DNA from: Clostridium sp. Marseille-P2415
GTDB taxonomy: Bacteria; Bacillota; Clostridia; Lachnospirales; Lachnospiraceae
Assembly (NCBI RefSeq): GCF_900155545.1
Contig: NZ_LT732525.1
Location: 669,260 to 733,259, forward strand
Reading direction: 5' to 3'
Length of the DNA stretch: 64,000 bases
Below are positions 1-64,000 of this stretch, piece after piece. Each line of letters opens with the position of its first letter. Within the stretch, counting starts at the first letter, position 1. The notes below the pieces were generated by a model that worked only from the letters and a program-made list of their open reading frames with translations, searched no databases and was not told where the DNA came from. The translations under genes were made by a program, and so were the position numbers.

Positions 1-2
1 CC

Positions 3-233
3 AATTCCAATAAGAAATACAAAGAACAGATCCGTATTTCCAAAGAAGTTCTGCACAGCCGGAAGCACGCAGCCGAAGTCCGGACTCTGGTAAAGGGCCT
101 GATGATTGAAAGCTACATCGAACCTGGCTGCCAGAAGGTAAGCGAGCACTGCTACGGGAAATCCATCACCGATCCATGTCTGGGATGGGAGGATTCCGAA
201 CGTCTTATTTATGAAATCGCTGAAAACGCATAA
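3..233 (+). CDS. DAHP synthase (class I AroF/G/H-like), C-terminal fragment
   Basis: Only the last 76 codons are present; the gene starts outside the window. The frame holds GLMIESYIEPG followed by YGKSITDPCLGWED, which match the conserved C-terminus of the E. coli AroF/AroG/AroH type of 3-deoxy-7-phosphoheptulonate synthase (known family: VYGKSITDACIGW). The enzyme condenses phosphoenolpyruvate with erythrose 4-phosphate, the first step of aromatic amino acid synthesis in the cytosol. The feedback-regulation type cannot be judged because the N-terminus is missing. A hairpin follows 13 bp after the stop. The family call is firm; the paralogue is not. Confidence 0.85.
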   Translation, partial: NSNKKYKEQIRISKEVLHSRKHAAEVRTLVKGLMIESYIEPGCQKVSEHCYGKSITDPCLGWEDSERLIYEIAENA

Positions 234-246
234 AAAATGCTTTTTA

Positions 247-282
247 AACCGGAGGAAACACGCTTTGCGAGTTTCTCCGGTT
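247..282. terminator. Hairpin after DAHP synthase gene
   Basis: AACCGGAGGAAAC pairs with GTTTCTCCGGTT around a short GC-rich loop, just after the stop codon at 231-233. No clear T-run follows on the + strand, so it is either a weak terminator or an mRNA-stabilising hairpin. Confidence 0.4.
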
Positions 283-497
283 ATGGCTGCAGGCCCAAAA
301 GATAATCCGTGTTCCGGGCAGTCTGCGGCGATATTAAAATTTTCCTGAATATTTTTCTTGGTTCTCCTCTATATCTATTTATAAGTACTCTGCTGCATTT
401 TTTAGTTTTTCACTATTAATACCACTAAAACCCTCATGTAATTACAGGCATGTTCTCACCGGGGTTACTCCGGCCATCAGGAAAAGGAGGCATGGGT

Positions 498-743
498 ATG
501 CGGACAATCGAAGTCGATATCCAGCTGCGTTGTACCCCAATTCCACTCGCACTTTTAATCAACACCGCCAATGCCTTCGACTGCGATATCTATATCGATT
601 ACGGTATAACAAAAGTAAATGTCAAGGACTACGACGAGATGAAAAAAGGGCTTAACACGCAGAATCGGAATCTACAATTTTATTTCGACGGCATTGACGA
701 GCAGGCCGCCGAGGGACGGATCGGAATGCTGTTTCAACCGTGA
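498..743 (+). CDS. HPr-like protein lacking the active-site histidine
   Basis: An 81-residue protein. The start at 498 is chosen because AAAAGGAGG lies 7 bases upstream; the in-frame ATG at 492 is too close to it. Length and the middle segment (DCDIYIDYGITKVNVKD, then FYFDGIDEQAA) resemble phosphocarrier HPr, where the equivalent is D-IYLEY-KKVNAKS and DGEDEE-A. The HPr phosphorylation site GLHARPA (His15) is replaced here by CTPIPLALL, so no phosphotransferase role is expected. It lies alone between DAHP synthase and the convergent uppP operon, with a shared terminator at 779-823. The HPr fold is inferred from pattern only; function is unknown. Confidence 0.7.
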   Translation: MRTIEVDIQLRCTPIPLALLINTANAFDCDIYIDYGITKVNVKDYDEMKKGLNTQNRNLQFYFDGIDEQAAEGRIGMLFQP

Positions 744-778
744 GCCGTCAGAAAGGAACCTTTATGACTTATCATCCA

Positions 779-823
779 AAAGAGAGTTGATCTCAGCAGA
801 CTGCTGATGATCAACTCTCTTTT
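779..823. terminator. Bidirectional intrinsic terminator
   Basis: AAAGAGAGTTGATC (779-792) pairs with GATCAACTCTCTTT (808-821), with an inner CAGC/GCTG extension. A T-run follows on the + strand and an A-run precedes it, so it serves both the HPr-like gene and the leftward uppP operon. Confidence 0.85.
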
Positions 824-825
824 TC

Positions 826-1659
826 CTAACCAAGGATTGCCGTAATGCCAAAATACAATAGAACCACCGCTCCCAGAACGATCCTGTAATACCCAAAGAA
901 TTTAAAATCATGCTGTCTGATATATCCCATCAAAAACTTAATGGCATAAACAGAAACAACAAAGGCGATCACCATTCCTAATACCAGATAGAAAATCTGG
1001 GGGCCGGTGAAATTCATGCCGTATTTCACAATCTTTAAGAGGCTGGCACCGAACATGACCGGAATTCCCAGGAAAAAGGAAAACTCTGCCGAAGCGGCCC
1101 GGGAGCAGCCTAAGATCATGGCGCCCAGAATGGTGGAGCCGGACCGTGACGTACCGGGAATCAGTGACAAAAGCTGGAACAGACCGATCGAAAGGGCTGT
1201 CTGATAGGAAATATCCCCTACCTTCTGCACGTCAAAATTCCGGTACTGGTTCCGGTTCTCGATGACCAGAAACAGCACGCCATAGATAATCAGGGTCGCT
1301 GCCACCACATACCCGTTCATCAGATACTTGTCAAGGATGTCATCCACCAGTAATCCAATCACAGCCGCGGGAATACAGGCCAGGACGATCTTGGACCACA
1401 ATACCATGGTTGCTTTCTTCTGTGCCGGCTTTTTCCCGGTTGAAAACGGGTTCAGTTTGTCAAAATACAGTACGACCACTGCCAGGATCGCTCCCAGCTG
1501 GATTACTACCAAAAACATATTTTTAAAGTCAGACGGCTGGTTTAGATGTATGATCTCATCCACCAGGATCATATGTCCTGTGCTGCTGATGGGCAGCCAT
1601 TCCGTAAAGCCTTCCACGATTCCCAGAACAACTACTTTTAAAATTTCAATTATATTCAT
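826..1659 (-). CDS. uppP: Undecaprenyl-diphosphatase UppP (BacA)
   Basis: A 277-residue integral membrane protein that removes one phosphate from undecaprenyl pyrophosphate, recycling the lipid carrier for peptidoglycan; overproduction gives bacitracin resistance in known members. Both family motifs are present: [14 protein letters not shown] (residues 16-29) and PGTSRSGST near residue 170. Length matches the family (about 270). It is the last gene of a leftward run hisH-hisF-ung-uppP, 18 bp after ung, and ends at the terminator at 779-823. The link to histidine and DNA repair genes appears to be transcriptional only. Confidence 0.95.
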
Positions 1660-1677
1660 TCCATTTCCCCTATCTCT

Positions 1678-2352
1678 TTAAATATTTTCAATCTGCCAGT
1701 CAATGGGTTTTAACCCGCCCGCCTCTAAAAAGGCGTTGGTCCTGCTGAAGTGCTTACAGCCAAAGAATCCCCGGTATGCGGAAAGCGGACTCGGATGGGG
1801 CGCTTCCAGGATCAGATGCTTTGGATTTGTGAGCATCCCCTTCTTATTCTGGGCCGGACGGCCCCATAAGAGGAATACCATAGGCCGGTCCTGCCCGTTA
1901 AGGATCTGAATGGCCGCATCCGTAAACTGCTCCCAGCCGATCCCCTGATGGGAATTCGCTGCATGGGCCCGCACCGTAAGAACCGTGTTAAGAAGCATGA
2001 CCCCCTGATCCGACCATTTTTTCAAATACCCGTTATTCGGTATCTCACAGCCTAAATCATCCCGAAGCTCCTGATAAATATTCACAAGCGACGGCGGTAT
2101 CTCCACATCAGGCTTTACGGAAAAGCACAGCCCGTGTGCCTGCCCGTAATTATGGTAGGGGTCCTGCCCCAAAATCACCACCTTTACGTTCGAAAGAGGC
2201 GTGAATTGAAATGCATTAAAGATATCATCCGGATCCGGAAAGACCTGTCTGGTTTCATATTCATGCTTCACCTTCTGATAAAGTTCCCTGTAATATGGCT
2301 TTTTAAATTCCCCGCTTAAGGGGCTCAGCCAGTCGTTATCAATTGCTCCCAT
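1678..2352 (-). CDS. ung: Uracil-DNA glycosylase (family 1)
   Basis: A 224-residue enzyme that excises uracil from DNA, starting base excision repair. It has the water-activating motif GQDPYHNYGQAHG (residues 62-74, Asp64 and Tyr66) and the C-terminal HPSPLSAYRGFFG loop containing the catalytic His. The length equals typical bacterial Ung. RBS GGAG lies just upstream of the ATG. It lies between hisF (39 bp upstream) and uppP on the same strand and is probably co-transcribed with them. Confidence 0.96.
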   Translation of the reverse strand: MGAIDNDWLSPLSGEFKKPYYRELYQKVKHEYETRQVFPDPDDIFNAFQFTPLSNVKVVILGQDPYHNYGQAHGLCFSVKPDVEIPPSLVNIYQELRDDLGCEIPNNGYLKKWSDQGVMLLNTVLTVRAHAANSHQGIGWEQFTDAAIQILNGQDRPMVFLLWGRPAQNKKGMLTNPKHLILEAPHPSPLSAYRGFFGCKHFSRTNAFLEAGGLKPIDWQIENI

Positions 2353-2391
2353 TTTTTTCTCCTTTGTATATCCATGGGGAAATCCCCATCT

Positions 2392-3153
2392 TTAAATCCT
2401 TACCGGTACTCCCATATTGCTTAAATACCGTTTTAATTCCGTAATCTCCAATTCTCTGTAATGAAACAGGGATGCCGCCAGAGCCGCATCCGCCTTTCCT
2501 TCTGTCAGGGCATGATGAAAATGCTCCATGGTTCCGGCACCTCCGGAAGCGATCACCGGAACCGAAACATGCTCCGCTATGACACGGTTCAGCCCGTTAT
2601 CGTATCCGGCCTTTGTTCCGTCGCAGTCCATGCTGGTAAGCAGTATCTCCCCTGCCCCCAGGCGGTCTGCCTCCATGGCCCATTCCACCGCATCCAGTCC
2701 GGTATCAATGCGTCCGCCGTTCTTAAATACGTTCCAGCCGCTTCCATCCGGTCTCCTCCTGGCATCAATGGCAACTACCACGCACTGGCGCCCGAACTTA
2801 TCCGCCGCATCGGAAATCAGCCGGGGCGTATTGATGGCAGAGGAGTTAATGGATATCTTATCCGCTCCTTCCCGCAAGAGCATCCGGAAATCGTCCACCG
2901 TACGGATCCCGCCGCCCACGGTAAACGGGATAAACACCTTTTCCGCCACCCGGCGCACCATATCCACCACCGTATTCCGGTTATCGGAGGACGCGGTTAT
3001 ATCAAGAAACACCAGCTCGTCGGCACCTGCCCTGTCATAGGCCGCAGCGATCTCCACCGGGTCCCCGGCATCCTTTAAATTCACAAAATTTACACCCTTT
3101 ACCACCCTTCCGCCCAGTACATCCAGGCATGGGATAATTCTCTTCGTAAGCAT
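2392..3153 (-). CDS. hisF: Imidazole glycerol phosphate synthase, cyclase subunit HisF
   Basis: A 253-residue (beta/alpha)8 barrel that uses ammonia from HisH to turn PRFAR into imidazole glycerol phosphate and AICAR. Catalytic Asp11 is in [12 protein letters not shown], and the second Asp (about 130) is in VVAIDARR. The phosphate-binding loops GGGIRT and ASGGAG are present. The RBS is GGAGGTG. It lies 11 bp downstream of hisH, its obligate partner. No other his genes are in the window, so this pair is separated from the rest of the pathway or lies at one end of a split his set. Confidence 0.97.
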
Positions 3154-3164
3154 CCGGCACCTCC

Positions 3165-3782
3165 TTAAGCCAGTTCAATGAAATTTCTCAATATCTTTAA
3201 GCCCGTATCACTGCTCTTCTCCGGATGGAACTGGCAGGCAAAAAGATTTCCCCGCTCCACAGAAGCGCCGAATCTGACACCATAATCCGCAGATGCGGCC
3301 ACATCGGATTCCTCGCCGGCCTCTAAATAATATGAATGGACAAAATACACATATGCCCCTGATCCTATCCCTTTAAAAAGTTTTGCACCAGGCTTTATGT
3401 CCAGGCAGTTCCAGCCCATATGGGGGACTTTAAGCCCCGGCGTATCCGGGAATTTCACAATTTTCCCCGGAAGCAGGGAAAGGCCCTTAACGCCCCGGCA
3501 CTCTTCACTGCTTTCAAAGAAAAGCTGAAGTCCCAGACATATCCCCAGAAAGGGCGTTCCCTGATCTGCCACCTGACGGATCACATCCACCAGTCCATAT
3601 TGACGGAGCTTTTCCATGGCATCGCCAAAGGACCCGACTCCCGGCAGGATCACCTTATCCGCAGAAAGAATGGTTTCCTTCTCCCGGCTCACCACCGGCT
3701 TTTCCCCCAATGCGGTCAGAGCCTTCTCCACACTCTTCAAGTTACCAGCATCATAGTCAATGATCGCTATCACGTCCGTCAC
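3165..3782 (-). CDS. hisH: Imidazole glycerol phosphate synthase, glutamine amidotransferase subunit HisH
   Basis: A 205-residue class I glutamine amidotransferase supplying ammonia to HisF. The triad is visible: the Cys in [12 protein letters not shown] (about residue 82), and His and Glu in CQFHPEKSS near residue 185. The N-terminus [14 protein letters not shown] is typical of HisH. The RBS is AGAGGTGACG. It is the first gene of the leftward run into hisF, ung and uppP, and a promoter is visible at 3804-3832. Confidence 0.97.
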
Positions 3783-3803
3783 CTCTTTACGCCTTTTTTC
3801 AAC

Positions 3804-3832
3804 ATTTTAACACAGGACAGGTCAATGTACAA
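3804..3832 (-). promoter_or_regulatory. Sigma-A type promoter for hisH-hisF-ung-uppP
   Basis: Read on the minus strand: TTGTAC, 17 bases, TAAAAT, about 20 bases before the hisH start. This is a position and consensus match only. Confidence 0.5.
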
Positions 3833-3844
3833 CGCAAAATATTC

Positions 3845-4462
3845 CTACAAAAAGCGAAAGAATTCCACAGAATTTTCTGAAACAGAATCTGCTTTTCCCT
3901 TAATGCCTTCCGGTAACTGTGCAAATTTCCCATGTATCCGGTACATTCTGGCTTTCTTGTTCACAGTTACGGTTTTCTCAAATGGCCAGCGGATGACCGT
4001 GGGAGTCGGAAACCCTGCCCCCAGTTCCAGGATCAGCAGCTTTTTATTAAGGGTTCCGGCCAGCCAGCCGGTATATTCGTTCCACTGGGGAAGATAGCCC
4101 TCTTCAATGTAATCGTCCGCCTCTATGGTATTCCCTGTAAGAGGCGCTTTGCAATGAGGACAGATATCATCCGGAATCTCTCCCGGCTCCCAGATATCCC
4201 TGGTGCAGGATTTGGAACACTGCCTCCAGGTCACATTCCCGCAGGGAGCCGTGATCCGCCTCTGATCCAGAGAAGACTTCCGGATTTCCCCATCGGTAAC
4301 AGTTGTGACAATAAAAAAATCCTTCTCCTTGATAAGTCCGTTCATCTTTTCATAAAGGCTCCTGATATCCGGTACCCCTTCTGCCCTCCATTCCTCGCCG
4401 ATTCCGATCAAAAGCTTCTCACAAGCTGTTATTTCTTCTAAAATCTGTTCATTTCCAACCAT
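3845..4462 (-). CDS. Reduced Sir2-like (sirtuin-fold) protein
   Basis: 205 residues from the ATG at 4462, chosen because AAAAGGTGG lies about 7 bases upstream; a longer start at 4498 is possible. The middle contains FFIVTTVTDG, then QCSKSC and CPHCKAPL, then LLILELGAGFPTPTVIRWPF. In Firmicute Sir2-family proteins the equivalents are FV-TTNVDG, the QCSKPC...CPVCG zinc-binding Cys pairs and LLELGVGFNTPGIIKYPF. The N-terminal GAG-S NAD-binding start and the catalytic His region are not recognisable, and the protein is shorter than typical members (about 280). I infer a diverged sirtuin that may lack deacetylase activity. Confidence 0.6.
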   Translation of the reverse strand: MVGNEQILEEITACEKLLIGIGEEWRAEGVPDIRSLYEKMNGLIKEKDFFIVTTVTDGEIRKSSLDQRRITAPCGNVTWRQCSKSCTRDIWEPGEIPDDICPHCKAPLTGNTIEADDYIEEGYLPQWNEYTGWLAGTLNKKLLILELGAGFPTPTVIRWPFEKTVTVNKKARMYRIHGKFAQLPEGIKGKADSVSENSVEFFRFL

Positions 4463-4612
4463 TTTCATCCACCTTTTCATCAAACAATACCTGTCCATTA
4501 TACATCAGGAGGTATTTTAAGAAAAGATGGAAATTCTGTTCTTGCGGCACTCCATATATTTATGCTATACTTATCCATGCATTCTAATAATGAAAAAGGA
4601 AGTCAGCAGACC

Positions 4613-5044
4613 ATGAATAAATTTAAAAGGCTCTCTCCCTTTTGGGGAGCCTGTGCAGCTATCGCAGTCCTGGCACTGCTGTTAGTGATATATTCCCTAA
4701 CAAAACCGGTCCCCATGGCAGGAACAAAAAATATTTCCATTGATATGGTATATGAAAACGGAGTCCGGGACCATTACCAGATAACCACCGAAGCACAGTA
4801 TCTGCTAGAAGCTCTGAAATCCATACCGGATCTTGAAATAGACGGAACCACGTCAGAGGAATCGGGTCTCATGGTCATCACCATAAACGGCAAACGGGCG
4901 GATTACCAGAAGGACGGCGCTTACTGGGCTATTCTCTGCGACGGAGACCCCTGCAGCTACGGAGTCAGCAAGCAGGCCATCAAGGATGGGGAAAGCTACA
5001 CCTTCCAGTATACGAAAGCCGTCAAAGAAAGCAGGAAATCATGA
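4613..5044 (+). CDS. DUF4430 lipid/membrane-anchored binding protein
   Basis: 143 residues from the ATG at 4613, which follows AAAAGGAAG; in-frame ATGs upstream (4577) lack an RBS. Residues about 9-28 form one hydrophobic segment, an N-terminal anchor placing the rest outside the cell. The C-terminus DGAYWAILCDGDPCSYG...DGESYTFQY fits DUF4430, a domain related to the transcobalamin-like binding fold. The stop overlaps the next start by 4 bp (ATGA), so it is translationally coupled to the ECF S component. A ligand-capture partner for that transporter is likely; the ligand is unknown. Confidence 0.75.
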   Translation: MNKFKRLSPFWGACAAIAVLALLLVIYSLTKPVPMAGTKNISIDMVYENGVRDHYQITTEAQYLLEALKSIPDLEIDGTTSEESGLMVITINGKRADYQKDGAYWAILCDGDPCSYGVSKQAIKDGESYTFQYTKAVKESRKS

Positions 5045-5562
5045 AAGACCGTCCCCGTTTAACCACCGGAGAGCTGGTGTCGGACGCACTGCTGTCGGCC
5101 CTTTTGTTTGTAAGCCAGGTCAGTCTGTCCTGGCTTTCCAATGTGGAACTGGTATCCCTGCTGCTAATTTTATACACCCTTGTATTCCGCAGACACGTAT
5201 GGTTCATCCTATACGTGTTTGTTGTATTGGAAGGATTGGTCTACGGCTTCGGTCTTTGGTGGTTTTCTTACCTTTATGTATGGGCCGTTCTTCCTGCATC
5301 CATATTCCTGATCTACAAAAACAGGATTCCGGGGCCCTTTGGCATATCCCTGCTTTCCGGCATATTCGGAATGCTGTTCGGATTATTCTGCACCATCTCC
5401 TACCTAATCACCGGAGGACCCGGCGCAGCCCTCACCTGGTGGACAGCAGGGATTCCTTATGACATCGTCCACGGGATCAGCAATTTTATACTGTCCCTCA
5501 TTCTGTTTCAGCCGCTGTACCGGCTGCTCACCTCATTGAAACGGGGTCAATTGAAACGATAA
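5041..5562 (+). CDS. ECF transporter S component (substrate-binding membrane subunit)
   Basis: A 173-residue, strongly hydrophobic protein with five to six predicted membrane segments, of the size and style of ECF S components. It would bind a vitamin-like substrate and use shared ECF A/A'/T subunits, which are not encoded here, so it would be a group II system. It is coupled to the DUF4430 gene by a 4 bp overlap. The substrate is unassigned; a cobalamin precursor or another cofactor is possible but is inference from the DUF4430 link. Confidence 0.65.
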   Translation: MKDRPRLTTGELVSDALLSALLFVSQVSLSWLSNVELVSLLLILYTLVFRRHVWFILYVFVVLEGLVYGFGLWWFSYLYVWAVLPASIFLIYKNRIPGPFGISLLSGIFGMLFGLFCTISYLITGGPGAALTWWTAGIPYDIVHGISNFILSLILFQPLYRLLTSLKRGQLKR

Positions 5563-5577
5563 AGGAGTAAAACGCTT

Positions 5578-6783
5578 ATGGAACAGGCAACTGTAAGAAT
5601 CAAAAAAGGAGAAGGCCGCTCTCTGAAAGCCGGCGGCATGTGGATCTATGACAATGAAATCGATACGGTTACCGGGGATTTTGCCAATGGAGATTTGGTA
5701 TCCGTAGAGGACTTTGACGGCTATTTCCTGGGTCACGGCTTCATCAATACCAATTCAAAGATAACCGTCCGCATCTTATCCCGAAAAAAAGACAGCAAAA
5801 TAAATGATGACTTTATTGAAATGCGGGTCCGCAATGTCTGGGAATACCGCAAAGCCACCGTGGATACGGAGAGCTGCCGCCTCATCTTCGGAGAAGCAGA
5901 CTTCCTTCCCGGCATCGTGGTGGACAAGTTCTCCGACGTACTGGTCGTAGAATCCCTGGCCCTTGGCATTGACCGCTTAAAACCCACGATCCTGGAAAAA
6001 CTAAAAAAAGTCCTGGAAGAGGACGGCATTACGATACGGGGGATTTACGAACGCAGCGATGCCAAGGTCCGCCTCCAGGAAGGGCTGGAACGTTACAAAG
6101 GCTTTATCGGCGAGCCCTTTGACACGAAGGTAGAAATCATGGAAAACGGGGTCAAATACTTAGTCGACGTCCAGGATGGCCAGAAAACCGGATTTTTCCT
6201 CGACCAGAAATACAACCGTCTTGCCATTCAGCGCTTATGCAAAGACAAGCGGGTCTTAGACTGCTTCACCCACACCGGATCCTTTGCCTTAAACGCAGGA
6301 ATCGCCGGAGCAAGGGAAGTTCTTGGCGTGGATGCCTCGGAGCTTGGTGTTGCCCAGGCAAGAGAAAATGCCGAGCTTAACGGCCTGTCCGGCCTGGTAA
6401 CCTTCCAGTGTGCCGATGTCTTCGAACTCCTGCCGGAGTTAGAGAAAAACGGCGAAAAATTCGATGTGGTGATCCTGGATCCGCCGGCCTTCACCAAATC
6501 CAGGAACTCCGTAAAAAACGCTGTAAAAGGCTACCGTGAGATCAACCTCCGGGGCATGAAGCTGGTCAGGGACGGCGGCTATCTTGCCACCTGCTCCTGC
6601 TCCCACTTCATGACTCCCGAACTCTTTACCAAAACCATCCGGGAAGCCGCCGGAAACGTCCACAAACGCCTCCGCCAGGTAGAATACCGGACCCAGGCCG
6701 CAGACCACCCCATTTTATGGTCCGGAGAAGATACCTCTTATTATTTAAAATTCTACATCTTCCAGGTTTGCGATGAGAAATAG
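5578..6783 (+). CDS. Class I SAM-dependent rRNA methyltransferase (RlmI-like)
   Basis: 401 residues. The N-terminal 75 or so form a PUA-like RNA-binding region (KKGEGRSLKAGGMWIYDNEI). The C-terminal half is a Rossmann methyltransferase: VLDCFTHTGSFALNAG is the SAM-binding motif I, VILDPPAFTK is the catalytic motif IV and ATCSCSHFM the final motif. This is the RlmI (23S rRNA m5C1962) architecture and length. It starts 15 bp after the ECF gene and is followed by a terminator. The exact target base is inferred from the family. Confidence 0.9.
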   Translation: MEQATVRIKKGEGRSLKAGGMWIYDNEIDTVTGDFANGDLVSVEDFDGYFLGHGFINTNSKITVRILSRKKDSKINDDFIEMRVRNVWEYRKATVDTESCRLIFGEADFLPGIVVDKFSDVLVVESLALGIDRLKPTILEKLKKVLEEDGITIRGIYERSDAKVRLQEGLERYKGFIGEPFDTKVEIMENGVKYLVDVQDGQKTGFFLDQKYNRLAIQRLCKDKRVLDCFTHTGSFALNAGIAGAREVLGVDASELGVAQARENAELNGLSGLVTFQCADVFELLPELEKNGEKFDVVILDPPAFTKSRNSVKNAVKGYREINLRGMKLVRDGGYLATCSCSHFMTPELFTKTIREAAGNVHKRLRQVEYRTQAADHPILWSGEDTSYYLKFYIFQVCDEK

Positions 6784-6806
6784 ATAAAAACCCGCGGTTC
6801 CTTTAC

Positions 6807-6846
6807 GCTGGCTCAGTACATGCTATTGAGCCAGCTTTTATTTTTT
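6807..6846 (+). terminator. Intrinsic terminator after the methyltransferase
   Basis: GCTGGCTCA (6807-6815) pairs with TGAGCCAGC (6827-6835), followed by TTTTATTTTTT. Confidence 0.9.
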
Positions 6847-7126
6847 AGCCGAAGCTGCTGCAACGCTCTGGGAATCTGGGCAAAATGATCTTTAATAGTA
6901 TTTTTATAATTAAATATTTCTAAAAAGCAAAAATCATTACAACAAATCATTATATTTTCGATATTTTATCAAAATGTAACTTGACGTTTGAAATTAAATC
7001 ACATATAGTAAACTCTAGGACGGTTAGCTTCCAATTACTTTTACCAACCGCTGCCGGCCAAATTCACCATTACAGCATTTCAACGCTTTACGCGATGTTA
7101 AAAATAGAGAGGTGTGTGGAACATAT
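6847..7126 (+). other. Gene-free stretch with leader of the lyase-like gene
   Basis: AT-rich DNA with no credible ORF. It begins with GCCGAAGCTGCTGC, a near-copy of the sequence after the next terminator (about 8908-8925). A promoter is at 6981-7009, leaving a 5' UTR of about 110 bases before the ATG at 7127. The UTR contains GC-rich segments but I recognise no riboswitch. Confidence 0.5.
6981..7009 (+). promoter_or_regulatory. Sigma-A promoter of the alginate-lyase-like gene
   Basis: TTGACG, 17 bases, TATAGT. The near-consensus boxes with ideal spacing are the only candidate upstream of 7127. Confidence 0.7.
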
Positions 7127-8761
7127 ATGAGAAAAATAATTAAAAAAGCAGTGGCCTTTGTAACGGCGGTTGTTTTGGCATCAACCGGCAGTTTCATGAG
7201 CAGTTCAGCAATTGCCTTAGCAGAAACAGGAAAACGGACATTTATACATCCGGGTATGCTGCATACTGATGAATCCTTTGAGGCTATGAATGAAGCAATA
7301 AACAATAAACTTTATCCTAATTACGATACATGGAATGCGCTTAAAAGCAATGGATTTTCAGCTTCAGACTGGCAGCCCAGGGAAGTTGAGACTATTATAA
7401 GGGACAACAGCGGTTCAAATTGCTCCGCTTTTTATATTGATCTGAGACGTGCATATCAAAATGCTTTAATCTGGAAGCTAAGCGGAAGTAAGGCAAACGG
7501 TGAGGCCGCATGCAGGATCCTTAACGCGTGGTCAGCAAAAACCACAAATATCACCGGCAATGCAGACCGGTATCTTGCTGCAGGAATCTACGGCTACCAG
7601 CTGGCTAATGTCGCAGAGATTATGCGTGACCATCCGGACTTTAACAAAAGTTCAATGGACACTCTGCTTCTAAATGTTTTTTATCCGAAGAACAACGAAT
7701 TCTTAACAAAGCACAACGACGCTCATATTGGTAATTACTGGGCAAACTGGGATCTGTGCAATATTGCCTCCATGATTTCCATCGGTATCTTCACAGACCG
7801 GGAGGACATCTACAATCAGGCAGTGGACTACTTTAAAACCGGACTTGGAAACGGTTCCATATACAATTGTATTCCATTTGTATATGATGACGGGACTGCC
7901 CAATGGCAGGAATCAGGCAGGGATCAGGGACACACCACACTTGGCATCAGCTTATATGGCTCCATTTGCGAAATGGCCTGGAACCAGGGAGATGATCTCT
8001 ACAGCCTGTCAGACAACCGTTTCTTAAAGGCCGCGGAATACGTCGCAAAGTATAATAACATGGAAGAAGTTCAATATACTCCTTATGAATGGTTAAAAGG
8101 CCAAAAGGGTAATTCAGACTGGATGAACTCCATAAGCGCCGACTCAAGAGGCTCCATTAGACCTGTTTACTCTTTGATTTATAATCATTATGTAAAAAGA
8201 ATGGGACTGCCGGCTCCCAATATTGAAAAAGTGCTGAACGGAAGGCTGGAAAAGGAACAGAGCAATGGAGATGAACTTGGCTGGCAGTCCCTTACCTTTG
8301 CCAATACCGGGAAAGCTACTGAGCGAAAATATATTAAGGGAGACTTTGCAGACGGAAAATACCGGATTGTTTCAGTTTTAACAGGGAAATCACTTGTTGT
8401 TAATTCCAACGGTGAACTAGCATCTGCGGATAAAGGTACAAAGAACGAAGAGATATGGAGACTTGAAAATACCGGAGACGGAGAATACATAGTAATCAAT
8501 CAGGTGACCAATAAAGCAATTCAGATTTCAAAAGATTATTATACCAAAGGCTCTGTGGCTGAAACAGGAGAAAATACCAGTGCTCTTAATCAAAAGTTTG
8601 CTTTTATAAAAAACAGCACGGGCGATTACAGGATTATATCATCTGCCAGCGACTATTCCTTATGTCTCAGTGGAGCCGGACAAACGGATAATACACCGGT
8701 GATACAGTGGAGATATCTGAGCCAAAAGGAACAACGGTGGATCTTGGAAAAAGTTCAATGA
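7127..8761 (+). CDS. Secreted alginate-lyase-like protein with C-terminal ricin-type lectin domain
   Basis: 544 residues from the ATG at 7127; a GTG at 7112 in frame would put five extra residues before the signal peptide. Residues 1 to about 32 are a classic signal peptide (KK, hydrophobic core, ALA-ETG). The next segment, FIHPGMLHTDESFEAM, and the alpha-helical body (about 35-370) fit the alginate lyase family (PF05426 type, alpha/alpha barrel), with HIGNYWANWD and a conserved Asn/His/Trp-rich active-site style. Residues about 400-544 hold beta-trefoil repeats (YRIVSVLTGKSL, EYIVINQVTNKAIQI, Q-W) typical of RICIN domains. It is probably secreted and binds and cleaves or recognises a uronate polymer. 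It stands alone between two terminators. Confidence 0.75.
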   Translation: MRKIIKKAVAFVTAVVLASTGSFMSSSAIALAETGKRTFIHPGMLHTDESFEAMNEAINNKLYPNYDTWNALKSNGFSASDWQPREVETIIRDNSGSNCSAFYIDLRRAYQNALIWKLSGSKANGEAACRILNAWSAKTTNITGNADRYLAAGIYGYQLANVAEIMRDHPDFNKSSMDTLLLNVFYPKNNEFLTKHNDAHIGNYWANWDLCNIASMISIGIFTDREDIYNQAVDYFKTGLGNGSIYNCIPFVYDDGTAQWQESGRDQGHTTLGISLYGSICEMAWNQGDDLYSLSDNRFLKAAEYVAKYNNMEEVQYTPYEWLKGQKGNSDWMNSISADSRGSIRPVYSLIYNHYVKRMGLPAPNIEKVLNGRLEKEQSNGDELGWQSLTFANTGKATERKYIKGDFADGKYRIVSVLTGKSLVVNSNGELASADKGTKNEEIWRLENTGDGEYIVINQVTNKAIQISKDYYTKGSVAETGENTSALNQKFAFIKNSTGDYRIISSASDYSLCLSGAGQTDNTPVIQWRYLSQKEQRWILEKVQ

Positions 8762-8900
8762 TCTAACGTGGCTGAAGCTGCAAAGCCGAAAATACAGAAA
8801 TAAAATATACAGATACTACAGCCGGGGAGATAATAAGAGCCGCTGGCAGAGTATCCTGGCGTTTGTGTAAAGGGCTGCCGCACTAGTGCGACAGCCTCTT
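8762..8900 (+). other. Short non-coding stretch after the lyase-like gene
   Basis: No ORF or RNA gene is recognisable. It ends in the terminator at 8872-8908. Confidence 0.4.
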
Positions 8901-8908
8901 TTATTTTT
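8872..8908 (+). terminator. Intrinsic terminator of the lyase-like gene
   Basis: GGCTGCCGCAC pairs with GTGCGACAGCC (one mismatch) around TA, followed by TCTTTTATTTTT. Confidence 0.85.
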
Positions 8909-9094
8909 GGGCCGAAGCCGCTGCGCTTAAATATTCCGTGATGATATGTAATACATTTCTGTCATACTCAATTACTGCATGTTGAAATGCTATCCTCAAC
9001 CTGTCCGAACTGTGTTTCAATGCTTCTTCTGCTGCTATAAGAGACGGCGCCCATCATAGTCACCAATAATACCAATTCTAACTTTTGAATTCAT
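8901..9094 (-). pseudogene. Relic of a CTP synthase-like glutamine amidotransferase
   Basis: A good RBS (GGAGGG, 7 bases before the ATG at 9094) leads into MNSKVRIGIIGDYDG and then a stop after 19 codons. In another frame the sequence continues IAAEEALKHSSDRLRI, then jumps to FQHAVIEYDRNVLHI. The first pieces match the start of CTP synthase-related amidotransferases (IRIGLIGD...A-EAL-H-S--L), and the last matches the block after their nucleophile region (FQHTIIEYARNVLGI). A frameshift plus a large internal deletion therefore explains it. It lies just downstream of the deacetylase gene on the same strand. Confidence 0.6.
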
Positions 9095-9122
9095 GATTAT
9101 CCCTCCGGATCAAATGGTTAAT

Positions 9123-10055
9123 TTATGGATAAAAATGAGAATACACGCCGCCGGCCGCCGCACCGCCGCGTAACTGGGCCATTTCACTGACCGTCACCAG
9201 CTGGTATCCAGCCTCCGTAAGCCTTGGAATGATCTCAAGAGCCGCTGACCCGCTCTGGGAATAGAGCTCGTGCATCAGCACGATATCCCCGTCCCGGACC
9301 TGGCTTAGCACCGCATTCACGGTCTTTCCGGCATTTCTCGTCTTCCAGTCCAGGGTATCAATGCTCCACATGATCATGGGAGCCTGAACATTTGCAAGAA
9401 CCGTACCATTTTTTAACCCGCCCGGAAGCCTTACCAGTGTGGGCCTGACACCGCAGACAGCCTGTACCGCATCGTTACAGCGGTTGATCTGGTTCTGGAT
9501 CTGCGCCCCGTTCAGTTTGGTCAGATACTTATGTTCGTAGGTATGGTTGCCGATTTCATGTCCCTCCGCGACCATGCGCTGAAGCTCCGTCTGATAAGCC
9601 GCCGCCCGGTTCCCAACTACGAAAAAAGTGGCCTTTCCGCCGTATTGAGCCAGACAATCCATGATTTGATTTCCCACCGGAGCAAAAGGGCCGTCATCAA
9701 AGGTCAGTGCCACCATGGGCCTTGCAGGATCAATCTGACGGCCCGCCGGGACCTGTTCCTGGCTTTCCTGAGAAGCTGCCTCCTGCTGCCCCTGCTCCTC
9801 CGTACTGCTCTGGCTGTCCGCGCCGGAAGACTCTTCTTCGTGTTTTCCGGTCTGCTCCGAAACATTTCCGTTCTCATCTACCCACCTGGCCACACCAGGA
9901 CCCAGGTTTTCATCTATCCAGTCATTCCGTACCTCTGACCCTTCCTGGGCCGGTGCCGTTTCATCCGCCATGGAGGCGGATTGGGCGGCCGGTACAAAAG
10001 CTGTCACAAGTACTACGGCCATCAGGACGCAGCCCCATTGTAATAGTTTTTTCAT
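9123..10055 (-). CDS. Secreted polysaccharide deacetylase (NodB/PdaA-like)
   Basis: 310 residues. Residues 1-27 are a signal peptide (MKKLLQ, hydrophobic core, AQSAS). Residues 28 to about 105 are a low-complexity Glu/Ser/Gln linker, and the NodB domain follows. Motif 1 is TFDDGP (118-123) and motif 2 is HEIGNHTYEH near 170, supplying the Asp-His-His metal site; RLPGG and LMHE are the later motifs. Such enzymes deacetylate peptidoglycan or related polymers in the wall. RBS is GGAGAG. It reads leftward, just upstream of the amidotransferase relic. Confidence 0.92.
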   Translation of the reverse strand: MKKLLQWGCVLMAVVLVTAFVPAAQSASMADETAPAQEGSEVRNDWIDENLGPGVARWVDENGNVSEQTGKHEEESSGADSQSSTEEQGQQEAASQESQEQVPAGRQIDPARPMVALTFDDGPFAPVGNQIMDCLAQYGGKATFFVVGNRAAAYQTELQRMVAEGHEIGNHTYEHKYLTKLNGAQIQNQINRCNDAVQAVCGVRPTLVRLPGGLKNGTVLANVQAPMIMWSIDTLDWKTRNAGKTVNAVLSQVRDGDIVLMHELYSQSGSAALEIIPRLTEAGYQLVTVSEMAQLRGGAAAGGVYSHFYP

Positions 10056-10187
10056 GTTCCATCTCTCCTTTCCCTGATACTATTCCTTACTATACAGGAA
10101 ACAGGTAAAAAATGGAAGTCCATCTCCGAACTTATTTTCGTCAAACTCACGTCTTGGGAACCAGACTTCGGATTGTATGCAGATTTT

Positions 10188-11030
10188 TCAAATTTCTCTC
10201 TCAATATCTTTTTGCAGAAAACATTCTTTTAATATCAGTTCACGTTTTGTTAATTTATCATCTCCACCAGTAAGCAGATTTTTATAAAATTTTTCCAGAA
10301 ATTCATTGGTTTCTACAATTCCTTTTGCATATGCAGCATAGTTTGCCCGTACCAGAGCATTCCTGAAATATTGGCTGTAATCTTTAAACATCTTATTATC
10401 TGCCTGAAAGCCCATATTATTTAGATAGCATTCCATAAATACCGCTGTTGTTCTGGTGTTACCCTCCATAAAAGGATGCGCTTGCCATATAGAAGACGTA
10501 AAGGCTGCAATTCTTTTTATTATCTGTTCTTGCGTAAATCCGGAATAACTTTTATTTTTCTCAGCATTAAAATCATATTCCAAGGTATCGTCTAAAGCCG
10601 TATAATTTGTATATTTTACAGTTGCTCCATTTAGAATTGGTTCCTGCTTATAAATATTAACCTTTCTAAATTGTCCTGCATGATCGTAAATATCCTTAAA
10701 AAGCTCTCTATGAATAGCTTTTAGTGAAGCAATCTGAAGAGGATAGCCAGGGCTGTCAAGGATATGTGCAATTCTGGCAGCAACAAGATCTGCCTCCTTA
10801 TTTCGATTCTTGATATCTTCTGGTGTTTCATCTTCATAACGCTTATATAATAACCCCTCCACTTCGTCATAAGACAATTCGCCTTCAATATTTGCTTCTG
10901 CCAGCTCTGAAAGGTATTGTGTCGGAGTAAGACCATCGACCCGTTGAAGGCCTTTCGCAGCATCCCAGTATGATTTTTTAACGCTCTTATCAGGGCTTTC
11001 CCCATAAACCTTATATTCACTTTCTGCCAT
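10188..11030 (-). CDS. Fic domain protein with VbhA-like N-terminal segment
   Basis: 280 residues. The Fic motif HPFMEGNTRT is at 185-194 (catalytic His185, Asn191, Arg193), so it is a likely AMP or nucleotide transferase acting on cytosolic proteins. Residues 21-62 (DAAKGLQRVDGLTP...EGELSYDEVEGLL) resemble antitoxin VbhA, which inhibits Fic proteins with an S/T-xxx-E-G helix; here the matching stretch reads L-Q-R-V-D-G, with Ser and Glu both replaced. RBS GAGGAGG. A Phd-like antitoxin gene starts just upstream (17 bp gap), and a palindromic operator precedes both. I infer a toxin-antitoxin style unit. Confidence 0.88.
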   Translation of the reverse strand: MAESEYKVYGESPDKSVKKSYWDAAKGLQRVDGLTPTQYLSELAEANIEGELSYDEVEGLLYKRYEDETPEDIKNRNKEADLVAARIAHILDSPGYPLQIASLKAIHRELFKDIYDHAGQFRKVNIYKQEPILNGATVKYTNYTALDDTLEYDFNAEKNKSYSGFTQEQIIKRIAAFTSSIWQAHPFMEGNTRTTAVFMECYLNNMGFQADNKMFKDYSQYFRNALVRANYAAYAKGIVETNEFLEKFYKNLLTGGDDKLTKRELILKECFLQKDIEREI

Positions 11031-11047
11031 ATTCTATCCTCCTCTTG

Positions 11048-11227
11048 CTATTTACTTCTCTTATTTTGAATTCTTTCAAGATTTAATAATTCATTGTATC
11101 TATCAAGTGTGATCATTACAAGATCATCGTATCCGTTACTGTGTATAATCGCTTCTTCGCCTTCATTTACCCTTTGTCTAATACCTTTCATCCTGGTCTG
11201 AAGGTCACGGCTTGTGACAACAAACAT
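11048..11227 (-). CDS. Phd/YefM-like antitoxin paired with Fic
   Basis: A 59-residue protein: begins MFVVTSRDLQTRMK, middle NEGEEAIIHSNGYDDLVMITLDRYNELL. The pattern (short N-terminal DNA-binding strand/helix, then I-x-x-x-G-x-x-V-M-I-x-x-x-Y) is that of Phd/YefM antitoxins. Members repress their own promoter and neutralise a partner, Doc being itself a Fic-fold toxin. The RBS is GGAAGGGG. It is 17 bp upstream of the Fic gene on the same strand and directly downstream of the inverted repeat at 11243-11274. Confidence 0.75.
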   Translation of the reverse strand: MFVVTSRDLQTRMKGIRQRVNEGEEAIIHSNGYDDLVMITLDRYNELLNLERIQNKRSK

Positions 11228-11242
11228 ATATAACCCCTTCCA

Positions 11243-11274
11243 TATGATATACGTATTTATGTACGTATATCATA
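11243..11274 (-). promoter_or_regulatory. Perfect 13-bp inverted repeat, probable antitoxin operator
   Basis: TATGATATACGTA (11243-11255) and its exact reverse complement (11262-11274) are separated by 6 bases. It lies 16 bp upstream of the antitoxin start, where Phd-type proteins bind to autoregulate. No T-run follows, so it is not a terminator. Confidence 0.7.
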
Positions 11275-11484
11275 CCGCTTTTATGAGGAAAAATCAAGGA
11301 TTATTCTAACCTTGATTTTCCATAAATATTTTAAGCGAAAGTACTCTCTTCCCGATTTTTTTAAATTATAAATCATATCGACAATTAATTTTACGCTATG
11401 GTTTTAGAAGATTTTTTGAGACTTTATTTTACTTACAAAACGTAACAGGTCACCGGCCGCTACTGCCTTATCATGGCAAAGCAA

Positions 11485-11515
11485 TTGTTAACCTCTTTTT
11501 ATTTTTGGTTGACAT
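11485..11515 (+). promoter_or_regulatory. BirA-type biotin operator
   Basis: TTGTTAACC and GGTTGACAT are inverted half-sites with exactly 15 bases between GTTAAC and GTTGAC. This fits the Firmicute BirA operator (GTTAAC-N15-GTTAAC). The right half overlaps the -35 box of the bioY promoter, so biotinyl-BirA would block RNA polymerase. Confidence 0.85.
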
Positions 11516-11537
11516 TAAAAGCAGTTTATTCTATACT
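11509..11537 (+). promoter_or_regulatory. Sigma-A promoter of bioYDA
   Basis: TTGACA, 17 bases, TATACT, about 70 bp upstream of bioY. Confidence 0.85.
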
Positions 11538-11606
11538 GCAATTAATTGTCCGGTATAAAGCTGCGCAGCTTCCCACAAAAAAATTCAAGCAAAAGGAATT
11601 AAAATC

Positions 11607-12161
11607 ATGAAGACAACCTTAAAAACAAAAGACATGATTCTTTGTGCCATGTTCACCACTCTGACAGCCGCAGGCGCGTTTATCCGCATCCCCATTCCGG
11701 TTGTGCCCTTTACGCTGCAATTTCTCTTCACCATGCTGGCAGGCCTGCTGCTTGGCCCAAAGCTTGGCGCGATCAGCGTTCTGACTTACATACTTCTTGG
11801 ACTTGCCGGGCTGCCGGTTTTTGCGGAGGGCGGCGGAATCTATTACATTTTCAAACCCAGCTTCGGTTATCTGACCGGCTTTCTGGCCGGTGCCTATGTA
11901 ACCGGAAAAATCGCAGGTCAGGTCGCCAGGCCATCCTATAAACGCCTGCTTGCAGCCAACTTTACAGGACTCTTCCTGGTCTATGCCTTCGGGATGATCT
12001 ACTACTGGGCAATCAGTAACTACTACCTGGGAACCGGAATCGGCCTGTGGCCGCTGTTTCTCTACTGCTTCATTCTGGCTGTGCCCGGAGACATTTTCCT
12101 GTGTATTCTTGCCGCCATTCTTGGAAAGCGCCTGATTCCAATCCTGAAAAACTATCTGTAA
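11607..12161 (+). CDS. bioY: Biotin ECF transporter S component BioY
   Basis: 184 residues, six hydrophobic segments. It has the BioY signatures IPIPVVPFTLQFLFTMLAG (about 26-44), GAISVLTYILLGLAGLPVF and the GG-x-x-Y-x-x-x-P-x-x-G-Y-L-x-G-F segment. It imports biotin, alone or with ECF A/T subunits encoded elsewhere. It is the first gene of bioY-bioD-bioA and lies behind a BirA operator, in line with biotin-repressed expression. An 87 bp gap with no clear gene separates it from bioD. Confidence 0.95.
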   Translation: MKTTLKTKDMILCAMFTTLTAAGAFIRIPIPVVPFTLQFLFTMLAGLLLGPKLGAISVLTYILLGLAGLPVFAEGGGIYYIFKPSFGYLTGFLAGAYVTGKIAGQVARPSYKRLLAANFTGLFLVYAFGMIYYWAISNYYLGTGIGLWPLFLYCFILAVPGDIFLCILAAILGKRLIPILKNYL

Positions 12162-12248
12162 GAGGTGTTAAATGGATACGATTAGAAATTACCATTGAAA
12201 CTGATAAAAAAATGTTACAAAAACTTGGATATAAGGCGGTAATATTAA

Positions 12249-12929
12249 ATGAGTAAAGGAATATTTATAACAGCTACGGGAACTGATGTAGGAAAAACTT
12301 ATGTGACAGCCCTTCTGGTCAGGAAATTAAGGGAATCGGGAATGAATGCAGGGTATTATAAGGCTGCTCTCAGCGGGGCAGACTCTCTGGAGGAAAGCGA
12401 TGCGGGATATGTAAACCGGGTGGCTTCCATCGGGCAGAACCCGGACACCCTGATCTCCTATCTATATAAAAATGCCTATTCCCCCCATCTGGCAGCACAA
12501 GTGGAAGGAAATCCTCTGGACATGGACCGGATTCCGGCCGATTTTAACAGGGTAAAAGAAACCTATGATTACGTTGTAATGGAGGGAAGCGGAGGCATCA
12601 TCTGCCCCATCCGTTATGATGAAAAGGCCCACATTTTCCTGGAGGACATCATAAAAGCCTTAAACTTAGATACTCTCCTTATCGCGGATGCCGGCCTGGG
12701 TACCATTAACGCAGTAGTCCTGACGGCAGAATATATGAAGCAGAAGGGTATAGCCATCCGCGGCATTATTCTGAACCGCTATACGGGAACCATCATTGAA
12801 AACGACAATGTGAAAATGATCGAAGAAATGACAGGAATACCGGTCATCGCACTGGTAAGGCCCGGAGATACGAACCTTCACATGGATGAACAGACATTAA
12901 AAAGGGTTTTTGAGGAGGAATCGAAATGA
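12249..12929 (+). CDS. bioD: Dethiobiotin synthetase BioD
   Basis: A 226-residue ATP-dependent carboxylase-type enzyme closing the ureido ring of dethiobiotin from DAPA and CO2. The P-loop ATGTDVGKT is at residues 9-17, VMEGSGG near 115 is the second conserved motif, and ILNRYTG is typical of the nucleotide-binding end. Length is typical. It overlaps bioA by 4 bp (ATGA), so the two consecutive biotin steps are translationally coupled. Confidence 0.93.
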   Translation: MSKGIFITATGTDVGKTYVTALLVRKLRESGMNAGYYKAALSGADSLEESDAGYVNRVASIGQNPDTLISYLYKNAYSPHLAAQVEGNPLDMDRIPADFNRVKETYDYVVMEGSGGIICPIRYDEKAHIFLEDIIKALNLDTLLIADAGLGTINAVVLTAEYMKQKGIAIRGIILNRYTGTIIENDNVKMIEEMTGIPVIALVRPGDTNLHMDEQTLKRVFEEESK

Positions 12930-14263
12930 ACTGGGCAGAAAAAGATTTGAAACTTATCTGGCATCCCTGTTCCCAGATGAAGGATTATGAGGAATTACCG
13001 CCGATTATCATTGATCACGGAAAGGGCTGCTGCCTTTATGACATCGAGGGAAAAGAATACATTGACATCGTAAGCTCCTGGTGGTGCAATCTGCTGGGGC
13101 ACTGCAATCCCAGGATCAATGAATCCATCAAAGCACAGCTGGACAAGCTGGAGCATGTGATCTTCGCTAATTTCTCCCATATTCCGGCTATTACGCTCTG
13201 TGAACAGTTAATTCAGATCATCCCAAAGGGACTGACCAGATTCAATTTTTCCGATAACGGTTCGGCCGCCGTAGAATGCGCCCTGAAAATGGCCTTCCAG
13301 TACCAGTACCAAACCGGAAACCCAAAGAAAAAGCGCTTCATGTGCCTGACCGAGGGCTATCACGGAGAAACCATCGGGGCTCTTTCTGTCGGCAGCATGG
13401 ACTTATATGCCAAAATTTATAAGCCAATGCTGATGGATGCCATTCATGTAGAGGCTCCGGACTGCTACCGCTGCCCTTACGGAAAATGCCGTGACACCTG
13501 TGAGGCCCAATGCCTGGAACGTGCAGGGAAAGCCTTTTTAAACTATGGAGAGGAAACCTGCGCCATCATTGTGGAACCCCTTCTTCAGGGAAGTGCGGGT
13601 ATGCGTATTTATCCGCCGGTATACTTAAAAAAGCTCCGCAGCCTGTGCAGCCAATACCAGGTCCTGCTGATTGCCGATGAAATTGCCACCGGCTTCGGGC
13701 GGACCGGTAAAATGTTCGCCTGTGACCATGCGGGAATCACTCCCGATATCATGTGCATTTCCAAAGGTCTGACCGGAGGATATATGCCCATGGCCATTAC
13801 CATAACAACCGACAAAATCTACGATGCTTTTTATGCGGATTATAACGAAGGCAGGGCGTTCATGCACAGCCATACCTACAGCGGCAATCCGCTGGGCTGC
13901 AGCGCAGCCCTGGCTGTACAGAAGATCCTTAAGGAGGACCGCATTCTGGAACAGGCCGCCGTCCGTTCTGCCTATCTTACTGAAAAACTGAACACAGCTC
14001 TTCTGGACCATCCTAATGTAGGCGAAATCCGGCACATCGGCCTGATTCACGCCATAGAACTGGTAACAGACAAAAAAACAAAAACAGGCTTTGACGGATC
14101 CCTGCGTTTAGGTTATCAAATCTATAAAAAAGCCCTGAAACACGGCCTGCTTTTAAGGCCTTTGGGAAACGTCCTGTATTTCAATCCACCGTTAATTATT
14201 AACGAAGAAGAAATCAATAAGGCCGTCCACCGGTGTTTCAGGGCAATTCATGAAGTTTTATAG
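12926..14263 (+). CDS. bioA: Adenosylmethionine-8-amino-7-oxononanoate aminotransferase BioA
   Basis: A 445-residue class III PLP aminotransferase that converts KAPA to DAPA. WHPCSQMKDYE near the N-terminus and SSWWCNLLGH are BioA-specific; LIADEIATGFGRTG contains the PLP-ring Asp, and ISKGLTGGYMPMA the Schiff-base Lys. It is the last gene of bioYDA. No bioB, bioF or bioW is in the window, so the pathway is split or KAPA is imported. Confidence 0.95.
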   Translation: MNWAEKDLKLIWHPCSQMKDYEELPPIIIDHGKGCCLYDIEGKEYIDIVSSWWCNLLGHCNPRINESIKAQLDKLEHVIFANFSHIPAITLCEQLIQIIPKGLTRFNFSDNGSAAVECALKMAFQYQYQTGNPKKKRFMCLTEGYHGETIGALSVGSMDLYAKIYKPMLMDAIHVEAPDCYRCPYGKCRDTCEAQCLERAGKAFLNYGEETCAIIVEPLLQGSAGMRIYPPVYLKKLRSLCSQYQVLLIADEIATGFGRTGKMFACDHAGITPDIMCISKGLTGGYMPMAITITTDKIYDAFYADYNEGRAFMHSHTYSGNPLGCSAALAVQKILKEDRILEQAAVRSAYLTEKLNTALLDHPNVGEIRHIGLIHAIELVTDKKTKTGFDGSLRLGYQIYKKALKHGLLLRPLGNVLYFNPPLIINEEEINKAVHRCFRAIHEVL

Positions 14264-14270
14264 CTTAGTC

Positions 14271-14293
14271 AAGCGGATATTCGCAATCCGCTT
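14271..14293. terminator. Hairpin between convergent bioA and reductase genes
   Basis: AAGCGGAT pairs perfectly with ATCCGCTT around a 7-base loop. There is no T-run, so termination strength is doubtful. Confidence 0.4.
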
Positions 14294-14312
14294 CGCTACT
14301 TACTTGATTCGG

Positions 14313-16304
14313 TTAAATGTGGTTTGCCACCTCAAAGGCATCCCAGATCCCATACATAATGTTGGATACTTTTTTCGCATCTCCCAGGAGATAGATTTCC
14401 GGAATATCAAATTCCAGCTGTTTATATAAGCTGTCCTCTTCCTGATAGCCGACCGCTAAGATCACGCTGTCGCAGGCGACTTCCTTTTCCTCGCCGGAAA
14501 CAGTGACAGACAGCTTTCCATCCTGATGTTTCGTAACCTTGGCTCCGGTCATCACATCCACGCCTTCATAAGGAACCAGTTTTTCCAGCATGTCCTTGTT
14601 GGCGTGGCATAATGGGCCGTTCACTGCCAGAAGCTTAGGAAGAGCCTCGATCAGGGTCACCTTTTTCCCCTGTTCTGCCAGCCACAGGGCAAGTTCACAG
14701 CCAACCAGGCCTCCGCCGATCACTGCCGTTGTTTCGCCGCAGTCCTTTTCCTTTAACAGCACATCAACCGCGGTATAAACATGTTCGTCGTCTCCGAGGG
14801 AAAATACCTTTGGCTTGGAACCGGTGGCAATGATGACCGTATCATAGCCGCCTGCCAGCACGTCTTCCCTTGTCACCTCCGTATTCATATGAAGCGGGAC
14901 ATTTAAGATTTCCATCTGTGTCTGATACCAGTTTGCCAGAGCAATATCATCTTCCTTAAAATCCGGCGCACCTCCCGGAATCAGGTTCCCGCCCAGACGG
15001 TCCCCCTTTTCGAACAGTTCCGGCTTGTGGCCCCGGAGTGCCAGAACCCTGGCCGCCTCGCAGCCTGCCACACCTCCGCCTACGATCATGACCTTTTTGG
15101 GAGACAGAATGGGTTCATAGGACGTGACCCGCTCTCTGGCGGCCTGAGGATTGACCGCACAGTTAATCATGGAATACTCCTGGATTCTTCCCATGCAGCC
15201 TTCCTGGCAGGAAATGCACGGACGGATCTCCCTGCCTCTTTGAGACCGCAGCTTGTTTACATAATCCGGATCGGCAAGTAACGGCCGGCCAAGGCTGATG
15301 ATATCGCATTCCCCCTGTTCAATGGCTTCCGACGCCATTTCAGGATTATCCATACGGCCCGCACAGAGAACCGGGACATCCACCGCTTCCTTCACCAGCT
15401 TGCAGTATGGCCGGTAAAGCCCTTTCTTCTGATACATCGGGGGATGATTCCACCACCAGGCATCGTAGGTCCCCACATCCGTATCCAGCGCATCGTAACC
15501 ATATTGGACCAGAAGCCTGGCAGCTTCCAGGCCTTCCCCGATGTCACGGCCTTTTTCCTCAAATTCCTCTCCCGGAAGGGCACCTTCCCGCCAGTCCTTG
15601 ATCATGCTCTTTAAGCTGAACCGGAGCGCTACCGGGAAATCCTCTCCGCAGCGGGCCTTGATCTCTTCTACCACCTCTTTTGCAAAGCGGAGACGGTTCT
15701 CCAGAGAACCGCCGTATTCATCGTTTCTCAAATTGAACATGGAAATGGCAAACTGGTCGAGTAAATATCCTTCGTGGACCGCATGGATCTCAACTCCGTC
15801 AAAGCCTCCGCGTTTGGCGTTGTGGGCTCCATCCCCAAAGGATTTTACAATGCTTTTGATCTCCTCCACGGTAAGAGGCCGGCACATCTTATCCAGCCAG
15901 CGGTGAGGGATGGCGGAAGGTGCCACAGGCGGGAATTCGCCCAGATTGGTCGGGATGGTCACCCGTCCGAATCCTGCGGACATCATTAAGAATATCTTGC
16001 TTCCATAGGCATGTACCCGCTCCGTCATCTCTTTGCTGGTGCGGACGAAATGCACGGGATTGTAGGTGGAATTGGGACAGTTTGGCATGCTGGTGACTTC
16101 CACTTTACAGTCGGAAAAGGTGACCCCTGTAATGATCAGGCCTGTCCCGCCCTTGGCCCGCTCCGTGTAATAATCAATCCCCCTCTGGTTAAAACCGCCT
16201 TCGGCATCCGCAAGACCTAAAGGTCCCATAGGGGCTAATGCAAACCGGTTCTTAATGGTCACAGAACCGATTTTTACTGGTGTGAACAGATTCTCGTATT
16301 TCAT
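14313..16304 (-). CDS. Old Yellow Enzyme-family NADH:flavin oxidoreductase (2,4-dienoyl-CoA / 2-enoate reductase type)
   Basis: 663 residues. Residues 1 to about 340 are an FMN barrel (LFTPVKIGSVTIKNRFALAPMGP; GFDGVEIHAVHEGYLLDQF with the catalytic HxxH-like pair). The cluster motif CISCQEGCMGRIQ ends with a Cys 11 residues on (C-x2-C-x3-C-x11-C, one 4Fe-4S). The rest is an FAD/NAD(P) half with VMIVGGGVAGCEAAR and AVIGGGLVGCELALWLA. Enzymes of this layout reduce activated C=C bonds of enoates, dienoyl-CoA or bile acid intermediates; the substrate here is unknown. A LysR gene lies 103 bp upstream on the same strand. Confidence 0.9.
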   Translation of the reverse strand: MKYENLFTPVKIGSVTIKNRFALAPMGPLGLADAEGGFNQRGIDYYTERAKGGTGLIITGVTFSDCKVEVTSMPNCPNSTYNPVHFVRTSKEMTERVHAYGSKIFLMMSAGFGRVTIPTNLGEFPPVAPSAIPHRWLDKMCRPLTVEEIKSIVKSFGDGAHNAKRGGFDGVEIHAVHEGYLLDQFAISMFNLRNDEYGGSLENRLRFAKEVVEEIKARCGEDFPVALRFSLKSMIKDWREGALPGEEFEEKGRDIGEGLEAARLLVQYGYDALDTDVGTYDAWWWNHPPMYQKKGLYRPYCKLVKEAVDVPVLCAGRMDNPEMASEAIEQGECDIISLGRPLLADPDYVNKLRSQRGREIRPCISCQEGCMGRIQEYSMINCAVNPQAARERVTSYEPILSPKKVMIVGGGVAGCEAARVLALRGHKPELFEKGDRLGGNLIPGGAPDFKEDDIALANWYQTQMEILNVPLHMNTEVTREDVLAGGYDTVIIATGSKPKVFSLGDDEHVYTAVDVLLKEKDCGETTAVIGGGLVGCELALWLAEQGKKVTLIEALPKLLAVNGPLCHANKDMLEKLVPYEGVDVMTGAKVTKHQDGKLSVTVSGEEKEVACDSVILAVGYQEEDSLYKQLEFDIPEIYLLGDAKKVSNIMYGIWDAFEVANHI

Positions 16305-16407
16305 AGCGTCCTCCTTGTTATTTTCTTAACAACTCTAACAGCATTATACTTCTATTTTAGCCGGAAACGCTATCAACCAATCATTGACATCTGACAACTT
16401 ATTTTTA

Positions 16408-17280
16408 CTATGTATTTTGCTTTAAAAATTCATCAAACAGCCTGACCGCCTCATAATTTCTGTTATCCTCCCGGAAAGCCCCGTAGACATCCCATTTTAA
16501 CTTTTCCCGGAACGGAAGAGCCTTTACATGATCCAGACGGAAATCCTCCAGCACAAAGCCCGGTACCACTGCCAGCCCGAATTTCTGCAGGCACAGCTTA
16601 TAAAGGAAATTGGGGTCCGCGGTCTTCGCCACGATCCGGGGTTTAAAGCCTCTTATCAGGCACGCTTCGATAAAATCCTGAAACATGTGAAAATGCTCAT
16701 TCATCAGAATCAGGTTTTCATCCCTTACCTTATCAAAAGAAATCTGATCCAGTCCGTAAAACGGGTGGCCTTCATAAACCAGAAGATATATCTCCCGGCT
16801 CGCCAGCTTTCTCTGACTGATTCCAGGCTCCTTCCATTCTCCCACAATAACCCCATATTCCAGCTTGGAGTCCGCCACCCGTTCCTTTACCTCCTGGTTG
16901 GGATATTCGTTCCATTCCACCCGGATGCGGCTGTTTTCCTCCGTAAACCTCTGCACCAGACGAAAAGGAAGCACGTTAAAAACCCCGCACGCACATCCGA
17001 TCCGAAGGACGATCCCCCGGTTTTTCAATTGGCGGATTCCATTTTCCACCGCCTTAAACTGGCGGATCAATACTTCCGCCCTGTCATAGAGGAGACAGGC
17101 ACTTTCCGTCGGCTTTACGCCCTGCCTGGTCCTCTCGAACAGTACCGTATCCAGTTCCGTTTCCAGAGCCCTGATATTCTTACTGAGCCCCTGGGGCGTG
17201 ATAAATAATTTTTTAGCGGCCTGATTGATGCTGCGCTCTTCGTATACGGCCTTAAAGCTTTTTAAATCCTTTGTATTCAT
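16408..17280 (-). CDS. LysR-family transcriptional regulator
   Basis: 290 residues from the ATG at 17280, which has GGAG 8 bases upstream; the longer frame to 17409 runs into the PHP gene and lacks an RBS. The N-terminal winged helix is canonical: DLKSFKAVYEERSINQAAKKLFITPQGLSKNI (in two halves here, residues 4-35). The effector domain follows, with LRIGCACGVFNVLPFRLV. It lies between the PHP gene and the reductase on the same strand and probably regulates the latter; the ligand is unknown. Confidence 0.9.
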   Translation of the reverse strand: MNTKDLKSFKAVYEERSINQAAKKLFITPQGLSKNIRALETELDTVLFERTRQGVKPTESACLLYDRAEVLIRQFKAVENGIRQLKNRGIVLRIGCACGVFNVLPFRLVQRFTEENSRIRVEWNEYPNQEVKERVADSKLEYGVIVGEWKEPGISQRKLASREIYLLVYEGHPFYGLDQISFDKVRDENLILMNEHFHMFQDFIEACLIRGFKPRIVAKTADPNFLYKLCLQKFGLAVVPGFVLEDFRLDHVKALPFREKLKWDVYGAFREDNRNYEAVRLFDEFLKQNT

Positions 17281-17317
17281 AAAAATATCTCCAATCTTAA
17301 GCATATCCGGACACCAC

Positions 17318-18028
17318 CTATAAAAGTGCCCGGATGACTGCCTCCATGCTCTTTTCCTCCACTTCCATGAAAAGCCCCGGTTCCTGAATGTCCTCCAGGC
17401 AATGGGCATCGGAATTGCTTATGATCCGGCAGCCCTCCAGATAGGGATTCCTTCTCTTAAGCTCAGGAAGCCTGGTCAAATCCTTTACTTCCGCCGTGGT
17501 GAACCGGCTGCCGTCCGGCACAAAGCCCAGGTTCGAGATCAGGCTGTTGGCCGGCTTGTCGATATGGGCCGGAAACATGACTCCCCCATAAGACCGGACC
17601 AGCTCCCACAGCCCGTCAAAGGAGATATGGGCCCGGTTGATCAGAAGGTACGGCTCGGTCCCGCATACGGTATCTTCCTCATTATATATCTGCTGTTTCC
17701 CGAATATCTCTTCCTTATTGGGAAACAGCATCAGCCGCTGATAAACATATTCATCAAACTCCATGGCCTTTTTAAGCGCTGGAAAAAGACAAACCGCATG
17801 TACCTCTTCCGAGGTACAGATTTCCATTCCCGGCACGGCAAGCGCCCCGTACTTCTCTGCAAAATGCAGCACAGCCGGACAGTTTCTGCAGGAATTGTGA
17901 TCCGTGACCGCAATCACATCAAGCCCTTTTAAGGCTGCCATCCCCACAATATTGGCCGGTGTCATATCGTCATCCCCGCACGGTGACAAGCAGGAATGAA
18001 TGTGAAGATCATAAGTGAGATTCATCAT
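17318..18028 (-). CDS. PHP-domain phosphoesterase
   Basis: A 236-residue protein. The N-terminal motif DLHIHSCLSPCGDDD supplies the first metal-binding His pair of PHP phosphoesterases, VIAVTDHN the next, and ISNSDAHCLEDI the last Asp-His. It is metal-dependent, and its substrate is probably a nucleotide or phosphosugar; no polymerase domain is attached. It overlaps the upstream DRTGG gene by 20 bp, so it is part of the sensory hydrogenase operon. Its role in redox control there is unknown. Confidence 0.85.
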   Translation of the reverse strand: MMNLTYDLHIHSCLSPCGDDDMTPANIVGMAALKGLDVIAVTDHNSCRNCPAVLHFAEKYGALAVPGMEICTSEEVHAVCLFPALKKAMEFDEYVYQRLMLFPNKEEIFGKQQIYNEEDTVCGTEPYLLINRAHISFDGLWELVRSYGGVMFPAHIDKPANSLISNLGFVPDGSRFTTAEVKDLTRLPELKRRNPYLEGCRIISNSDAHCLEDIQEPGLFMEVEEKSMEAVIRALL

Positions 18029-18359
18029 GGTCCAGACTTTGATATACCAGAAGAGCTGCCTCGAAAACCGGCATTCCGGTTTTCAGAACCGTAATGTTCT
18101 GATCCTTTGCCTTTTTCACCGCCGCCTCATCGAGGGCACTCCCTTCCGCCATGATCACACAGGCTGCATCTGTAAGGGATGCCACTGCAAGGGTGTTCAT
18201 GTTTCCCATCACCGTTACCCATGCACAGCCTTCCGGTGCCTTTCCCATGGCAATGCTTAGCAGATCACAGCAAAATGGCTTCGTGATCTGCCGCGTAAGC
18301 CCCTCACCCACATTTACCACTTCAAAAAATCCACTGTCAATCAGTTTCCCTACCGTCAT
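18009..18359 (-). CDS. DRTGG-domain protein (second copy)
   Basis: 116 residues from the ATG at 18359, chosen for the RBS GGGAGG 7 bases upstream; the frame extends to 18386. MTVGKLIDSGFFEVVN then a strand-loop pattern with ITVLKTGMPVFEAA resembles the DRTGG domain seen between CBS and kinase domains. It overlaps the H-cluster protein upstream by 23 bp and PHP downstream by 20 bp, which indicates tight coupling. No enzymatic motif is visible; a ligand-sensing or adaptor role is likely. Confidence 0.6.
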   Translation of the reverse strand: MTVGKLIDSGFFEVVNVGEGLTRQITKPFCCDLLSIAMGKAPEGCAWVTVMGNMNTLAVASLTDAACVIMAEGSALDEAAVKKAKDQNITVLKTGMPVFEAALLVYQSLDHDESHL

Positions 18360-19749
18360 TTCGGTTCCTCCCATCCTTCCTGTCAAGCTGAGTCATTTCA
18401 TCGGAAATTCTCTGGATATATTTGGTCAGTACTTTAAATTTTTCATAACTTTCGCTGTCGCCCTCCACGATATCGGCGGCCAGCCTGGAAACCTCCTCCG
18501 ACAGCTTATGCACATTGTCCCTTAAGAAATAAACGCAGTCCGATTCTGCCGCTTCCCCCCGGACGATATCCTCCGCCAGAGCCTTGCAGGTGGGCGCCCC
18601 GCAGGAGCCGCAGTCTAATCCCGGAAGCTTTTTTAATAGCCGTTCCACCTGATTTAGGCGCGCAAAGCTTTCCATCATGGTCTCACCCAAATGGAACACC
18701 GGCTCATACCGGACTTCATCAGTCCATTTCACCAGCTCTTCCGCCTCCACCTGCATATGACTTCTCGCTACGGGCATGTACTTGCGCAGACGTTTTAGCT
18801 TTACTTCCGCTACATAGGGGTTCTCTACCGTGAGCACGCCTCCCACACAGCCGCCGTTGCAGGCGTTCAATTCCACAAACTTCAAATTTGTGAATTTCTG
18901 GTCCTCCATATCCTCCAGGACCCGGATCACATTTTCTATGCCATCCGCAGCCAGATAATCCTCGGTAAACAGGCCGCTGGCCTCCCCGCCGCTGCGCCCC
19001 CAGCTGATCCCGATCTTCCCGGAGGTCCCGATCTCAGGCGGGTCCTCCCCCACCGCCTTCATACAGGGAAGAAGCTGCGGATATAAATCCTTAATGGCAA
19101 GTACCTTATCCACTTCACTGTGTTCCGTCCCCAGCGGAGACCGGGCATAAGTCACCTTGGAAGGACAGGGAGAAATAAATATGATCCCGATTTTTTCCCT
19201 TTCAAATCCCGTCTTTTCCATAGCCCTTCTGGCTGCAAGGATGGCAGCTACCTCCACCGGAGGATTAAGGGGCAGTAAATTCGGAATCAGGTTTGGAAAC
19301 CTGACCCGTATGAGCCGCACCACAGAAGGACATGCCGTACTGATCGCCGGAAGCTTGTCCGGGTTTTCACTTAAATACTCCCTGGTCGCTTCACTTACCA
19401 GCTCTGCTGCCGCACTCACTTCAAATACATCATCAAACCCCATCATCAGAAGGGCATTTAAAACGATATTCACATCATCCAGATTGTTAAACTGGCTGTA
19501 CAGGGACGGCGCCGGTAAAGCTACCGTGTATTCATACTGCTTTAAATCCTCCAGCTTGTCATAGGTCGCATGCTTTGCGTGATGGGGACATACCCTGATG
19601 CACTCCCCACAGTCAATGCAGAACTTGCTGTTGATCTGTGCCTTCCCGTTTCTTACCCGGATGGCCTGAGTCGGGCAGCGCTTGATGCAATTGATGCATC
19701 CCATGCACAGCTCTTCATCAAGCCTCACGGAATGATAAAATTTATCCAC
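18337..19749 (-). CDS. Putative sensory [FeFe] hydrogenase-like protein (group D-like)
   Basis: 470 residues. Two 4Fe-4S motifs lead: CMGCINCIKRCP (15-26) and CIDCGECIRVCP (44-55). The H-cluster domain follows with altered motifs: ISTACPSV where catalytic enzymes have TSCCP, SPCPSK for L2, and NACNGGCVGG for L3. Near the C-terminus, LDCGSCGAPTCKALAEDI is a 4-Cys FeS domain, then a helical tail. The first L1 Cys (the proton-transfer one) is Ala, so turnover is doubtful; a sensor or redox relay is more likely. Neighbours (HATPase, DRTGG, PHP) support signalling. Confidence 0.82.
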   Translation of the reverse strand: MDKFYHSVRLDEELCMGCINCIKRCPTQAIRVRNGKAQINSKFCIDCGECIRVCPHHAKHATYDKLEDLKQYEYTVALPAPSLYSQFNNLDDVNIVLNALLMMGFDDVFEVSAAAELVSEATREYLSENPDKLPAISTACPSVVRLIRVRFPNLIPNLLPLNPPVEVAAILAARRAMEKTGFEREKIGIIFISPCPSKVTYARSPLGTEHSEVDKVLAIKDLYPQLLPCMKAVGEDPPEIGTSGKIGISWGRSGGEASGLFTEDYLAADGIENVIRVLEDMEDQKFTNLKFVELNACNGGCVGGVLTVENPYVAEVKLKRLRKYMPVARSHMQVEAEELVKWTDEVRYEPVFHLGETMMESFARLNQVERLLKKLPGLDCGSCGAPTCKALAEDIVRGEAAESDCVYFLRDNVHKLSEEVSRLAADIVEGDSESYEKFKVLTKYIQRISDEMTQLDRKDGRNRNDGRETD

Positions 19750-19817
19750 CTTCTCACCCCATTTGCCGCTAATTTGCCGCTATATATTTTGCAGCGCTTC
19801 CTGATATGGAAGGCGCT

Positions 19818-20240
19818 TTATAAGTACACTACCATGCGTATGGCCGTTCCCTTTCCTATTACCGTATCGATCTCCATCTCATCCGAATACTTCTTCATGT
19901 TCGGAAGCCCCATACCGGCTCCAAATCCCAGGGAACGCACTGCATCCGGGGCGGTGGAATATCCTTCCTGCATGGCTAAACCGATATCCGGTATTCCGGG
20001 CCCCACATCAGCCAGAAGCATCTCGATCCGGTCCGGTGTAATATTGACCGTGATCTCCCCGCCTTCCGCATGGATCACCATGTTTAACTCCCCCTCGTAC
20101 ATGGCAATGGCCGCCTTGCGGACCGCTTCCGGGCTGACCCCCATCTTTTTTAACTTGCTCTTAACATCGCTGCTGGCCTCTCCGGCCCTGGTAAAATCAT
20201 CCGGAGAGATCCTGTAATGATACGTTATCATATCCGCCAT
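19818..20240 (-). CDS. HATPase-type switch kinase (RsbW/anti-sigma-like)
   Basis: 140 residues. AAIAMYEGELNMVIHA is the N-box helix (Glu and Asn), ADVGPGIPD the G1 box and GFGAGMGLPNMKKY the ATP lid, as in serine kinases of the RsbW/SpoIIAB type. No phosphotransfer His or other domain is present. The start overlaps the stop of the upstream DRTGG gene by one base, and the H-cluster protein gene begins 68 bp downstream. It would phosphorylate a partner in response to the redox sensor; the partner is not identified. Confidence 0.85.
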   Translation of the reverse strand: MADMITYHYRISPDDFTRAGEASSDVKSKLKKMGVSPEAVRKAAIAMYEGELNMVIHAEGGEITVNITPDRIEMLLADVGPGIPDIGLAMQEGYSTAPDAVRSLGFGAGMGLPNMKKYSDEMEIDTVIGKGTAIRMVVYL

Positions 20241-20587
20241 CAGACCGCACCTCCACGAAGCCCTGCCTCATAGAGCATGCCGCAGGCTGAGAACATGCGG
20301 TGCCCTGTGGAAAGGATGATCAGATTCCGTTCCTCTGCCATCAGAAGCATGGCTTCATCCGGCTTCTTTCCCCTGACAAAAACAATGCAGACAATGTCTA
20401 ACATTTCCGCCGTGCGAATGACCTGGGGGTTGCACAAACCGGTAAGAAGAACCGAATGGTCTTTGGAAAATGCCAGCACATCGCTCATCATGTCAGAACC
20501 GCAGGCGCTTCTGACCTCATCATCCAGGTGGCTTTCCCCTGCCAGCACCCGGGCGCCCAGTATATCCCTCACATCTCTAGCTGTCAA
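20240..20587 (-). CDS. DRTGG-domain protein (first copy)
   Basis: About 115 residues from a TTG at 20587, which has AAAGGAGAG upstream; an ATG at 20632 in frame lacks an RBS. LTARDVRDILGARVLAG, then VLAFSKDHSVLLTGLCNPQVIRTAEML and NLIILSTGHRMFSACGML, fit the DRTGG fold. It is the first gene of the five-gene leftward operon DRTGG-HATPase-H-cluster protein-DRTGG-PHP and is divergent from the hydrogenase operon at 20797. The shared 210 bp upstream region may co-regulate both. Confidence 0.65.
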   Translation of the reverse strand: MTARDVRDILGARVLAGESHLDDEVRSACGSDMMSDVLAFSKDHSVLLTGLCNPQVIRTAEMLDIVCIVFVRGKKPDEAMLLMAEERNLIILSTGHRMFSACGMLYEAGLRGGAV

Positions 20588-20796
20588 AATACCACTCTCC
20601 TTTCCTCTATTCACTCTATTCACACAATTCATAACATTATTGATAATTATATCATAAATACAGCATCTGGTATAGAAATATTATACGAAATGTTTGTTAT
20701 TTTTTTGTCGAATTTTGATTAAAACTATAGATTTTTTCTCAATAACATGTTAAAATATCAGTACATTGCATAAGCAACATTTAAGGAGGTTATAAG

Positions 20797-21291
20797 ATGG
20801 CTTGTAAAAAACAAGGTGTCCGGTTTAACGGGACAAAAGAGCAGGAAGCCGCGTTAAAAGAAGCGGTCTCCCTGCTCAAAGACACAAAAGGATCTCTGAT
20901 GCCTATCATGCAGAAGGCACAGGAGATTTATGGTTATCTTCCAATCGAAGTCCAAACCATGATTTCTGATGAAACAGGTATACCGCTTGAGAAAATTTAT
21001 GGTGTTGCAACCTTTTATGCCCAGTTTGCACTTCAGCCAAAGGGTAAATATCAGATATCTGTTTGTCTGGGAACCGCCTGCTATGTGAAGGGTTCCGGAG
21101 ACATCTTCCATAAACTTGAGGAAATCCTTGGGATCACCAACGGAGAATGCACTCCGGATGGCAAGTACTCTCTTGATTCCTGCCGCTGTGTAGGTGCCTG
21201 CGGCCTTGCTCCCGTCATGATGGTGAACGGGGAAGTTTACGGAAGGCTGACGGCTGATGATGTTCCAGGCATTCTTGCCAAGTATGAATAA
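20797..21291 (+). CDS. hydC: NuoE-like [2Fe-2S] subunit of trimeric [FeFe] hydrogenase
   Basis: 164 residues. LMPIMQKAQEIYGYLP and YGVATFYAQF mark the helical N-half, and the thioredoxin-like [2Fe-2S] domain carries C-L-G-T-A-C and, later, C-R-C-V-G-A-C ligands. It is the HydC/HndA/NuoE subunit that, with the NuoF-like and HydA subunits, links NAD(H), ferredoxin and H2. RBS TAAGGAGG. It is the first gene of the rightward hydrogenase operon. Confidence 0.93.
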   Translation: MACKKQGVRFNGTKEQEAALKEAVSLLKDTKGSLMPIMQKAQEIYGYLPIEVQTMISDETGIPLEKIYGVATFYAQFALQPKGKYQISVCLGTACYVKGSGDIFHKLEEILGITNGECTPDGKYSLDSCRCVGACGLAPVMMVNGEVYGRLTADDVPGILAKYE

Positions 21292-21303
21292 CAAACCACG
21301 CTT

Positions 21304-21861
21304 ATGATGACAGAGATTTCTTTAAATATACTGGATATAGCAGAAAACTCCACGCGGGCAGGGGCATCCCTGGTTACCATTACCGTTTCTGTTGATACAT
21401 CCGCAGATAAGCTGACCGTCACCGTGAAAGATAATGGCTGCGGTATGACGGAAGAAGAAGTATCCCAGGTAACTGACCCGTTTTTTACCACGCGCAAGAC
21501 CAGAAAGGCAGGCCTTGGCATTCCGTTTTTCAAATATGCGGCGGAAAGCACAGGGGGGAGTTTTTCCATTGAGTCAGAACCAGGCATAGGAACGGCAGTA
21601 ACCGCTGTTTTCGGACTGTCACACATTGACCGCATGCCTCTCGGTGATATGAACAGCACCATCGAGACGCTGATCACCTGCCATCCGGTTACAGATTTTC
21701 TCTATATATACCGTTATGATAAAGCGTCCTTTGAGCTTGATACCAGAGATTTCCGCGAAATTTTAGGGGACATCCCCTTTGACACGCCGGAGGTATCGGC
21801 TTACATAAAGGAATTCTTAAGTGAGAACAAATTGGAAACAGATGGAGGCGCGGCCATTTAG
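21304..21861 (+). CDS. HATPase-domain protein in the hydrogenase operon
   Basis: 185 residues. LNILDIAENSTRAGA is the N box, VKDNGCGMTEEE the G1 box and TRKAGLGIPFFKYAAE the ATP lid of a GHKL ATPase. There is no dimerisation/phosphoacceptor His domain; the last 70 residues are unassigned. There is no clear RBS before the ATG at 21304, so translation may depend on hydC, 12 bp upstream. Such an ATPase between hydC and hydB is common in clostridial hydrogenase operons, and its role is not known; a protein kinase or switch function is inferred. Confidence 0.85.
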   Translation: MMTEISLNILDIAENSTRAGASLVTITVSVDTSADKLTVTVKDNGCGMTEEEVSQVTDPFFTTRKTRKAGLGIPFFKYAAESTGGSFSIESEPGIGTAVTAVFGLSHIDRMPLGDMNSTIETLITCHPVTDFLYIYRYDKASFELDTRDFREILGDIPFDTPEVSAYIKEFLSENKLETDGGAAI

Positions 21862-21885
21862 GCCCGTTAGAATTGGAGGAATAAC

Positions 21886-22263
21886 ATGAAGACTCTTGAA
21901 GAATTAAAAGTAATTCGGGAAAAGATGCAGAGTCAGGTCAGCATGCGGGGAGAAGATCATGCGCGTACCCGCGTCCTGGTCGGCATGGCTACATGCGGAA
22001 TTGCCAGCGGTGCAAGACCTGTTCTTAATAAATTGTCAACCCTGGTTCAGGAAAACCATATGACGGACCGTTTTTCCGTTACCCAGACCGGCTGTATCGG
22101 CTTATGCCAGTATGAGCCAATCGTTGAGATCCTGGAACCCGGAAGAGAAAAAGTAACTTATATCAAGATGACCCCGGAAAAGGCAGAAGAAGTTTACAAA
22201 GAGCATTTACTGGGCGGTCACATTGTTCAAAACTACACATTAGCTTCAGCTGACATCAAATAA
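21886..22263 (+). CDS. Thioredoxin-like [2Fe-2S] ferredoxin
   Basis: 125 residues. RVLVGMATCGIASGARPVL and QTGCIGLCQYEP give the four Cys ligands (C-x(4)-type then C-x3-C) of a thioredoxin-fold [2Fe-2S] domain. It resembles the N-terminal domain of NuoF-like HydB, as if that domain also exists free. RBS GGAGGAATAAC. It lies 12 bp upstream of hydB and probably acts as an electron carrier to the complex. Confidence 0.88.
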   Translation: MKTLEELKVIREKMQSQVSMRGEDHARTRVLVGMATCGIASGARPVLNKLSTLVQENHMTDRFSVTQTGCIGLCQYEPIVEILEPGREKVTYIKMTPEKAEEVYKEHLLGGHIVQNYTLASADIK

Positions 22264-22275
22264 GGAGGAAACAAG

Positions 22276-24063
22276 ATGTATCGTTCACATGTATTAGTTT
22301 GCGGCGGCACGGGATGCACTTCCTCCGGAAGCCAGCAGATTATGGTTAAATTAAGAGATGAGTTAAAAAAACAGGGTCTGGCTGATGAAGTATCAGTGGT
22401 ACAGACCGGCTGCCATGGTCTTTGTGCATTAGGCCCGATCATGATCGTTTATCCGGATGCGGCCTTCTATGCCATGGTAAAGGAAGAAGATATTCCTGAA
22501 ATCGTATCCGAGCACTTATTAAAAGGACGTCCGGTGGAAAGACTGTTATATGATGAGACAGTGACTCCGGCTGGGATCAAGTCCTTAAGTGATACGGATT
22601 TCTATAAGAAACAGCACCGGATCGCTCTCCGCAACTGCGGTGTCATCAATCCGGAGGTGATTGAAGAGTACATTGGGACCGGCGGATATCAGGCACTTGG
22701 CAAAGTCCTTACCGAGATGACTCCTGACGAGGTGATCCAGGTTCTTTTAGACAGCGGATTAAGAGGACGGGGCGGCGCAGGCTTCCCAACCGGCCTTAAA
22801 TGGAAGCTGGCAAAGCAGAATGATGCGGACCAGAAGTATGTCTGCTGTAATGCGGATGAAGGTGACCCGGGAGCATTCATGGACCGTTCCGTTCTGGAAG
22901 GCGATCCTCATGCACTTCTGGAGGCCATGACCATCGCAGGTTACGCCATCGGCGCTTCCCAGGGTTACATTTACGTACGTGCAGAGTACCCCATTGCCGT
23001 ACAGCGTTTAAAAATCGCTATCGACCAGGCAAGAGAGATGGAGCTCTTAGGCGGCGATATTTTCGGGAGCGGCTTCTCCTTTAACATTGATCTGCGTTTG
23101 GGTGCAGGCGCATTCGTATGCGGCGAAGAAACTGCCCTCATGGTTTCCATCGAAGGCAACCGCGGTGAACCAAGGCCACGTCCTCCGTTCCCGGCACAGA
23201 AAGGTCTGTTCGGCAAGCCAACCATATTAAATAACGTTGAAACTTATGCAAATATCCCTCAGATCATCTTAAACGGCCCGGAATGGTTTGCTTCCATGGG
23301 TACTGAGAAATCCAAGGGAACCAAAGTGTTCGCTTTAGGCGGAAAGATCCACAACACAGGACTTGTGGAAGTTCCGATGGGAACGACCCTGCGTGAGATT
23401 ATTGAAGAAATCGGCGGCGGCATTCCAAACGGCAAAAAATTCAAAGCGGCTCAGACCGGCGGCCCATCCGGCGGATGCATCCCGACTGAACACTATGACA
23501 TTCCGATCGATTATGATAACCTGATCGCCATCGGCTCCATGATGGGATCCGGCGGTCTGATCGTTATGGATGAAACCGACTGTATGGTGGATATCGCGAA
23601 ATTCTTCCTGGAATTCACCGTAGAGGAATCCTGCGGGAAATGTACGCCATGCCGGATCGGTACAAAACGCATGCTGGAAATTCTTGATAAGATCACAAAA
23701 GGGCAGGCGAAGCTGGAAGATTTAGACCGTCTGGAAGAGCTGTGCTACTACGTAAAGGCAAACTCTGCCTGCGGCCTTGGCCAGACAGCCCCAAACCCGG
23801 TTCTGTCAACCCTTAAGTTCTTCCGTGACGAATACAATGCCCACATTATTGATAAGACATGTCCGGCAGGTGTATGCAAGGCACTGCTTTCCTATCATAT
23901 TGATGCGGAGAAGTGTAAGGGATGTACGCTCTGTGCCAGAAACTGTCCGGCTAACGCAATCTCCGGTTCTGTTAAGAACCCGCACGTCATTGATCCGGAA
24001 AAGTGTATCAAATGCGGCGTATGCATGGAGAAATGTAAATTTGGCGCTGTCTACAAGAAATAA
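22276..24063 (+). CDS. hydB: NuoF-like NADH/flavin subunit of trimeric [FeFe] hydrogenase
   Basis: 595 residues. N-terminal thioredoxin-like [2Fe-2S] domain (CGGTGCTSSGS, QTGCHGLCALGP). The NADH/FMN domain follows: GLRGRGGAGFPTGLKW (FMN), YVCCNADEGDPGAFMDR, GAGAYVCGEETAL-like GAGAFVCGEETAL. ESCGKCTPCRIGT with a later Cys binds the N3-type 4Fe-4S. The C-terminus has two 4Fe-4S motifs (CKGCTLCARNCP, CIKCGVCMEKC). The stop lies 17 bp before the hydA start. It is the NAD(H) site of a bifurcating or NADH-dependent hydrogenase. Confidence 0.96.
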   Translation: MYRSHVLVCGGTGCTSSGSQQIMVKLRDELKKQGLADEVSVVQTGCHGLCALGPIMIVYPDAAFYAMVKEEDIPEIVSEHLLKGRPVERLLYDETVTPAGIKSLSDTDFYKKQHRIALRNCGVINPEVIEEYIGTGGYQALGKVLTEMTPDEVIQVLLDSGLRGRGGAGFPTGLKWKLAKQNDADQKYVCCNADEGDPGAFMDRSVLEGDPHALLEAMTIAGYAIGASQGYIYVRAEYPIAVQRLKIAIDQAREMELLGGDIFGSGFSFNIDLRLGAGAFVCGEETALMVSIEGNRGEPRPRPPFPAQKGLFGKPTILNNVETYANIPQIILNGPEWFASMGTEKSKGTKVFALGGKIHNTGLVEVPMGTTLREIIEEIGGGIPNGKKFKAAQTGGPSGGCIPTEHYDIPIDYDNLIAIGSMMGSGGLIVMDETDCMVDIAKFFLEFTVEESCGKCTPCRIGTKRMLEILDKITKGQAKLEDLDRLEELCYYVKANSACGLGQTAPNPVLSTLKFFRDEYNAHIIDKTCPAGVCKALLSYHIDAEKCKGCTLCARNCPANAISGSVKNPHVIDPEKCIKCGVCMEKCKFGAVYKK

Positions 24064-24080
24064 TGGAGGGAGATTGTATC

Positions 24081-25826
24081 ATGGAGAATATCACAATTAA
24101 AATCAATGGCATGGACGTAAGCGCTCCGGCAGGCTCCACCATTCTGGAAGCTGCCAGGCTTGCCCATGTCGAGATACCAACTTTATGCTTTTTAAAAGAC
24201 ATCAATGAAATTGCCGCCTGCCGCATCTGTACCGTTGAAATTAACGGAGGCAGACTGGCCGCTTCCTGTGTATACCCCATTAATCCGGGTATGGAGGTAT
24301 GGACCAATACACCGAAGCTTCGTGAATACAGAAAGAAAACGCTTCAGCTGATCCTGTCCAATCATGACCGTTCCTGCTTGTCCTGCGTACGCAGCGGAAA
24401 CTGTGAATTGCAGACCCTATGCAAGGAGCTGGGGGTTGATGCGGATGATTATTATGACGGCGATAAGACACCTTCCACCCTTGACGAAAGCGCAGCCCAT
24501 ATGGTACGTGATAACAGCAAGTGCATCCTGTGCCGCCGCTGCTCCGCTGTCTGTGAAAGGGTTCAGGGCATTGGCGTTATCGGACCGAACGAGCGCGGTT
24601 TCGCCACCTTTATCGGCTCCGCCTTTGACATGGGCCTTGGTGAAACAAGCTGTGTATCCTGCGGACAGTGTATCGCAGTCTGCCCGACCGGTGCGCTCTA
24701 TGAGAAGAGCAGCATCGATGAGGTAGCTGCCTTAATCGCAGATCCGGCCAAGCACGTGATCGTTCAGACCGCTCCTGCTGTCCGCGCAGGCCTTGGCGAA
24801 GAATTCGGCTATCCGATCGGAACCAATGTGGAAGGCAGGATGGTGGCCGCCCTCAGAAGACTTGGTTTTGACAAAGTATTTGATACCAATTTCAGTGCCG
24901 ATTTAACCATTATGGAAGAGGCACACGAATTCATTGGCCGTGTACAAAACGGCGGCGTTCTTCCGATGATCACCTCCTGTTCTCCAGGATGGATCAAATA
25001 CTGCGAACACTACTTCCCGGATATGACAGAGAACTTATCCTCCTGCAAATCCCCCCAGCAGATGTTCGGCGCCATCGCCAAATCCTATTATGCGGATAAG
25101 ATGGGCTTAAAACCGGAGGATATCGTATCCGTCAGCGTGATGCCATGTACCGCTAAAAAATTCGAGATCGGAAGAGACGACCAGGATGCCAACGGTGTTC
25201 CGGATGTAGACTATTCCCTGACCACCAGAGAGTTAGCCAGGATGATCAAGCAGGCCGGTATCAAGTTTACAGAACTTCCGGATGAAGATTTTGATGCTCC
25301 GTTGGGACTTGGCACCGGTGCCGCTGTCATCTTCGGCACCACCGGAGGTGTCATGGAAGCAGCCTTAAGAACCGCTGTGGAAAGCCTGACCGGAGAAGAG
25401 CTTAAAAAGCCTGACTTTACCGATGTACGGGGGACAGAAGGAATTAAAGAAGCCACCTACCATGTGGGTGATATGGATGTGAACGTAGCGGTTGCTTCGG
25501 GTCTTGGAAATGCAAGAGAACTCCTTAACCGCGTAAAATCCGGAGAAGCCAATTATCACTTCATTGAGATCATGGGATGTCCCGGCGGCTGTGTAAACGG
25601 CGGCGGTCAGCCTCAGCAGCCAGGTTTCGTGCGCAATACGACCGATATCCGCGCCCTGCGTGCCAAGGTTCTTTACGATGTGGATGCTGCAAAGACCATC
25701 CGCAAGTCTCATGAGAATCCGGCTATTAAGGAATTGTATGAGACCTATCTTGGAGAGCCTGGCAGTGAAAAGGCTCATCATCTGCTGCATACAACCTATG
25801 TAAAGAGAAAAATCAACCAAATCTAA
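24081..25826 (+). CDS. hydA: Catalytic [FeFe] hydrogenase subunit HydA (group A)
   Basis: 581 residues from the ATG at 24081 (RBS GGAGGGAG). Domains in order: plant-type [2Fe-2S] (PTLCF, CRICTV, C); His/Cys-ligated 4Fe-4S (HDRSCLSCVRSGNCELQ); two 4Fe-4S motifs (CILCRRCSAVCE, CVSCGQCIAVCP); H-cluster domain with L1 TSCSPGW, L2 MPCTAKKFE and L3 EIMGCPGGCVNGGGQP; then the small C-terminal domain. It makes or oxidises H2 in the cytosol as part of HydABC. L1 has Ser where most enzymes have the second Cys. A terminator follows at 25835. Confidence 0.97.
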   Translation: MENITIKINGMDVSAPAGSTILEAARLAHVEIPTLCFLKDINEIAACRICTVEINGGRLAASCVYPINPGMEVWTNTPKLREYRKKTLQLILSNHDRSCLSCVRSGNCELQTLCKELGVDADDYYDGDKTPSTLDESAAHMVRDNSKCILCRRCSAVCERVQGIGVIGPNERGFATFIGSAFDMGLGETSCVSCGQCIAVCPTGALYEKSSIDEVAALIADPAKHVIVQTAPAVRAGLGEEFGYPIGTNVEGRMVAALRRLGFDKVFDTNFSADLTIMEEAHEFIGRVQNGGVLPMITSCSPGWIKYCEHYFPDMTENLSSCKSPQQMFGAIAKSYYADKMGLKPEDIVSVSVMPCTAKKFEIGRDDQDANGVPDVDYSLTTRELARMIKQAGIKFTELPDEDFDAPLGLGTGAAVIFGTTGGVMEAALRTAVESLTGEELKKPDFTDVRGTEGIKEATYHVGDMDVNVAVASGLGNARELLNRVKSGEANYHFIEIMGCPGGCVNGGGQPQQPGFVRNTTDIRALRAKVLYDVDAAKTIRKSHENPAIKELYETYLGEPGSEKAHHLLHTTYVKRKINQI

Positions 25827-25834
25827 CCTTTCTG

Positions 25835-25871
25835 AAACTCCTTCTGTTTTTTAAGCAGAGGGAGTTTTTTT
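25835..25871 (+). terminator. Terminator of the hydrogenase operon
   Basis: AAACTCC-TTCTG pairs with CAGAGGGAGTTT, followed by a T-run ending at about 25871. Confidence 0.8.
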
Positions 25872-25929
25872 CCTGCCCTATGCATGAATTACCAGAAAAT
25901 CTCCATACTATGACTGGAGGTGATGAAAC

Positions 25930-26103
25930 ATGAGCCCAAAGGAATTAAATTATATCGAAGATGCTCTTGGCCATGAAAATTTTTTAAAAACTCAGTGTCA
26001 GGAAGCGGTACAGAACCTGCAGGATCCTGAATTAAAGGCTTGCGCACAGCAGCTTTTGGATAAGCACCAGCAGATTTTTGACAGCTTCTATAACTTAGTG
26101 TAA
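25930..26103 (+). CDS. Small spore coat-like protein (CotF family, helical)
   Basis: 57 residues from the ATG at 25930, with RBS GGAGGTGA. KELNYIEDALGHENFLKTQC and ELKACAQQLLDKHQQIF form the two-helix pattern of short clostridial CotF-like coat proteins. It is followed 13 bp later by a second CotF-like gene on the same strand; together they look like one coat operon. It probably assembles into the spore coat; no enzyme motif is present. Confidence 0.75.
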   Translation: MSPKELNYIEDALGHENFLKTQCQEAVQNLQDPELKACAQQLLDKHQQIFDSFYNLV

Positions 26104-26116
26104 GGAGGAATCATAT

Positions 26117-26362
26117 ATGGATGACAAAAGTATTATGGAAAATCTGCTCAACACTGCCAAAGGAGCGTGTGACTTATATCTGCATGGAACCATTGAATCC
26201 CCTACCATGGACGTGCATCAGGCTTTTGATAACGCATTAAATGACAACCTGTGCATGGAGGACGATATTTTTAAAAAAATGTCCGCAAAGGGATGGTACA
26301 CCACAGAGAAGGCAGAGCAGAAGAAAATCGACAAGGTAAGAAGCCAGTTTTCCGGAATGTAA
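26117..26362 (+). CDS. CotF-like spore coat protein
   Basis: 81 residues; RBS TAAGGAGGAATC. LLNTAKGACDLYLHGTIESP and HQAFDNALNDNLCMEDDIFKKM (in two parts) followed by KGWYTTEKAEQKKI are hallmarks of the CotF domain. It is the second gene of a two-gene coat unit inserted between two hydrogenase operons, and ends at a bidirectional terminator. Expression is expected in sporulation, but I did not identify a sigma-E/K promoter with confidence. Confidence 0.88.
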   Translation: MDDKSIMENLLNTAKGACDLYLHGTIESPTMDVHQAFDNALNDNLCMEDDIFKKMSAKGWYTTEKAEQKKIDKVRSQFSGM

Positions 26363-26363
26363 C

Positions 26364-26412
26364 AAAAAGCTATGGGAGGTTCTCAAAAAAGGACCGGCCC
26401 ATAGCTTTTTAT
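26364..26412. terminator. Bidirectional terminator between coat and group B hydrogenase genes
   Basis: AAAAAGCTATGGG pairs with CCCATAGCTTTTT around a 20-base loop, with A- and T-runs on both sides. Confidence 0.85.
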
Positions 26413-26434
26413 TCTTTTCCGTTCATAATAAAAT

Positions 26435-27886
26435 TTAATGTCTGTGCATCGGCACTTCCTGCAGATCCTGATTCTTTAAGTTCTCGTGAACTTCCCTTGC
26501 GTCCGCCTGGCTGATCAGTAAGTCACGGGCTCTTTTTGCCTCGCTCTCACTCTTATGCTTGCTTGGACCGCCTACACAGCCTCCCACACATGCCATGCCT
26601 TCTATAAAGTCCGCAGGAAGCTTACCGACTTTAAGAAGCATCAGCGCCTTCTTGCACTCTGCCGCCCCATTGCACTTCATGACTTCAATATCCGTGTTTT
26701 CTCCGGATTCTTTTAAACATTCCAGGACAGCTGCGGTCACACCACCTCCATTTCCGAAACGTTTTCCAAACACAGAACCTGCCTGGTAAGTATTCTCCTC
26801 CGGCTCCAGTTCCACCCCATTTGCCACCATCATGGCATGGGCTTCTCCCAGAGTCAGGACATAATCCGCATTATCCTTAATGTTTAAATCCAGAGTCTCG
26901 CTCTTCTTGGCAATACACGGGCCGATGAAAACGCTGATGGTCTCGGGATCTTTTTCCTTTAACATTCTGGATACCGCGCACATGGGGGAAACGGTTGTGG
27001 ACATATTCTCAAGCAGAGCAGGATAATGCTGTTTGATCATGTTAACAAATGCCGGACAGCAGGAAGTTGTCATCTTCTTGCCTTCCCGATAAGCTTCCGC
27101 CCATTCCGCGGCTTCTGCAGCAGCGGTCAGATCACCGCCTAAAGCCACCTCAACCATATCTGCGAAACCGATTTTCTTTAAAGCCGTTCTCCAGCTTGCC
27201 ATGGTAATTTCCGGACCGTACTGGCCTTCAATCGCCGGAGCGACCATGGCAACTACCTTTTTCCCGGCTTTGATCAGGTTTATCACATCCACCAGAAATG
27301 TCTTAGAACCAATGGCTCCAAATGGGCAGCTATGGATGCAGGCTCCGCACTGGATGCACTTACTCTCATCAATGACAACAATGCTGTTTTCATCCATTGT
27401 AATCGCATCCACCGGGCAGCTCTTCTTGCATGGACGTGTTAAGTCCGCAATGGCGTTGTAAGGGCATGCCTGGGAACATTTTCCGCATTCCTTGCACTTA
27501 TCCGGATCAATATGGGCACGGTCATGGCCCATGCTTATCGCTCCGAAATGGCAGGAATTCTGGCATGCCTTGCCCATACAGAGCTGGCAGTTATCCGTTA
27601 CCACATAACGGGCAATGGGACAGCCTTCACAGGCTGAACTGATCACCTGAACCACGTTTGTAGTATCTTTCCCGCTCGGACAAAATCCTTCCGCAAGCCG
27701 GACTCTCTCCCGGATGATCTCCCTTTCCCTGTAAATGCAGCAGCGGAACTGGGCCTTTGGGCCTGGAATGATATTATAAGGGATCTCATTCCTCTTTTCT
27801 TCCAGTCTACCTTCCCAGGCAAGCTTCGCCACTTCATACAAAACCTGATGCTTTATGCGAAGTAATGTTGCATCATTTGTTACCAT
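26435..27886 (-). CDS. [FeFe] hydrogenase, group B-like
   Basis: 483 residues from the ATG at 27886 (RBS GAGGAGG); the frame runs to 27937 without an RBS. The N-terminal part has CEGCPIARY-type and CQLCMGKACQNSC Cys clusters, then 4Fe-4S motifs CKECGKCSQACP and CIQCGACIHSCP. H-cluster motifs: L1 TTSCCPAF, L2 GPCIAKKSE, L3 GMACVGGCVGGPS. This pattern is that of monomeric group B hydrogenases, often ferredoxin-dependent; activity is poorly known. It is the last gene of the operon with the phosphatase and the PAS-linked sensor. Confidence 0.92.
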   Translation of the reverse strand: MVTNDATLLRIKHQVLYEVAKLAWEGRLEEKRNEIPYNIIPGPKAQFRCCIYREREIIRERVRLAEGFCPSGKDTTNVVQVISSACEGCPIARYVVTDNCQLCMGKACQNSCHFGAISMGHDRAHIDPDKCKECGKCSQACPYNAIADLTRPCKKSCPVDAITMDENSIVVIDESKCIQCGACIHSCPFGAIGSKTFLVDVINLIKAGKKVVAMVAPAIEGQYGPEITMASWRTALKKIGFADMVEVALGGDLTAAAEAAEWAEAYREGKKMTTSCCPAFVNMIKQHYPALLENMSTTVSPMCAVSRMLKEKDPETISVFIGPCIAKKSETLDLNIKDNADYVLTLGEAHAMMVANGVELEPEENTYQAGSVFGKRFGNGGGVTAAVLECLKESGENTDIEVMKCNGAAECKKALMLLKVGKLPADFIEGMACVGGCVGGPSKHKSESEAKRARDLLISQADAREVHENLKNQDLQEVPMHRH

Positions 27887-27941
27887 AATTTTCCTCCTCG
27901 TAACTTCCACTTGCGTGGCTGTGTGAATATCTGTCATGAAT

Positions 27942-29126
27942 TTAATAATAAGTTACTGTAACTTTCTTTCCCATTTCTTCCACCGCGTGCTTTAACTGCT
28001 CCACAAGATTCTGCCGGATTCCTAAATCAAAGGGCAGACCGGGATTCTGATAGGCACTGTTGATGGCTTTTCCAACATATAAATTCAGCTCCGTACAATC
28101 CTCAATGATCATCTTGGCTGCCATGGAAGCGCCGTTCTGTTTATCCAGTTCCAGGAAAAAATCCTCCGTGACCGACTCATTTCTTACATAACGCCTTAAA
28201 AGCTGCAGCACCCTGTTTAAGGTCAGAACCCCTTCCGTGACCAGTTCAATGCCGTCAATATAGGCAATCGGGGGGAGGTCCGGGTCATTGTAATCCAGAG
28301 AAACGGAAAGCTTCTTACCGGTTATTCTGGAAACAATATTGGCACTTGTTCCTCCGCAGACGATCCTCTTGGCGGTATCATCTCCCAACAGAAAATCCTC
28401 CACCATGGTTTTATCATCATCCGGATTCCTGGGGGGGCCTGTCATCAAATGCACCGGCTTCTGGTCAATGATCCGCATGACCGACACAGTGGTATCGTCA
28501 CCGGGACGGTACTGATAAAGCTCATCGCAGGCGCGGCTTAAGGAAGAAGCCAGACGTGCCGCGGATATGGTCAGGCGGTACTGCTTTACCGCATAGGAAG
28601 CAACGTCTTCCCACAGCCAGCCAAAGTTTAACAGCTGTCCCACCCCTGCATGAATGGTTCCGTCGCTCATGAGAATCAGCGCATCCCCTTTTTTCACCTG
28701 AAAGCGGTACTCATTGATCTTTTTATCCCGGATGATCCTGGTGTTCTGAGGTATGGGAACCAGCTCCCCGTTCCGGATAAAGATGCAGCCGGGATTATCA
28801 AATTCCACCAGATAAGCATCGCCATTGTTAAACACCTGCAGGATGCTGAAGGTTGAATAAGCCACCTGGCGCACCTGGCATACCGGAAGGGTCTCTACGA
28901 TGGTTTCCACACATTCCTCCAGGGTCGCACCGTTTAGAAACATAGTTCCCAGAATCTTGGAGGTCATGGTCGCCAGAATATTCGCCTTTACCCCGCTTCC
29001 CATGCCGTCTGCAAGAATCATAATATTGGAATTTTCCGTTTGCAAAAGCTCTACCTTGTCGCCGCACAGGACTTCATTGAATTTATTCAGGCTTTTGTAT
29101 GCAACGTCTACTGTAACTCCCATCAC
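27942..29126 (-). CDS. SpoIIE-type PP2C serine phosphatase
   Basis: 394 residues. ILADGMGSGVKANILA and ALILMSDGTIHAGVG carry the metal-binding Asp/Gly of the SpoIIE/RsbU phosphatase fold, and GDDTTVSVMRI the last Asp motif. A further domain of about 150 residues (from about 245) is not assigned. It overlaps the stop of the sensory hydrogenase by 4 bp. The known partner logic (phosphatase versus HATPase kinase) suggests it reverses phosphorylation set by the HATPase proteins at 19818 or 21304; that pairing is inference. Confidence 0.9.
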   Translation of the reverse strand: MMGVTVDVAYKSLNKFNEVLCGDKVELLQTENSNIMILADGMGSGVKANILATMTSKILGTMFLNGATLEECVETIVETLPVCQVRQVAYSTFSILQVFNNGDAYLVEFDNPGCIFIRNGELVPIPQNTRIIRDKKINEYRFQVKKGDALILMSDGTIHAGVGQLLNFGWLWEDVASYAVKQYRLTISAARLASSLSRACDELYQYRPGDDTTVSVMRIIDQKPVHLMTGPPRNPDDDKTMVEDFLLGDDTAKRIVCGGTSANIVSRITGKKLSVSLDYNDPDLPPIAYIDGIELVTEGVLTLNRVLQLLRRYVRNESVTEDFFLELDKQNGASMAAKMIIEDCTELNLYVGKAINSAYQNPGLPFDLGIRQNLVEQLKHAVEEMGKKVTVTYY

Positions 29127-30856
29127 TTGACCTCGCTTTCGCTTCCCTCATCCAATAAGGATCTGCAAAGCTTTGTTAAGGTGGTCTTGGTCTCCGCCGT
29201 CGTTTCTCCCAGAAGGCCGGCAATCTCCTGGGCTACCATCATCTGCTTGTGAATGACCTTCTGCGCCAGATCAATGGTTTCCAGCTTCTTTTCGTATTCC
29301 TGCTTTGCCTGCTCTTCTTCCTTTGTGATATCGATGAAGGTAGCCAGCACCACATCTTCTTTCTCAATGTAAACAATATTCTGCAGGGTGGAAAAACGGT
29401 ATTCCCCATAAGTCACCTTTTTTCCATGGATCTTCTGATGGGAATCATATACCCACTGAAAATCAGAAGGGTCGATGAATTCATATAAATACATGCTTAA
29501 AGCTTCCTGCCTGGTTTTTCCAAAGTACTTTTCCCCCACTGCGGAATACTCCAGAATTTTCATATCTTTATCCACGATCAAAACAATGTTCGGAGAAGTT
29601 TCCATTACAAGATTTGATAAGGATTCCGCTTTTTCATGCATAAACGGAATGCACATGTTAAGTTCCGCCTTTTTCTGGAAAACCGCAATGGCCTTTTCCC
29701 GGCATGTGGAATAACCGCAGGCACCGCAGTTCAATTCGTCCTCCGGCTTGGTCTTTCCGGTCTTTTTTAATATTTCCTGAACCTGGACTTCTGTTGGCAT
29801 GATGTCCCTGGGGGAACGGTCCAAAAACCGTTTACGGAACGATATCCGCCTGATAACAGGCTCCACCTCTTCCCCTGGAACTGCTTCTTTTTCAATGGTT
29901 TCCTCCATATCCAGCTTCACCTTGAATCTGGATACGTTTTCATCATCCACAGTAGGCCCCTTGATACAGCCGCCGGAGCACATATTCATCTCGATGAAGC
30001 AGCCCTGAATCCCTCCCCTCAGCATGCTTTCACACAGATCCATGCAATTGCGGCAGCCATGGACATAAAATTTCCGGTAACTGTCCCGTTCCTCTTCCGT
30101 GGCAAGAACAGAATTCACAACCCCGTTTGTAACCGGGTAAAGCCGGTTGATCCTGGGGTTTATATTGGTAAACGGAATATCCTCGCAATCCTCAATGGTG
30201 ATCTCTTCTTCAGAAAGCCACCTGGAAATGTCATTGAAATTGAGGACCGCATCAATATAGCCCTCATGACGGATATCTCCGGCTTCTTTTTTCTTTGCAA
30301 TGCACGGGCCCAGAAATACCACCTTCACATCCGGACCCAGTTCTTCCTTTAACATCTTTCCATGGGCGATCATAGGGGATACCACAGGGGCCATATAAGG
30401 AATCAGCTGGGGATAATAGATCTCAATCAAGTCATTAACGCTGGGACAGCAGGTGGTGATGATGTTCTCCATCTCCCCTTCCTTAAGGAGCCTGGCATAT
30501 TCCGCTGTTACCACAGCCGCACCTTCCGATGTCTCACGGACGTCGGCAAAGCCCAGCTTCCGGAGCGCCGCATTCACCTGACCGATGGTTTTATATTTTA
30601 ACAGGCCCATATAGGATGGGGCCAGGGAAATGACCGTCCGGAGCCCATCATCAATATAGCCTTTGACCAGTTCCAGATCACTGATCAGGGTTTTGGCCGA
30701 CTGGGGACATACCTGCATGCATTTTCCGCATAAAATGCATTTATCCGGCATGATTTCAGCCCGTTCGTCTTTAATCATGACCGCCTTGACTTCACAGTTA
30801 CGGACACATTTATAGCAGTGCTTGCATTTGGTAGCCTTGAAATCAATGATCCCCAT
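29123..30856 (-). CDS. Sensory [FeFe] hydrogenase with PAS domain (group C, HydS-like)
   Basis: 577 residues. Two 4Fe-4S motifs (CKHCYKCVRNCE, CILCGKCMQVCP), then an H-cluster domain with L1 TTCCPSV, L2 LGPCIAKKKE and L3 MNMCSGGCIKGP. Next is a 4-Cys FeS domain (LNCGACGYSTCREKA) and a PAS domain (LVMETSPNIVLIVDKD...EYSAVGEKYFGKTR), and a helical C-terminus. Group C proteins are proposed H2 sensors. It starts 2 bp after the 2Fe-2S gene and overlaps the SpoIIE phosphatase, so H2 sensing probably controls dephosphorylation. Confidence 0.93.
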   Translation of the reverse strand: MGIIDFKATKCKHCYKCVRNCEVKAVMIKDERAEIMPDKCILCGKCMQVCPQSAKTLISDLELVKGYIDDGLRTVISLAPSYMGLLKYKTIGQVNAALRKLGFADVRETSEGAAVVTAEYARLLKEGEMENIITTCCPSVNDLIEIYYPQLIPYMAPVVSPMIAHGKMLKEELGPDVKVVFLGPCIAKKKEAGDIRHEGYIDAVLNFNDISRWLSEEEITIEDCEDIPFTNINPRINRLYPVTNGVVNSVLATEEERDSYRKFYVHGCRNCMDLCESMLRGGIQGCFIEMNMCSGGCIKGPTVDDENVSRFKVKLDMEETIEKEAVPGEEVEPVIRRISFRKRFLDRSPRDIMPTEVQVQEILKKTGKTKPEDELNCGACGYSTCREKAIAVFQKKAELNMCIPFMHEKAESLSNLVMETSPNIVLIVDKDMKILEYSAVGEKYFGKTRQEALSMYLYEFIDPSDFQWVYDSHQKIHGKKVTYGEYRFSTLQNIVYIEKEDVVLATFIDITKEEEQAKQEYEKKLETIDLAQKVIHKQMMVAQEIAGLLGETTAETKTTLTKLCRSLLDEGSESEVK

Positions 30857-30858
30857 GA

Positions 30859-31098
30859 TTACAGCCTCCCCATAATTTCTTTATCAAAAAACTCCTTTGT
30901 ATCTTCTGGTTTTAAAGAATAGATCTGGCCATCCACGGTTACGCAGACACCATTGACACAGTTGCCGCTGCAGAAGGAACCATTCAAATCCACGTTATCT
31001 TCCAGGTGGTTCTCTTTTACAAGCGTCTGCAGCCGGGCTATGATCTCTCTGGAGCCCTTTAAATGGCATGCACTTCCGATACATATTGTTACTCTCAT
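30859..31098 (-). CDS. Thioredoxin-like [2Fe-2S] protein
   Basis: 79 residues from the ATG at 31098, with RBS TTGGAGGGAG; a longer frame to 31152 lacks one. VTICIGSACHLKGS and NGSFCSGNCVNGVCV give the Cys ligands of a NuoE-C-terminal-like [2Fe-2S] domain. It is the first gene of the operon that continues into the group C sensor (2 bp gap). It probably passes electrons to or from the sensor. Confidence 0.85.
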   Translation of the reverse strand: MRVTICIGSACHLKGSREIIARLQTLVKENHLEDNVDLNGSFCSGNCVNGVCVTVDGQIYSLKPEDTKEFFDKEIMGRL

Positions 31099-31168
31099 GA
31101 ATATTCTCCCTCCAAATTTCGTACCTTGCTCTTGATTGCCCTTTTTGAACATTATCGCATGTCGTTAT

Positions 31169-31186
31169 ATTTATATCAATATAAAT
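31169..31186. promoter_or_regulatory. 18-bp AT-rich palindrome upstream of the sensory hydrogenase operon
   Basis: ATTTATAT-CA-ATATAAAT is an 8-bp inverted repeat with a 2-base centre, 71-88 bp before the ATG at 31098. It could be an operator or part of the promoter. AT-rich palindromes arise by chance more easily, so confidence is low. Confidence 0.35.
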
Positions 31187-32959
31187 TTACTGATTGTCTG
31201 TATTTTTTGAAATACAGGAAATCATTACATCTGCTATCTTTTGTTCCTCTACGTCAATGAGGCCGTATGTATTCAATCTCAGCTTGGGTATGACCGGAAG
31301 GCTGGCGAATGCAAGGGTCATAAACGGGTCAATGCCCTCTCCGATTCCCAGCTCCCTGGTACGGGCCTTTAACTCTTCCAGCTTTTCATCCACCCATTCC
31401 GCCGGCTCCTCGCTCATAAGCCCGGCAATGGGAAGGGGCAGTTCTCCTAAAACCTTACCACCGGCTGCAACAGCCAGGCCTCCCCGGTTCTTTCTCACGG
31501 CGTTGCCGGCCAGGGCCATATCAATGTCATTGGTCCCCGCAATGATCAGGTTATGGGAGTCATGGGCAATGCTGGTGGCAACCGCACCGCGTTTCAGCCC
31601 ATAACCGCCCAAAAAGCCCAGTCCGATATGGCCGGTACCCTGGTGGCGTTCCAGTACTGCCATTTTCACGATGTCCTGTTCCACACAGACTCCCGGTGCA
31701 AACCCTTCCTTCTCCACCCATGGCGCCAGTCGGGGCCTGGTGGTCAGCTCTCCGGGAGTCAGACAAAGCACCCGAATGCCGGCCCCCTTTTTCTCTATAC
31801 GGAAGTCCTCCGGGCGAATCTCTTTTAAACGGAAGGAATCCCCGACCCGGACAGGCATTTCTGCGTTCCGCATTTCTGCCGCCCGGATTTCCGTCTTCAT
31901 CACGCCGTTTTCTGCAACCAGCTTTCCGTCTTTATAAACCTGTCTGACACAAAAATCCTTTAAATCGGAAACGACCATGAAATTTGCCTTATATCCCGGC
32001 GCGATGGCTCCTACCTCAGGAAGGCCGAAATACTGGGCCGCATGGAAGGATCCCATCATGACCGCATGGATCGGATCGGCACCCAGGCTTACCGCTTTTT
32101 TTATGATATAGTCCAGATGGCCCAGCCGGATTAAATCTCCCGGATGCCTGTCATCGGTCACCAGCATACAGCGGCGGTAATATGGCTCCTCAAACAGCGG
32201 CAGTAAGGCCTCTAAATTCCTTGCTGCCGTACCTTCCCTTATCATGACCCACTGGCCCCGGCCAATCTTTTCCATGGCCTCTTCTGCATTCGAGCATTCA
32301 TGATCCGAACGCACCCCTGCAGTTATATAAGCATTCAGTTCTCTGCCGGAAAGCCCGGGTGCATGGCCGTCGATCAGCAGATTCCTTTTTCTGGCTTCCT
32401 CTACCTTTTCAAGAATCTCCCGGTCGGCCCTTATGGTCCCATAGGAGTTCATAAGCTCTGCCAGTCCCAGCACCCGTTTCTCCCCATAGAGGGGTGCCAG
32501 TTTTTCTGCGGTCAGAACTGCGCCTGATTCATCCAGTCCTGTGGACGGAACACAGGAAGGAAGCATGAAATACACATCAAGGATAAGCCCGCTTGTCCGT
32601 TCCATCATGAAGCTGATTCCCTCCACTCCTGCCACATTGGCAATTTCATGGGGATCCGTAATGACTGCCTGGGTCCCATGGGGCACCACGGAGCGTTCGA
32701 ACTCTTCAGGTGCCACCATGGAGCTTTCCATGTGAATGTGGCCGTCGATCAGGCCGGGACAGACCACCAGGCCCCCCAGCTCGATCTCCCTTTGTCCCTC
32801 GTAATCTCCCACTCCGACAATGCAGCCATCCTCAATGGCAATATCCCCAGTCTCCAGTTTTGCCGAAAAAACATTGACTATCCTGGCATGTTTTAATACC
32901 AGGGACGCTTTTTTCGCCCCTGACGCTGCCAGGATCCGTTCAGCCAGCATCCGGTCCAT
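31187..32959 (-). CDS. ade: Adenine deaminase
   Basis: 590 residues from the ATG at 32959, which has AGAAGGGGG 9 bases upstream; the frame extends to 32989 into punA. GLIDGHIHMESSM is the amidohydrolase metal motif, DPHEIANVAGVEG and LVTDDRHP follow, and the family C-terminal domain (HDSHNLIIAGTN) is present. It deaminates adenine to hypoxanthine. The start is 16 bp after the punA stop, so the pair forms a purine salvage operon. Confidence 0.95.
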   Translation of the reverse strand: MDRMLAERILAASGAKKASLVLKHARIVNVFSAKLETGDIAIEDGCIVGVGDYEGQREIELGGLVVCPGLIDGHIHMESSMVAPEEFERSVVPHGTQAVITDPHEIANVAGVEGISFMMERTSGLILDVYFMLPSCVPSTGLDESGAVLTAEKLAPLYGEKRVLGLAELMNSYGTIRADREILEKVEEARKRNLLIDGHAPGLSGRELNAYITAGVRSDHECSNAEEAMEKIGRGQWVMIREGTAARNLEALLPLFEEPYYRRCMLVTDDRHPGDLIRLGHLDYIIKKAVSLGADPIHAVMMGSFHAAQYFGLPEVGAIAPGYKANFMVVSDLKDFCVRQVYKDGKLVAENGVMKTEIRAAEMRNAEMPVRVGDSFRLKEIRPEDFRIEKKGAGIRVLCLTPGELTTRPRLAPWVEKEGFAPGVCVEQDIVKMAVLERHQGTGHIGLGFLGGYGLKRGAVATSIAHDSHNLIIAGTNDIDMALAGNAVRKNRGGLAVAAGGKVLGELPLPIAGLMSEEPAEWVDEKLEELKARTRELGIGEGIDPFMTLAFASLPVIPKLRLNTYGLIDVEEQKIADVMISCISKNTDNQ

Positions 32960-32975
32960 AAGAAACATCCCCCTT

Positions 32976-33806
32976 CTACTTTCCGGCAAGCTTTGTAATG
33001 GAAGCCGTAATCAGCTTTTTAAACAGCGGTGCGACCCGGTCTGCAGTCTCCTGCACTTCCGTATGGCTTAAAGGCTGCTCCGTTATGCCGCAGGCCATAT
33101 TGGTGATACAGGAAATACCGCATACCTTCATTCCCATATGGTTTGCCGCAACCGCCTCACAGGCTGTGCTCATTCCCACTGCATCAGCTCCCAGAATGCG
33201 GCACATCCGGACCTCTGACGGGGATTCATATGCCGGACCGGAAAGCTGCATGTAAACGCCCTCTCTAAGACCGATTCCTTCTTTCCCCGCGGCATCCCGG
33301 ATGATCTGCTGCAGTTCCTTACCGTAGACATCACTCATATCCGGGAATCTGGGGCCCAGTTCTTCCAAATTTGCCCCGATTAACGGAGATGGAACAAAGC
33401 TTGCGATATGATCCTTTATAAGCATGAAATCTCCTGGCTCAAAGTCCTTATTAACCCCGCCGGAGGCATTGGTCAGGAACAGTATCTTCGCCCCCATAAG
33501 TCCCATCAGTCTGGCCGGAAGCACCACATCAGTCATTGGATATCCCTCATAATAATGCACGCGGCCCTGCATGATCACCACCGGAACCTGATTTACATAT
33601 CCGAAAATAAATCTGCCCTTGTGGCCGGCAACCGTTGATACAGGAAAGCCTTCAATGTCTTTATAATCAATGGCAGCGGACACTTCGATCTCCTCTGCAT
33701 ATTCCCCAAGGCCAGACCCAAGAACCAGGGCTACTTCCGGGACAAAATCAGTTTTCTCCCTAACGCTTTTCAAACAGTTCTGCAGCTTTTCATATACTTC
33801 ATTCAT
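32976..33806 (-). CDS. punA: Purine nucleoside phosphorylase (trimeric type)
   Basis: 276 residues. VALVLGSGLGEYAEEI is the phosphate-binding start, VAGHKGRFIFG and MQGRVHYYEGY follow, and LTNASGGVN and GMSTACEAVAANHMGM complete the PNP family I low-molecular-mass (PunA) signature. It releases the base and ribose 1-phosphate from inosine and guanosine. It is the first gene of punA-ade, divergent from the ABC transporter at 34081. Confidence 0.95.
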   Translation of the reverse strand: MNEVYEKLQNCLKSVREKTDFVPEVALVLGSGLGEYAEEIEVSAAIDYKDIEGFPVSTVAGHKGRFIFGYVNQVPVVIMQGRVHYYEGYPMTDVVLPARLMGLMGAKILFLTNASGGVNKDFEPGDFMLIKDHIASFVPSPLIGANLEELGPRFPDMSDVYGKELQQIIRDAAGKEGIGLREGVYMQLSGPAYESPSEVRMCRILGADAVGMSTACEAVAANHMGMKVCGISCITNMACGITEQPLSHTEVQETADRVAPLFKKLITASITKLAGK

Positions 33807-33860
33807 ATGCCTTTTTTCTCCCTTCCAATTTCTATCGGTGTTACCAGTATATCATATTTT

Positions 33861-33895
33861 CAGATATATCTGTATCTATATTTATCTGCATCTAT
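33861..33895. repeat. Palindrome and 16-bp tandem repeats in the punA/ABC divergent region
   Basis: CAGATATATCTG (33861-33872) is a perfect palindrome. ATATATCTGTATCTAT (33864-33879) and ATTTATCTGCATCTAT (33880-33895) are tandem copies differing at two bases. The position between divergent promoters suggests a regulator site; no regulator is identified. Confidence 0.5.
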
Positions 33896-33898
33896 ATT

Positions 33899-33928
33899 TT
33901 GACAATTAAGGTGGAATAATGGTATACT
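33899..33928 (+). promoter_or_regulatory. Sigma-A promoter of the ABC transporter operon
   Basis: TTGACA, 18 bases, TATACT. The transcript would start near 33935, giving a leader of about 145 bases. Confidence 0.75.
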
Positions 33929-33934
33929 GAAGCT

Positions 33935-34080
33935 GTTCGTACTAACCCAAAAGGAATACCTGACGGAGAAGGCGAGGAGAATACGTAAAGCCGGAAATCC
34001 ATGCCTCTTGGCGTGGATTTTTTAGATGTACGTAAATCAATAAGAATAGTTACCTGTACGGACAGAAAGCGAGGATCATT
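33935..34080 (+). promoter_or_regulatory. Terminator-containing leader (possible riboswitch or attenuator)
   Basis: The leader carries an intrinsic terminator at about 33997-34023: AAATCCATGCC, TCTT, GGCGTGGATTT, then T-run. Before it lies TACCTGACGGAGAAGGCGAG (about 33958-33977), and after it, next to the start codon, TACCTGTACGGACAGAAAGCGAGGA (in part; 34050-34074), a diverged copy that includes the RBS. I do not recognise a TPP, purine, THF or guanidine-I consensus. A ligand-controlled terminator is likely from the layout alone. Confidence 0.55.
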
Positions 34081-35163
34081 ATGAAAAAAGCATTACCAGT
34101 ATTGATGGCATTAGCTGTGACAGCCGCCGTTTTAACCGGCTGCGCCAAAGGCAGTACAGAAACCACTGCAGCAAGCGCTGCAGAGACCACAGAAGCCTCT
34201 TCTGCGGCGGAAGAATCCGCTTCCGTGACAACGGCGGAAACATCAGAGGCCGAAGAAACCGCCGACTATTATACCTTAAAAATCGGCTCCTTAAAGGGAC
34301 CTACTTCCATGGGGCTTGTGGAGCTGATGGACAAGTCTGAAAAAGGCAAGGCAAAAGGCTCCTATGAATTTACCATGGTAACCGCTGCCGATGAACTGCT
34401 CGGAAAAGTTGTGAGCGGAGAACTGGATGCCGCACTGGTACCGGCGAATATGGCTTCTATTATTTACAACAAAAGCAATCATGGCATAAGTGTCATTGAT
34501 ATCAACACTCTGGGCGTTCTCTACGGGGTGTCCGCTGACAAATCCATTAAAACCACGAAAGACTTAAAGGGAAAGACCATTTACTTAACCGGCAAGGGAA
34601 CCACACCGGATTATGTGCTCCAGCATGTGCTGAAGGCCAACGGTTTAACCACCGACGATGTTACCCTGGAATATAAATCGGAGTCGGCAGAGGTTGCTGC
34701 TATTCTGAAGGAAAAGCCGGATGCTGTCGGACTTCTTCCCCAGCCATTTGCACTGGCCGCCGTTGCCCAGAATAACACCCTTAAAATGGTTCTTGACTTA
34801 ACAAAGGAATGGGATGCTGCTGCGGACGAAAACAGCGGAAGCCTGGTGACCGGGGTTACCATCTGCCGCAACGATGTGCTGAACGATCACAAGGAGGCCG
34901 TCCAGACCTTTATGGCCGAGCATAAGACTTCTGCCGAATACGCCAATACCAATGCCGCCGAAGTTGCTGTTCTGGTGGCTGCTGCCGGAATCATTGAAAA
35001 AGCCCCCATTGCGGAAATGGCCATTCCTTACTGCAGCATCACCTACATTGACGGAGATAAAATGAAATCCCAGTTAAGCGGATACCTTAAAGTTCTGTTC
35101 GATATGGATCCGTCTACGGTTGGAGGAACTCTGCCAGACGATGATTTCTACTATCTGCCATAG
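34081..35163 (+). CDS. ABC transporter substrate-binding lipoprotein (NMT1/SsuA-like)
   Basis: 360 residues. A lipobox ends in LTGC (Cys21 would be lipidated), followed by a Ser/Thr/Ala/Glu-rich linker to about residue 60. The rest is a type II binding fold: IGSLKGPTSMGLVELMD, ELDAALVPANMASIIYNK, KDLKGKTIYLTGKGTTPDYVL, as in sulfonate/nitrate/pyrimidine-precursor binding proteins. It is the first gene of a three-gene ABC operon with a regulated-looking leader. The substrate is unknown. Confidence 0.9.
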   Translation: MKKALPVLMALAVTAAVLTGCAKGSTETTAASAAETTEASSAAEESASVTTAETSEAEETADYYTLKIGSLKGPTSMGLVELMDKSEKGKAKGSYEFTMVTAADELLGKVVSGELDAALVPANMASIIYNKSNHGISVIDINTLGVLYGVSADKSIKTTKDLKGKTIYLTGKGTTPDYVLQHVLKANGLTTDDVTLEYKSESAEVAAILKEKPDAVGLLPQPFALAAVAQNNTLKMVLDLTKEWDAAADENSGSLVTGVTICRNDVLNDHKEAVQTFMAEHKTSAEYANTNAAEVAVLVAAAGIIEKAPIAEMAIPYCSITYIDGDKMKSQLSGYLKVLFDMDPSTVGGTLPDDDFYYLP

Positions 35164-35233
35164 TCACGGAAAAACCGGTACGCCCTGCGGGCATCCCTTT
35201 ATGCCCAGAAAGCGGGGCAGGAAAGAGGTAATT

Positions 35234-36016
35234 ATGAAATTAGCAGTCCGGCCTTTCAAAAAGGCCGGTATCATCATTTTCTGGCTTATGGTGTGGCAGG
35301 CAGTAAGCCTGGCCGTGCATAACAGCATTATACTGGTAGGTCCTCCGGAGGTAATCCGGGCTTTATGGACCCAGGCAGCGGTGCCGGATTTCTGGAAAAC
35401 CATAGTTCTCTCTTTTGGCAAGATCAGCCTCGGATTCATCCTGGCTTTTGCAGCCGGAATCCTGGCAGGAGGTGTTTCTTACCGTTTTCCAGTTTTCAAA
35501 GACTTGCTGGAACCGCTTATGTCACTCCTGAAATCGGTTCCTGTGGCTTCCTTTGTCATTCTGGCACTTATTTGGATCGGCTCTGAAAATCTATCCATTT
35601 TTATTTCTTTTCTGGTGGTATTTCCCATGATTTACGTAAATACCATGGCGGGATTCCTAAATACCGATCCCAGGCTCCTTGAAATGGCCGAGGTCTTTCA
35701 TATGCCCGCCGGGAAAAAACTTATTTACATTTACCGTCCCGCCCTTCTTCCTTACCTCATAAGCGGATGCCGGGTGGCTCTGGGCATGAGCTGGAAATCA
35801 GGCATTGCCGCAGAGGTCATCGGAGTTCCGGGCTATTCCATCGGTGAAAAATTATATATGGCAAAGATTTACTTGAGTACTGCGGATCTGTTTGCCTGGA
35901 CACTGGTGATTATTGTAATCAGTGCATTCCTTGAAAAATTCGCGTTATGGCTCTTAAGCCTGGCGGACCCGGGATCGCTGAACTTAAGAGAAGGGAGGTT
36001 TCGTCCATGGAGCTAA
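35234..36016 (+). CDS. ABC transporter permease (SsuC/TauC-like)
   Basis: 260 residues from the ATG at 35234 (RBS GAAAGAGG); the frame extends back to 35120 inside the upstream gene. It has about six membrane segments and the BPD-transport EAA-like loop (EMAEVFHMPAGKKLIYIYRPALLP) typical of nitrate/sulfonate permeases. It overlaps the ATPase gene by 10 bp. Confidence 0.9.
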   Translation: MKLAVRPFKKAGIIIFWLMVWQAVSLAVHNSIILVGPPEVIRALWTQAAVPDFWKTIVLSFGKISLGFILAFAAGILAGGVSYRFPVFKDLLEPLMSLLKSVPVASFVILALIWIGSENLSIFISFLVVFPMIYVNTMAGFLNTDPRLLEMAEVFHMPAGKKLIYIYRPALLPYLISGCRVALGMSWKSGIAAEVIGVPGYSIGEKLYMAKIYLSTADLFAWTLVIIVISAFLEKFALWLLSLADPGSLNLREGRFRPWS

Positions 36017-36585
36017 AAGTGAATGGGCTTTCAAAAGCATTTGGAAACCTCAATGTATTAAATCAGGTAAATCTCTCCCTTCACTCAGGCCGTATCTATT
36101 GTCTCATGGGGCCTTCAGGCTCCGGAAAAACTACATTTTTCCAGATTCTGCTGGGACTTGAACAGGCAGATTCCGGTACCCTGGAAGGGCTTCATGGCAT
36201 AAGAACCTCTGCCGTATTTCAGGAGGACCGGCTGTGCGAGGCATTTAGTCCGGTTGATAACATCACCATGGTATTGCCTGGCCGTTCTTCCCGGATCAGG
36301 CAATGGGCTCATGAGGAGCTTTTACGGCTGCTGCCGGAAGAATCCCTTACCCGTCCCGTATCCACTTTAAGCGGCGGCATGAAGCGCCGCGTTGCCATTG
36401 TAAGGGCCGTAGCGGTTCCTTCTGACATGGTCCTGATGGATGAACCGTTTACCGGGCTCGATGAAGATACCAAACGGAATGTAATTCAATATGTAAAAGA
36501 AAAATCAGTAAATAAACTGGTCATGATCAGCACACACCAGGAGGAAGATGCAGCGCTCCTTCACGGAACGCTCATAAAACTATAA
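36007..36585 (+). CDS. ABC transporter ATP-binding protein
   Basis: 192 residues from the ATG at 36007 (RBS GGGAGG). Walker A GPSGSGKTT, Q-loop FQEDRL, signature LSGGMKRR, Walker B MVLMDEP and the switch His (STHQEE) are all present, so the short length (family about 240) reflects trimmed ends, not a broken enzyme. It energises the permease and binding protein encoded upstream. Confidence 0.92.
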   Translation: MELKVNGLSKAFGNLNVLNQVNLSLHSGRIYCLMGPSGSGKTTFFQILLGLEQADSGTLEGLHGIRTSAVFQEDRLCEAFSPVDNITMVLPGRSSRIRQWAHEELLRLLPEESLTRPVSTLSGGMKRRVAIVRAVAVPSDMVLMDEPFTGLDEDTKRNVIQYVKEKSVNKLVMISTHQEEDAALLHGTLIKL

Positions 36586-36587
36586 AA

Positions 36588-36648
36588 GCCAGTGGGAAAA
36601 ACCGGAATTGCCTGCTCCTGTTAACAATTCCGGTTTTCACCACTGGCT
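36588..36648. terminator. Long bidirectional hairpin between ABC operon and lipoprotein gene
   Basis: AGCCAGTGG and AAAACCGGAATTG pair with CAATTCCGGTTTT and CCACTGGCT. It lies between convergent genes. Confidence 0.75.
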
Positions 36649-36668
36649 CACTCTATATTTTGCTTTTA

Positions 36669-37385
36669 TTACTTCAGTTTTAAGGTATCCAGGGCCGCCT
36701 CAATCTGGCCTTCTACCGCGCTGTCCGGTGACACAATGCTTCCGGCTGCACTGATATATTTCTTTGCTGCGGCATTATAGGAACCGGATATGGAATAATA
36801 GCGGACTCCGTCCTGAGGAGTCTTATAACGGATGGCATAGCGGAAAGTCTGGCTTCCATCGCTGCCATTCTCTACATTATAACGAACAAATTCCATGTCT
36901 TCTCCACGGCTGATTAATTTCTTGTATTCTTCCATGGTATCCGGATAAACCTCTCGTGCGCTGTCAGCATCCTCGCCTTCAATATAGGTAACTTCAAGCA
37001 TATCGCTGCCATTGGGAGAAGTGAAAGCTACTGCGCTCTCATCACCATCTTCTTCAATGGTCCAGCCCTGCGGAGGCGTAATCTGATATTTTCCTGATAC
37101 AGATGTAAAGACACCGGAGACAAGACTCCCCGCCTCGGATGCGGTCTCCTGGGTTGGTTCGGTTGTTTCCTCTCCTTCCCCTTCGGAAGTCTCCTCACTT
37201 CCCACTGTTTCTCCTGCATTTTTTGTATCTTCCGTATTTGTCCCGGTTGTTTCTGCGGCGTTTACCTCTGTAGGAGCCCCCTGCTTTGAGCCGGATTTTG
37301 TATTATCTTTGGATCCACAGGCTGTAGCCGCCATCATGACTGCCATCGCAATGGCCGTTACTGCCAACAATTTGTTTTTTCTCAT
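36669..37385 (-). CDS. Lipoprotein of unknown function
   Basis: 238 residues from the ATG at 37385 (GAGGAG 8 bases upstream); a GTG three codons earlier is possible. Residues 1-23 are a lipoprotein signal ending ATACGSK. A Thr/Glu/Gly-rich linker runs to about residue 85. The C-terminal part (GKYQITPPQGWTIEEDGD...AFTSPNGSDMLEVTYI) looks like the PsbP/DUF1795 type of beta-rich domain, which is pattern inference only. It probably faces the cell exterior. It is leftward, downstream of ogt by gene order on the same strand. Confidence 0.75.
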   Translation of the reverse strand: MRKNKLLAVTAIAMAVMMAATACGSKDNTKSGSKQGAPTEVNAAETTGTNTEDTKNAGETVGSEETSEGEGEETTEPTQETASEAGSLVSGVFTSVSGKYQITPPQGWTIEEDGDESAVAFTSPNGSDMLEVTYIEGEDADSAREVYPDTMEEYKKLISRGEDMEFVRYNVENGSDGSQTFRYAIRYKTPQDGVRYYSISGSYNAAAKKYISAAGSIVSPDSAVEGQIEAALDTLKLK

Positions 37386-37495
37386 TTTAATCACTCCTCA
37401 TAATCAATATCATTCCTTGTGACGATGAGGATTATATCATTATCTGTACCAAATGTATAGGGGATTAAAGGAACTGAAAGAAACACAAAGAATTC

Positions 37496-37975
37496 TTAAT
37501 AATTTTTCCATAAAAACCCCGGTTGCTCCAGCTCCAGTAATTTTACTTTAATATCCAGTCCGCCGCCATAGCCGACCAGGCTGCCGCCGGCTCCGATTAT
37601 CCGATGGCACGGAATGATGATGGGAATGGGATTACGGTTGTTCGCCATACCGACAGCCCTGAATGCTTTTGGATTATCGATCTGAACTGCAATATCTCCA
37701 TAGCTTCTGGTCTCTCCATAGGGAACCGTTAACAGCGCATTCCAGACCTTTTTTTGAAACGCTGTACCTTCAGGCTTAAGGGGCAGCTCAAATACCTGTC
37801 TCCTTCCAGCCAGATATTCCTTTAATTGTCCTGCAGTTTTTTCTATCATCTCCGTATGCTTCCTTATAGCACCCTGAGGCTCTGTTTCTCCAAAATCTAT
37901 GCACAAAAGTGCCTCTTCATCGCATACAACCGTAAGTGCTCCCAAATCTGTCTCAAAGGTTTCCCAGAACTTCAT
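37496..37975 (-). CDS. ogt: Methylated-DNA--[protein]-cysteine S-methyltransferase
   Basis: A 159-residue suicide repair protein that takes the methyl group from O6-methylguanine. IPCHRIIG holds the acceptor Cys, VPYGETRSYGDIA is the DNA-binding helix region, and RAVGMANNRNPI the Asn hinge. It has the small N-terminal domain of Ogt and no Ada transcription domain. Confidence 0.95.
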   Translation of the reverse strand: MKFWETFETDLGALTVVCDEEALLCIDFGETEPQGAIRKHTEMIEKTAGQLKEYLAGRRQVFELPLKPEGTAFQKKVWNALLTVPYGETRSYGDIAVQIDNPKAFRAVGMANNRNPIPIIIPCHRIIGAGGSLVGYGGGLDIKVKLLELEQPGFLWKNY

Positions 37976-38099
37976 TCCAATGTCCCCTCTTTCTTCTTAT
38001 TATATGTATCAGGCTTTGAATAATTATGAAGGAACAACCCGGTGTTGGTACAAACTATCTGTTTTTTCAATTATTCCTCATAATTCTTTTAGTTTTTTT

Positions 38100-38260
38100 A
38101 TGAAATGTTTATGGGTTAGTCAAACTTCTGTCATATTTTCCTCGTATACTAAATATTGTAAAGGAACCCCACCCTTTTAACATTGACTTTTTATTTTTCA
38201 TACTCAGCCGGCAGGAACATCATCGATGTGACTGCCGGTTCCTCCCATTTCAGGGGCTTT
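38100..38260 (+). other. Orphan promoter-like region plus hairpin, copy 1 of a dispersed element
   Basis: In the gene-free stretch 37976-38324, TATACT (38143-38148) is followed after about 60 bases by TTTTTCATACTCAGCCGGCA, which begins a stem (GCCGGCAG with CTGCCGGT). A close copy lies at about 49600-49730. No ORF is present. It may encode a small RNA. Confidence 0.45.
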
Positions 38261-38324
38261 TTCTCAAGAGAAATTAAGTACATACGGACTACCATACGAA
38301 TTTGTAATTTTTTCTAAAATATTG

Positions 38325-38353
38325 TTGACAAAATGGTGGCCATCATATATAAT
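38325..38353 (+). promoter_or_regulatory. Consensus promoter of the tRNA cluster
   Basis: TTGACA, 17 bases, TATAAT: a perfect sigma-A promoter about 50 bp before tRNA-Pro, as expected for stable RNA. Confidence 0.9.
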
Positions 38354-38401
38354 AACTCTTGCGTTGCGGAAAAGCAATCGAAAAATGAAGGGAAATACCT
38401 T

Positions 38402-38476
38402 CGGGGTGTGGCTCAGCTTGGCTAGAGCGCCTGGTTTGGGACCAGGAAGTCGCAGGTTCGAATCCTGTCACCCCGA
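38402..38476 (+). tRNA. tRNA-Pro (TGG)
   Basis: Acceptor CGGGGTG/CACCCCG, anticodon loop TTTGGGA, T-arm GGTTCGAATCC. CCA is not encoded. Confidence 0.97.
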
Positions 38477-38523
38477 CTTGAGAGGAAGACTGTTTCTGTA
38501 GTTCCTGCCTTTCATGTTAATAT

Positions 38524-38594
38524 GCGGGTGTAGTTCAATGGTAGAACACCAGCCTTCCAAGCTGGATACGTGGGTTCGATTCCCATCACCCGCT
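38524..38594 (+). tRNA. tRNA-Gly (TCC)
   Basis: Acceptor GCGGGTG/CACCCGC, anticodon loop CTTCCAA within CCAGC/GCTGG, T-arm GGTTCGATTCC. Confidence 0.97.
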
Positions 38595-38597
38595 TTT

Positions 38598-38671
<74 letters not shown>

Positions 38672-38704
38672 TTTCACATCTCAGACCAAAGGTGTGAAAT
38701 TTAT

Positions 38705-38779
38705 GGTGGGTATGGCGAAGTTGGTTATCGCGCCAGATTGTGGCTCTGGAGGCCCAGGGTTCGAATCCCTGTACTCACC
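38705..38779 (+). tRNA. tRNA-His (GTG)
   Basis: Acceptor GTGGGTA/TACTCAC with an encoded G at -1 opposite the discriminator C, anticodon loop TTGTGGC. Confidence 0.96.
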
Positions 38780-38780
38780 T

Positions 38781-38804
38781 TTCCCTTTAGGGGAATTTTT
38801 TTTT
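38781..38804 (+). terminator. Small terminator inside the tRNA cluster
   Basis: TTCCC pairs with GGGAA, followed by nine Ts, between tRNA-His and tRNA-Gln. Because tRNA-Gln lacks an obvious own promoter, read-through or partial termination is implied. Confidence 0.5.
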
Positions 38805-38819
38805 ATCAGGATATGTTAT

Positions 38820-38891
38820 TGGGCTATCGCCAAGCGGTAAGGCACAGGACTTTGACTCCTGCACTCGTTGGTTCGAATCCAACTAGCCCAG
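38820..38891 (+). tRNA. tRNA-Gln (TTG)
   Basis: Acceptor TGGGCTA/TAGCCCA, anticodon loop CTTTGAC within CAGGA/TCCTG. Confidence 0.97.
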
Positions 38892-38894
38892 TAT

Positions 38895-38967
38895 GGGATA
38901 CTAGCTCAGGTGGTAGAGCACTTGACTTTTAATCAAGTTGTCCGGGGTTCGAATCCCCGGTGTCTCA
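38895..38967 (+). tRNA. tRNA-Lys (TTT)
   Basis: Acceptor GGGATAC/GTGTCTC with two wobble pairs, anticodon loop CTTTTAA within CTTGA/TCAAG. It is 3 bp after tRNA-Gln. Confidence 0.95.
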
Positions 38968-38980
38968 TGAATGACAGAGA

Positions 38981-39013
38981 AAGCGGAATCTGGTGACAGA
39001 ATCCGCTTTTTTT
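38981..39013 (+). terminator. Terminator of the tRNA cluster
   Basis: AAGCGGAATCTG pairs with CAGAATCCGCTT, followed by seven Ts. Confidence 0.9.
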
Positions 39014-39190
39014 AATTTCTGTCTCCTATCTGCTTTGACTTCCTGAAAAACTTTTAGTATACCTAACTTTTTTTGTATATTCTATTTTAAAATCAATTCT
39101 TTCCTTCTTCTTTTTTAGATATAATGTAGATTGTTCTTTCCAGACTTCAATACTATAATGGTTTTATCAAAGGAAAGAGAGGTGTTATTT

Positions 39191-39277
39191 ATGACATTCC
39201 TTGCTTATATCGTAGTTTTCTCACTGCTTGCATTGGACATCTATCCGATTATCCGCAAAGAGACCCGCGAGGTTTAA
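39191..39277 (+). CDS. 28-residue single-pass membrane peptide
   Basis: MTFLAYIVVFSLLALDIYPI, then IRKETREV. The RBS AAAGAGAGGTG lies at ideal distance and a TATAAT-like box is at about 39120-39125. It has one hydrophobic helix with a charged tail. It lies between the tRNA cluster and tRNA-Leu, next to the decayed element. No family is recognised; a small regulatory or toxin-like peptide is possible. Confidence 0.6.
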   Translation: MTFLAYIVVFSLLALDIYPIIRKETREV

Positions 39278-39304
39278 TTGATCGACACGCTTAACTATAA
39301 ATTC

Positions 39305-39333
39305 TTGACAATTCCCTCATCAAATGGTATCAT
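39305..39333 (+). promoter_or_regulatory. Promoter of tRNA-Leu
   Basis: TTGACA, 17 bases, TATCAT, 16 bp before the tRNA. Confidence 0.85.
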
Positions 39334-39348
39334 CTATGTTGTGTGTCA

Positions 39349-39428
39349 GCGGGTATGGCGGAATTGGCAGACGCGCCAGATTTAGGTTCTGGTGGGAGAC
39401 CGTGCAGGTTCAAGTCCTGTTACCCGCA
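39349..39428 (+). tRNA. tRNA-Leu (TAG)
   Basis: Acceptor GCGGGTA/TACCCGC, anticodon loop TTTAGGT, with a variable arm as in type II tRNAs. The accessory region starts right after it, as expected of a tRNA integration site. Confidence 0.97.
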
Positions 39429-39434
39429 TTGCTT

Positions 39435-39485
39435 AAAGGCCCTAGTAAATACAAGAATTCCTTGTAAATACTAGGGCCTTTGTAT
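39435..39485. terminator. Terminator after tRNA-Leu
   Basis: AAAGGCCCTAGTA pairs with TACTAGGGCCTTT; inner ACAAG/CTTGT extends the stem. Confidence 0.8.
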
Positions 39486-39927
39486 ATTAGACATTGCAGC
39501 AAATTGCTGAATAAGGAACACTTATACCTATAAATACAACATGATATCACACGAAAATGCAGTCAGAAAATGATATAATTCACTCATGAAATAGGCGGGC
39601 CCGGAATATCGGATACCGCCTGTATTAGTTTGTCAATATTCAATTAAGCCACTTTGGATTTATGCGGTTTTCAGCCGTTTTTATGTATTACAAGTATATG
39701 GCGTATTTGTTCTTATTAAATCGAACTCGTATTATAATAAGGAAAGAACTGATTATTTTCTATCTTAAATTAGTGAATTATAGAAACTAAATACCTTCCA
39801 AAATCTGCCTTTGACTTTCAGAATTTCTATATGTATCACCATTCCTTTCTTGTAAAATTTCCCATTTCTCCTTATACTGTACTTACAGGCTCCTGCCAGA
39901 GCTGAGTACGAAAGAAAGGCGAAAAAT
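39486..39927. other. AT-rich gene-free stretch with element-end repeats
   Basis: No ORF with an RBS. It holds GCGGGCCCGGAATAT (39595-39609) inside a GGCGG/CCGCC hairpin and AGGAAAGAACTGATT (39740-39754). Both 15-mers recur exactly at the broken integrase gene (43299-43313 and 43271-43285). Confidence 0.5.
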
Positions 39928-40473
39928 ATGAGTACGATTTCTATTTCAGATATAATTCAACTGTTTGGTATTTTAATTTCTTTAATTACAGGTATCATTG
40001 CTATAGTAATTTCTGTAAAAACATTAACTCAAAATAATCAAATGATTGAGGAGTCCACGCGCCCATACCTTACAATTTACACTGGAACTACTTATTTCCA
40101 AGATACTGCATACTTCATAATTCTTAAAAATTTCGGACAAAGCGGTGCGTACATTACCAATTTTAGTTGTAATAGAAGCTTTGAAGAATATACGTGTCTT
40201 GGGAACAGCATCCCCTTTCGACATATAATCAATACTCACATTGCCCCAGGGCAGTCCTTCCGCTATAGAATAGATAGTACTAAATTGCTTGAAGATCGGG
40301 ATCCATTAGTTTTTTCTATTGAATACAAGACTCAAGAAAAAAGTTATAGCGAATCTATTGTTATTAACATAGAAGCGGATCTCGATGTAGTACATTCCAG
40401 AGCTAATTCCAAGGATAAAGAACTACGCACAATTTCATTTGCCCTGCAAGATATTGCTGAAAAAATGCTATAA
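39928..40473 (+). CDS. Membrane-anchored hypothetical protein of the accessory region
   Basis: 181 residues; RBS GAAAGAAAGG upstream. Residues about 8-32 form one hydrophobic helix (IQLFGILISLITGIIAIVIS), followed by KTLTQNNQMIEESTRPYLTI, a start common to accessory-element proteins whose beta-rich domain follows the anchor. No catalytic motif. Low G+C compared with the flanking chromosome suggests transfer. Confidence 0.7.
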   Translation: MSTISISDIIQLFGILISLITGIIAIVISVKTLTQNNQMIEESTRPYLTIYTGTTYFQDTAYFIILKNFGQSGAYITNFSCNRSFEEYTCLGNSIPFRHIINTHIAPGQSFRYRIDSTKLLEDRDPLVFSIEYKTQEKSYSESIVINIEADLDVVHSRANSKDKELRTISFALQDIAEKML

Positions 40474-40680
40474 GATAATTTTCTTAGTATTTAACAAATC
40501 TTTGCATTCACCTAATATGAATTCATACACCTGATGGGAGTGCGCTTCTTCCGGAAGTTCACTCTCTATAGTCTTTAATACACTCTCACAGACATTATCA
40601 ATTGCAGACCGTTTTAAACATACCTCATTATCAAAAGAAATAGCTGCATCAATCAGCCTCTCTCTCCTCCTCATTTTCAA
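40468..40680 (-). CDS. Small hypothetical protein
   Basis: 70 residues, predicted helical (LIDAAISFDNEV, CESVLKTIESELPEE, YEFILGECKDLL). No clear RBS before the ATG at 40680, but it starts 7 bp after the stop of a repressor remnant on the same strand, so translation could once have been coupled. Unassigned. It overlaps the end of the convergent gene by 6 bp. Confidence 0.4.
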   Translation of the reverse strand: MKMRRRERLIDAAISFDNEVCLKRSAIDNVCESVLKTIESELPEEAHSHQVYEFILGECKDLLNTKKIIL

Positions 40681-40687
40681 TGTGCTG

Positions 40688-40762
40688 TTAAGCGTCCTGA
40701 TTTTCTTCCAGCAGACTGTCTACCGTTACGCCCAGTAGCTTTGCTACTTTTTGAATCTTCAG
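40688..40762 (-). pseudogene. C-terminal remnant of an XRE-type repressor
   Basis: The last 24 codons read LKIQKVAKLLGVTVDSLLEE then NQDA and stop. This is the final helix of an HTH_3 (Cro/cI) domain. The 5' part is absent: the sequence abuts head-to-head another XRE gene whose 5' end is also missing. Confidence 0.65.
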
Positions 40763-41599
40763 CTAATAAGCCAAAACAATACTTCTCAATCTGAACTAGA
40801 AAAGGCTTTAGGTTTTGGAAAAGGAACTATAACGAAATGGAAAGGAACTACCGCCCCTTCTGCCGACAAATTATTGAAAATCGCAGAATATTTCGGAGTG
40901 ACAATTGATTACCTCATGACTGGGCGAACGGGTAATGATGTTGGTTCGCCATGTCCAGACTGTGGATTAATGTATGAACCTAATGATGTTGATGATGTAA
41001 AATATCACGAACGACTACACTCGTCTTGGGAAAAAGCCGTTGAAAAATATGGAAAATTATATTGTGATTATGCAGAAAGAGAAAAAATCAAAGGGAAAAA
41101 CAGAACTATCAGAAGCAACATTTTGCTTCCATTAATTGAGAGGTATAATGCCGAACTTTTAGTTCTGAAATGCTTATTTTCAAGAAGTCTTCAGCGAAAT
41201 CAATTTGAACTAGACCATGTAAACTTTGAAGGATATGTTGCAATGATGATGAACAATGAAAAGTACCGCAGCTACCTAGATGAAGAATTATGTCAAAAAT
41301 TAATAGATGAATACGGTACCTTACCAGGAATTAGAAATGGGGAATCATATTACTACCCTGAAGAGAATACTGCTGATTTTAACAAATTAGCTTCATCCTA
41401 TACTCAGCTAAATTCCAATAACAAAAAAAAGATTATTAATTATGGTAAAAGTCTTCTTAATATACAGCAAGCCGAAGAAGAACAGAAACATCTTATGCCA
41501 GATGCCGCCCACCAACGTACAGACCTTTCAAAAGACGAATTAAACAATGCAGCAAGAAATAAACATGATGACGATATCATGGACGATTCAAATTTCTAG
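40763..41599 (+). pseudogene. 5'-truncated XRE-family repressor with large C-terminal domain
   Basis: The frame is open from 40751 (TTG, no RBS). Homology starts at about 40763: LISQNNTSQSELEKALGFGK, then TITKWK and KLLKIAEYFGVTIDYLMTG, a Cro/cI HTH that normally has 8-12 more residues (including the first helix) before it. About 215 residues follow, with CPDCGLMYEPNDVDDVKYHE, a motif seen in prophage and ICE repressors paired with ImmA. If translated from the TTG it would make 282 residues, but DNA binding is doubtful without helix 1. An ImmA relic follows. Confidence 0.6.
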
Positions 41600-41614
41600 G
41601 GGGATGAATTATTA

Positions 41615-41897
41615 TTGAGCTATGAAGAACTATTAGAGGAAGCAGAAGTGGCCGGGCTTATCGTAAAAGAAAAGCCTCTCCTGAATAATGATAGGCGGGT
41701 CAAAGGCAAGAGAATAGCTATAAGGCAGAACAATACCTACTCTTACAAAGAAAGCTGATGTTCTGGCAGAAGAAATGGGACATTATTATACTACGGTGGG
41801 GCGAATTGTTGAACAGGACAATGTCGATAGCGTAAAGCAGGAGCGGGCTGCCCGCTTATGGGGATATAATAAAAGAATTGGCTTTATAAAAATATGA
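41615..41897 (+). pseudogene. ImmA/IrrE-type metallopeptidase relic
   Basis: RBS GGGGG then TTG start: LSYEELLEEAEVAGLIVKEK ... RIAIRQ, then a frameshift after about 42 codons. The other frame continues PTLTKKADVLAEEMGHYYTT (the E-x-x-x-H zinc region) and QERAARLWGYNKRIGF, then stops early, losing the C-terminus. Intact homologues (about 140 residues) cleave the adjacent ICE or phage repressor. Its position right after the XRE gene fits that module. Confidence 0.7.
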
Positions 41898-41932
41898 GAT
41901 TAAAATAACTATTTTTCACTGAACCATGATAA

Positions 41933-41938
41933 TATAAT
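41933..41938 (+). promoter_or_regulatory. -10 box of the toxin gene
   Basis: TATAAT followed by ATACTT. The -35 region is poor. The same TATAATATACTT string occurs at the antisense promoter. Confidence 0.45.
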
Positions 41939-42005
41939 ATACTTACCCAGGCAGCCAGTAGAGCGGCTGCGGCACCCGTCCTGAGTCTTGACAGGAGGGA
42001 TGCTT

Positions 42006-42089
42006 ATGAGTACATATGAAGAATTTATGGTTATCATAGCTGTTGCTGGATTAATCGTATCTATCCTGAATTATACACATAAGAATTAG
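42006..42089 (+). CDS. Type I toxin, putative holin-like peptide (TxpA/BsrG type)
   Basis: 27 residues: MSTYEEFMVIIAVAGLIVSI then LNYTHKN. MSTYE plus one membrane helix and a basic tail is the pattern of the putative holin-like toxins. The RBS ACAGGAGGG is partly held in a hairpin (CCTG/CAGG), and the 5' UTR CCCGTCCTG (41975-41983) can pair with CAGGACGGG (42140-42148) near the 3' end, the usual locked fold of such mRNAs. An antisense promoter faces it. Ectopic expression would be expected to depolarise the membrane (family knowledge). Confidence 0.75.
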   Translation: MSTYEEFMVIIAVAGLIVSILNYTHKN

Positions 42090-42124
42090 CCGCCCTGCTC
42101 CTGACAAAGTAGACGGCTATTCTT
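42085..42124. terminator. Shared terminator-like hairpin of toxin mRNA and antisense RNA
   Basis: TAGCCG (42087-42092) pairs with CGGCTA (42114-42119); TTCTT follows on + and AATTCTT on -. It overlaps the toxin stop codon. Confidence 0.5.
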
Positions 42125-42179
42125 AGTTAATTATTTCGCCAGGACGGGGAGCCTTAACCTCCCTTACTGACTGTCTTGT
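42090..42179 (-). ncRNA. Probable antisense RNA antitoxin
   Basis: The minus-strand transcript is predicted to begin near 42180 from the perfect promoter at 42187-42215 and run into the 3' end of the toxin mRNA. It would cover the CAGGACGGG element and carries a GGGAGG/CCTCCC hairpin. No protein is encoded. The boundaries are inferred. Confidence 0.6.
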
Positions 42180-42186
42180 TAAGTAT

Positions 42187-42215
42187 ATTATATGTCAATC
42201 TGCATTATTTGTCAA
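42187..42215 (-). promoter_or_regulatory. Perfect sigma-A promoter of the antisense RNA
   Basis: Read on the minus strand: TTGACA, 17 bases, TATAAT. Confidence 0.85.
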
Positions 42216-42307
42216 ATTCAAAAATCGCTCCATGCAGATAACACCAAATTAAGATTAAAACAGCTTAAGGCTTTTTAATAAAAAACAAAAGAAAAGAGGG
42301 TATGAGT

Positions 42308-42619
42308 ATGGGAACACAAGAATCTTATTTTGACGGAGGCCTTCTTCAGTTAATTGGCTGGCATTTATTGGGAGGTTTAATCACAATGTTTACCTTAGGT
42401 ATCTGTTACCCTTGGGCATGCTGCATGATTTACAATTGGGAGATTAAGCACACAGTTATTGAAGGCCGTCGCCTACGTTTTACCGGAACTGCCATACAGC
42501 TTTTTGGTAACTGGATTAAATGGTTTTTGCTTTGCGTTATAACTCTAGGCATTTATAGCTTCTGGATGAGAATTGCCTTAATGAAATGGAAAGCGAAACA
42601 TACGGAATTTGTAAATTAA
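42308..42619 (+). CDS. DUF898 (YjgN-like) membrane protein
   Basis: 103 residues; the ATG at 42308 is preferred because GAGGG is 7 bases away, the ATG at 42302 is too close. SYFDGGLLQLIGWHLLGGLI, GICYPWACCMIYNWEIKHT, then LRFTGTAIQLFGNWIKW and TLGIYSFWMRIALMKW fit the DUF898 repeat. Two to three membrane segments. Function of the family is unknown. It lies within the decayed element but looks intact. Confidence 0.85.
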   Translation: MGTQESYFDGGLLQLIGWHLLGGLITMFTLGICYPWACCMIYNWEIKHTVIEGRRLRFTGTAIQLFGNWIKWFLLCVITLGIYSFWMRIALMKWKAKHTEFVN

Positions 42620-42771
42620 AAAAATAAAAAACCCCAGGAGCTGCGAACTCCCAGAGCTTTTCACATAGATTTTCTCTTACCGGGCTTCCGGAAAGATACA
42701 ATCACCTTAGACAAGTGAATTATATCATTTTCGGAACGTCCTGGCAAGGGGCGTTATTTTTATATTCAAAA

Positions 42772-43283
42772 TAGAAAGACGTCCAGGTATTTGATTACGT
42801 GGATGAAAACAAAAAGAAGCATTACAAATCTTTTACCGCACCTACCAGGAAAGAAGCTGAATTCCTGGCCTTGCAATGGCGAAATAATAAAGAAGCTGAA
42901 ATATCCGATATCACGGTATATGACGCTGTGACAAGGATATTGATTCAAAGCGCGGGGTCTTATCGCCAAGCACGGTCAGAACCTACGAGGGAACACAAAG
43001 AAACTACTTTAGCGGAAAGTTTGGAGTACTGCACTTAAAGAAGCTTGACAGTACAACGGTTCAGATATGGATAAGCGGTCTAGCCAAGGACTTAAGTCCA
43101 AAAACATGCGCCCTTACATCAGATGACATTAAGGGAAACACGGTTGATGTTAATAAAAGCATGGTTCTTGGACCTGATGGACAATGGCATGTTAAGCAAC
43201 CCAAGACTTATAGCAGTTATCGCCAGATTGTCTTCCCTGATTTTGTGATGTCAAAATTAAAAGGAATAGTAGGAAAGAACTGA
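42772..43283 (+). pseudogene. Broken tyrosine recombinase (integrase) gene
   Basis: The first frame reads FDYVDENKKKHYKSFTAPTR, EAEFLALQW and DITVYDAVTRILIQSA, the AP2-like and core-binding start of an ICE integrase. Near 42955 the frame shifts, then VLSPSTVRTYEGTQRNYFSG, LKKLDSTTVQIWISGLAKDL and SPKT are joined directly to CALTSDDIKG and PKTYSSYRQIVFPDFVM. The piece between SPKT and CALT, including the first catalytic Arg region, is deleted, and the C-terminal catalytic residues are missing. It cannot be active. Confidence 0.85.
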
Positions 43284-43571
43284 TTCTTTTTTATGATTGC
43301 GGGCCCGGAATATGTACCGTATCCCATCCATAAATGATCTGTCACACTTTCTTGTCTGCTGTCATATTATTAAAGTGCATATCTGTCAAGGTGGAACTCT
43401 GAAACCTTTTTATATCCACCACATTTCAGGGCGGAAGCTTTCATCTACTGTAGACTTCCGCCTATCCTCATTATGGCACACAACTGCCATCACCAGTTAC
43501 ATCTATTATTACAGCCGCTGTTCCATAAGTGATTACTCATCTCTTATGCAGCAGCTCTCCGTTAAAAAATT
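43284..43571. other. Gene-free stretch with two hairpins
   Basis: Holds GCGGGCCCGGAATAT (43299-43313), a GGTGGA/TCCACC hairpin (about 43389-43419) and a GGGCGGAAG/CTTCCGCC hairpin (43429-43462) that has a relative at 46541-46582. No ORF is supported. Confidence 0.5.
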
Positions 43572-44114
43572 TTATTTCAGAAGCTTTGCCAGCTGATCCG
43601 CATCAGGAATATCATCAAGCACCTTTGCATAATGGGCGAAAGTTACCGTAAGATCCGGCAGTAAAACGAACGAAGCCGGCAGCTGCAGTTCTTCTCCCTC
43701 ATACCTTCCGTGACTAAAGCCAGCCGCCATTGCTTTTTCAACTTTAAGCATGGTTGCAGGTCCGGCAATATCCTTCTCGCTGGCCGCCGGAAGAATCTCA
43801 AACTCCCGATAAAGCTCTTCTTCGGGATCACATATGATTTCAAATGGCAGCGCATCTTCACTGCCCAGTTCCTCCTTCAACAGATCCGGATCACTTTGAA
43901 GCACCACAAGCAATTTTCCGCCGGACGCCTGGATCTTTTCATAATTCCGGACGTACTGTGCAAGATCATACTGACACAGCGTGCAGCCGTAATAACGCAG
44001 GAACACCAGCGCAACCTTCTTGCCGTCTGCCGCTTCACTCATCCGGACATCCTTCCGGAACGGCGTGGAAAAGGTAAAATCAGGCATTCTGTCATTGACA
44101 TAAATTTTTGCCAT
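43572..44114 (-). CDS. Peroxiredoxin-like (AhpC/TSA-type) redoxin
   Basis: 180 residues from the ATG at 44114 (RBS GAAAGGAGAG); the frame to 44135 crosses the RBS. Thioredoxin fold with VALVFLRYYGCTLCQYDLAQ, where C-x-x-C is the redox site, and KLLVVLQSDPDLLKEE. It matches the AhpC/TSA_2 style of peroxiredoxins rather than a classic 2-Cys enzyme. It probably reduces peroxides or disulfides in the cytosol. It lies 32 bp downstream of the aminotransferase on the same strand, so probably one operon. Confidence 0.82.
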   Translation of the reverse strand: MAKIYVNDRMPDFTFSTPFRKDVRMSEAADGKKVALVFLRYYGCTLCQYDLAQYVRNYEKIQASGGKLLVVLQSDPDLLKEELGSEDALPFEIICDPEEELYREFEILPAASEKDIAGPATMLKVEKAMAAGFSHGRYEGEELQLPASFVLLPDLTVTFAHYAKVLDDIPDADQLAKLLK

Positions 44115-44146
44115 ATATCTCTCCTTTCTTCCCATTCAGGAAATTG

Positions 44147-45358
44147 TCATGCGCGAAAAACGTACTGGTCCAGTCGCCTCATAGCTTCCTCAACTCTGCT
44201 GAAAGGAAGTGCCAGATTTAAACGGATCGAGCATGGTCCATGGAACATGCGTCCGTCCTGCCAGGCAACCCCCACATCCCAGCCCCTCTTTTCCAGTTCA
44301 TCAATCGTCCTGCCATTTCGTTCGCACCATTCCGTACAGTCCAGGAAAAGCATATACGTGCCCTGAGGCTTGGACAGCTTCACACCTTCAAAATGCTTCG
44401 TAATGTAATCATAAGCGTAATTTACATTGCCGCTGAGAACCTCACACAGCTGATCCACCCACTCACTGCCCTCCGGCTTATAGGCGCCGATCAGCGCATG
44501 CATGCTCAACACGTTCATGTCATTGTAATGGGGCTTGCTGCTCTGGGCACGCACACGGTCACGCAGATATTTGTTATAAATGATATGGTAGGAGCCGATC
44601 AGGCCGGCCAGATTGAAGGTCTTGCTGGGCGCATACAGGGCTGCCGTACGCTTCCGGGCATCTTCACTGACAGACTGCACCGGAATATGCTTATGGCCGT
44701 TTAAAAGAATATCGGACCAGATCTCATCGGAGATGACTACACAGTCATTGGATTGATAGACCTCCATGGCCTTTTCGATCTCCCATTTTTCCCATACACG
44801 TCCGCAGGGATTATGAGGATTGCAAAAAATCGCAACATGAATATTGCGAGCTTTGATTTTGGCATCCATGTCCTCATAGTCCATGCGCCATACACCGTTT
44901 TCGTCCAGCTTGAGAGGGCTGTGAATGATTTTACGGCCATTGTTTTCCACACTCATGGTAAAGCCAATATAGGTAGGTGAGTGAAGCAGAACCGAATCAC
45001 CTGGTGCGGAAAATGCGTTCAGGACAGAAATGACGCCGCCCAGAACGCCGTTTTCGTATCCAACACACTCCTTCGTCAGGCCGGTCACTCCGTTGCGTGT
45101 CTCGTGCCACCGGATGATGGAGCTGTAATACTCTTCCACCGGACTAAAATACCCGAATGCCGGATGCTTGGCCCGTTCAATAATAGCTTCCGGAATTGTC
45201 GGAACAGTAGGAAAATTCATATCGGCAACCCACATGGGTATAATATCAAATCCGGCCTTTGGAAGATCCGGTGTAAAACCAGGCATTGTCCCCAAACCGT
45301 CCACTGCAATGGCGTCTTTGCCTCTGCGGTCGATAATAGAAGTAAAATCATATTTCAT
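44147..45358 (-). CDS. PLP-dependent MalY/PatB-like C-S lyase / aminotransferase
   Basis: 403 residues from the ATG at 45358 (AAAAGGAG upstream). Fold type I: IIPMWVADMNFPT and FGYFSPVEEYYSSI at the start, FCNPHNPCGRVW for the Asn/Asp region, VVISDEIWSDI for the cofactor-ring Asp, and YAPSKTFNLAGL with the Schiff-base Lys. These are the MalY/PatB hallmarks; such enzymes cleave cystathionine or cysteine. Its upstream neighbours are a truncated permease and a truncated regulator, so its original regulation is lost. Confidence 0.9.
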   Translation of the reverse strand: MKYDFTSIIDRRGKDAIAVDGLGTMPGFTPDLPKAGFDIIPMWVADMNFPTVPTIPEAIIERAKHPAFGYFSPVEEYYSSIIRWHETRNGVTGLTKECVGYENGVLGGVISVLNAFSAPGDSVLLHSPTYIGFTMSVENNGRKIIHSPLKLDENGVWRMDYEDMDAKIKARNIHVAIFCNPHNPCGRVWEKWEIEKAMEVYQSNDCVVISDEIWSDILLNGHKHIPVQSVSEDARKRTAALYAPSKTFNLAGLIGSYHIIYNKYLRDRVRAQSSKPHYNDMNVLSMHALIGAYKPEGSEWVDQLCEVLSGNVNYAYDYITKHFEGVKLSKPQGTYMLFLDCTEWCERNGRTIDELEKRGWDVGVAWQDGRMFHGPCSIRLNLALPFSRVEEAMRRLDQYVFRA

Positions 45359-45447
45359 CGCATTGTTCTCCTTTTTCATTATCCGGCCTTTTCGGACGGA
45401 AACCCGTCTGAAAAAGCAACATATAATTTGTATACAATCTCATTTTA

Positions 45448-46145
45448 TCAGTCCTGATCATCTGCAAGCGCCTGGTTAATAATCATCTGTTTATTTGTTT
45501 CCAGGCTCTCTTTATTTACCGCACCTGATTTTATTCGTAACAGCGAAAAGCCCCAGCACACAGCCAGTATAACTACAGAAGCAATAATATCCATTCCCTT
45601 TAAATCTTTAAACAAATTGTAAGCTACGATCCCGGCGCAAACTGCAGACAGCACGCATATTACGTTATACAAGGGAATCGGCATGCGAAGCGTACATTTT
45701 TCCCACTGGTCCGGGTACTGTTTCGGAAGGGCGATGCAGGCCAGATTCAGGTATACGTTCATCAGCATGGAAGGAATCATTACCAGGGAAATTATGGAGT
45801 CAAGGCTGAATCCAAGCAGGATCGGCAGCACGCTGAGCAGGTAAAAGATCAGCTGGATCACCCATGGGTAACCGCTTTTTGTGGTCTTTTTAAAAACTGG
45901 AGGAAGCCATCCGTCTTCGGCTATTTTCATCAGGGGATAGCGCAGCATGGCAATCCCTCCCAACAGGCTGGTTGCAATGGTAAATACACCTCCCCCCAGG
46001 ACAAACATGATATAAATGCTGATCAGATTACCCGGGATCAGCTCTACAAAACACAGGATTTTCTCACCAATTATCATGGTGTCAGCAAAAGTAAAAATTT
46101 CATTTCCAATACGTATTTTATCAAAAATGAAAACCGTCTCATTGG
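45448..46145 (-). pseudogene. 5'-truncated APC-type amino acid permease
   Basis: About 230 residues corresponding to the C-terminal half of an APC permease: several membrane segments, MLRYPLMKIAEDGWLPPVFK and KTTKSGYPWVIQL between helices, and a hydrophilic tail. Intact members have about 450-500 residues and 12 helices. The frame continues to an ATG at 46182, but those codons are antisense to the truncated regulator. It may once have imported the substrate of the adjacent C-S lyase. Confidence 0.75.
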
Positions 46146-46146
46146 C

Positions 46147-46476
46147 TTGCTTTGTGTCAACCGTAATATAACTGCCATTCATAATCTGGATCTGGCTTTG
46201 TCAAATTTGAAAAAACAATATAATTTGTCAGAAGGAAGAAATGATATTCAGGAAGATCTGGGTACTCCAGTGGAAGAGATGCTCTCCACACTTGTGGCTC
46301 AGGCTGTAAAAAAAGTGGGAATCTCACCGCAGCGCATGTCGCGTCAGGAAAAGATAAATATTGTCCATCAGCTAAACGAGCAGGGCGTTCTGACAATGAA
46401 GGGAGCCGTTTCCGAAATTGCACAACAGCTTTTCATTTCTGAACCTACGGTTTACCGTTACTTAAAACGAAAATGA
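46147..46476 (+). pseudogene. 5'-truncated YheO/DauR-type transcriptional regulator
   Basis: About 108 codons: LCVNRNITAIHNLDLALS is the end of the PAS-like domain, and SPQRMSRQEKINIVHQLNEQ, MKGAVSEIAQQLF, SEPTVYRYLK is the YheO HTH. Intact members have about 220 residues. It begins exactly where the oppositely oriented permease begins, indicating a deletion that removed both 5' ends and the shared promoter. Confidence 0.75.
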
Positions 46477-46543
46477 CGCCCAGCGATTCAGATGGCAGAA
46501 GAAAAATCAGAATAATAGATATGTGTTACTGTACACATATTCA

Positions 46544-46578
46544 GGGCGGAAATCTCATCTTTTTACAGATTTCCGCCC
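46544..46578 (-). terminator. Perfect 12-bp hairpin after the repeat-protein gene
   Basis: GGGCGGAAATCT pairs with AGATTTCCGCCC. There is no clear T-run. The element resembles the hairpin at 43425-43466. Confidence 0.5.
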
Positions 46579-46586
46579 ATCTTGTC

Positions 46587-47048
46587 TTAATCACAGTCGC
46601 AATCATCGTCACAATCACAATCATCATCGCAATCACAATCATCATCGCAATCACAATCATGGCCGCAATCATAATCATGGCCGCAATCACAATCATGGCC
46701 GCAATCACAATCATGGTCGCAATCACAATCGTCATTATTATCAGGATCATTCTGCCAGCGGCATCGAGGATTTCTACAGCCATCTCTGAAACCAGCCCAG
46801 TAAGCTTCTTTTCTTTCCCGTTCGCACCGGTTACGATTCCGGTCACGGTCCCAATCACCGTTACGATCCCAATCACCGTCACGATTCCAATCACCGTTAC
46901 GATCCCAATCACGGTCACGGTCCCAATCACCGTTACGACCCCAATCACGGTTACGGTTCCAATCACCGTTACGACCCCAATCACGGTTACAATCCCAATC
47001 ACGGTTACCCCAGTTACGTCTGTTACATCCGCTATTAAAGCAACTCAT
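46587..47048 (-). CDS. Repeat protein with Trp/Asn/Arg/Asp and Cys/Asp/His arrays
   Basis: 153 residues from the ATG at 47048 (GGGAG 8 bases upstream); a GTG three codons earlier is possible. The N-terminal half has about ten 6-residue units such as NGDWDR and RDWDRN. The middle is CERERKEAYWAGFRDGCRNP. The C-terminal half has about eight units such as CDCGHD, then CDCDDD. The DNA shows matching 18-bp tandem repeats (about 46590-46735 and 46841-47020). Cys-Asp-His arrays suggest metal binding; a spore coat or surface role is a guess. Unit number probably varies between strains. Confidence 0.7.
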   Translation of the reverse strand: MSCFNSGCNRRNWGNRDWDCNRDWGRNGDWNRNRDWGRNGDWDRDRDWDRNGDWNRDGDWDRNGDWDRDRNRNRCERERKEAYWAGFRDGCRNPRCRWQNDPDNNDDCDCDHDCDCGHDCDCGHDYDCGHDCDCDDDCDCDDDCDCDDDCDCD

Positions 47049-47227
47049 ACATTTCACTCCCTCTCAATCATAATTATACTATATTATATAGGACATGTAG
47101 AAAAGATGTGAAAATGAGGGAGCCTGTCCAAAATCAAAGTTGTCCGCATTCATAATATTCGTAACTTTTTCCATTTTATAATATTGGGGCTTTACAACCG
47201 TTATATAATTTTCTGGGAGGTGATAAT

Positions 47228-47410
47228 TTGAAACATTGGAAAAAGAAATGCGAAGAAAAATTGGCAAAAGAATTTGACCAGCTGGAGGCTTCCAGCAGAG
47301 AGTTGAAAGTTCCTCCTGCGCCGCCAGGAGAATTTGAAGACATCATAGCCGAAATGGAGCGCAGAGGAATCAAACCCAGAATCAGAAAAGAATTAAAAGA
47401 AAGGAAGTAG
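47228..47410 (+). CDS. Small charged helical protein
   Basis: 60 residues from a TTG start; GGGAGGTG 7 bases upstream is a very strong RBS and decides the start. HWKKKCEEKLAKEFDQLEAS, then LKVPPAPPGEFEDIIAEMER and a basic tail. No family recognised; size and charge suggest a regulator or partner protein. A GGCGGG/CCCGCC hairpin (47410-47436) follows. Confidence 0.65.
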   Translation: MKHWKKKCEEKLAKEFDQLEASSRELKVPPAPPGEFEDIIAEMERRGIKPRIRKELKERK

Positions 47411-47436
47411 GCGGGCCGGGTTACCGAAAACCCGCC
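47410..47436 (+). terminator. Hairpin after the 60-residue gene
   Basis: GGCGGG pairs with CCCGCC and inner bases; ATTTG follows, so it is a weak terminator. Confidence 0.5.
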
Positions 47437-47554
47437 ATTTGACCCATGCTCTGAGAATTTCTCAAGAGTCGGGAGACATTCCGGATCCAGATCAAAAAAA
47501 GCTTGTCATTTTATTCTGATAATCTGCATGGAATCCACCATTGAGTTGAAAATT

Positions 47555-49234
47555 TTATATCAAAACACCTAACAGCTGATCAAATATTCCCTCCGCATCC
47601 ACCCGGCCATATCCCCATATATTATTGGGATACGTATTTGTATCGTCACGCTGTGCTCCGCGTATTATCAGACGGTTGACCTGATTTCCGGTAACAGCAG
47701 TGTAATTGCCCTTGCTGTAAGCCCATTCCATAACCATGGCTGCGATCCCGGCCGCATGAGCTGCTGCTGCTCCGGTACCGGTGGCCGTACCATATTGGTT
47801 ATCCGGAATCGCGCAGGGAAGCTGGTAACCCGGAGCCCCTACATCGGGTTTGACCTGCGCCAGCCTGGTATAGCCTCTGCTTGATTCGTTTAAGATATTG
47901 TTATTCAGCTGATTATAAGCAGTAACCGTGAGCGGGTGTACGGCGTCTCCCGGAGAGGTTATGGTCGTATCTGGATTTGCATTCAGGAAAAAGGTCTCAT
48001 TGGATATCAGATTTCCAGAAGGCAGCCAGCAATGAAATGAAAATGGTTCATTGTCTTCGCTGCCGACCCGAAAATACCACATTCCCGGATCTGCATTTTG
48101 AAAACGCACTAAAATCAACTGATCCCCTGTTTCTTCTTCAAAAATTATGTTGTTAATCCAGATAACGCTCTGGCTTGATTGAAAGACGATTCTCTGACAT
48201 CCGTCAAATGTGGGATAGATGATTTGCGAAGATTCCCGGGTTGGTGTGGAAATCTCTATAAAAAGCCTTGACGGTATATAAGGCCAGATTTCCATAGAAA
48301 ATTGTCTGTCATAATTCCCTATCTTTAACTGGAAATCGTTAAAGTAAGGGGCCGTCTGCGTATTATTATAATAATGTCTCAAACTATTTCCTTCATTTCC
48401 GGCAGAAACTGTTACACCAATTCTGGGAAGCTGTACAAGATAATCCAGATAAACACTGGAAGCGGAACGCCCGTCATGTCCCCCCTGGCTGCTTCCGAGA
48501 GCAATGCATATTACAATAGGACGGTTCAGTCTTTGAGCCATAGATACCAAATACCGGACTCCGAGTATGATATCTGATTCCTGGTAGCATAGAGCTCCCC
48601 CCGGGACAAAAAAAAGACTCTTCAGATTATCCTTGGCCTCTTTCAGCTTTACAACTATTAAATCAGCATTTGGAACAACGCCGCTGAAGGTGGAATCCTC
48701 ATTAGGCCTTCCCGCGATAATGCTTGCAATTGCAGTTCCGTGCCGGCTGATATCAACGGATGGAACAATCGCCAGAGGATCCTCTGATAACAATGCAAAA
48801 TTTATAAGTTCCCTGGTGTATTCAGCTCCATAAGTAAAGCCCTGGGGAGGCGTGCCGCCCTGTATTGTCTGGTCCCATATGGCAAGGATCCGGGTCGTCT
48901 TGTCATTATGCATAAATACCGGATGCCTGTAATCAATGCCGGTATCAACAATTCCAATGATTACTCCTCTTCCAAACAGATTAAGGCCTGGGTTATTCTG
49001 AACGGCTGAAATACCGGATTTCTCAATGCTTACCATAGACTCCAGTGTATATAAATTGGGAAAGGAATGATATGCGTTTATACCTAAGTCACAGATATCC
49101 ACCTCTTCTTTCAGAATATGAAGCAAAGAATGCGTTTCATTCAGAATCGTAATATTATCGCCGGTATTATAGGACGGAACCACAGCATTACTTATGATCA
49201 GGTCATAATACCTATTGTCCAGTATTTTTTCCAT
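47555..49234 (-). CDS. Csp-type S8 subtilisin with Ser-to-Gly active site (probable pseudoprotease)
   Basis: 559 residues. A Csp-like prodomain (about 1-70) precedes the S8 core. The catalytic Asp97 (GIVDTGID) and His165 (SRHGTAIA) are present, but the Ser motif TGTSxAAAHxAG reads TGTGAAAAHAAG, with Gly at residue 488. A jelly-roll-like insertion (about 300-420) fits the Csp family of spore germination proteases. In Clostridioides difficile, CspC is an inactive member of this family that works in germinant sensing (family knowledge). No cspA/B or sleC gene is adjacent. Expected location: forespore or spore. Confidence 0.88.
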   Translation of the reverse strand: MEKILDNRYYDLIISNAVVPSYNTGDNITILNETHSLLHILKEEVDICDLGINAYHSFPNLYTLESMVSIEKSGISAVQNNPGLNLFGRGVIIGIVDTGIDYRHPVFMHNDKTTRILAIWDQTIQGGTPPQGFTYGAEYTRELINFALLSEDPLAIVPSVDISRHGTAIASIIAGRPNEDSTFSGVVPNADLIVVKLKEAKDNLKSLFFVPGGALCYQESDIILGVRYLVSMAQRLNRPIVICIALGSSQGGHDGRSASSVYLDYLVQLPRIGVTVSAGNEGNSLRHYYNNTQTAPYFNDFQLKIGNYDRQFSMEIWPYIPSRLFIEISTPTRESSQIIYPTFDGCQRIVFQSSQSVIWINNIIFEEETGDQLILVRFQNADPGMWYFRVGSEDNEPFSFHCWLPSGNLISNETFFLNANPDTTITSPGDAVHPLTVTAYNQLNNNILNESSRGYTRLAQVKPDVGAPGYQLPCAIPDNQYGTATGTGAAAAHAAGIAAMVMEWAYSKGNYTAVTGNQVNRLIIRGAQRDDTNTYPNNIWGYGRVDAEGIFDQLLGVLI

Positions 49235-49998
49235 ATTTTAGTCTCCCGCCTGTTTCTATGGAGCATTTGGTATATTTTATGCAGCAAAGCTCCCATTATG
49301 AGTATAAGAACGGCTATGGCTGAAGGATAAAATATCAAAATCCCGCATTTAATCCGTATATTGGTCTTTTAATAGGTTTAATCACTTTATATATTCATAA
49401 TTACCCGGTATTTACAAGAAATTATCTATAAATACATAAAAAATTACTTATTTTACTTTACTAAAATCATTTCTTGCGTTATAATTTATGTAACTCTTCT
49501 TAGGAGTGCCGTATTTCCCCAATCCTGCGGTGCTCCATTTTTTATTTTATCTTCCATCCCAAGTCCGCTTTTTTCTTTCTTTCACAGACTCTTCACATTT
49601 CCATCAAATTCTAAACACATTTTCAAGGTATAGTAATTCCTGTAAACAGGCCAGAGAGACCTTTTATATAAACTTTTTTTCATACTCAGCCGGCAGGATT
49701 CCCCCCTGCCGGCTTCCTCCATGGTATTTCACATGAAGCAGGAACTGATACCGGGCTTCATCGATCCATTTCCATAATATTTCTCAAGCTTATCCTCAAA
49801 CACTTCCTCACCGGTTTTCATTCCTCTCTGCAGCCAGCTCCATCTGCGTATCCCTCCCTTATTCGGATCATATGGCACTATAATGGATCTATTATATTCC
49901 ATATGATCCGGAGCGGCTACGCATTGCTTGCCAAATCCCATGGGAGAGCTTACATTTCTTGCAGGATCCGGCAGAACCGGATTCTCAGGCAGACATCA
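49235..49998. other. Gene-poor stretch with two RNA-like elements
   Basis: At 49479-49545 a TATAAT box is followed closely by a GGAGTGCCG/CGGTGCTCC stem and a T-rich tail, like a very short transcript. At about 49600-49730 lies the second copy of the element at 38100-38260 (TTTTTCATACTCAGCCGGCA, then CTGCCGGCTTCCTCC). The rest is AT-rich. An open frame at 49729-49990 is listed separately. Confidence 0.5.
49729..49941 (-). CDS. Uncertain 70-residue ORF after the mannosidase gene
   Basis: Open from just after the GH38 stop; the first ATG (49941) has no RBS. Sequence includes MEYNRSIIVPYDPNKGG and WSWLQRGMKTGEEVF, which look protein-like and could be the end of a lost gene. No family recognised. 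Confidence 0.25.
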   Translation of the reverse strand: MGFGKQCVAAPDHMEYNRSIIVPYDPNKGGIRRWSWLQRGMKTGEEVFEDKLEKYYGNGSMKPGISSCFM

Positions 49999-52900
49999 CT
50001 ATTTTTTTATCTTTATGGTTTTAATTTCATAAGGCTTAAACAGAATTTCCAAGACCCCATTGCTGCTGCTTAACTGGTTTTTCTCCTCTTCCATGCAGGT
50101 GCACTCCACAAAAGAAGCTTCTCCTGTTACAGGGAAACTTATATGAGCCCTGGTCTGCTTTCCATAAGACTCATAGAAACGGATCACGATTCCATCACCT
50201 TCCTCTGAAAGCTTCACCGTATCCGCCAGCACATTTTCTTCTTCTATCTCAAGAAGGGAGCAGGCTGCCGGCCCATTTCCATGAACCACAATTCCATGCA
50301 ACGGACAATTCAGATCATAAGCTTCCTGTACCACGCCTCCGGTACGGAAATCCCCTCTGTGCGGATACAGGGAATACGTAAATGCATGCTCTCCCTGATC
50401 AGCGTCCGGATTTGGGAATATGCCGGATTTCAACAGCGTCAGACGGATTACAGAATCATGGATATCATAACCGTACTTGCAGTCATTTAACAATGCCGCC
50501 CCATATCCTGCCTCGGATATATCCGCCCATTTATGAGCACATACCTCAAATCTTGCCTGGTCCCAGCTGGTATTCCTGTGAACCGGACGGCTTACATTGC
50601 CAAACTGAATGTCATAATTAGCTTCCCTGCAGAGAATATCAAGAGGAAAGGCAGCTTTTAACAGCATCTGGTGCTCCTTCCACAGGATCCTGGTCTTAAA
50701 ATCAATTCTGGCGGTATGCCTATAAAAACAGATTTTCTGTTCCAGTTCGGAATCCATAAACCGGCGTCTTACCAGGATACAGCCTCTTACCGGCCCATTT
50801 TCCAAAAGCTTCATTTCCCGGACCTGGCTTACCGGCCAGACCTTTTCCTCATACGTGGAATCAATGTTCCAGGCATCAAATTCCAGAGGCCGGTCCTCAA
50901 AGACAAGAAGTTCATTGCCGGAAGCGCCCTCTTTTAACAGGTTCCTCTCTTCCCTCCTGTCATAGAGCCTGGCAATATTTCCGTTGGCATCAAATTCCAC
51001 CTCATAAAATGGGGTGGTTATTTTTACCGGTTTATCTTCTGAATCCTTTTCAACCGAAACAAAGACAGCCGAATCCTCCGCAGAAGGCTCACCGGATGCT
51101 TTCTTAAATACCTTAAATCCTTTGGAGGCCACATCGTCAGCCAGACAGATGACGCCTCCGTCAGAGGTCTCCTGAGATAAAAGAGCAATTCCCTTAACCG
51201 GTTGATCCAGTTCAACGATACCGGTTCTTGCAAAGCTCAGGGAGTTCCATACAGCCAGAGCTTCTCCTTTCTCCTGCTCTTCTTCATAACCAATCGCCTT
51301 TAAAACCCGGCTGCGGCTTTTGTCTATGATTTCCTGCCCTGACTTTAATATCTGCTCATACTGGACCTCTGAGTCCTTATATACTTCCCCTATGGAAGAT
51401 CCCGGAAGGATATCATGGAACTGGTTAAGCAGCAGAAGCTTCCAGTTTTCTTCCAGCGTTTTAACCGGATATTCCGCTCCTTCCGTAAGCATTAAGTCAA
51501 GAACAGAATAAAATTCCGCATCTCCGTTTAAGAATTCACAGGTTCTGTTATACTTTTTATTTTTAGCCATGGACGTATAGGTTCCCCGGTGGGACTCCAG
51601 ATATAATTCACCTGACCAGACCGGAAGCCGCTTTGCATCCATCCGCTCCTCTAAAAGATGGAAAAAGTCCTTCACAAACGTCTGCCTGGTCTTGGGGCAG
51701 CTGGCCACACTATGCTCCAAACGGCGGCTCTGTTCCAGCATTTCTTCTGTCGGTCCGCCGCCTCCGTCTCCATATCCGTAGCAGGTGAGCACTTCCCTGC
51801 TCACATCTTTGTTCTGATACCTCTGCCACGTTCCCATTACCTGTCCGGCATCCTGCCTGCCGTTATAAGTAGTGCTGAAATTCCGTACGGGCTGGTCCTT
51901 TTTATGGTAATCCCTGGTTGAAATGAGATAGGTCAGAACCTCGCTTCCATCAATTCCCCTCCAGCGGAAGGTATCATAAGGGAACTGGTTGTATTCATTC
52001 CAGCCAAGCTTTGTGGTCATAAAATAATGCAGTCCTGACTGCTTCATGATCTGGGGAATGGCGGCGCTGTATCCAAATACATCCGGAAGCCAGAGGACTT
52101 CATTGACAGAGCCTCCAAGCTCCTTTTCAAAAAAACTCCTGCCATAGAGGATATGGCGGATCAGAGATTCTCCTGAGGCCAGGTTACAATCCGGCTCCAG
52201 CCACATGGCACCTTCCGTTTCCCAACGTCCCTCTTTGACCCTATTCCTGATCTCTTCAAACAATTCCGGAGCCTCTTCCTTTACAAACTCATAAAGCTGA
52301 GGCTGGCTGGACATGAATTTATATTCCGGATACCGCTCCATTAAGTTCAACACCGTACGGAAGCTTCTTACCGCCTTTTGCCTTGTCTGCTTCAAAGGCC
52401 ATTTCCAGGCCACATCAATGTGGGTATGGCCGATGCTGTGCACGGTTACCGGATTTTCCGGTCTGTTTTCATAGTAGTTCTTTAAGAGCCAGGTGTCTGC
52501 CTCTCTTACGGAAGAGAAAAAATTCTCAGAAAACGGCCTGGAAAGATCCAGCCTGTTTACGGCCTCTAAAAGGATTTTATAGGTGTCGATCTGTTCCATA
52601 TCCTCGTCTTCCAAAAGTTCCGCCGCCTCAAACGGTACCTTTAAATCATAATAAAGCTTAGCCACCTCTTCATGATACTTCGCAATCTCCAGATGAAAGA
52701 AATTAGTAAGACCCGGACTGTTTGAATAAGCGTAAAACGCCAGTTCAAATGCTTCGCCTCCCAGGGCGTTCCTAGTCAGAATGTGATCCTGATGGTTCAT
52801 ATCCATGGTACCGGAAAGCTTTCCGTTTAAGTAGACCATGACCTGGGGATTATCCGTATTCCAGATATCCGCAGCTCCCGTATTAAGTATTGCCCTTACC

Positions 52901-53142
52901 TGAGACCCTTTAAAATCCTCCGGCAATGTAACAGAGGTCATAAACCAGTAATGCTTATCCCCTCCCCCCCATGTCTCATCCACCCCAAAAGGCTTCCAGG
53001 ACAGGCTTCTGCTGTCAAACACCTCATTAAACTCATAATTCCCCGGACTGACCTTTATACATTTTGCCGGTTCGGAGTCCGAATAGCGCAGAGGTCCCAA
53101 TGCTTCCACCGCTGCTTTTAATCTGTTTCTGATAGGATTCAT
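49999..53142 (-). CDS. Alpha-mannosidase, GH38
   Basis: 1047 residues. HSIGHTHIDVAWKWPLKQT is the GH38 metal-binding start (His and Asp), EGAMWLEPDCNLASGESLIR holds a second Asp region, and VLWLPDVFGYSAAIPQIMK contains the nucleophile Asp. Helical middle and beta-sandwich C-terminal domains follow at normal length. No signal peptide, so it acts on imported oligosaccharides. It is last in the leftward ABC operon, behind a terminator-like hairpin at 53163-53207. Confidence 0.95.
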   Translation of the reverse strand: MNPIRNRLKAAVEALGPLRYSDSEPAKCIKVSPGNYEFNEVFDSRSLSWKPFGVDETWGGGDKHYWFMTSVTLPEDFKGSQVRAILNTGAADIWNTDNPQVMVYLNGKLSGTMDMNHQDHILTRNALGGEAFELAFYAYSNSPGLTNFFHLEIAKYHEEVAKLYYDLKVPFEAAELLEDEDMEQIDTYKILLEAVNRLDLSRPFSENFFSSVREADTWLLKNYYENRPENPVTVHSIGHTHIDVAWKWPLKQTRQKAVRSFRTVLNLMERYPEYKFMSSQPQLYEFVKEEAPELFEEIRNRVKEGRWETEGAMWLEPDCNLASGESLIRHILYGRSFFEKELGGSVNEVLWLPDVFGYSAAIPQIMKQSGLHYFMTTKLGWNEYNQFPYDTFRWRGIDGSEVLTYLISTRDYHKKDQPVRNFSTTYNGRQDAGQVMGTWQRYQNKDVSREVLTCYGYGDGGGGPTEEMLEQSRRLEHSVASCPKTRQTFVKDFFHLLEERMDAKRLPVWSGELYLESHRGTYTSMAKNKKYNRTCEFLNGDAEFYSVLDLMLTEGAEYPVKTLEENWKLLLLNQFHDILPGSSIGEVYKDSEVQYEQILKSGQEIIDKSRSRVLKAIGYEEEQEKGEALAVWNSLSFARTGIVELDQPVKGIALLSQETSDGGVICLADDVASKGFKVFKKASGEPSAEDSAVFVSVEKDSEDKPVKITTPFYEVEFDANGNIARLYDRREERNLLKEGASGNELLVFEDRPLEFDAWNIDSTYEEKVWPVSQVREMKLLENGPVRGCILVRRRFMDSELEQKICFYRHTARIDFKTRILWKEHQMLLKAAFPLDILCREANYDIQFGNVSRPVHRNTSWDQARFEVCAHKWADISEAGYGAALLNDCKYGYDIHDSVIRLTLLKSGIFPNPDADQGEHAFTYSLYPHRGDFRTGGVVQEAYDLNCPLHGIVVHGNGPAACSLLEIEEENVLADTVKLSEEGDGIVIRFYESYGKQTRAHISFPVTGEASFVECTCMEEEKNQLSSSNGVLEILFKPYEIKTIKIKK

Positions 53143-53162
53143 ACGTTATTCCGCCTTTTTAT

Positions 53163-53207
53163 AAAATTTTAAAAAGGCGGGAAACTGCGCAAAGCGGGTC
53201 TCCCACC
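53163..53207 (-). terminator. Intrinsic terminator between permease and mannosidase genes
   Basis: On the minus strand GGTGGGAGAC pairs with GTTTCCCGCC (two wobble pairs), followed by TTTTTAAAATTTT. It would lower mannosidase expression relative to the transporter. Confidence 0.7.
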
Positions 53208-53220
53208 TGAAAAACTTTTT

Positions 53221-54075
53221 TCAGCCCTTGATTCCTGTTGATGCGATTCCTTCTACCAGGTACTTCTGCATGGTTAAGAAAATCAGGAAAATCGGAATCA
53301 GGGATAAAGTTGCCATTGCAAACATTGCGCCCCAGTCTGAACCGGCTGTGGGGTCTGAGAACATTTTAAGTGCATAGCTGACCGGATATTTTATCGGGTC
53401 GCTTAAGTAGAGCAAAGCCGCAAGGAAATCATCCCATCTCCACATAAAGGAGAAAATGGCGCTTGTAACCAGAGACGGCTTTATGAGCGGAAGGATGATC
53501 CGGATAAATATAGAGTATACGGTACAGCCGTCCATTCTGGCAGCTTCATCCAAATCAATAGGAATTCCCTTAATAAACTGTACATTCAGGAAAATGAAAA
53601 AGCCCTGACCGAAAAACTGAGGTACAATGATGGGAAGATAGCTCCCTACCCAGCCCATCTGGTTGAATATGATGTACTGTGGGATCATGATGACCTGGAA
53701 CGGAAGCATCATGGCCAACAGCATACAGCCAAACCAGAAGTTTTTGAATTTAAAATCTATCCGGGCAAATCCGTAGCCCACGATGGCGGAAGATACGACC
53801 GCTCCAAAGGTGGACAGGCCTGCGATAATAAAGGAATTTTTAAAAAATGTAGAGAAACCGTAGCCGGCGAAGCCCTGCCAGCCTGCCAGGTAGTTACCAA
53901 AGGAAAACTTATCCGGTAAAAGTTTGGCTGCGGTCCGGAATATCTCATTGGTGTTCTTAAAGGAACTCATCACCATCCATACAAGCGGATATATCATAAT
54001 ACATGCAAACAAAAAGGTAAACACATGATAAACCACTGTGGTGGCTGTTCTTCTTTCTTTATATCCTGTTTTCAT
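53221..54075 (-). CDS. Carbohydrate ABC transporter permease (MalG/YesQ-like)
   Basis: 284 residues, six membrane segments, with the EAA loop EAARMDGCTVYSIFIRIILP and the N-terminal start typical of CUT1 family MalG-type permeases. RBS GAAGGGTGATG. It lies 6 bp downstream of its partner permease. Imports oligosaccharides with the partner and the binding protein; no ATPase is encoded here, so a shared MsmX-like ATPase is expected. Confidence 0.93.
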   Translation of the reverse strand: MKTGYKERRTATTVVYHVFTFLFACIMIYPLVWMVMSSFKNTNEIFRTAAKLLPDKFSFGNYLAGWQGFAGYGFSTFFKNSFIIAGLSTFGAVVSSAIVGYGFARIDFKFKNFWFGCMLLAMMLPFQVIMIPQYIIFNQMGWVGSYLPIIVPQFFGQGFFIFLNVQFIKGIPIDLDEAARMDGCTVYSIFIRIILPLIKPSLVTSAIFSFMWRWDDFLAALLYLSDPIKYPVSYALKMFSDPTAGSDWGAMFAMATLSLIPIFLIFLTMQKYLVEGIASTGIKG

Positions 54076-54081
54076 ATTTCA

Positions 54082-55011
54082 TCACCCTTCTGATTCGTAA
54101 TATACCCACTTTTTCTGGGTCTTGAACAGTATCAGAGTCAAAAGACCCACTACGAATACCATGAACCATGCCATGGCGCATCCGTAACCAAGCTTATTAT
54201 AAGTAAAGGAATTCTGGTACATGTACACCGTATAAAAAAGTGTGCTGTCCCTTGGCTTTCCCTGGGTGATAATATAGCTTTGGGTAAATGCCATAAATCC
54301 ATTGATCAGCTGATTGATCAGGTTGAAGAAAATGGTTGGTGTCAGCATTGGAATCGTAATCTTAAAGAAACGCTGAATACCGTTTGCCCCGTCCACGGTA
54401 GCTGCCTCATAAAGGCTTACCGGTATCTGCTTTAACCCGGATAAAAATATGAGCATAGAAGAACCAAACTGCCAGACCGCAAGGATGATCAGGGTCCAGA
54501 TCGCGGTATCCGATCTCCCCAGCCATGCAATATCAGACGGCAGTCCAATTACCTTTAAAAGTGCATTGATCACACCGTCGCTGGCAAACATCCGCTTCCA
54601 TAGTATAGCCACAGCCACGCTGGAACCAATGATGGAAGGCAGATAGTAAACAGCCCTGTAAAAACCGGATAATTTAGTGCTTTTTACAAGCAGCATAGCC
54701 ACAATAAGGGCCATGATAAGCCGGAGAGGAACCGAAAACAGAACATAGTACATGGTCACTCCGAATACCTTCCAGAACTTTGGATCGGCTGTGAACATGG
54801 TCTTGTAATTTTCCAGACCTATAAAAACCGGTGACTTTAAAATATTGTATCTGGTGAATGAAAACCCTAAAGATAAAATCATGGGAACCGCCATAAAAGC
54901 CAGGAAGCCTATGATGAAGGGCAGGATAAATACATATCCTGCAACCTTCGGTGTGTTCATGACCTGGCCAAATGATTTTTTTCTTTTCGGGATCATTTGA
55001 TTGTTCTTCAT
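54082..55011 (-). CDS. Carbohydrate ABC transporter permease (MalF/YesP-like)
   Basis: 309 residues, six membrane segments. GYVFILPFIIGFLAFMAVPM opens the protein and EAATVDGANGIQRFFKITIP is the EAA loop contacting the ATPase. Length equals B. subtilis YesP. RBS GGAGGGG. It lies 26 bp after the binding-protein gene in the operon order binding protein - MalF - MalG - GH38. Confidence 0.93.
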   Translation of the reverse strand: MKNNQMIPKRKKSFGQVMNTPKVAGYVFILPFIIGFLAFMAVPMILSLGFSFTRYNILKSPVFIGLENYKTMFTADPKFWKVFGVTMYYVLFSVPLRLIMALIVAMLLVKSTKLSGFYRAVYYLPSIIGSSVAVAILWKRMFASDGVINALLKVIGLPSDIAWLGRSDTAIWTLIILAVWQFGSSMLIFLSGLKQIPVSLYEAATVDGANGIQRFFKITIPMLTPTIFFNLINQLINGFMAFTQSYIITQGKPRDSTLFYTVYMYQNSFTYNKLGYGCAMAWFMVFVVGLLTLILFKTQKKWVYYESEG

Positions 55012-55037
55012 CTTATCCCCTCCAGACCTTATTCCTG

Positions 55038-56390
55038 CTATTTCGCTGCTTCTTCCAGAATCTTCTGGGATTCAGAAACGAACTGAGCAGTCGCATCGTC
55101 TGCAGTCGCATCTCCGTAACGGACTGCTTCTACAATTGTTTTTCCTAATGCTTCTACCTCACCCTTCCCGGCTGGGTCCGGAGCATCAATGGTAGTTGCA
55201 ATTTCAGAAACCTGTGCAATATAATCAAAAATTTTCTGGGAAACAGCATCTGCATTTGGCTTGATTGCGTCTGCTACCTCACTGTTGATCGGTATTCCTC
55301 TTTCTGCCATGAGGATCTCATTGCATTCCACGCTGTTGACAAACCAGTCAATAAATTTAGCCGCTTCCTCTTTGTTCTGGGAAGTTTCAGCAACAGAATA
55401 GAACTGGCTTGGCTTTAAATACATAGGCTGTGTCTTGGCATCGGTCAAGGTTGGGTACATGGTAATTCCAAGCTCTCTTCCAGCTGTACTGGATATGCTG
55501 ATAAACTGATTGGAGTATGCGAAATCATTCCATGTCGTTTCGTCAATGATCGGCTTTGTTTCTACAACGTCAGGATTCTTTTCTGCCAGTAAGTCTGCGG
55601 AAATGCTGAATTCTGCTTTTGCGAATTTTTCAACATTGGCGAAATGTACTTTCATGGAATCTGTGGTACCCGCATTTAATTCGTCAAAGAGATGGGAACC
55701 GTTGGCTCTTGCAACGATCTGCATCATATTAATCCAGCCGTCATAATATGTCTTTACACCTGTTTTTTCATAAATGGTCTTGGAAATGTCATATAACTCG
55801 TCAATGGTCATCTGCTCCGGAATGGTCACGCCAGCCTTCTCAACAATGGCTTTGTCATAAACCATTAATGGTGCATTGCTTCCCAGGCTGATGGCATAAC
55901 ACTTGCCGTCAATGGAGCCGCTTTCGATAATGCTCTCCGGAATCTTAGACGTATCAATGGCTCCGTTAGATACGAACTCAGATAAATCTGCTAACTGTCC
56001 GCTCTTCTGATACTGGTTTAAATAGGAATAGTCCATCTGAATGATATCCGGAAGATTCCCGCCGGCTGCCATTGCAGAAAGCTTATCCCAGTAACCGGAC
56101 CAGTCTGTAAACTCTACCTTAATATCCACATTCGGATTCTGGCTCATGTACAGATCGACTGCTTTTTTAGTTACATCATTTCTGGTCTGGTTCCCCCACC
56201 AGCAAAGATTTAATGTTACCTTATCCCCGGTTGCTGCCGCTGTATCTCCGGCTGACTTTGTGGTTGCCGCTTCTGTTGAATTCGCTCCCGTTGTCGGTGT
56301 TTCCGTTGGCTCTGTCTTTGAGCCGCAGGCCGTTAAAGAAGCTGCTGCAAGAAGAGCTGCAAGTGTTGTTGCTAATAGTCTCTTTCTCAT
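55038..56390 (-). CDS. Sugar-binding lipoprotein (YesO-like)
   Basis: 450 residues. Lipobox SLTACGSK (Cys22), then a Thr/Ser/Glu linker to about residue 50. The mature part is a bacterial_1 sugar-binding fold (LNLCWWGNQTRNDVTKKAVD, AAGGNLPDIIQMDYSYLNQY). It captures an oligosaccharide outside the cell for the two permeases. It is divergent from the histidine kinase gene at 56572, which probably regulates it. Confidence 0.93.
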   Translation of the reverse strand: MRKRLLATTLAALLAAASLTACGSKTEPTETPTTGANSTEAATTKSAGDTAAATGDKVTLNLCWWGNQTRNDVTKKAVDLYMSQNPNVDIKVEFTDWSGYWDKLSAMAAGGNLPDIIQMDYSYLNQYQKSGQLADLSEFVSNGAIDTSKIPESIIESGSIDGKCYAISLGSNAPLMVYDKAIVEKAGVTIPEQMTIDELYDISKTIYEKTGVKTYYDGWINMMQIVARANGSHLFDELNAGTTDSMKVHFANVEKFAKAEFSISADLLAEKNPDVVETKPIIDETTWNDFAYSNQFISISSTAGRELGITMYPTLTDAKTQPMYLKPSQFYSVAETSQNKEEAAKFIDWFVNSVECNEILMAERGIPINSEVADAIKPNADAVSQKIFDYIAQVSEIATTIDAPDPAGKGEVEALGKTIVEAVRYGDATADDATAQFVSESQKILEEAAK

Positions 56391-56571
56391 TGTAAAACCT
56401 CCCTTTCAAATTAAGATAACCATATTTTATGGCAAATATGCACAATGGTAAAGTTAAAATATGGCTTTTTATGGTTAAAAAAACATCTTTCTGTAATTTT
56501 AGGAGGTTTTGCAATTTTCTTTTTCGTACTTTTACTATATAATAACGAGTAAGAAGAAAGGTCGGATAAAT

Positions 56572-58332
56572 ATGAAACGAAGTGCAATCTGGTTTAACAA
56601 CCTATCCTTATACAAAAAAATACTGACCATTTTCCTGCTGGCCATGGTGGCCATTTGCATTACTTTCTCTGTAAGCATTAAGATTCTGACTGTCCGCTAT
56701 AACGAAGAGCTGTACCGCACCAATGCAAATTCCTTAAACCATGTGACCACATATTTAGAGTCTGAAATGCTGATGATCCAGTCCATATCAGACGGTATGA
56801 TCGGTGATCAGGTCATTCAGGATAATCTGGCATTTTTAGCTGAAAATCCTTACAGCAACCGACGGTCACTGGCACGCCGCGATATTTACCAGCAGCTTTA
56901 TTCCTATATTTACCGCAGCAGCTATATCAAATCCATTAACATCATTCTGGCTGACGGGACAAACATCTGTATGGGAAGTTCGGATGAAATCCTTAAATTC
57001 AATTTAAGAGAGCTGGACGGAACGCTCAGCAGCTTAAAAGGCAAAGCCACCTGGGCTTCCGGCATGGAACCGGGGGAGGATACGGTGTGTGCCAGACAGA
57101 TATTAAAATTAAAATATTTAAGCCTGCGGAAACTGGCCGGCCTCTATATCACCGTGGATATGGAAGGTATGATCGAAGACGGCCTTAAAAATGCCGGGAG
57201 CCTTGCGGAAAATTCCAATTTTATCCTGATGTCCGGCCAGAAGAGGATCTATCCGGCCGCTCCATTTCACGATGAATACTGTATGGAAATCATTGCCGGC
57301 AATGAGCAGAAGGAAAACGCCTACCTCATTTCCACACTGGATGGAAAAAAGGAATTTATCATCTCCGGCCATGTCCCTTATGTGGGATGGGATTATATTT
57401 ATTTCAGGGATTATGATCCGCTTTTTTACAGGATCCGGCTGGTGAGCCTGCAAATTCTGATTTTTACCACATGCATCATTTTCACCACCGCAGTTTGTGT
57501 CAGCCTGGTTTTACGCCACATCTTCCGACACCTGGATTACTTAATTGAAAAGATCCAGCGTTTCGGAAGCGGGGAATCTCCTGCCTGCAAAGTAAAATGC
57601 TATGACTATGAAAGCCGCCAGGATGAAATCGGCCAGCTTCACCGCAGCTTTGATGAGATGACTCACAGCGTCAAGGTTCTCCGGGATGAAAACTATGACA
57701 AGCAGCTTCTGGTCAGGGATTCCACCATTAAGATGCTCCAGCAGCAGATCAATCCTCATTTTTTATACAATACTCTGGACACCATTAACTGGATGGCACA
57801 AAAATACGGCGCTGACGATATTTCTGTCATGGTCCGTTCCCTTGGGAACCTGTTTCGGGCCTCCATTGCCGGTCAGAAGGACATCATTCCTCTTGCAGAA
57901 GAACTGGAGGTGCTGGATAATTACATTCGGATACAGGAAATACGTTTTAAGGACAGGCTCCACTTTGATCTGGAAACGCCGGAGAACATTGCCCATATCT
58001 TCATCCCAAAGCTCTGTATCCAGCCTCTGGTTGAAAATGCTTTGAAGCATGCCATGGAGGATACCGATGAAATGTGCACCATCCGGGTTATAATACAGGA
58101 GATGGGCAAGGATTATCAGATCAGGGTAGCCAATACCGGTTCCCGGTTTGAACCGGATCTGCTGTGGAAAATTGAACACAAAGAAATAAGGCCCCAGGGC
58201 TCCGGCGTGGGGCTGGTCAATATTAATTCCCGGCTGAAGCTGCTATACGGAGATCAATATGGCCTGAATTTTTACAATGAAAACGGAATGGCAGTTGTGA
58301 TGCTGTCCATCCCCAAGGAACAGGAGGTTTGA
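56572..58332 (+). CDS. YesM-like sensor histidine kinase
   Basis: 586 residues from the ATG at 56572; the longer frame has no RBS. One membrane helix near residues 15-40, an extracellular sensor of about 250 residues, a second helix near 300, HAMP, then the His_kinase domain QQQINPHFLYNTLDTINWM with phosphoacceptor His396, and the ATPase half (LCIQPLVENALKHAM, GSGVGLVNINSRL). It pairs with the AraC-type regulator 1 bp downstream; likely senses a sugar derived from the locus substrate. Confidence 0.93.
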   Translation: MKRSAIWFNNLSLYKKILTIFLLAMVAICITFSVSIKILTVRYNEELYRTNANSLNHVTTYLESEMLMIQSISDGMIGDQVIQDNLAFLAENPYSNRRSLARRDIYQQLYSYIYRSSYIKSINIILADGTNICMGSSDEILKFNLRELDGTLSSLKGKATWASGMEPGEDTVCARQILKLKYLSLRKLAGLYITVDMEGMIEDGLKNAGSLAENSNFILMSGQKRIYPAAPFHDEYCMEIIAGNEQKENAYLISTLDGKKEFIISGHVPYVGWDYIYFRDYDPLFYRIRLVSLQILIFTTCIIFTTAVCVSLVLRHIFRHLDYLIEKIQRFGSGESPACKVKCYDYESRQDEIGQLHRSFDEMTHSVKVLRDENYDKQLLVRDSTIKMLQQQINPHFLYNTLDTINWMAQKYGADDISVMVRSLGNLFRASIAGQKDIIPLAEELEVLDNYIRIQEIRFKDRLHFDLETPENIAHIFIPKLCIQPLVENALKHAMEDTDEMCTIRVIIQEMGKDYQIRVANTGSRFEPDLLWKIEHKEIRPQGSGVGLVNINSRLKLLYGDQYGLNFYNENGMAVVMLSIPKEQEV

Positions 58333-58333
58333 T

Positions 58334-59854
58334 ATGCTGAGACTGATGATTGTTGATGATGAGCAGATTATAAGAGAGGCGCTTTCCCAGATGATCGACT
58401 ATGAATCCATTGGCTACGAATTAATAGCTACCGCCAAAAACGGCATGGAGGCTTACGATATCATCTGCGACGATTATCCGGATGTGGTGATCACGGATAT
58501 CCGAATGCCCATATTAAACGGTCTGGATCTTATTGAACGTTCCATGAAATCAGATTCCCGGATCACGTTTATTCTGCTTTCGGGCTATAACGATTTTGAA
58601 TATGCCAAGCAGGCCATGAAATACGGAGTCCGGTATTATATTTTAAAACCAACGGACAAAAATGAGCTGATCGAATCCCTGGCATCCATACGGAAGGAAC
58701 GCCTTCAGGAAGAGGAAAACCGGAAAATGCAGCAGCAGGATTTTTTAAGAAGCCTGCATGTTCCGCTTGAACAGAGCTTCATTATGGAGGCATTGGAGCA
58801 TCAGGATTCCTTTCCATCCGTATTCCGCAAATACCAGGCTCTCCTGTCCCTGCCCAAGGACTGCTACTACGCCTGCATCTGTTCTTTTGTAGAAGAAAGC
58901 TACTTAAAAAGCTTTGCCTGCGATGTAAGAAAGGTTTTAGAGGCTTCCAAGGTTCCCCTGCAGTTTTCCATCCTTTATGTTAAAAATTCTGCAGTTCTTA
59001 TTTTCCCTGCTTCCACCCTGGCGATTCAGGAGCAGATGAAAAATTCGATCATCAGCCTTCGGTATCCGGGCCAGTCCGTCACCTTTGAAGCTGAGTTTCT
59101 GCACAGGGAAGGGGCGGAAAAGCTTTTCCAGGAGGTCATTCAGAAAGTCTCCAGGTTTGAGCGGATTCTCCTCATTGGAGAGGGAGGGGATATCCATGAG
59201 ATCAAGAACCACATCGCCTCCCCCTGGATGGTCAGGAGGATCGAGGACTCCATTACCTCTGCAGCGGATCCCTCACAGGCTGCGGAGCTTCTTAACTCTG
59301 TTTTCATGGAATCCATGCCTCCGGCTACCGCCAGAAATCTTGCCTTAAGTCTGTTCCTCCAGGCTGGGATGGTTTTAGAGAAACCGTCCGTGGACGCTGC
59401 CTGCGATTTTTTCCGGCGCCTCTATTCCTGCGATACGGTATCAGGCATCCGGGAACTTCTGCAGGTAGTCATGCTTCAAAAAAACACAGGTCCCGGCTGC
59501 CGCAAAACAAGCTCCAACATCGCTCTGTTAAAAACCTATATCAGAGAACATCTGGATTCTGAAAATCTTTCTTTAAAATGGCTGGCTGAGAATTATCTTT
59601 TTGTAAGCGTGGGATACTTAAGCAAGCAATTCATTAAGGAAGAGGGGATGCGTTTTTCCGATTATCTCAATAAGGAACGGATGGAGGAAGCCATCCGGCT
59701 GATGACATACTATCACAATGATAACGTAAAGCACATTGCCCGCCAGGTAGGCTTCGGCAGCAATCCCCAGTACTTCAGCCAGGTATTTAAGCGGTATACC
59801 GGCCTTCCGCCGACCGAATATATAGAAAAATTAAAAAACAAATTTGAAAAGTAA
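58334..59854 (+). CDS. YesN-like AraC-type response regulator
   Basis: 506 residues. Receiver domain with IVDDEQIIREAL, phosphoacceptor Asp55 in VVITDIRMP and the Lys of YILKPTDKNEL. A middle region of about 260 residues is unassigned. The C-terminal AraC DNA-binding domain has LKWLAENYLFVSVGYLSKQF and VKHIARQVGFGSNPQYFSQV. It is expected to activate the divergent binding protein/permease/GH38 operon and the GH105 gene. Confidence 0.94.
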   Translation: MLRLMIVDDEQIIREALSQMIDYESIGYELIATAKNGMEAYDIICDDYPDVVITDIRMPILNGLDLIERSMKSDSRITFILLSGYNDFEYAKQAMKYGVRYYILKPTDKNELIESLASIRKERLQEEENRKMQQQDFLRSLHVPLEQSFIMEALEHQDSFPSVFRKYQALLSLPKDCYYACICSFVEESYLKSFACDVRKVLEASKVPLQFSILYVKNSAVLIFPASTLAIQEQMKNSIISLRYPGQSVTFEAEFLHREGAEKLFQEVIQKVSRFERILLIGEGGDIHEIKNHIASPWMVRRIEDSITSAADPSQAAELLNSVFMESMPPATARNLALSLFLQAGMVLEKPSVDAACDFFRRLYSCDTVSGIRELLQVVMLQKNTGPGCRKTSSNIALLKTYIREHLDSENLSLKWLAENYLFVSVGYLSKQFIKEEGMRFSDYLNKERMEEAIRLMTYYHNDNVKHIARQVGFGSNPQYFSQVFKRYTGLPPTEYIEKLKNKFEK

Positions 59855-59871
59855 ACAAAAAGGAGAAAAAC

Positions 59872-60996
59872 ATGATGTCGAATGAACAGCTGCTTGAAAA
59901 AATCCATTTGGTTGTGGAGAAACTGATGAACCTCGGAGGATGCGACTATGACAAAGATAAGACAGTCAGCCGTACCGATACCAGAAAAGGGATCATCCAA
60001 AGGGATTTTGGAATTGAAGAATGGGACTGGCCCCAGGGCGTAGGTTTATACGGCTTATATAAGCTTCAGGAGTTCTACGGAGATGACCGGTATCTTCCAT
60101 TTTTTGAAAAATGGTACAGCGGCCACCAGAAGAACGGCCTTCCCTCTAAGAATATCAACACCACCGCCCCATTCCTCCCTCTGGCTTTTCTGTATGAAAA
60201 GTTTGAAAGCCCCGATGAATTTTACAGGCTTTGTACCGAACGGGCGGACTGGCTCATAAATAACCTTCCCAAAACCCGGGATGGCGGCTTCCAGCATGTG
60301 ACCAGTGCCATCGGAAACCGGGATGGCGTGTCATTAAATGAAGGACAGCTCTGGGTGGATACCCTGTTCATGTCCGTCCTTTTCTTAAATAAAATAGGCT
60401 GCAAGACGGATAATCCGGTCTGGAAAAACGAGTCCATCCACCAGTTCCTGGTCCATATCAAATATCTGTATGATAAACAGACCGGTCTCTTCCATCATGG
60501 CTTCAGCTTTGAACGTATGGACAATTTTGGCGGCATCTTCTGGTGCAGAGGAAATTCCTGGTTCACCTACGGTGTCATGGAATATTTAGATACCTGCGGC
60601 GAGGACTTGAATGAGGGGATCAGGACCTACCTGACCGATACTTACAAATCCCAGGCCGCCTCCCTTCTCCGCCTTCAGGCTCCATCCGGACTCTGGTACA
60701 CCGTTCTCACCGATGAAACCAGCTACGAAGAAGTTTCCGGCTCAGCCGCCATTGCCGCAGGGTTTTTAAAAGGGGTAAAGGCAGGAATCCTGGATGAATC
60801 TTATAAAGCCGCAGCCGACCGTGCCATCGAAGCCATCTGTGCCAGCGTGTCAGAGGCTGGAACCGTGCTTAACGTATCTGCGGGAACCGGGATCGGCATG
60901 GATGCAGACCATTATAAAAACATATCCATCATGCCAATGGCTTACGGACAGGCTCTTGCATTATCCGCGCTTTGCGAAGCGCTGAACAAGGAATAA
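59872..60996 (+). CDS. Unsaturated uronyl hydrolase, GH105 (YesR/YteR-like)
   Basis: 374 residues, an (alpha/alpha)6 barrel. WDWPQGVGLYGLYKLQEFYG and EGQLWVDTLFMSVLF (with the catalytic Asp) and FWCRGNSWFTYGVMEYL are GH105/GH88 features. Such enzymes remove an unsaturated uronic acid left by a polysaccharide lyase. No signal peptide. RBS AAAGGAG, 17 bp after the regulator gene, so same transcription unit. Confidence 0.9.
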   Translation: MMSNEQLLEKIHLVVEKLMNLGGCDYDKDKTVSRTDTRKGIIQRDFGIEEWDWPQGVGLYGLYKLQEFYGDDRYLPFFEKWYSGHQKNGLPSKNINTTAPFLPLAFLYEKFESPDEFYRLCTERADWLINNLPKTRDGGFQHVTSAIGNRDGVSLNEGQLWVDTLFMSVLFLNKIGCKTDNPVWKNESIHQFLVHIKYLYDKQTGLFHHGFSFERMDNFGGIFWCRGNSWFTYGVMEYLDTCGEDLNEGIRTYLTDTYKSQAASLLRLQAPSGLWYTVLTDETSYEEVSGSAAIAAGFLKGVKAGILDESYKAAADRAIEAICASVSEAGTVLNVSAGTGIGMDADHYKNISIMPMAYGQALALSALCEALNKE

Positions 60997-61034
60997 GAAT
61001 GTTATCCTGAACATTTTTCGGGGAAAGCAGACCG

Positions 61035-61895
61035 TTATTTTGCTTTCCCCACTTTTTTTCTATATTTTAACGGTGTTAAGTCCGCATGCTTTTTAAATAC
61101 CCGTTCAAAATAGGTAACGCTTTCAAATCCAAGAATTTCCGATATTTCCGTGATCGAATATCCGCTGTTTGCCAAAAACTCCCGCGCCTTTCTCACTCTG
61201 GCGAGATTCCGGTATTCATTTACGGAGAACCCTGTCACTTCCCGGAAAATTCTGCTTAAATAGGATTTGCTGATGAAAAACCGCTTTGCCAGTTCCTCTA
61301 AACTCTCTCCTGTCTCACAATGAAATGTCAGATATTCTGCCACTTCATGCACCTTCCCATGCTTTGCGGTCTGCACTGTCGGAGGCATTTCCTTCAGCAC
61401 GCTTTTTTTTCTGCTGCGGCAGACCATCAAAAGGATCTGGAAAAGCTTCAGCCGGACCATGATCTCATACCGCTCTTTCCGATGGCTTAACTCCTCTCCG
61501 ATCCCCAATAAAAGCTCCTTCATTTCCACCCATTCCGGTTCCGTAAGCCTGGCTACCCCATAATAATCCCCAAACATCTTCTCCAGGGTATACAGTCCGG
61601 CACCCTTAAGCCAGGGCTCCAAAACCTTCCCATTCAACTGCAGGAGAATCCGGTCATGTCTCCGGCTGCCCGCCTGGCTCGTCTTATGGACCTGCTGCCG
61701 GTTTACCAAAACGACGTCTCCGGTTTTTACATAATATGTTTCTTTCTCTATGAAGTAATAACGTTCCCCATCCAGGAGAAAATAAAGCTCATAGGTATCG
61801 TGAAAATGCTTCATAGCCATAGAATATTCCTGATCCCGGACCACCTCATCAATGGTAATGCCCTCCATGCTTTCCGAAAATATTTTCTTTTCCAT
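61035..61895 (-). CDS. AraC-family regulator with cupin N-terminus
   Basis: 286 residues from the ATG at 61895 (GGAGG 5 bases upstream); a TTG at 61919 is possible. The N-terminus is cupin-like (YELYFLLDGERYYFIEKETY, with YVKTGDVVLVNRQQVH). The C-terminal AraC domain has ESLEELAKRFFISKSYLSRIF and YSITEISEILGFESVTYFER. It is divergent from the GH4 gene at 62045 and probably controls it. Confidence 0.93.
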   Translation of the reverse strand: MEKKIFSESMEGITIDEVVRDQEYSMAMKHFHDTYELYFLLDGERYYFIEKETYYVKTGDVVLVNRQQVHKTSQAGSRRHDRILLQLNGKVLEPWLKGAGLYTLEKMFGDYYGVARLTEPEWVEMKELLLGIGEELSHRKERYEIMVRLKLFQILLMVCRSRKKSVLKEMPPTVQTAKHGKVHEVAEYLTFHCETGESLEELAKRFFISKSYLSRIFREVTGFSVNEYRNLARVRKAREFLANSGYSITEISEILGFESVTYFERVFKKHADLTPLKYRKKVGKAK

Positions 61896-62044
61896 TTTTT
61901 CCTCCATATGAGTAGCCAAAAGTATGATTTTATTTAAATAGGCCCCAATAATATGAGAATATAATACTATAATCCATTATAATATGCAATATAGAGCCAA
62001 ACCAACCGTTTCGACCCGAAATCATTGAACAGGAGGATAACCTT

Positions 62045-63454
62045 ATGAATTATGAGAATAACAAAGTAAGTGATATTAACATCGCCTACATCGGAGGCGG
62101 CTCCAGAGGCTGGGCCTGGACCTTTATGACCGACCTCTCCATGGACGATTCCTTAAGCGGGACCATCCGCTTATACGACATCGATGAATCTGCCGCAAAA
62201 AACAATGAAATCATCGGCAGCAAACTGACAGACAGAGGGGATACCAAAGGAAAGTGGAATTATGTGACCTCCCCTTCCTTAAAGGATGCCCTGACAGGCT
62301 GTGACTTCGTAGTCATCTCCATCCTGCCGGGAACCTTTGATGAGATGAATTCCGACGTCCATCTGCCGGAAAGGCTTGGCATCTACCAGTCCGTAGGCGA
62401 TACTGCCGGCCCGGGAGGAATGATCCGTGCCCTCCGCACCATCCCCATGTTTGTGACCATCGCGGAAGCGGTCAGAGAATACTCGCCGCAAGCCTGGGTC
62501 ATTAACTACACAAACCCAATGTCCTTATGCGTAAAGACCCTTTACCATGTATTCCCGCAGATCAAAGCCTTCGGTTGCTGCCACGAAGTATTCGGCACCC
62601 AGAAGGTCTTAAAAGGGATCTGCCAACAAACCTTTGGCTTTGAAAACGTTGACCGCCGTGATATCCATGTAAATGTTCTCGGAATCAACCATTTTACCTG
62701 GTTTGACCAGGCTTCCTACAAGGGAATCGACTTATTCCCGGTTTACCGCAATTATATCGATGCCCATTACGAAGAAGGCTACAGCGAGCCCGACAAGAAC
62801 TGGGCAAACAACACCTTTGAATGTGCTCACAGAGTTAAATTTGACCTTTTCCGCCGCTATGGACTTATCGCTGCCGCCGGTGACCGCCACCTTGCCGAAT
62901 TCATGCCGGGAAGCGATTACTTAAAAGACCCGGAAACCGTAAAAGGCTGGAAATTCGGCCTTACGACCGTAGACTGGAGAAAACAGGATTTAAAAAACCG
63001 TCTGGCTAAAAGTCATCGCCTGGTAAGCGGGGAAGAAGAAATCGAGCTCAAGCCATCCGGCGAAGAGGGAATCCTTTTAATCAAGTCCTTATGCGGCCTT
63101 GAAAGAACCATCAGCAACGTCAACATTCCAAACTCCTGCTTACAGATTCCAAACCTGCCGGCAGAAGCCGTAGTCGAGACTAACGCAGTATTCAGCCGGG
63201 ACAGCATCAAACCGGCCGTTGCCGGTGCCATACCGGAAAATGTCCTCGAATTAATCAAGCCACACGTTGCCAACCACGAGCGGATCCTGGAAGCCGCTCT
63301 TACCTTCGACCGTTCCCTGGTATACGAGGCATTTTTAAACGATCCTCTGGTAACAGGCCGCGGTACCGAAGAAGAGATTAAAAAACTGGCAGACGACATG
63401 ATTGGTAATACAGCCGCTTATCTTCCTGACGCCTGGAAGGTTGTGACGAAATAA
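62045..63454 (+). CDS. Family 4 glycosyl hydrolase (LplD-like, probable alpha-galacturonidase/glucuronidase)
   Basis: 469 residues. IAYIGGGSRGWAWTFMTDLS is the NAD-binding Rossmann start of GH4; PGGMIRALRTIPMFVTIAEA, VINYTNPMSLC, FGCCHEVFGTQ (metal-binding Cys-His) and NHFTWF are the catalytic blocks. GH4 enzymes use NAD and a divalent metal. The CHE variant fits the uronate-specific LplD group rather than alpha-glucosidases; substrate is inferred. RBS AGGAGG. Terminated by the hairpin at 63474-63516. Confidence 0.9.
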   Translation: MNYENNKVSDINIAYIGGGSRGWAWTFMTDLSMDDSLSGTIRLYDIDESAAKNNEIIGSKLTDRGDTKGKWNYVTSPSLKDALTGCDFVVISILPGTFDEMNSDVHLPERLGIYQSVGDTAGPGGMIRALRTIPMFVTIAEAVREYSPQAWVINYTNPMSLCVKTLYHVFPQIKAFGCCHEVFGTQKVLKGICQQTFGFENVDRRDIHVNVLGINHFTWFDQASYKGIDLFPVYRNYIDAHYEEGYSEPDKNWANNTFECAHRVKFDLFRRYGLIAAAGDRHLAEFMPGSDYLKDPETVKGWKFGLTTVDWRKQDLKNRLAKSHRLVSGEEEIELKPSGEEGILLIKSLCGLERTISNVNIPNSCLQIPNLPAEAVVETNAVFSRDSIKPAVAGAIPENVLELIKPHVANHERILEAALTFDRSLVYEAFLNDPLVTGRGTEEEIKKLADDMIGNTAAYLPDAWKVVTK

Positions 63455-63473
63455 AAAGCTGCTCTAATAGATT

Positions 63474-63516
63474 CTGGCTGGAAAATGAGGGGAGCATTCC
63501 CTCATTTTCCAGCCAG
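63474..63516. terminator. Strong hairpin after the GH4 gene
   Basis: CTGGCTGGAAAATGAGGG pairs perfectly with its reverse complement around a short loop. T-rich sequence follows after a few bases. Confidence 0.7.
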
Positions 63517-63531
63517 GATTCTTCATTCTAT

Positions 63532-63585
63532 TTAAAAAATTTTAGTAATATCTTGAAACCTGTTCACTACCCTATAAATTTCAAG
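63532..63585 (-). pseudogene. Possible C-terminal remnant of a RelE-type toxin
   Basis: In the frame just after the antitoxin stop: LEIYRVVNRFQDITKIF then stop. The pattern resembles the last strand and tail of RelE/ParE toxins (V-x-R-V-x-x-x-R-x-D-I). The rest of the toxin is absent. Confidence 0.35.
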
Positions 63586-63814
63586 AAAATTCATCTAAGG
63601 TCAACCAACTATCCCCGTCATTTACAGCTTCTTCCGCTTCCTGCAGCTTCATCAGTAATTTTTTCTCTACTTTCTCACGTTCATAATCCTCAATATCCAT
63701 AACTACAAAACGACCCCTGCCGTTCTTAGTCAAGAAAACAGGCTCTCCTATCTGACAGTTTTTCAATACTTCGTTATAATTTCTCAAATCTGAAACTGGT
63801 AATATATTTGGCAT
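63581..63814 (-). CDS. Phd/YefM-type antitoxin
   Basis: 77 residues from the ATG at 63814 (GAAAGGAAG upstream); the frame to 63841 spans the RBS. MPNILPVSDLRNYNEVL, then GEPVFLTKNGRGRFVVMDIE is the canonical Phd_antitox DNA-binding half; the C-terminal toxin-binding tail ends in WLTLDEFS. The partner toxin gene, expected right downstream, is missing except for a possible 17-codon remnant. Confidence 0.88.
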   Translation of the reverse strand: MPNILPVSDLRNYNEVLKNCQIGEPVFLTKNGRGRFVVMDIEDYEREKVEKKLLMKLQEAEEAVNDGDSWLTLDEFS

Positions 63815-63917
63815 AAAATCACGCTTCCTTTCATAATGCACCTCTTTATTTTATATTTATCAAAATGGTGCTGTAAAATTCAACGTAATATTTTACACAT
63901 CAAAAGTCCACGTAACT

Positions 63918-63999
63918 TTAAAGAAAATTCAAAGTAAAATGTGCCTCCCCCTCCTCATCAATCTCCATAAGCATATAAGAAGGCCTCCTTCCTTCCTGA
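63918..63999 (-). CDS. C-terminal end of an unidentified protein (partial)
   Basis: The frame enters from the window edge and reads QEGRRPSYMLMEIDEEGEAH then FTLNFL and stop. It is protein-like (SYMLMEID-x-x-G-x-A-x-F), as at the end of metallophosphatase-type enzymes, but 26 codons are too few to assign. It reads leftward, upstream of the antitoxin. Confidence 0.55.
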   Translation of the reverse strand, partial: QEGRRPSYMLMEIDEEGEAHFTLNFL

Positions 64000-64000
64000 C

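Follow-up and report, generated by a model that had tools for sequence, protein, structure and literature searches.

Two signalling units, independent of each other, flank a trimeric HydABC-type hydrogenase operon in the window, the whole stretch of 64,000 nucleotides from Clostridium sp. Marseille-P2415 that was analysed. The left unit (17318–20632, reverse strand) is a recurrent, little-studied gene set encoding two DRTGG proteins (dA and dB), a SpoIIAB-like HATPase (h1), a group D H-cluster protein and a PHP-domain protein. The right unit (26435–31152, reverse strand) is an already-known operon of the hfsABCD type, with HydS, a phosphatase and a group B hydrogenase. The left module may be a serine-phosphorylation switch that reads H2 or redox state, with DRTGG proteins replacing STAS proteins, and acts on HydABC or Rnf – a reading to which we assign a probability of ca. 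45%, a little under even odds.

Gene content of the hydrogenase region

The first gene of the left module is dA (20240–20632, start probably at 20587; Pfam DRTGG 26.9 bits, cut-off 25.2). It is followed by h1, a putative serine kinase (19818–20240; HATPase_c_2 38.3 bits, cut-off 27.4), the group D (M2e-type) protein, a putative H2/redox sensor (18337–19749; Fe_hyd_lg_C 101.4 bits plus FeS, no PAS), and dB (18009–18386, start probably at 18359). The Pfam DRTGG score of dB, 18.1 bits, is under the cut-off of 25.2, and its assignment comes from hhalign to dA and from a structure model with pLDDT 95.2. The last gene encodes a putative PHP-domain phosphoesterase (17318–18028; Pfam PHP 29.3 bits, cut-off 26.4). 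A preliminary description of a 13-kb hydrogen island gave correct coordinates but omitted this gene, into which the left operon continues.

The central operon is on the forward strand. It encodes a HydC/NuoE-type 2Fe-2S subunit (20797–21291; 2Fe-2S_thioredx 168.9 bits), the HATPase h2 (21304–21861; HATPase_c 62.3 bits), a free thioredoxin-like 2Fe-2S protein (21886–22263; 2Fe-2S_thioredx 27.1 bits), a HydB/NuoF subunit (22276–24063; Complex1_51K, NADH_4Fe-4S and SLBB) and the group A catalytic subunit HydA (24063–25826; Fe_hyd_lg_C 341.5 bits; NF040763, group A6, 904.6 bits, cut-off 765). HydA, HydB and HydC in one operon make this a trimeric group A hydrogenase of the HydABC type. The remaining inventory of the preliminary description was also borne out – four H-cluster proteins carrying Fe_hyd_lg_C (HydA, group B, HydS and the group D type; a fifth in the genome is outside the window), two HATPases, a SpoIIE-type phosphatase, two DRTGG proteins (by Pfam, and by hhalign for dB) and two free 2Fe-2S proteins, the third such protein being the HydC/NuoE-type subunit. 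The HATPases were said to lack a phosphoacceptor domain, and Pfam reports nothing further in h1 or h2 at E ≤ 0.01.

The right operon begins with the second free thioredoxin-like 2Fe-2S protein (30859–31152; 2Fe-2S_thioredx 31.6 bits). Next are the hfsB-like HydS of group C type (29123–30856; H-cluster, FeS and PAS), the hfsC-like SpoIIE/PP2C-type phosphatase (27942–29126; SpoIIE 56.2 bits), which directly adjoins HydS, and the hfsD-like group B hydrogenase (26435–27937; Fe_hyd_lg_C; TIGR04105 609.3 bits, cut-off 450). Gaps between the genes are −4 to +4 bp, and the order is the same in three other loci (L240, L241 and L247). In its 2Fe-2S protein, PAS-bearing HydS, PP2C phosphatase, group B hydrogenase and gene order, this operon matches hfsABCD of Thermoanaerobacterium and [FeFe] group C3 of HydDB. 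Passages of PMC11837493 and PMC5707799 describe HfsB, HfsC and HfsD, and a passage of PMC5037454 the phosphatase-linked group C3. No essential difference was seen from hfsABCD; here the operon adjoins a group D module. HydS probably senses H2 or redox state and, by way of its PAS domain, would act on the PP2C phosphatase.

The group D protein has the motifs STACP (L1), SPCPSK (L2) and Cx2Cx4Cx16C (CGSCGAPTC-x16-C). Judged by its sequence, we assign it to group D (M2e) by features given in the relevant passages of PMC8163306: no PAS, the Cx2Cx4Cx16C motif, replacement of the proton-transfer Cys, a hydroxyl residue at the place of M353 and a neighbouring trimeric group A hydrogenase. HydS of T. 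mathranii, as presented there, shares the absence of PAS, the cysteine motif, the loss of the proton-transfer Cys, the Ser at the M353 place, and an adjoining trimeric group A hydrogenase and histidine-kinase-like ATPase. Its named neighbours are the ATPase and an AraC regulator, whereas here they are dA, h1, dB, PHP and h2. The same passages propose a sensory role for group D and name the relay of signal from group D sensory hydrogenases as an open question. Relative to that description, the co-inheritance and fusions of the full set are added here; a sensory group D protein close to kinases has already been published, and this anatomy of the module was not found in the literature consulted.

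Co-inheritance and fusions of the left module

Matches were found in 97 genera, the window's own included. Synteny was scored in 81 loci – the window's own and 80 others, one per genus, picked with a preference for matches distant from contig ends. Adjoining group D were dA in 77 loci, h1 in 78, dB in 78 and PHP in 76. In L117 and L129, D stands without the module partners. In the one-per-genus loci the module is often beside or within a hydrogenase operon. Inspection by eye of the recurrent neighbours (clusters in at least 5 loci) showed no STAS protein, response regulator or sigma factor.

In a class sample of 291 genomes, 138 encode group D; 136 have both D and h1, two have D alone, three h1 alone and 150 neither. 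At 132 of 141 places h1 is within 3 kb of D. In the phylum sample h1 was found in 169 of 398 genomes, and in the window's own family only 2 of 10 genomes have group D. HydB is present in 135 of the 138 group D genomes, and 98 of the 233 HydB genomes do not have D. Though encoded in the hydrogenase operon, h2 follows the left module: among HydB genomes it is present in 132 of the 135 that have D and in 14 of the 98 that do not, the 14 including a genome of the same genus (G243). Thus dA, h1, D, dB and PHP are a co-inherited set, with h2 inside the hydrogenase operon.

Fusions elsewhere wire the parts of the module together: dA with h1 (8 loci), PHP with h2 (2), D with dB (1) and CBS with h1 (10). 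These counts are not estimates of frequency, because the survey of other-class regions (39 of 40 kept; L284, of 200 bases, was left out) began with 20 chosen mainly for their long h1 frames. In L291 a sensor is fused to one of the two paralogous DRTGG partners. In L266, a 2Fe-2S protein and RnfC come after dA and CBS-h1. The core is found without adjoining D in L229, L230, L231 and seven loci with a CBS-h1 protein, and two loci in which group D is split over two frames (L262 and L288) were scored as having it.

The adjacency of the left module to the right operon is a local arrangement. Of the 80 other one-per-genus loci, examined to a limit of 9 kb, none had a gene labelled HydS or group B close to the left module; of 80 nearer relatives, 3 did. 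Chance co-occurrence, which would have counted against the preliminary description, does not account for the left set itself, which recurs beside group D in 76–78 of the 81 loci.

Conserved residues of the module proteins

The two DRTGG proteins are paralogues (hhalign probability 98.2, E 4.7e-14), and the order of elements is identical in their structure models. Both belong to the DRTGG family, dA by Pfam and fold and dB by profile and model. Across 234 DRTGG domains of dA and dB, one serine is invariant, with a Thr in 233 and an Asp in 231. In both models this serine stands at the start of a predicted helix (34–40). AF_1212 as aligned has Gln at the serine position, in an uncertain register since serines sit two before and one after it. 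It is equally possible that the invariant Ser, together with Asp, Thr and Asn, forms the wall of a ligand pocket.

The nearest solved chains to h1 are SpoIIAB (E 2e-6), and E49 and N53 are kept in all of 125 sequences. Its scores fall short of the NCBIfam thresholds for SpoIIAB (54.7 vs 135) and RsbW (22.7 vs 145), and phmmer aligns it to SpoIIAB with the N box out of register, so the catalytic roles given to h1 rest on family knowledge. In the PHP protein, H9, H11, D43, H44, E69, H77, H155, D207 and H209 are unchanged wherever the residue is present (110–112 sequences); these are candidate ligands.

A search of the window's own genome for STAS domains (PF01740 and PF13466) found no dedicated STAS substrate – only a SulP (sulphate) permease and a SpoIIAA-like protein whose gene adjoins a SpoIIAB-like one. 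Classical partner switching, as proposed in the preliminary description, is therefore not supported. Like partner-switching systems and stressosomes (SpoIIAB/RsbW/RsbT, STAS, PP2C), the left module has a SpoIIAB-like ATPase and two small paralogous partners that share an invariant serine, one of which is fused to a sensor in L291. It differs in that both paralogues are DRTGG proteins, not the two STAS paralogues of a stressosome scaffold, that the candidate linked phosphatase is PHP rather than PP2C, and that neither a sigma factor nor a STAS protein was noticed among its recurrent neighbours.

Proposed switch and alternative readings

For the left module we infer H2 sensing, kinase activity, the serine as acceptor, PHP as eraser and a post-translational output. 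The group D protein would read H2 or redox state and hand the signal to dB, its fusion partner. The kinase h1, paired with dA, would phosphorylate the invariant helix-start serine of the DRTGG proteins, and PHP, paired with h2, would strip the phosphate or turn over a small signal. The switch would tune the adjacent HydABC (or Rnf), an enzyme connecting ferredoxin, NAD(H) and H2. A broader form of this proposal is a 'stressosome without STAS', in which the DRTGG pair replaces STAS as partners of a SpoIIAB/RsbT-like kinase, PHP replaces PP2C, and exchangeable sensors (group D or a CBS pair) feed control of HydABC and Rnf; this form is possible but doubtful.

Somewhat unlikely, too, is that the DRTGG proteins are sensors of an adenine nucleotide or other small molecule, with h1 and h2 either working as ATP-driven switches or phosphorylating some other target, so that the module combines energy charge with H2 or redox state. 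CBS-DRTGG pyrophosphatases resemble the module in their DRTGG fold and CBS partner, but in the passages of PMC10742508 that treat them the nucleotides bind the CBS domains, and the DRTGG proteins here are stand-alone or ATPase-fused, with no pyrophosphatase domain and an Asp-x-x-Ser pattern. Also against this reading, the fusion of a SpoIIAB-like kinase with a small partner agrees with a kinase-substrate or kinase-scaffold pair.

The module is improbable as a helper of HydABC assembly, repair or maturation with GHKL ATPases as chaperones. Its frequent place beside or inside hydrogenase operons and the near-constant presence of HydB with group D agree with such a role, but many HydB genomes lack group D, the CBS-h1 fusions suggest regulatory input, and in L266 the module proteins precede RnfC.

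Very improbable is a single switch spanning the island, through which the HATPases and the SpoIIE-type phosphatase would share a substrate. In its favour, these genes adjoin one another in the window, and L092 has a related phosphatase 40 bp upstream of dA. Against it, the phosphatase shows no significant association with group D (it occurs in 46 of 138 genomes that have D and in 37 of 153 that lack it; Fisher p = 0.09), and only one of the 80 other loci has it near the left module, which does not support it as the module's cognate PP2C. It adjoins HydS in 11 of the 12 loci that have it, and no dedicated STAS partner was found in the genome. What stands of the preliminary description is that sensor, switch-kinase and phosphatase genes adjoin the hydrogenases and probably read H2 or redox state; its single circuit is not supported, since the phosphatase accompanies HydS and the HATPases accompany the group D, DRTGG and PHP set.

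A natural misreading is thereby corrected – the adjacent HATPase and SpoIIE genes here do not form one partner switch. Co-inheritance and fusions name the likely partners of group D (dB, dA, h1, PHP and h2) and one candidate residue. If true, a 'stressosome without STAS' would be a new class of serine-phosphorylation switch directly tuning ferredoxin/NAD(H)/H2 enzymes in many genomes of the phylum. Given the frequency of group D in the class sample (138 of 291) and of h1 in the phylum sample (169 of 398), control of H2 and electron flow in anaerobic fermenters, biofuel strains among them, could commonly run through this switch.

Gene layout of the hydrogenase region

Annotation of the window bore out the gene inventory of the preliminary description. 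Five genes of the left module lie on the reverse strand: PHP (17318–18028), DRTGG-B (dB, 18009–18386), a group D H-cluster protein (D, 18337–19749), the SpoIIAB-like HATPase h1 (19818–20240) and DRTGG-A (dA, 20240–20632), with intergenic gaps of −50 to +68 bp from PHP to dA. Divergent from dA across 164 bp is the forward-strand hydrogenase operon, encoding HydC/NuoE (20797–21291), the second HATPase, h2 (21304–21861), a 2Fe-2S protein (21886–22263), HydB/NuoF (22276–24063) and HydA (24063–25826; NCBIfam group A6, above the cut-off). The dA–HydC gap holds promoter-like sites in both directions, at a frequency near chance (3 found, 1.6 expected). The right operon, on the reverse strand with gaps of −4 to +4 bp, encodes a group B hydrogenase (26435–27937; NCBIfam TIGR04105, above the cut-off), a SpoIIE-type phosphatase (27942–29126), HydS with PAS (29123–30856) and a 2Fe-2S protein (30859–31152).

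A small Coat_F (spore-coat type) gene (26117–26362) separates HydA from the convergent group B gene. To the left lies an NADH:flavin oxidoreductase of the old-yellow-enzyme/enoate-reductase type (14313–16304), one half of which is a pyridine-nucleotide disulphide reductase, then a reverse-strand LysR regulator (16408–17409), its listed start giving a 92-bp overlap with PHP. To the right (31187–36585) are an adenine deaminase, a purine nucleoside phosphorylase-type gene and an NMT1/THI5-type ABC transporter. A search of this genome gave five H-cluster proteins; the fifth, outside the window (G000:C8:782438-783145, locus L002), most resembles the window's group B protein.

Co-inheritance of the left module

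The genes of the left module form a genuine unit, though not a perfect one: D is absent beside the core in three loci (L229, L230, L231), and within the window's own family just 2 of 10 genomes have it. Group D relatives (E ≤ 1e-40) were found in 140 of 291 genomes sampled from the class, or 138 once two weak matches were dropped, and h1 in 139. The two occur together in 136 genomes, D alone in 2 (G049, G084), h1 alone in 3 (G132, G196, G226) and neither in 150; presence was called by E-value thresholds, incomplete genomes account for some absences, and kinship was resolved only to "same class" or "same phylum". The distance between h1 and D is 3 kb or less at 132 of 141 places. A phylum-level sample of 398 genomes gave h1 in 169. 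Among named relatives of the D protein, the nearest belongs to Lacrimispora amygdalina (89%), which makes the source organism probably a Lachnospiraceae.

Synteny was scored on the same strand as D and within 6 kb, over the window and 80 fetched loci (81 in all). There dA, h1, dB and PHP accompany D in 77, 78, 78 and 76 loci respectively; at least one is missing from L063, L067, L074, L099, L117, L129 and L132, and the contig of L099 stops at D. One locus has a second, divergent copy of h1 immediately after PHP (L166:9077-9538).

Despite its place in the hydrogenase operon, h2 tracks the left module and not the hydrogenase: it is present in 132 of the 135 HydB genomes with D vs 14 of the 98 without. 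In some loci (e.g. L062, L071, L112) the hydrogenase operon contains the module, in the order HydC/NuoE–dA–h1–D–dB–PHP–h2–2Fe-2S protein–HydB/NuoF–HydA, and h2 directly follows PHP in L077, L078, L079, L087, L229 and L230.

Fusions were sought in 39 loci of other classes, the first 20 chosen mostly for long h1 frames. Eight have dA fused to h1 (L257, L258, L259, L260, L262, L263, L265, L271), two PHP to h2 (L277, L279), one D to dB (L291), and ten a CBS region to h1 (L256, L264, L266–L270, L272, L273, L275). Pfam confirms CBS in all ten (one stretch in L264, two in the others), DRTGG in L263 and L291, and PHP plus HATPase in L279; it did not report DRTGG in L271, and the remaining dA–h1 cases and L277 are based on our own profiles. 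D is absent from 7 of the 10 CBS–h1 loci vs none of the 29 others (p = 8e-6, indicative only, as the loci were chosen), which is most simply read as an exchangeable input. Next after dA and CBS–h1 in L266 come a 2Fe-2S protein and RnfC; RnfC-like neighbours elsewhere were called by length only.

Independence of the right operon

The preliminary description had treated the island as a single unit; two were found instead. The phosphatase is not significantly tied to D: 46 of the 138 genomes that have D carry it vs 37 of the 153 others (291 class genomes; Fisher p = 0.09). In 80 other loci, one per genus, no HydS or group B gene was found within 9 kb of the left module, and this phosphatase only in L092, where an HfsC-type gene precedes dA by 40 bp in the same orientation. 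HydS or group B was labelled at 3 of 80 loci of nearer relatives (L139, L160, L167). With so few co-occurrences, the island as a whole is a local arrangement. In the same-genus genome G243, one of the 14 HydB genomes that have h2 but not D, the hfs operon adjoins hydABC, with no match to group D (E ≤ 1e-40) or h1 (E ≤ 1e-15). L167 and L160 carry HydS near HydA (9 and 814 bp away, respectively) and in the same orientation, so that this hydrogenase is a meeting point for group C and group D sensors in further Lachnospiraceae.

The right operon has the same gene content and order as hfsABCD of Thermoanaerobacterium. There, according to excerpts of two reports, deletion of hfsA or hfsB raises ethanol yield and adhE expression, and hfsC and hfsD are required for high ethanol yield (PMC5707799; PMC11837493). 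HydS was labelled next to this phosphatase in 11 of 12 phosphatase-bearing loci (exception L246), and HydDB places such proteins in the phosphatase-linked group C3 (PMC5037454). The window's HydS keeps both L1-motif cysteines (TTCCP), whereas M2e and M2f enzymes are described as not conserving the proton-transfer cysteine (PMC8163306); HydS of the phosphatase-linked kind may be distinct from that of T. maritima.

Published context and a proposed mechanism

Excerpts of earlier work describe group D proteins near kinases and trimeric hydrogenases, and class them as sensory (PMC3561251; PMC3492117; PMC8163306); an example is Cthe_0335 beside Cthe_0340-0342 (PMC3561251). HydS with a phosphatase is also in print (PMC5037454; PMC5707799). 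Among the papers listed in literature searches on a link of DRTGG to hydrogenase, whose scope excluded subscription papers, none mentioned DRTGG. As far as could be seen, the full gene set and its co-inheritance, h2 included, are new. The same holds for the left module's independence of the PP2C phosphatase, for the four fusion types and the swap of sensors, and for the invariant serine.

In the proposed mechanism, the group D protein would read H2 or redox state and pass the signal to the DRTGG pair and h1, which would phosphorylate a DRTGG serine; PHP, with h2, would undo the phosphorylation or turn over a ligand, and the output would act on HydABC or Rnf. The main rival would make DRTGG a ligand sensor, as in the insert that regulates CBS-pyrophosphatases (PMC10742508, in excerpt). 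As to the output of the phosphorylation scheme, no STAS protein, response regulator or sigma factor was seen by eye in the 25 largest neighbour clusters (each in at least 5 of 81 loci), and the module sits beside enzymes of one redox node; together these lead us to favour a direct, post-translational output.
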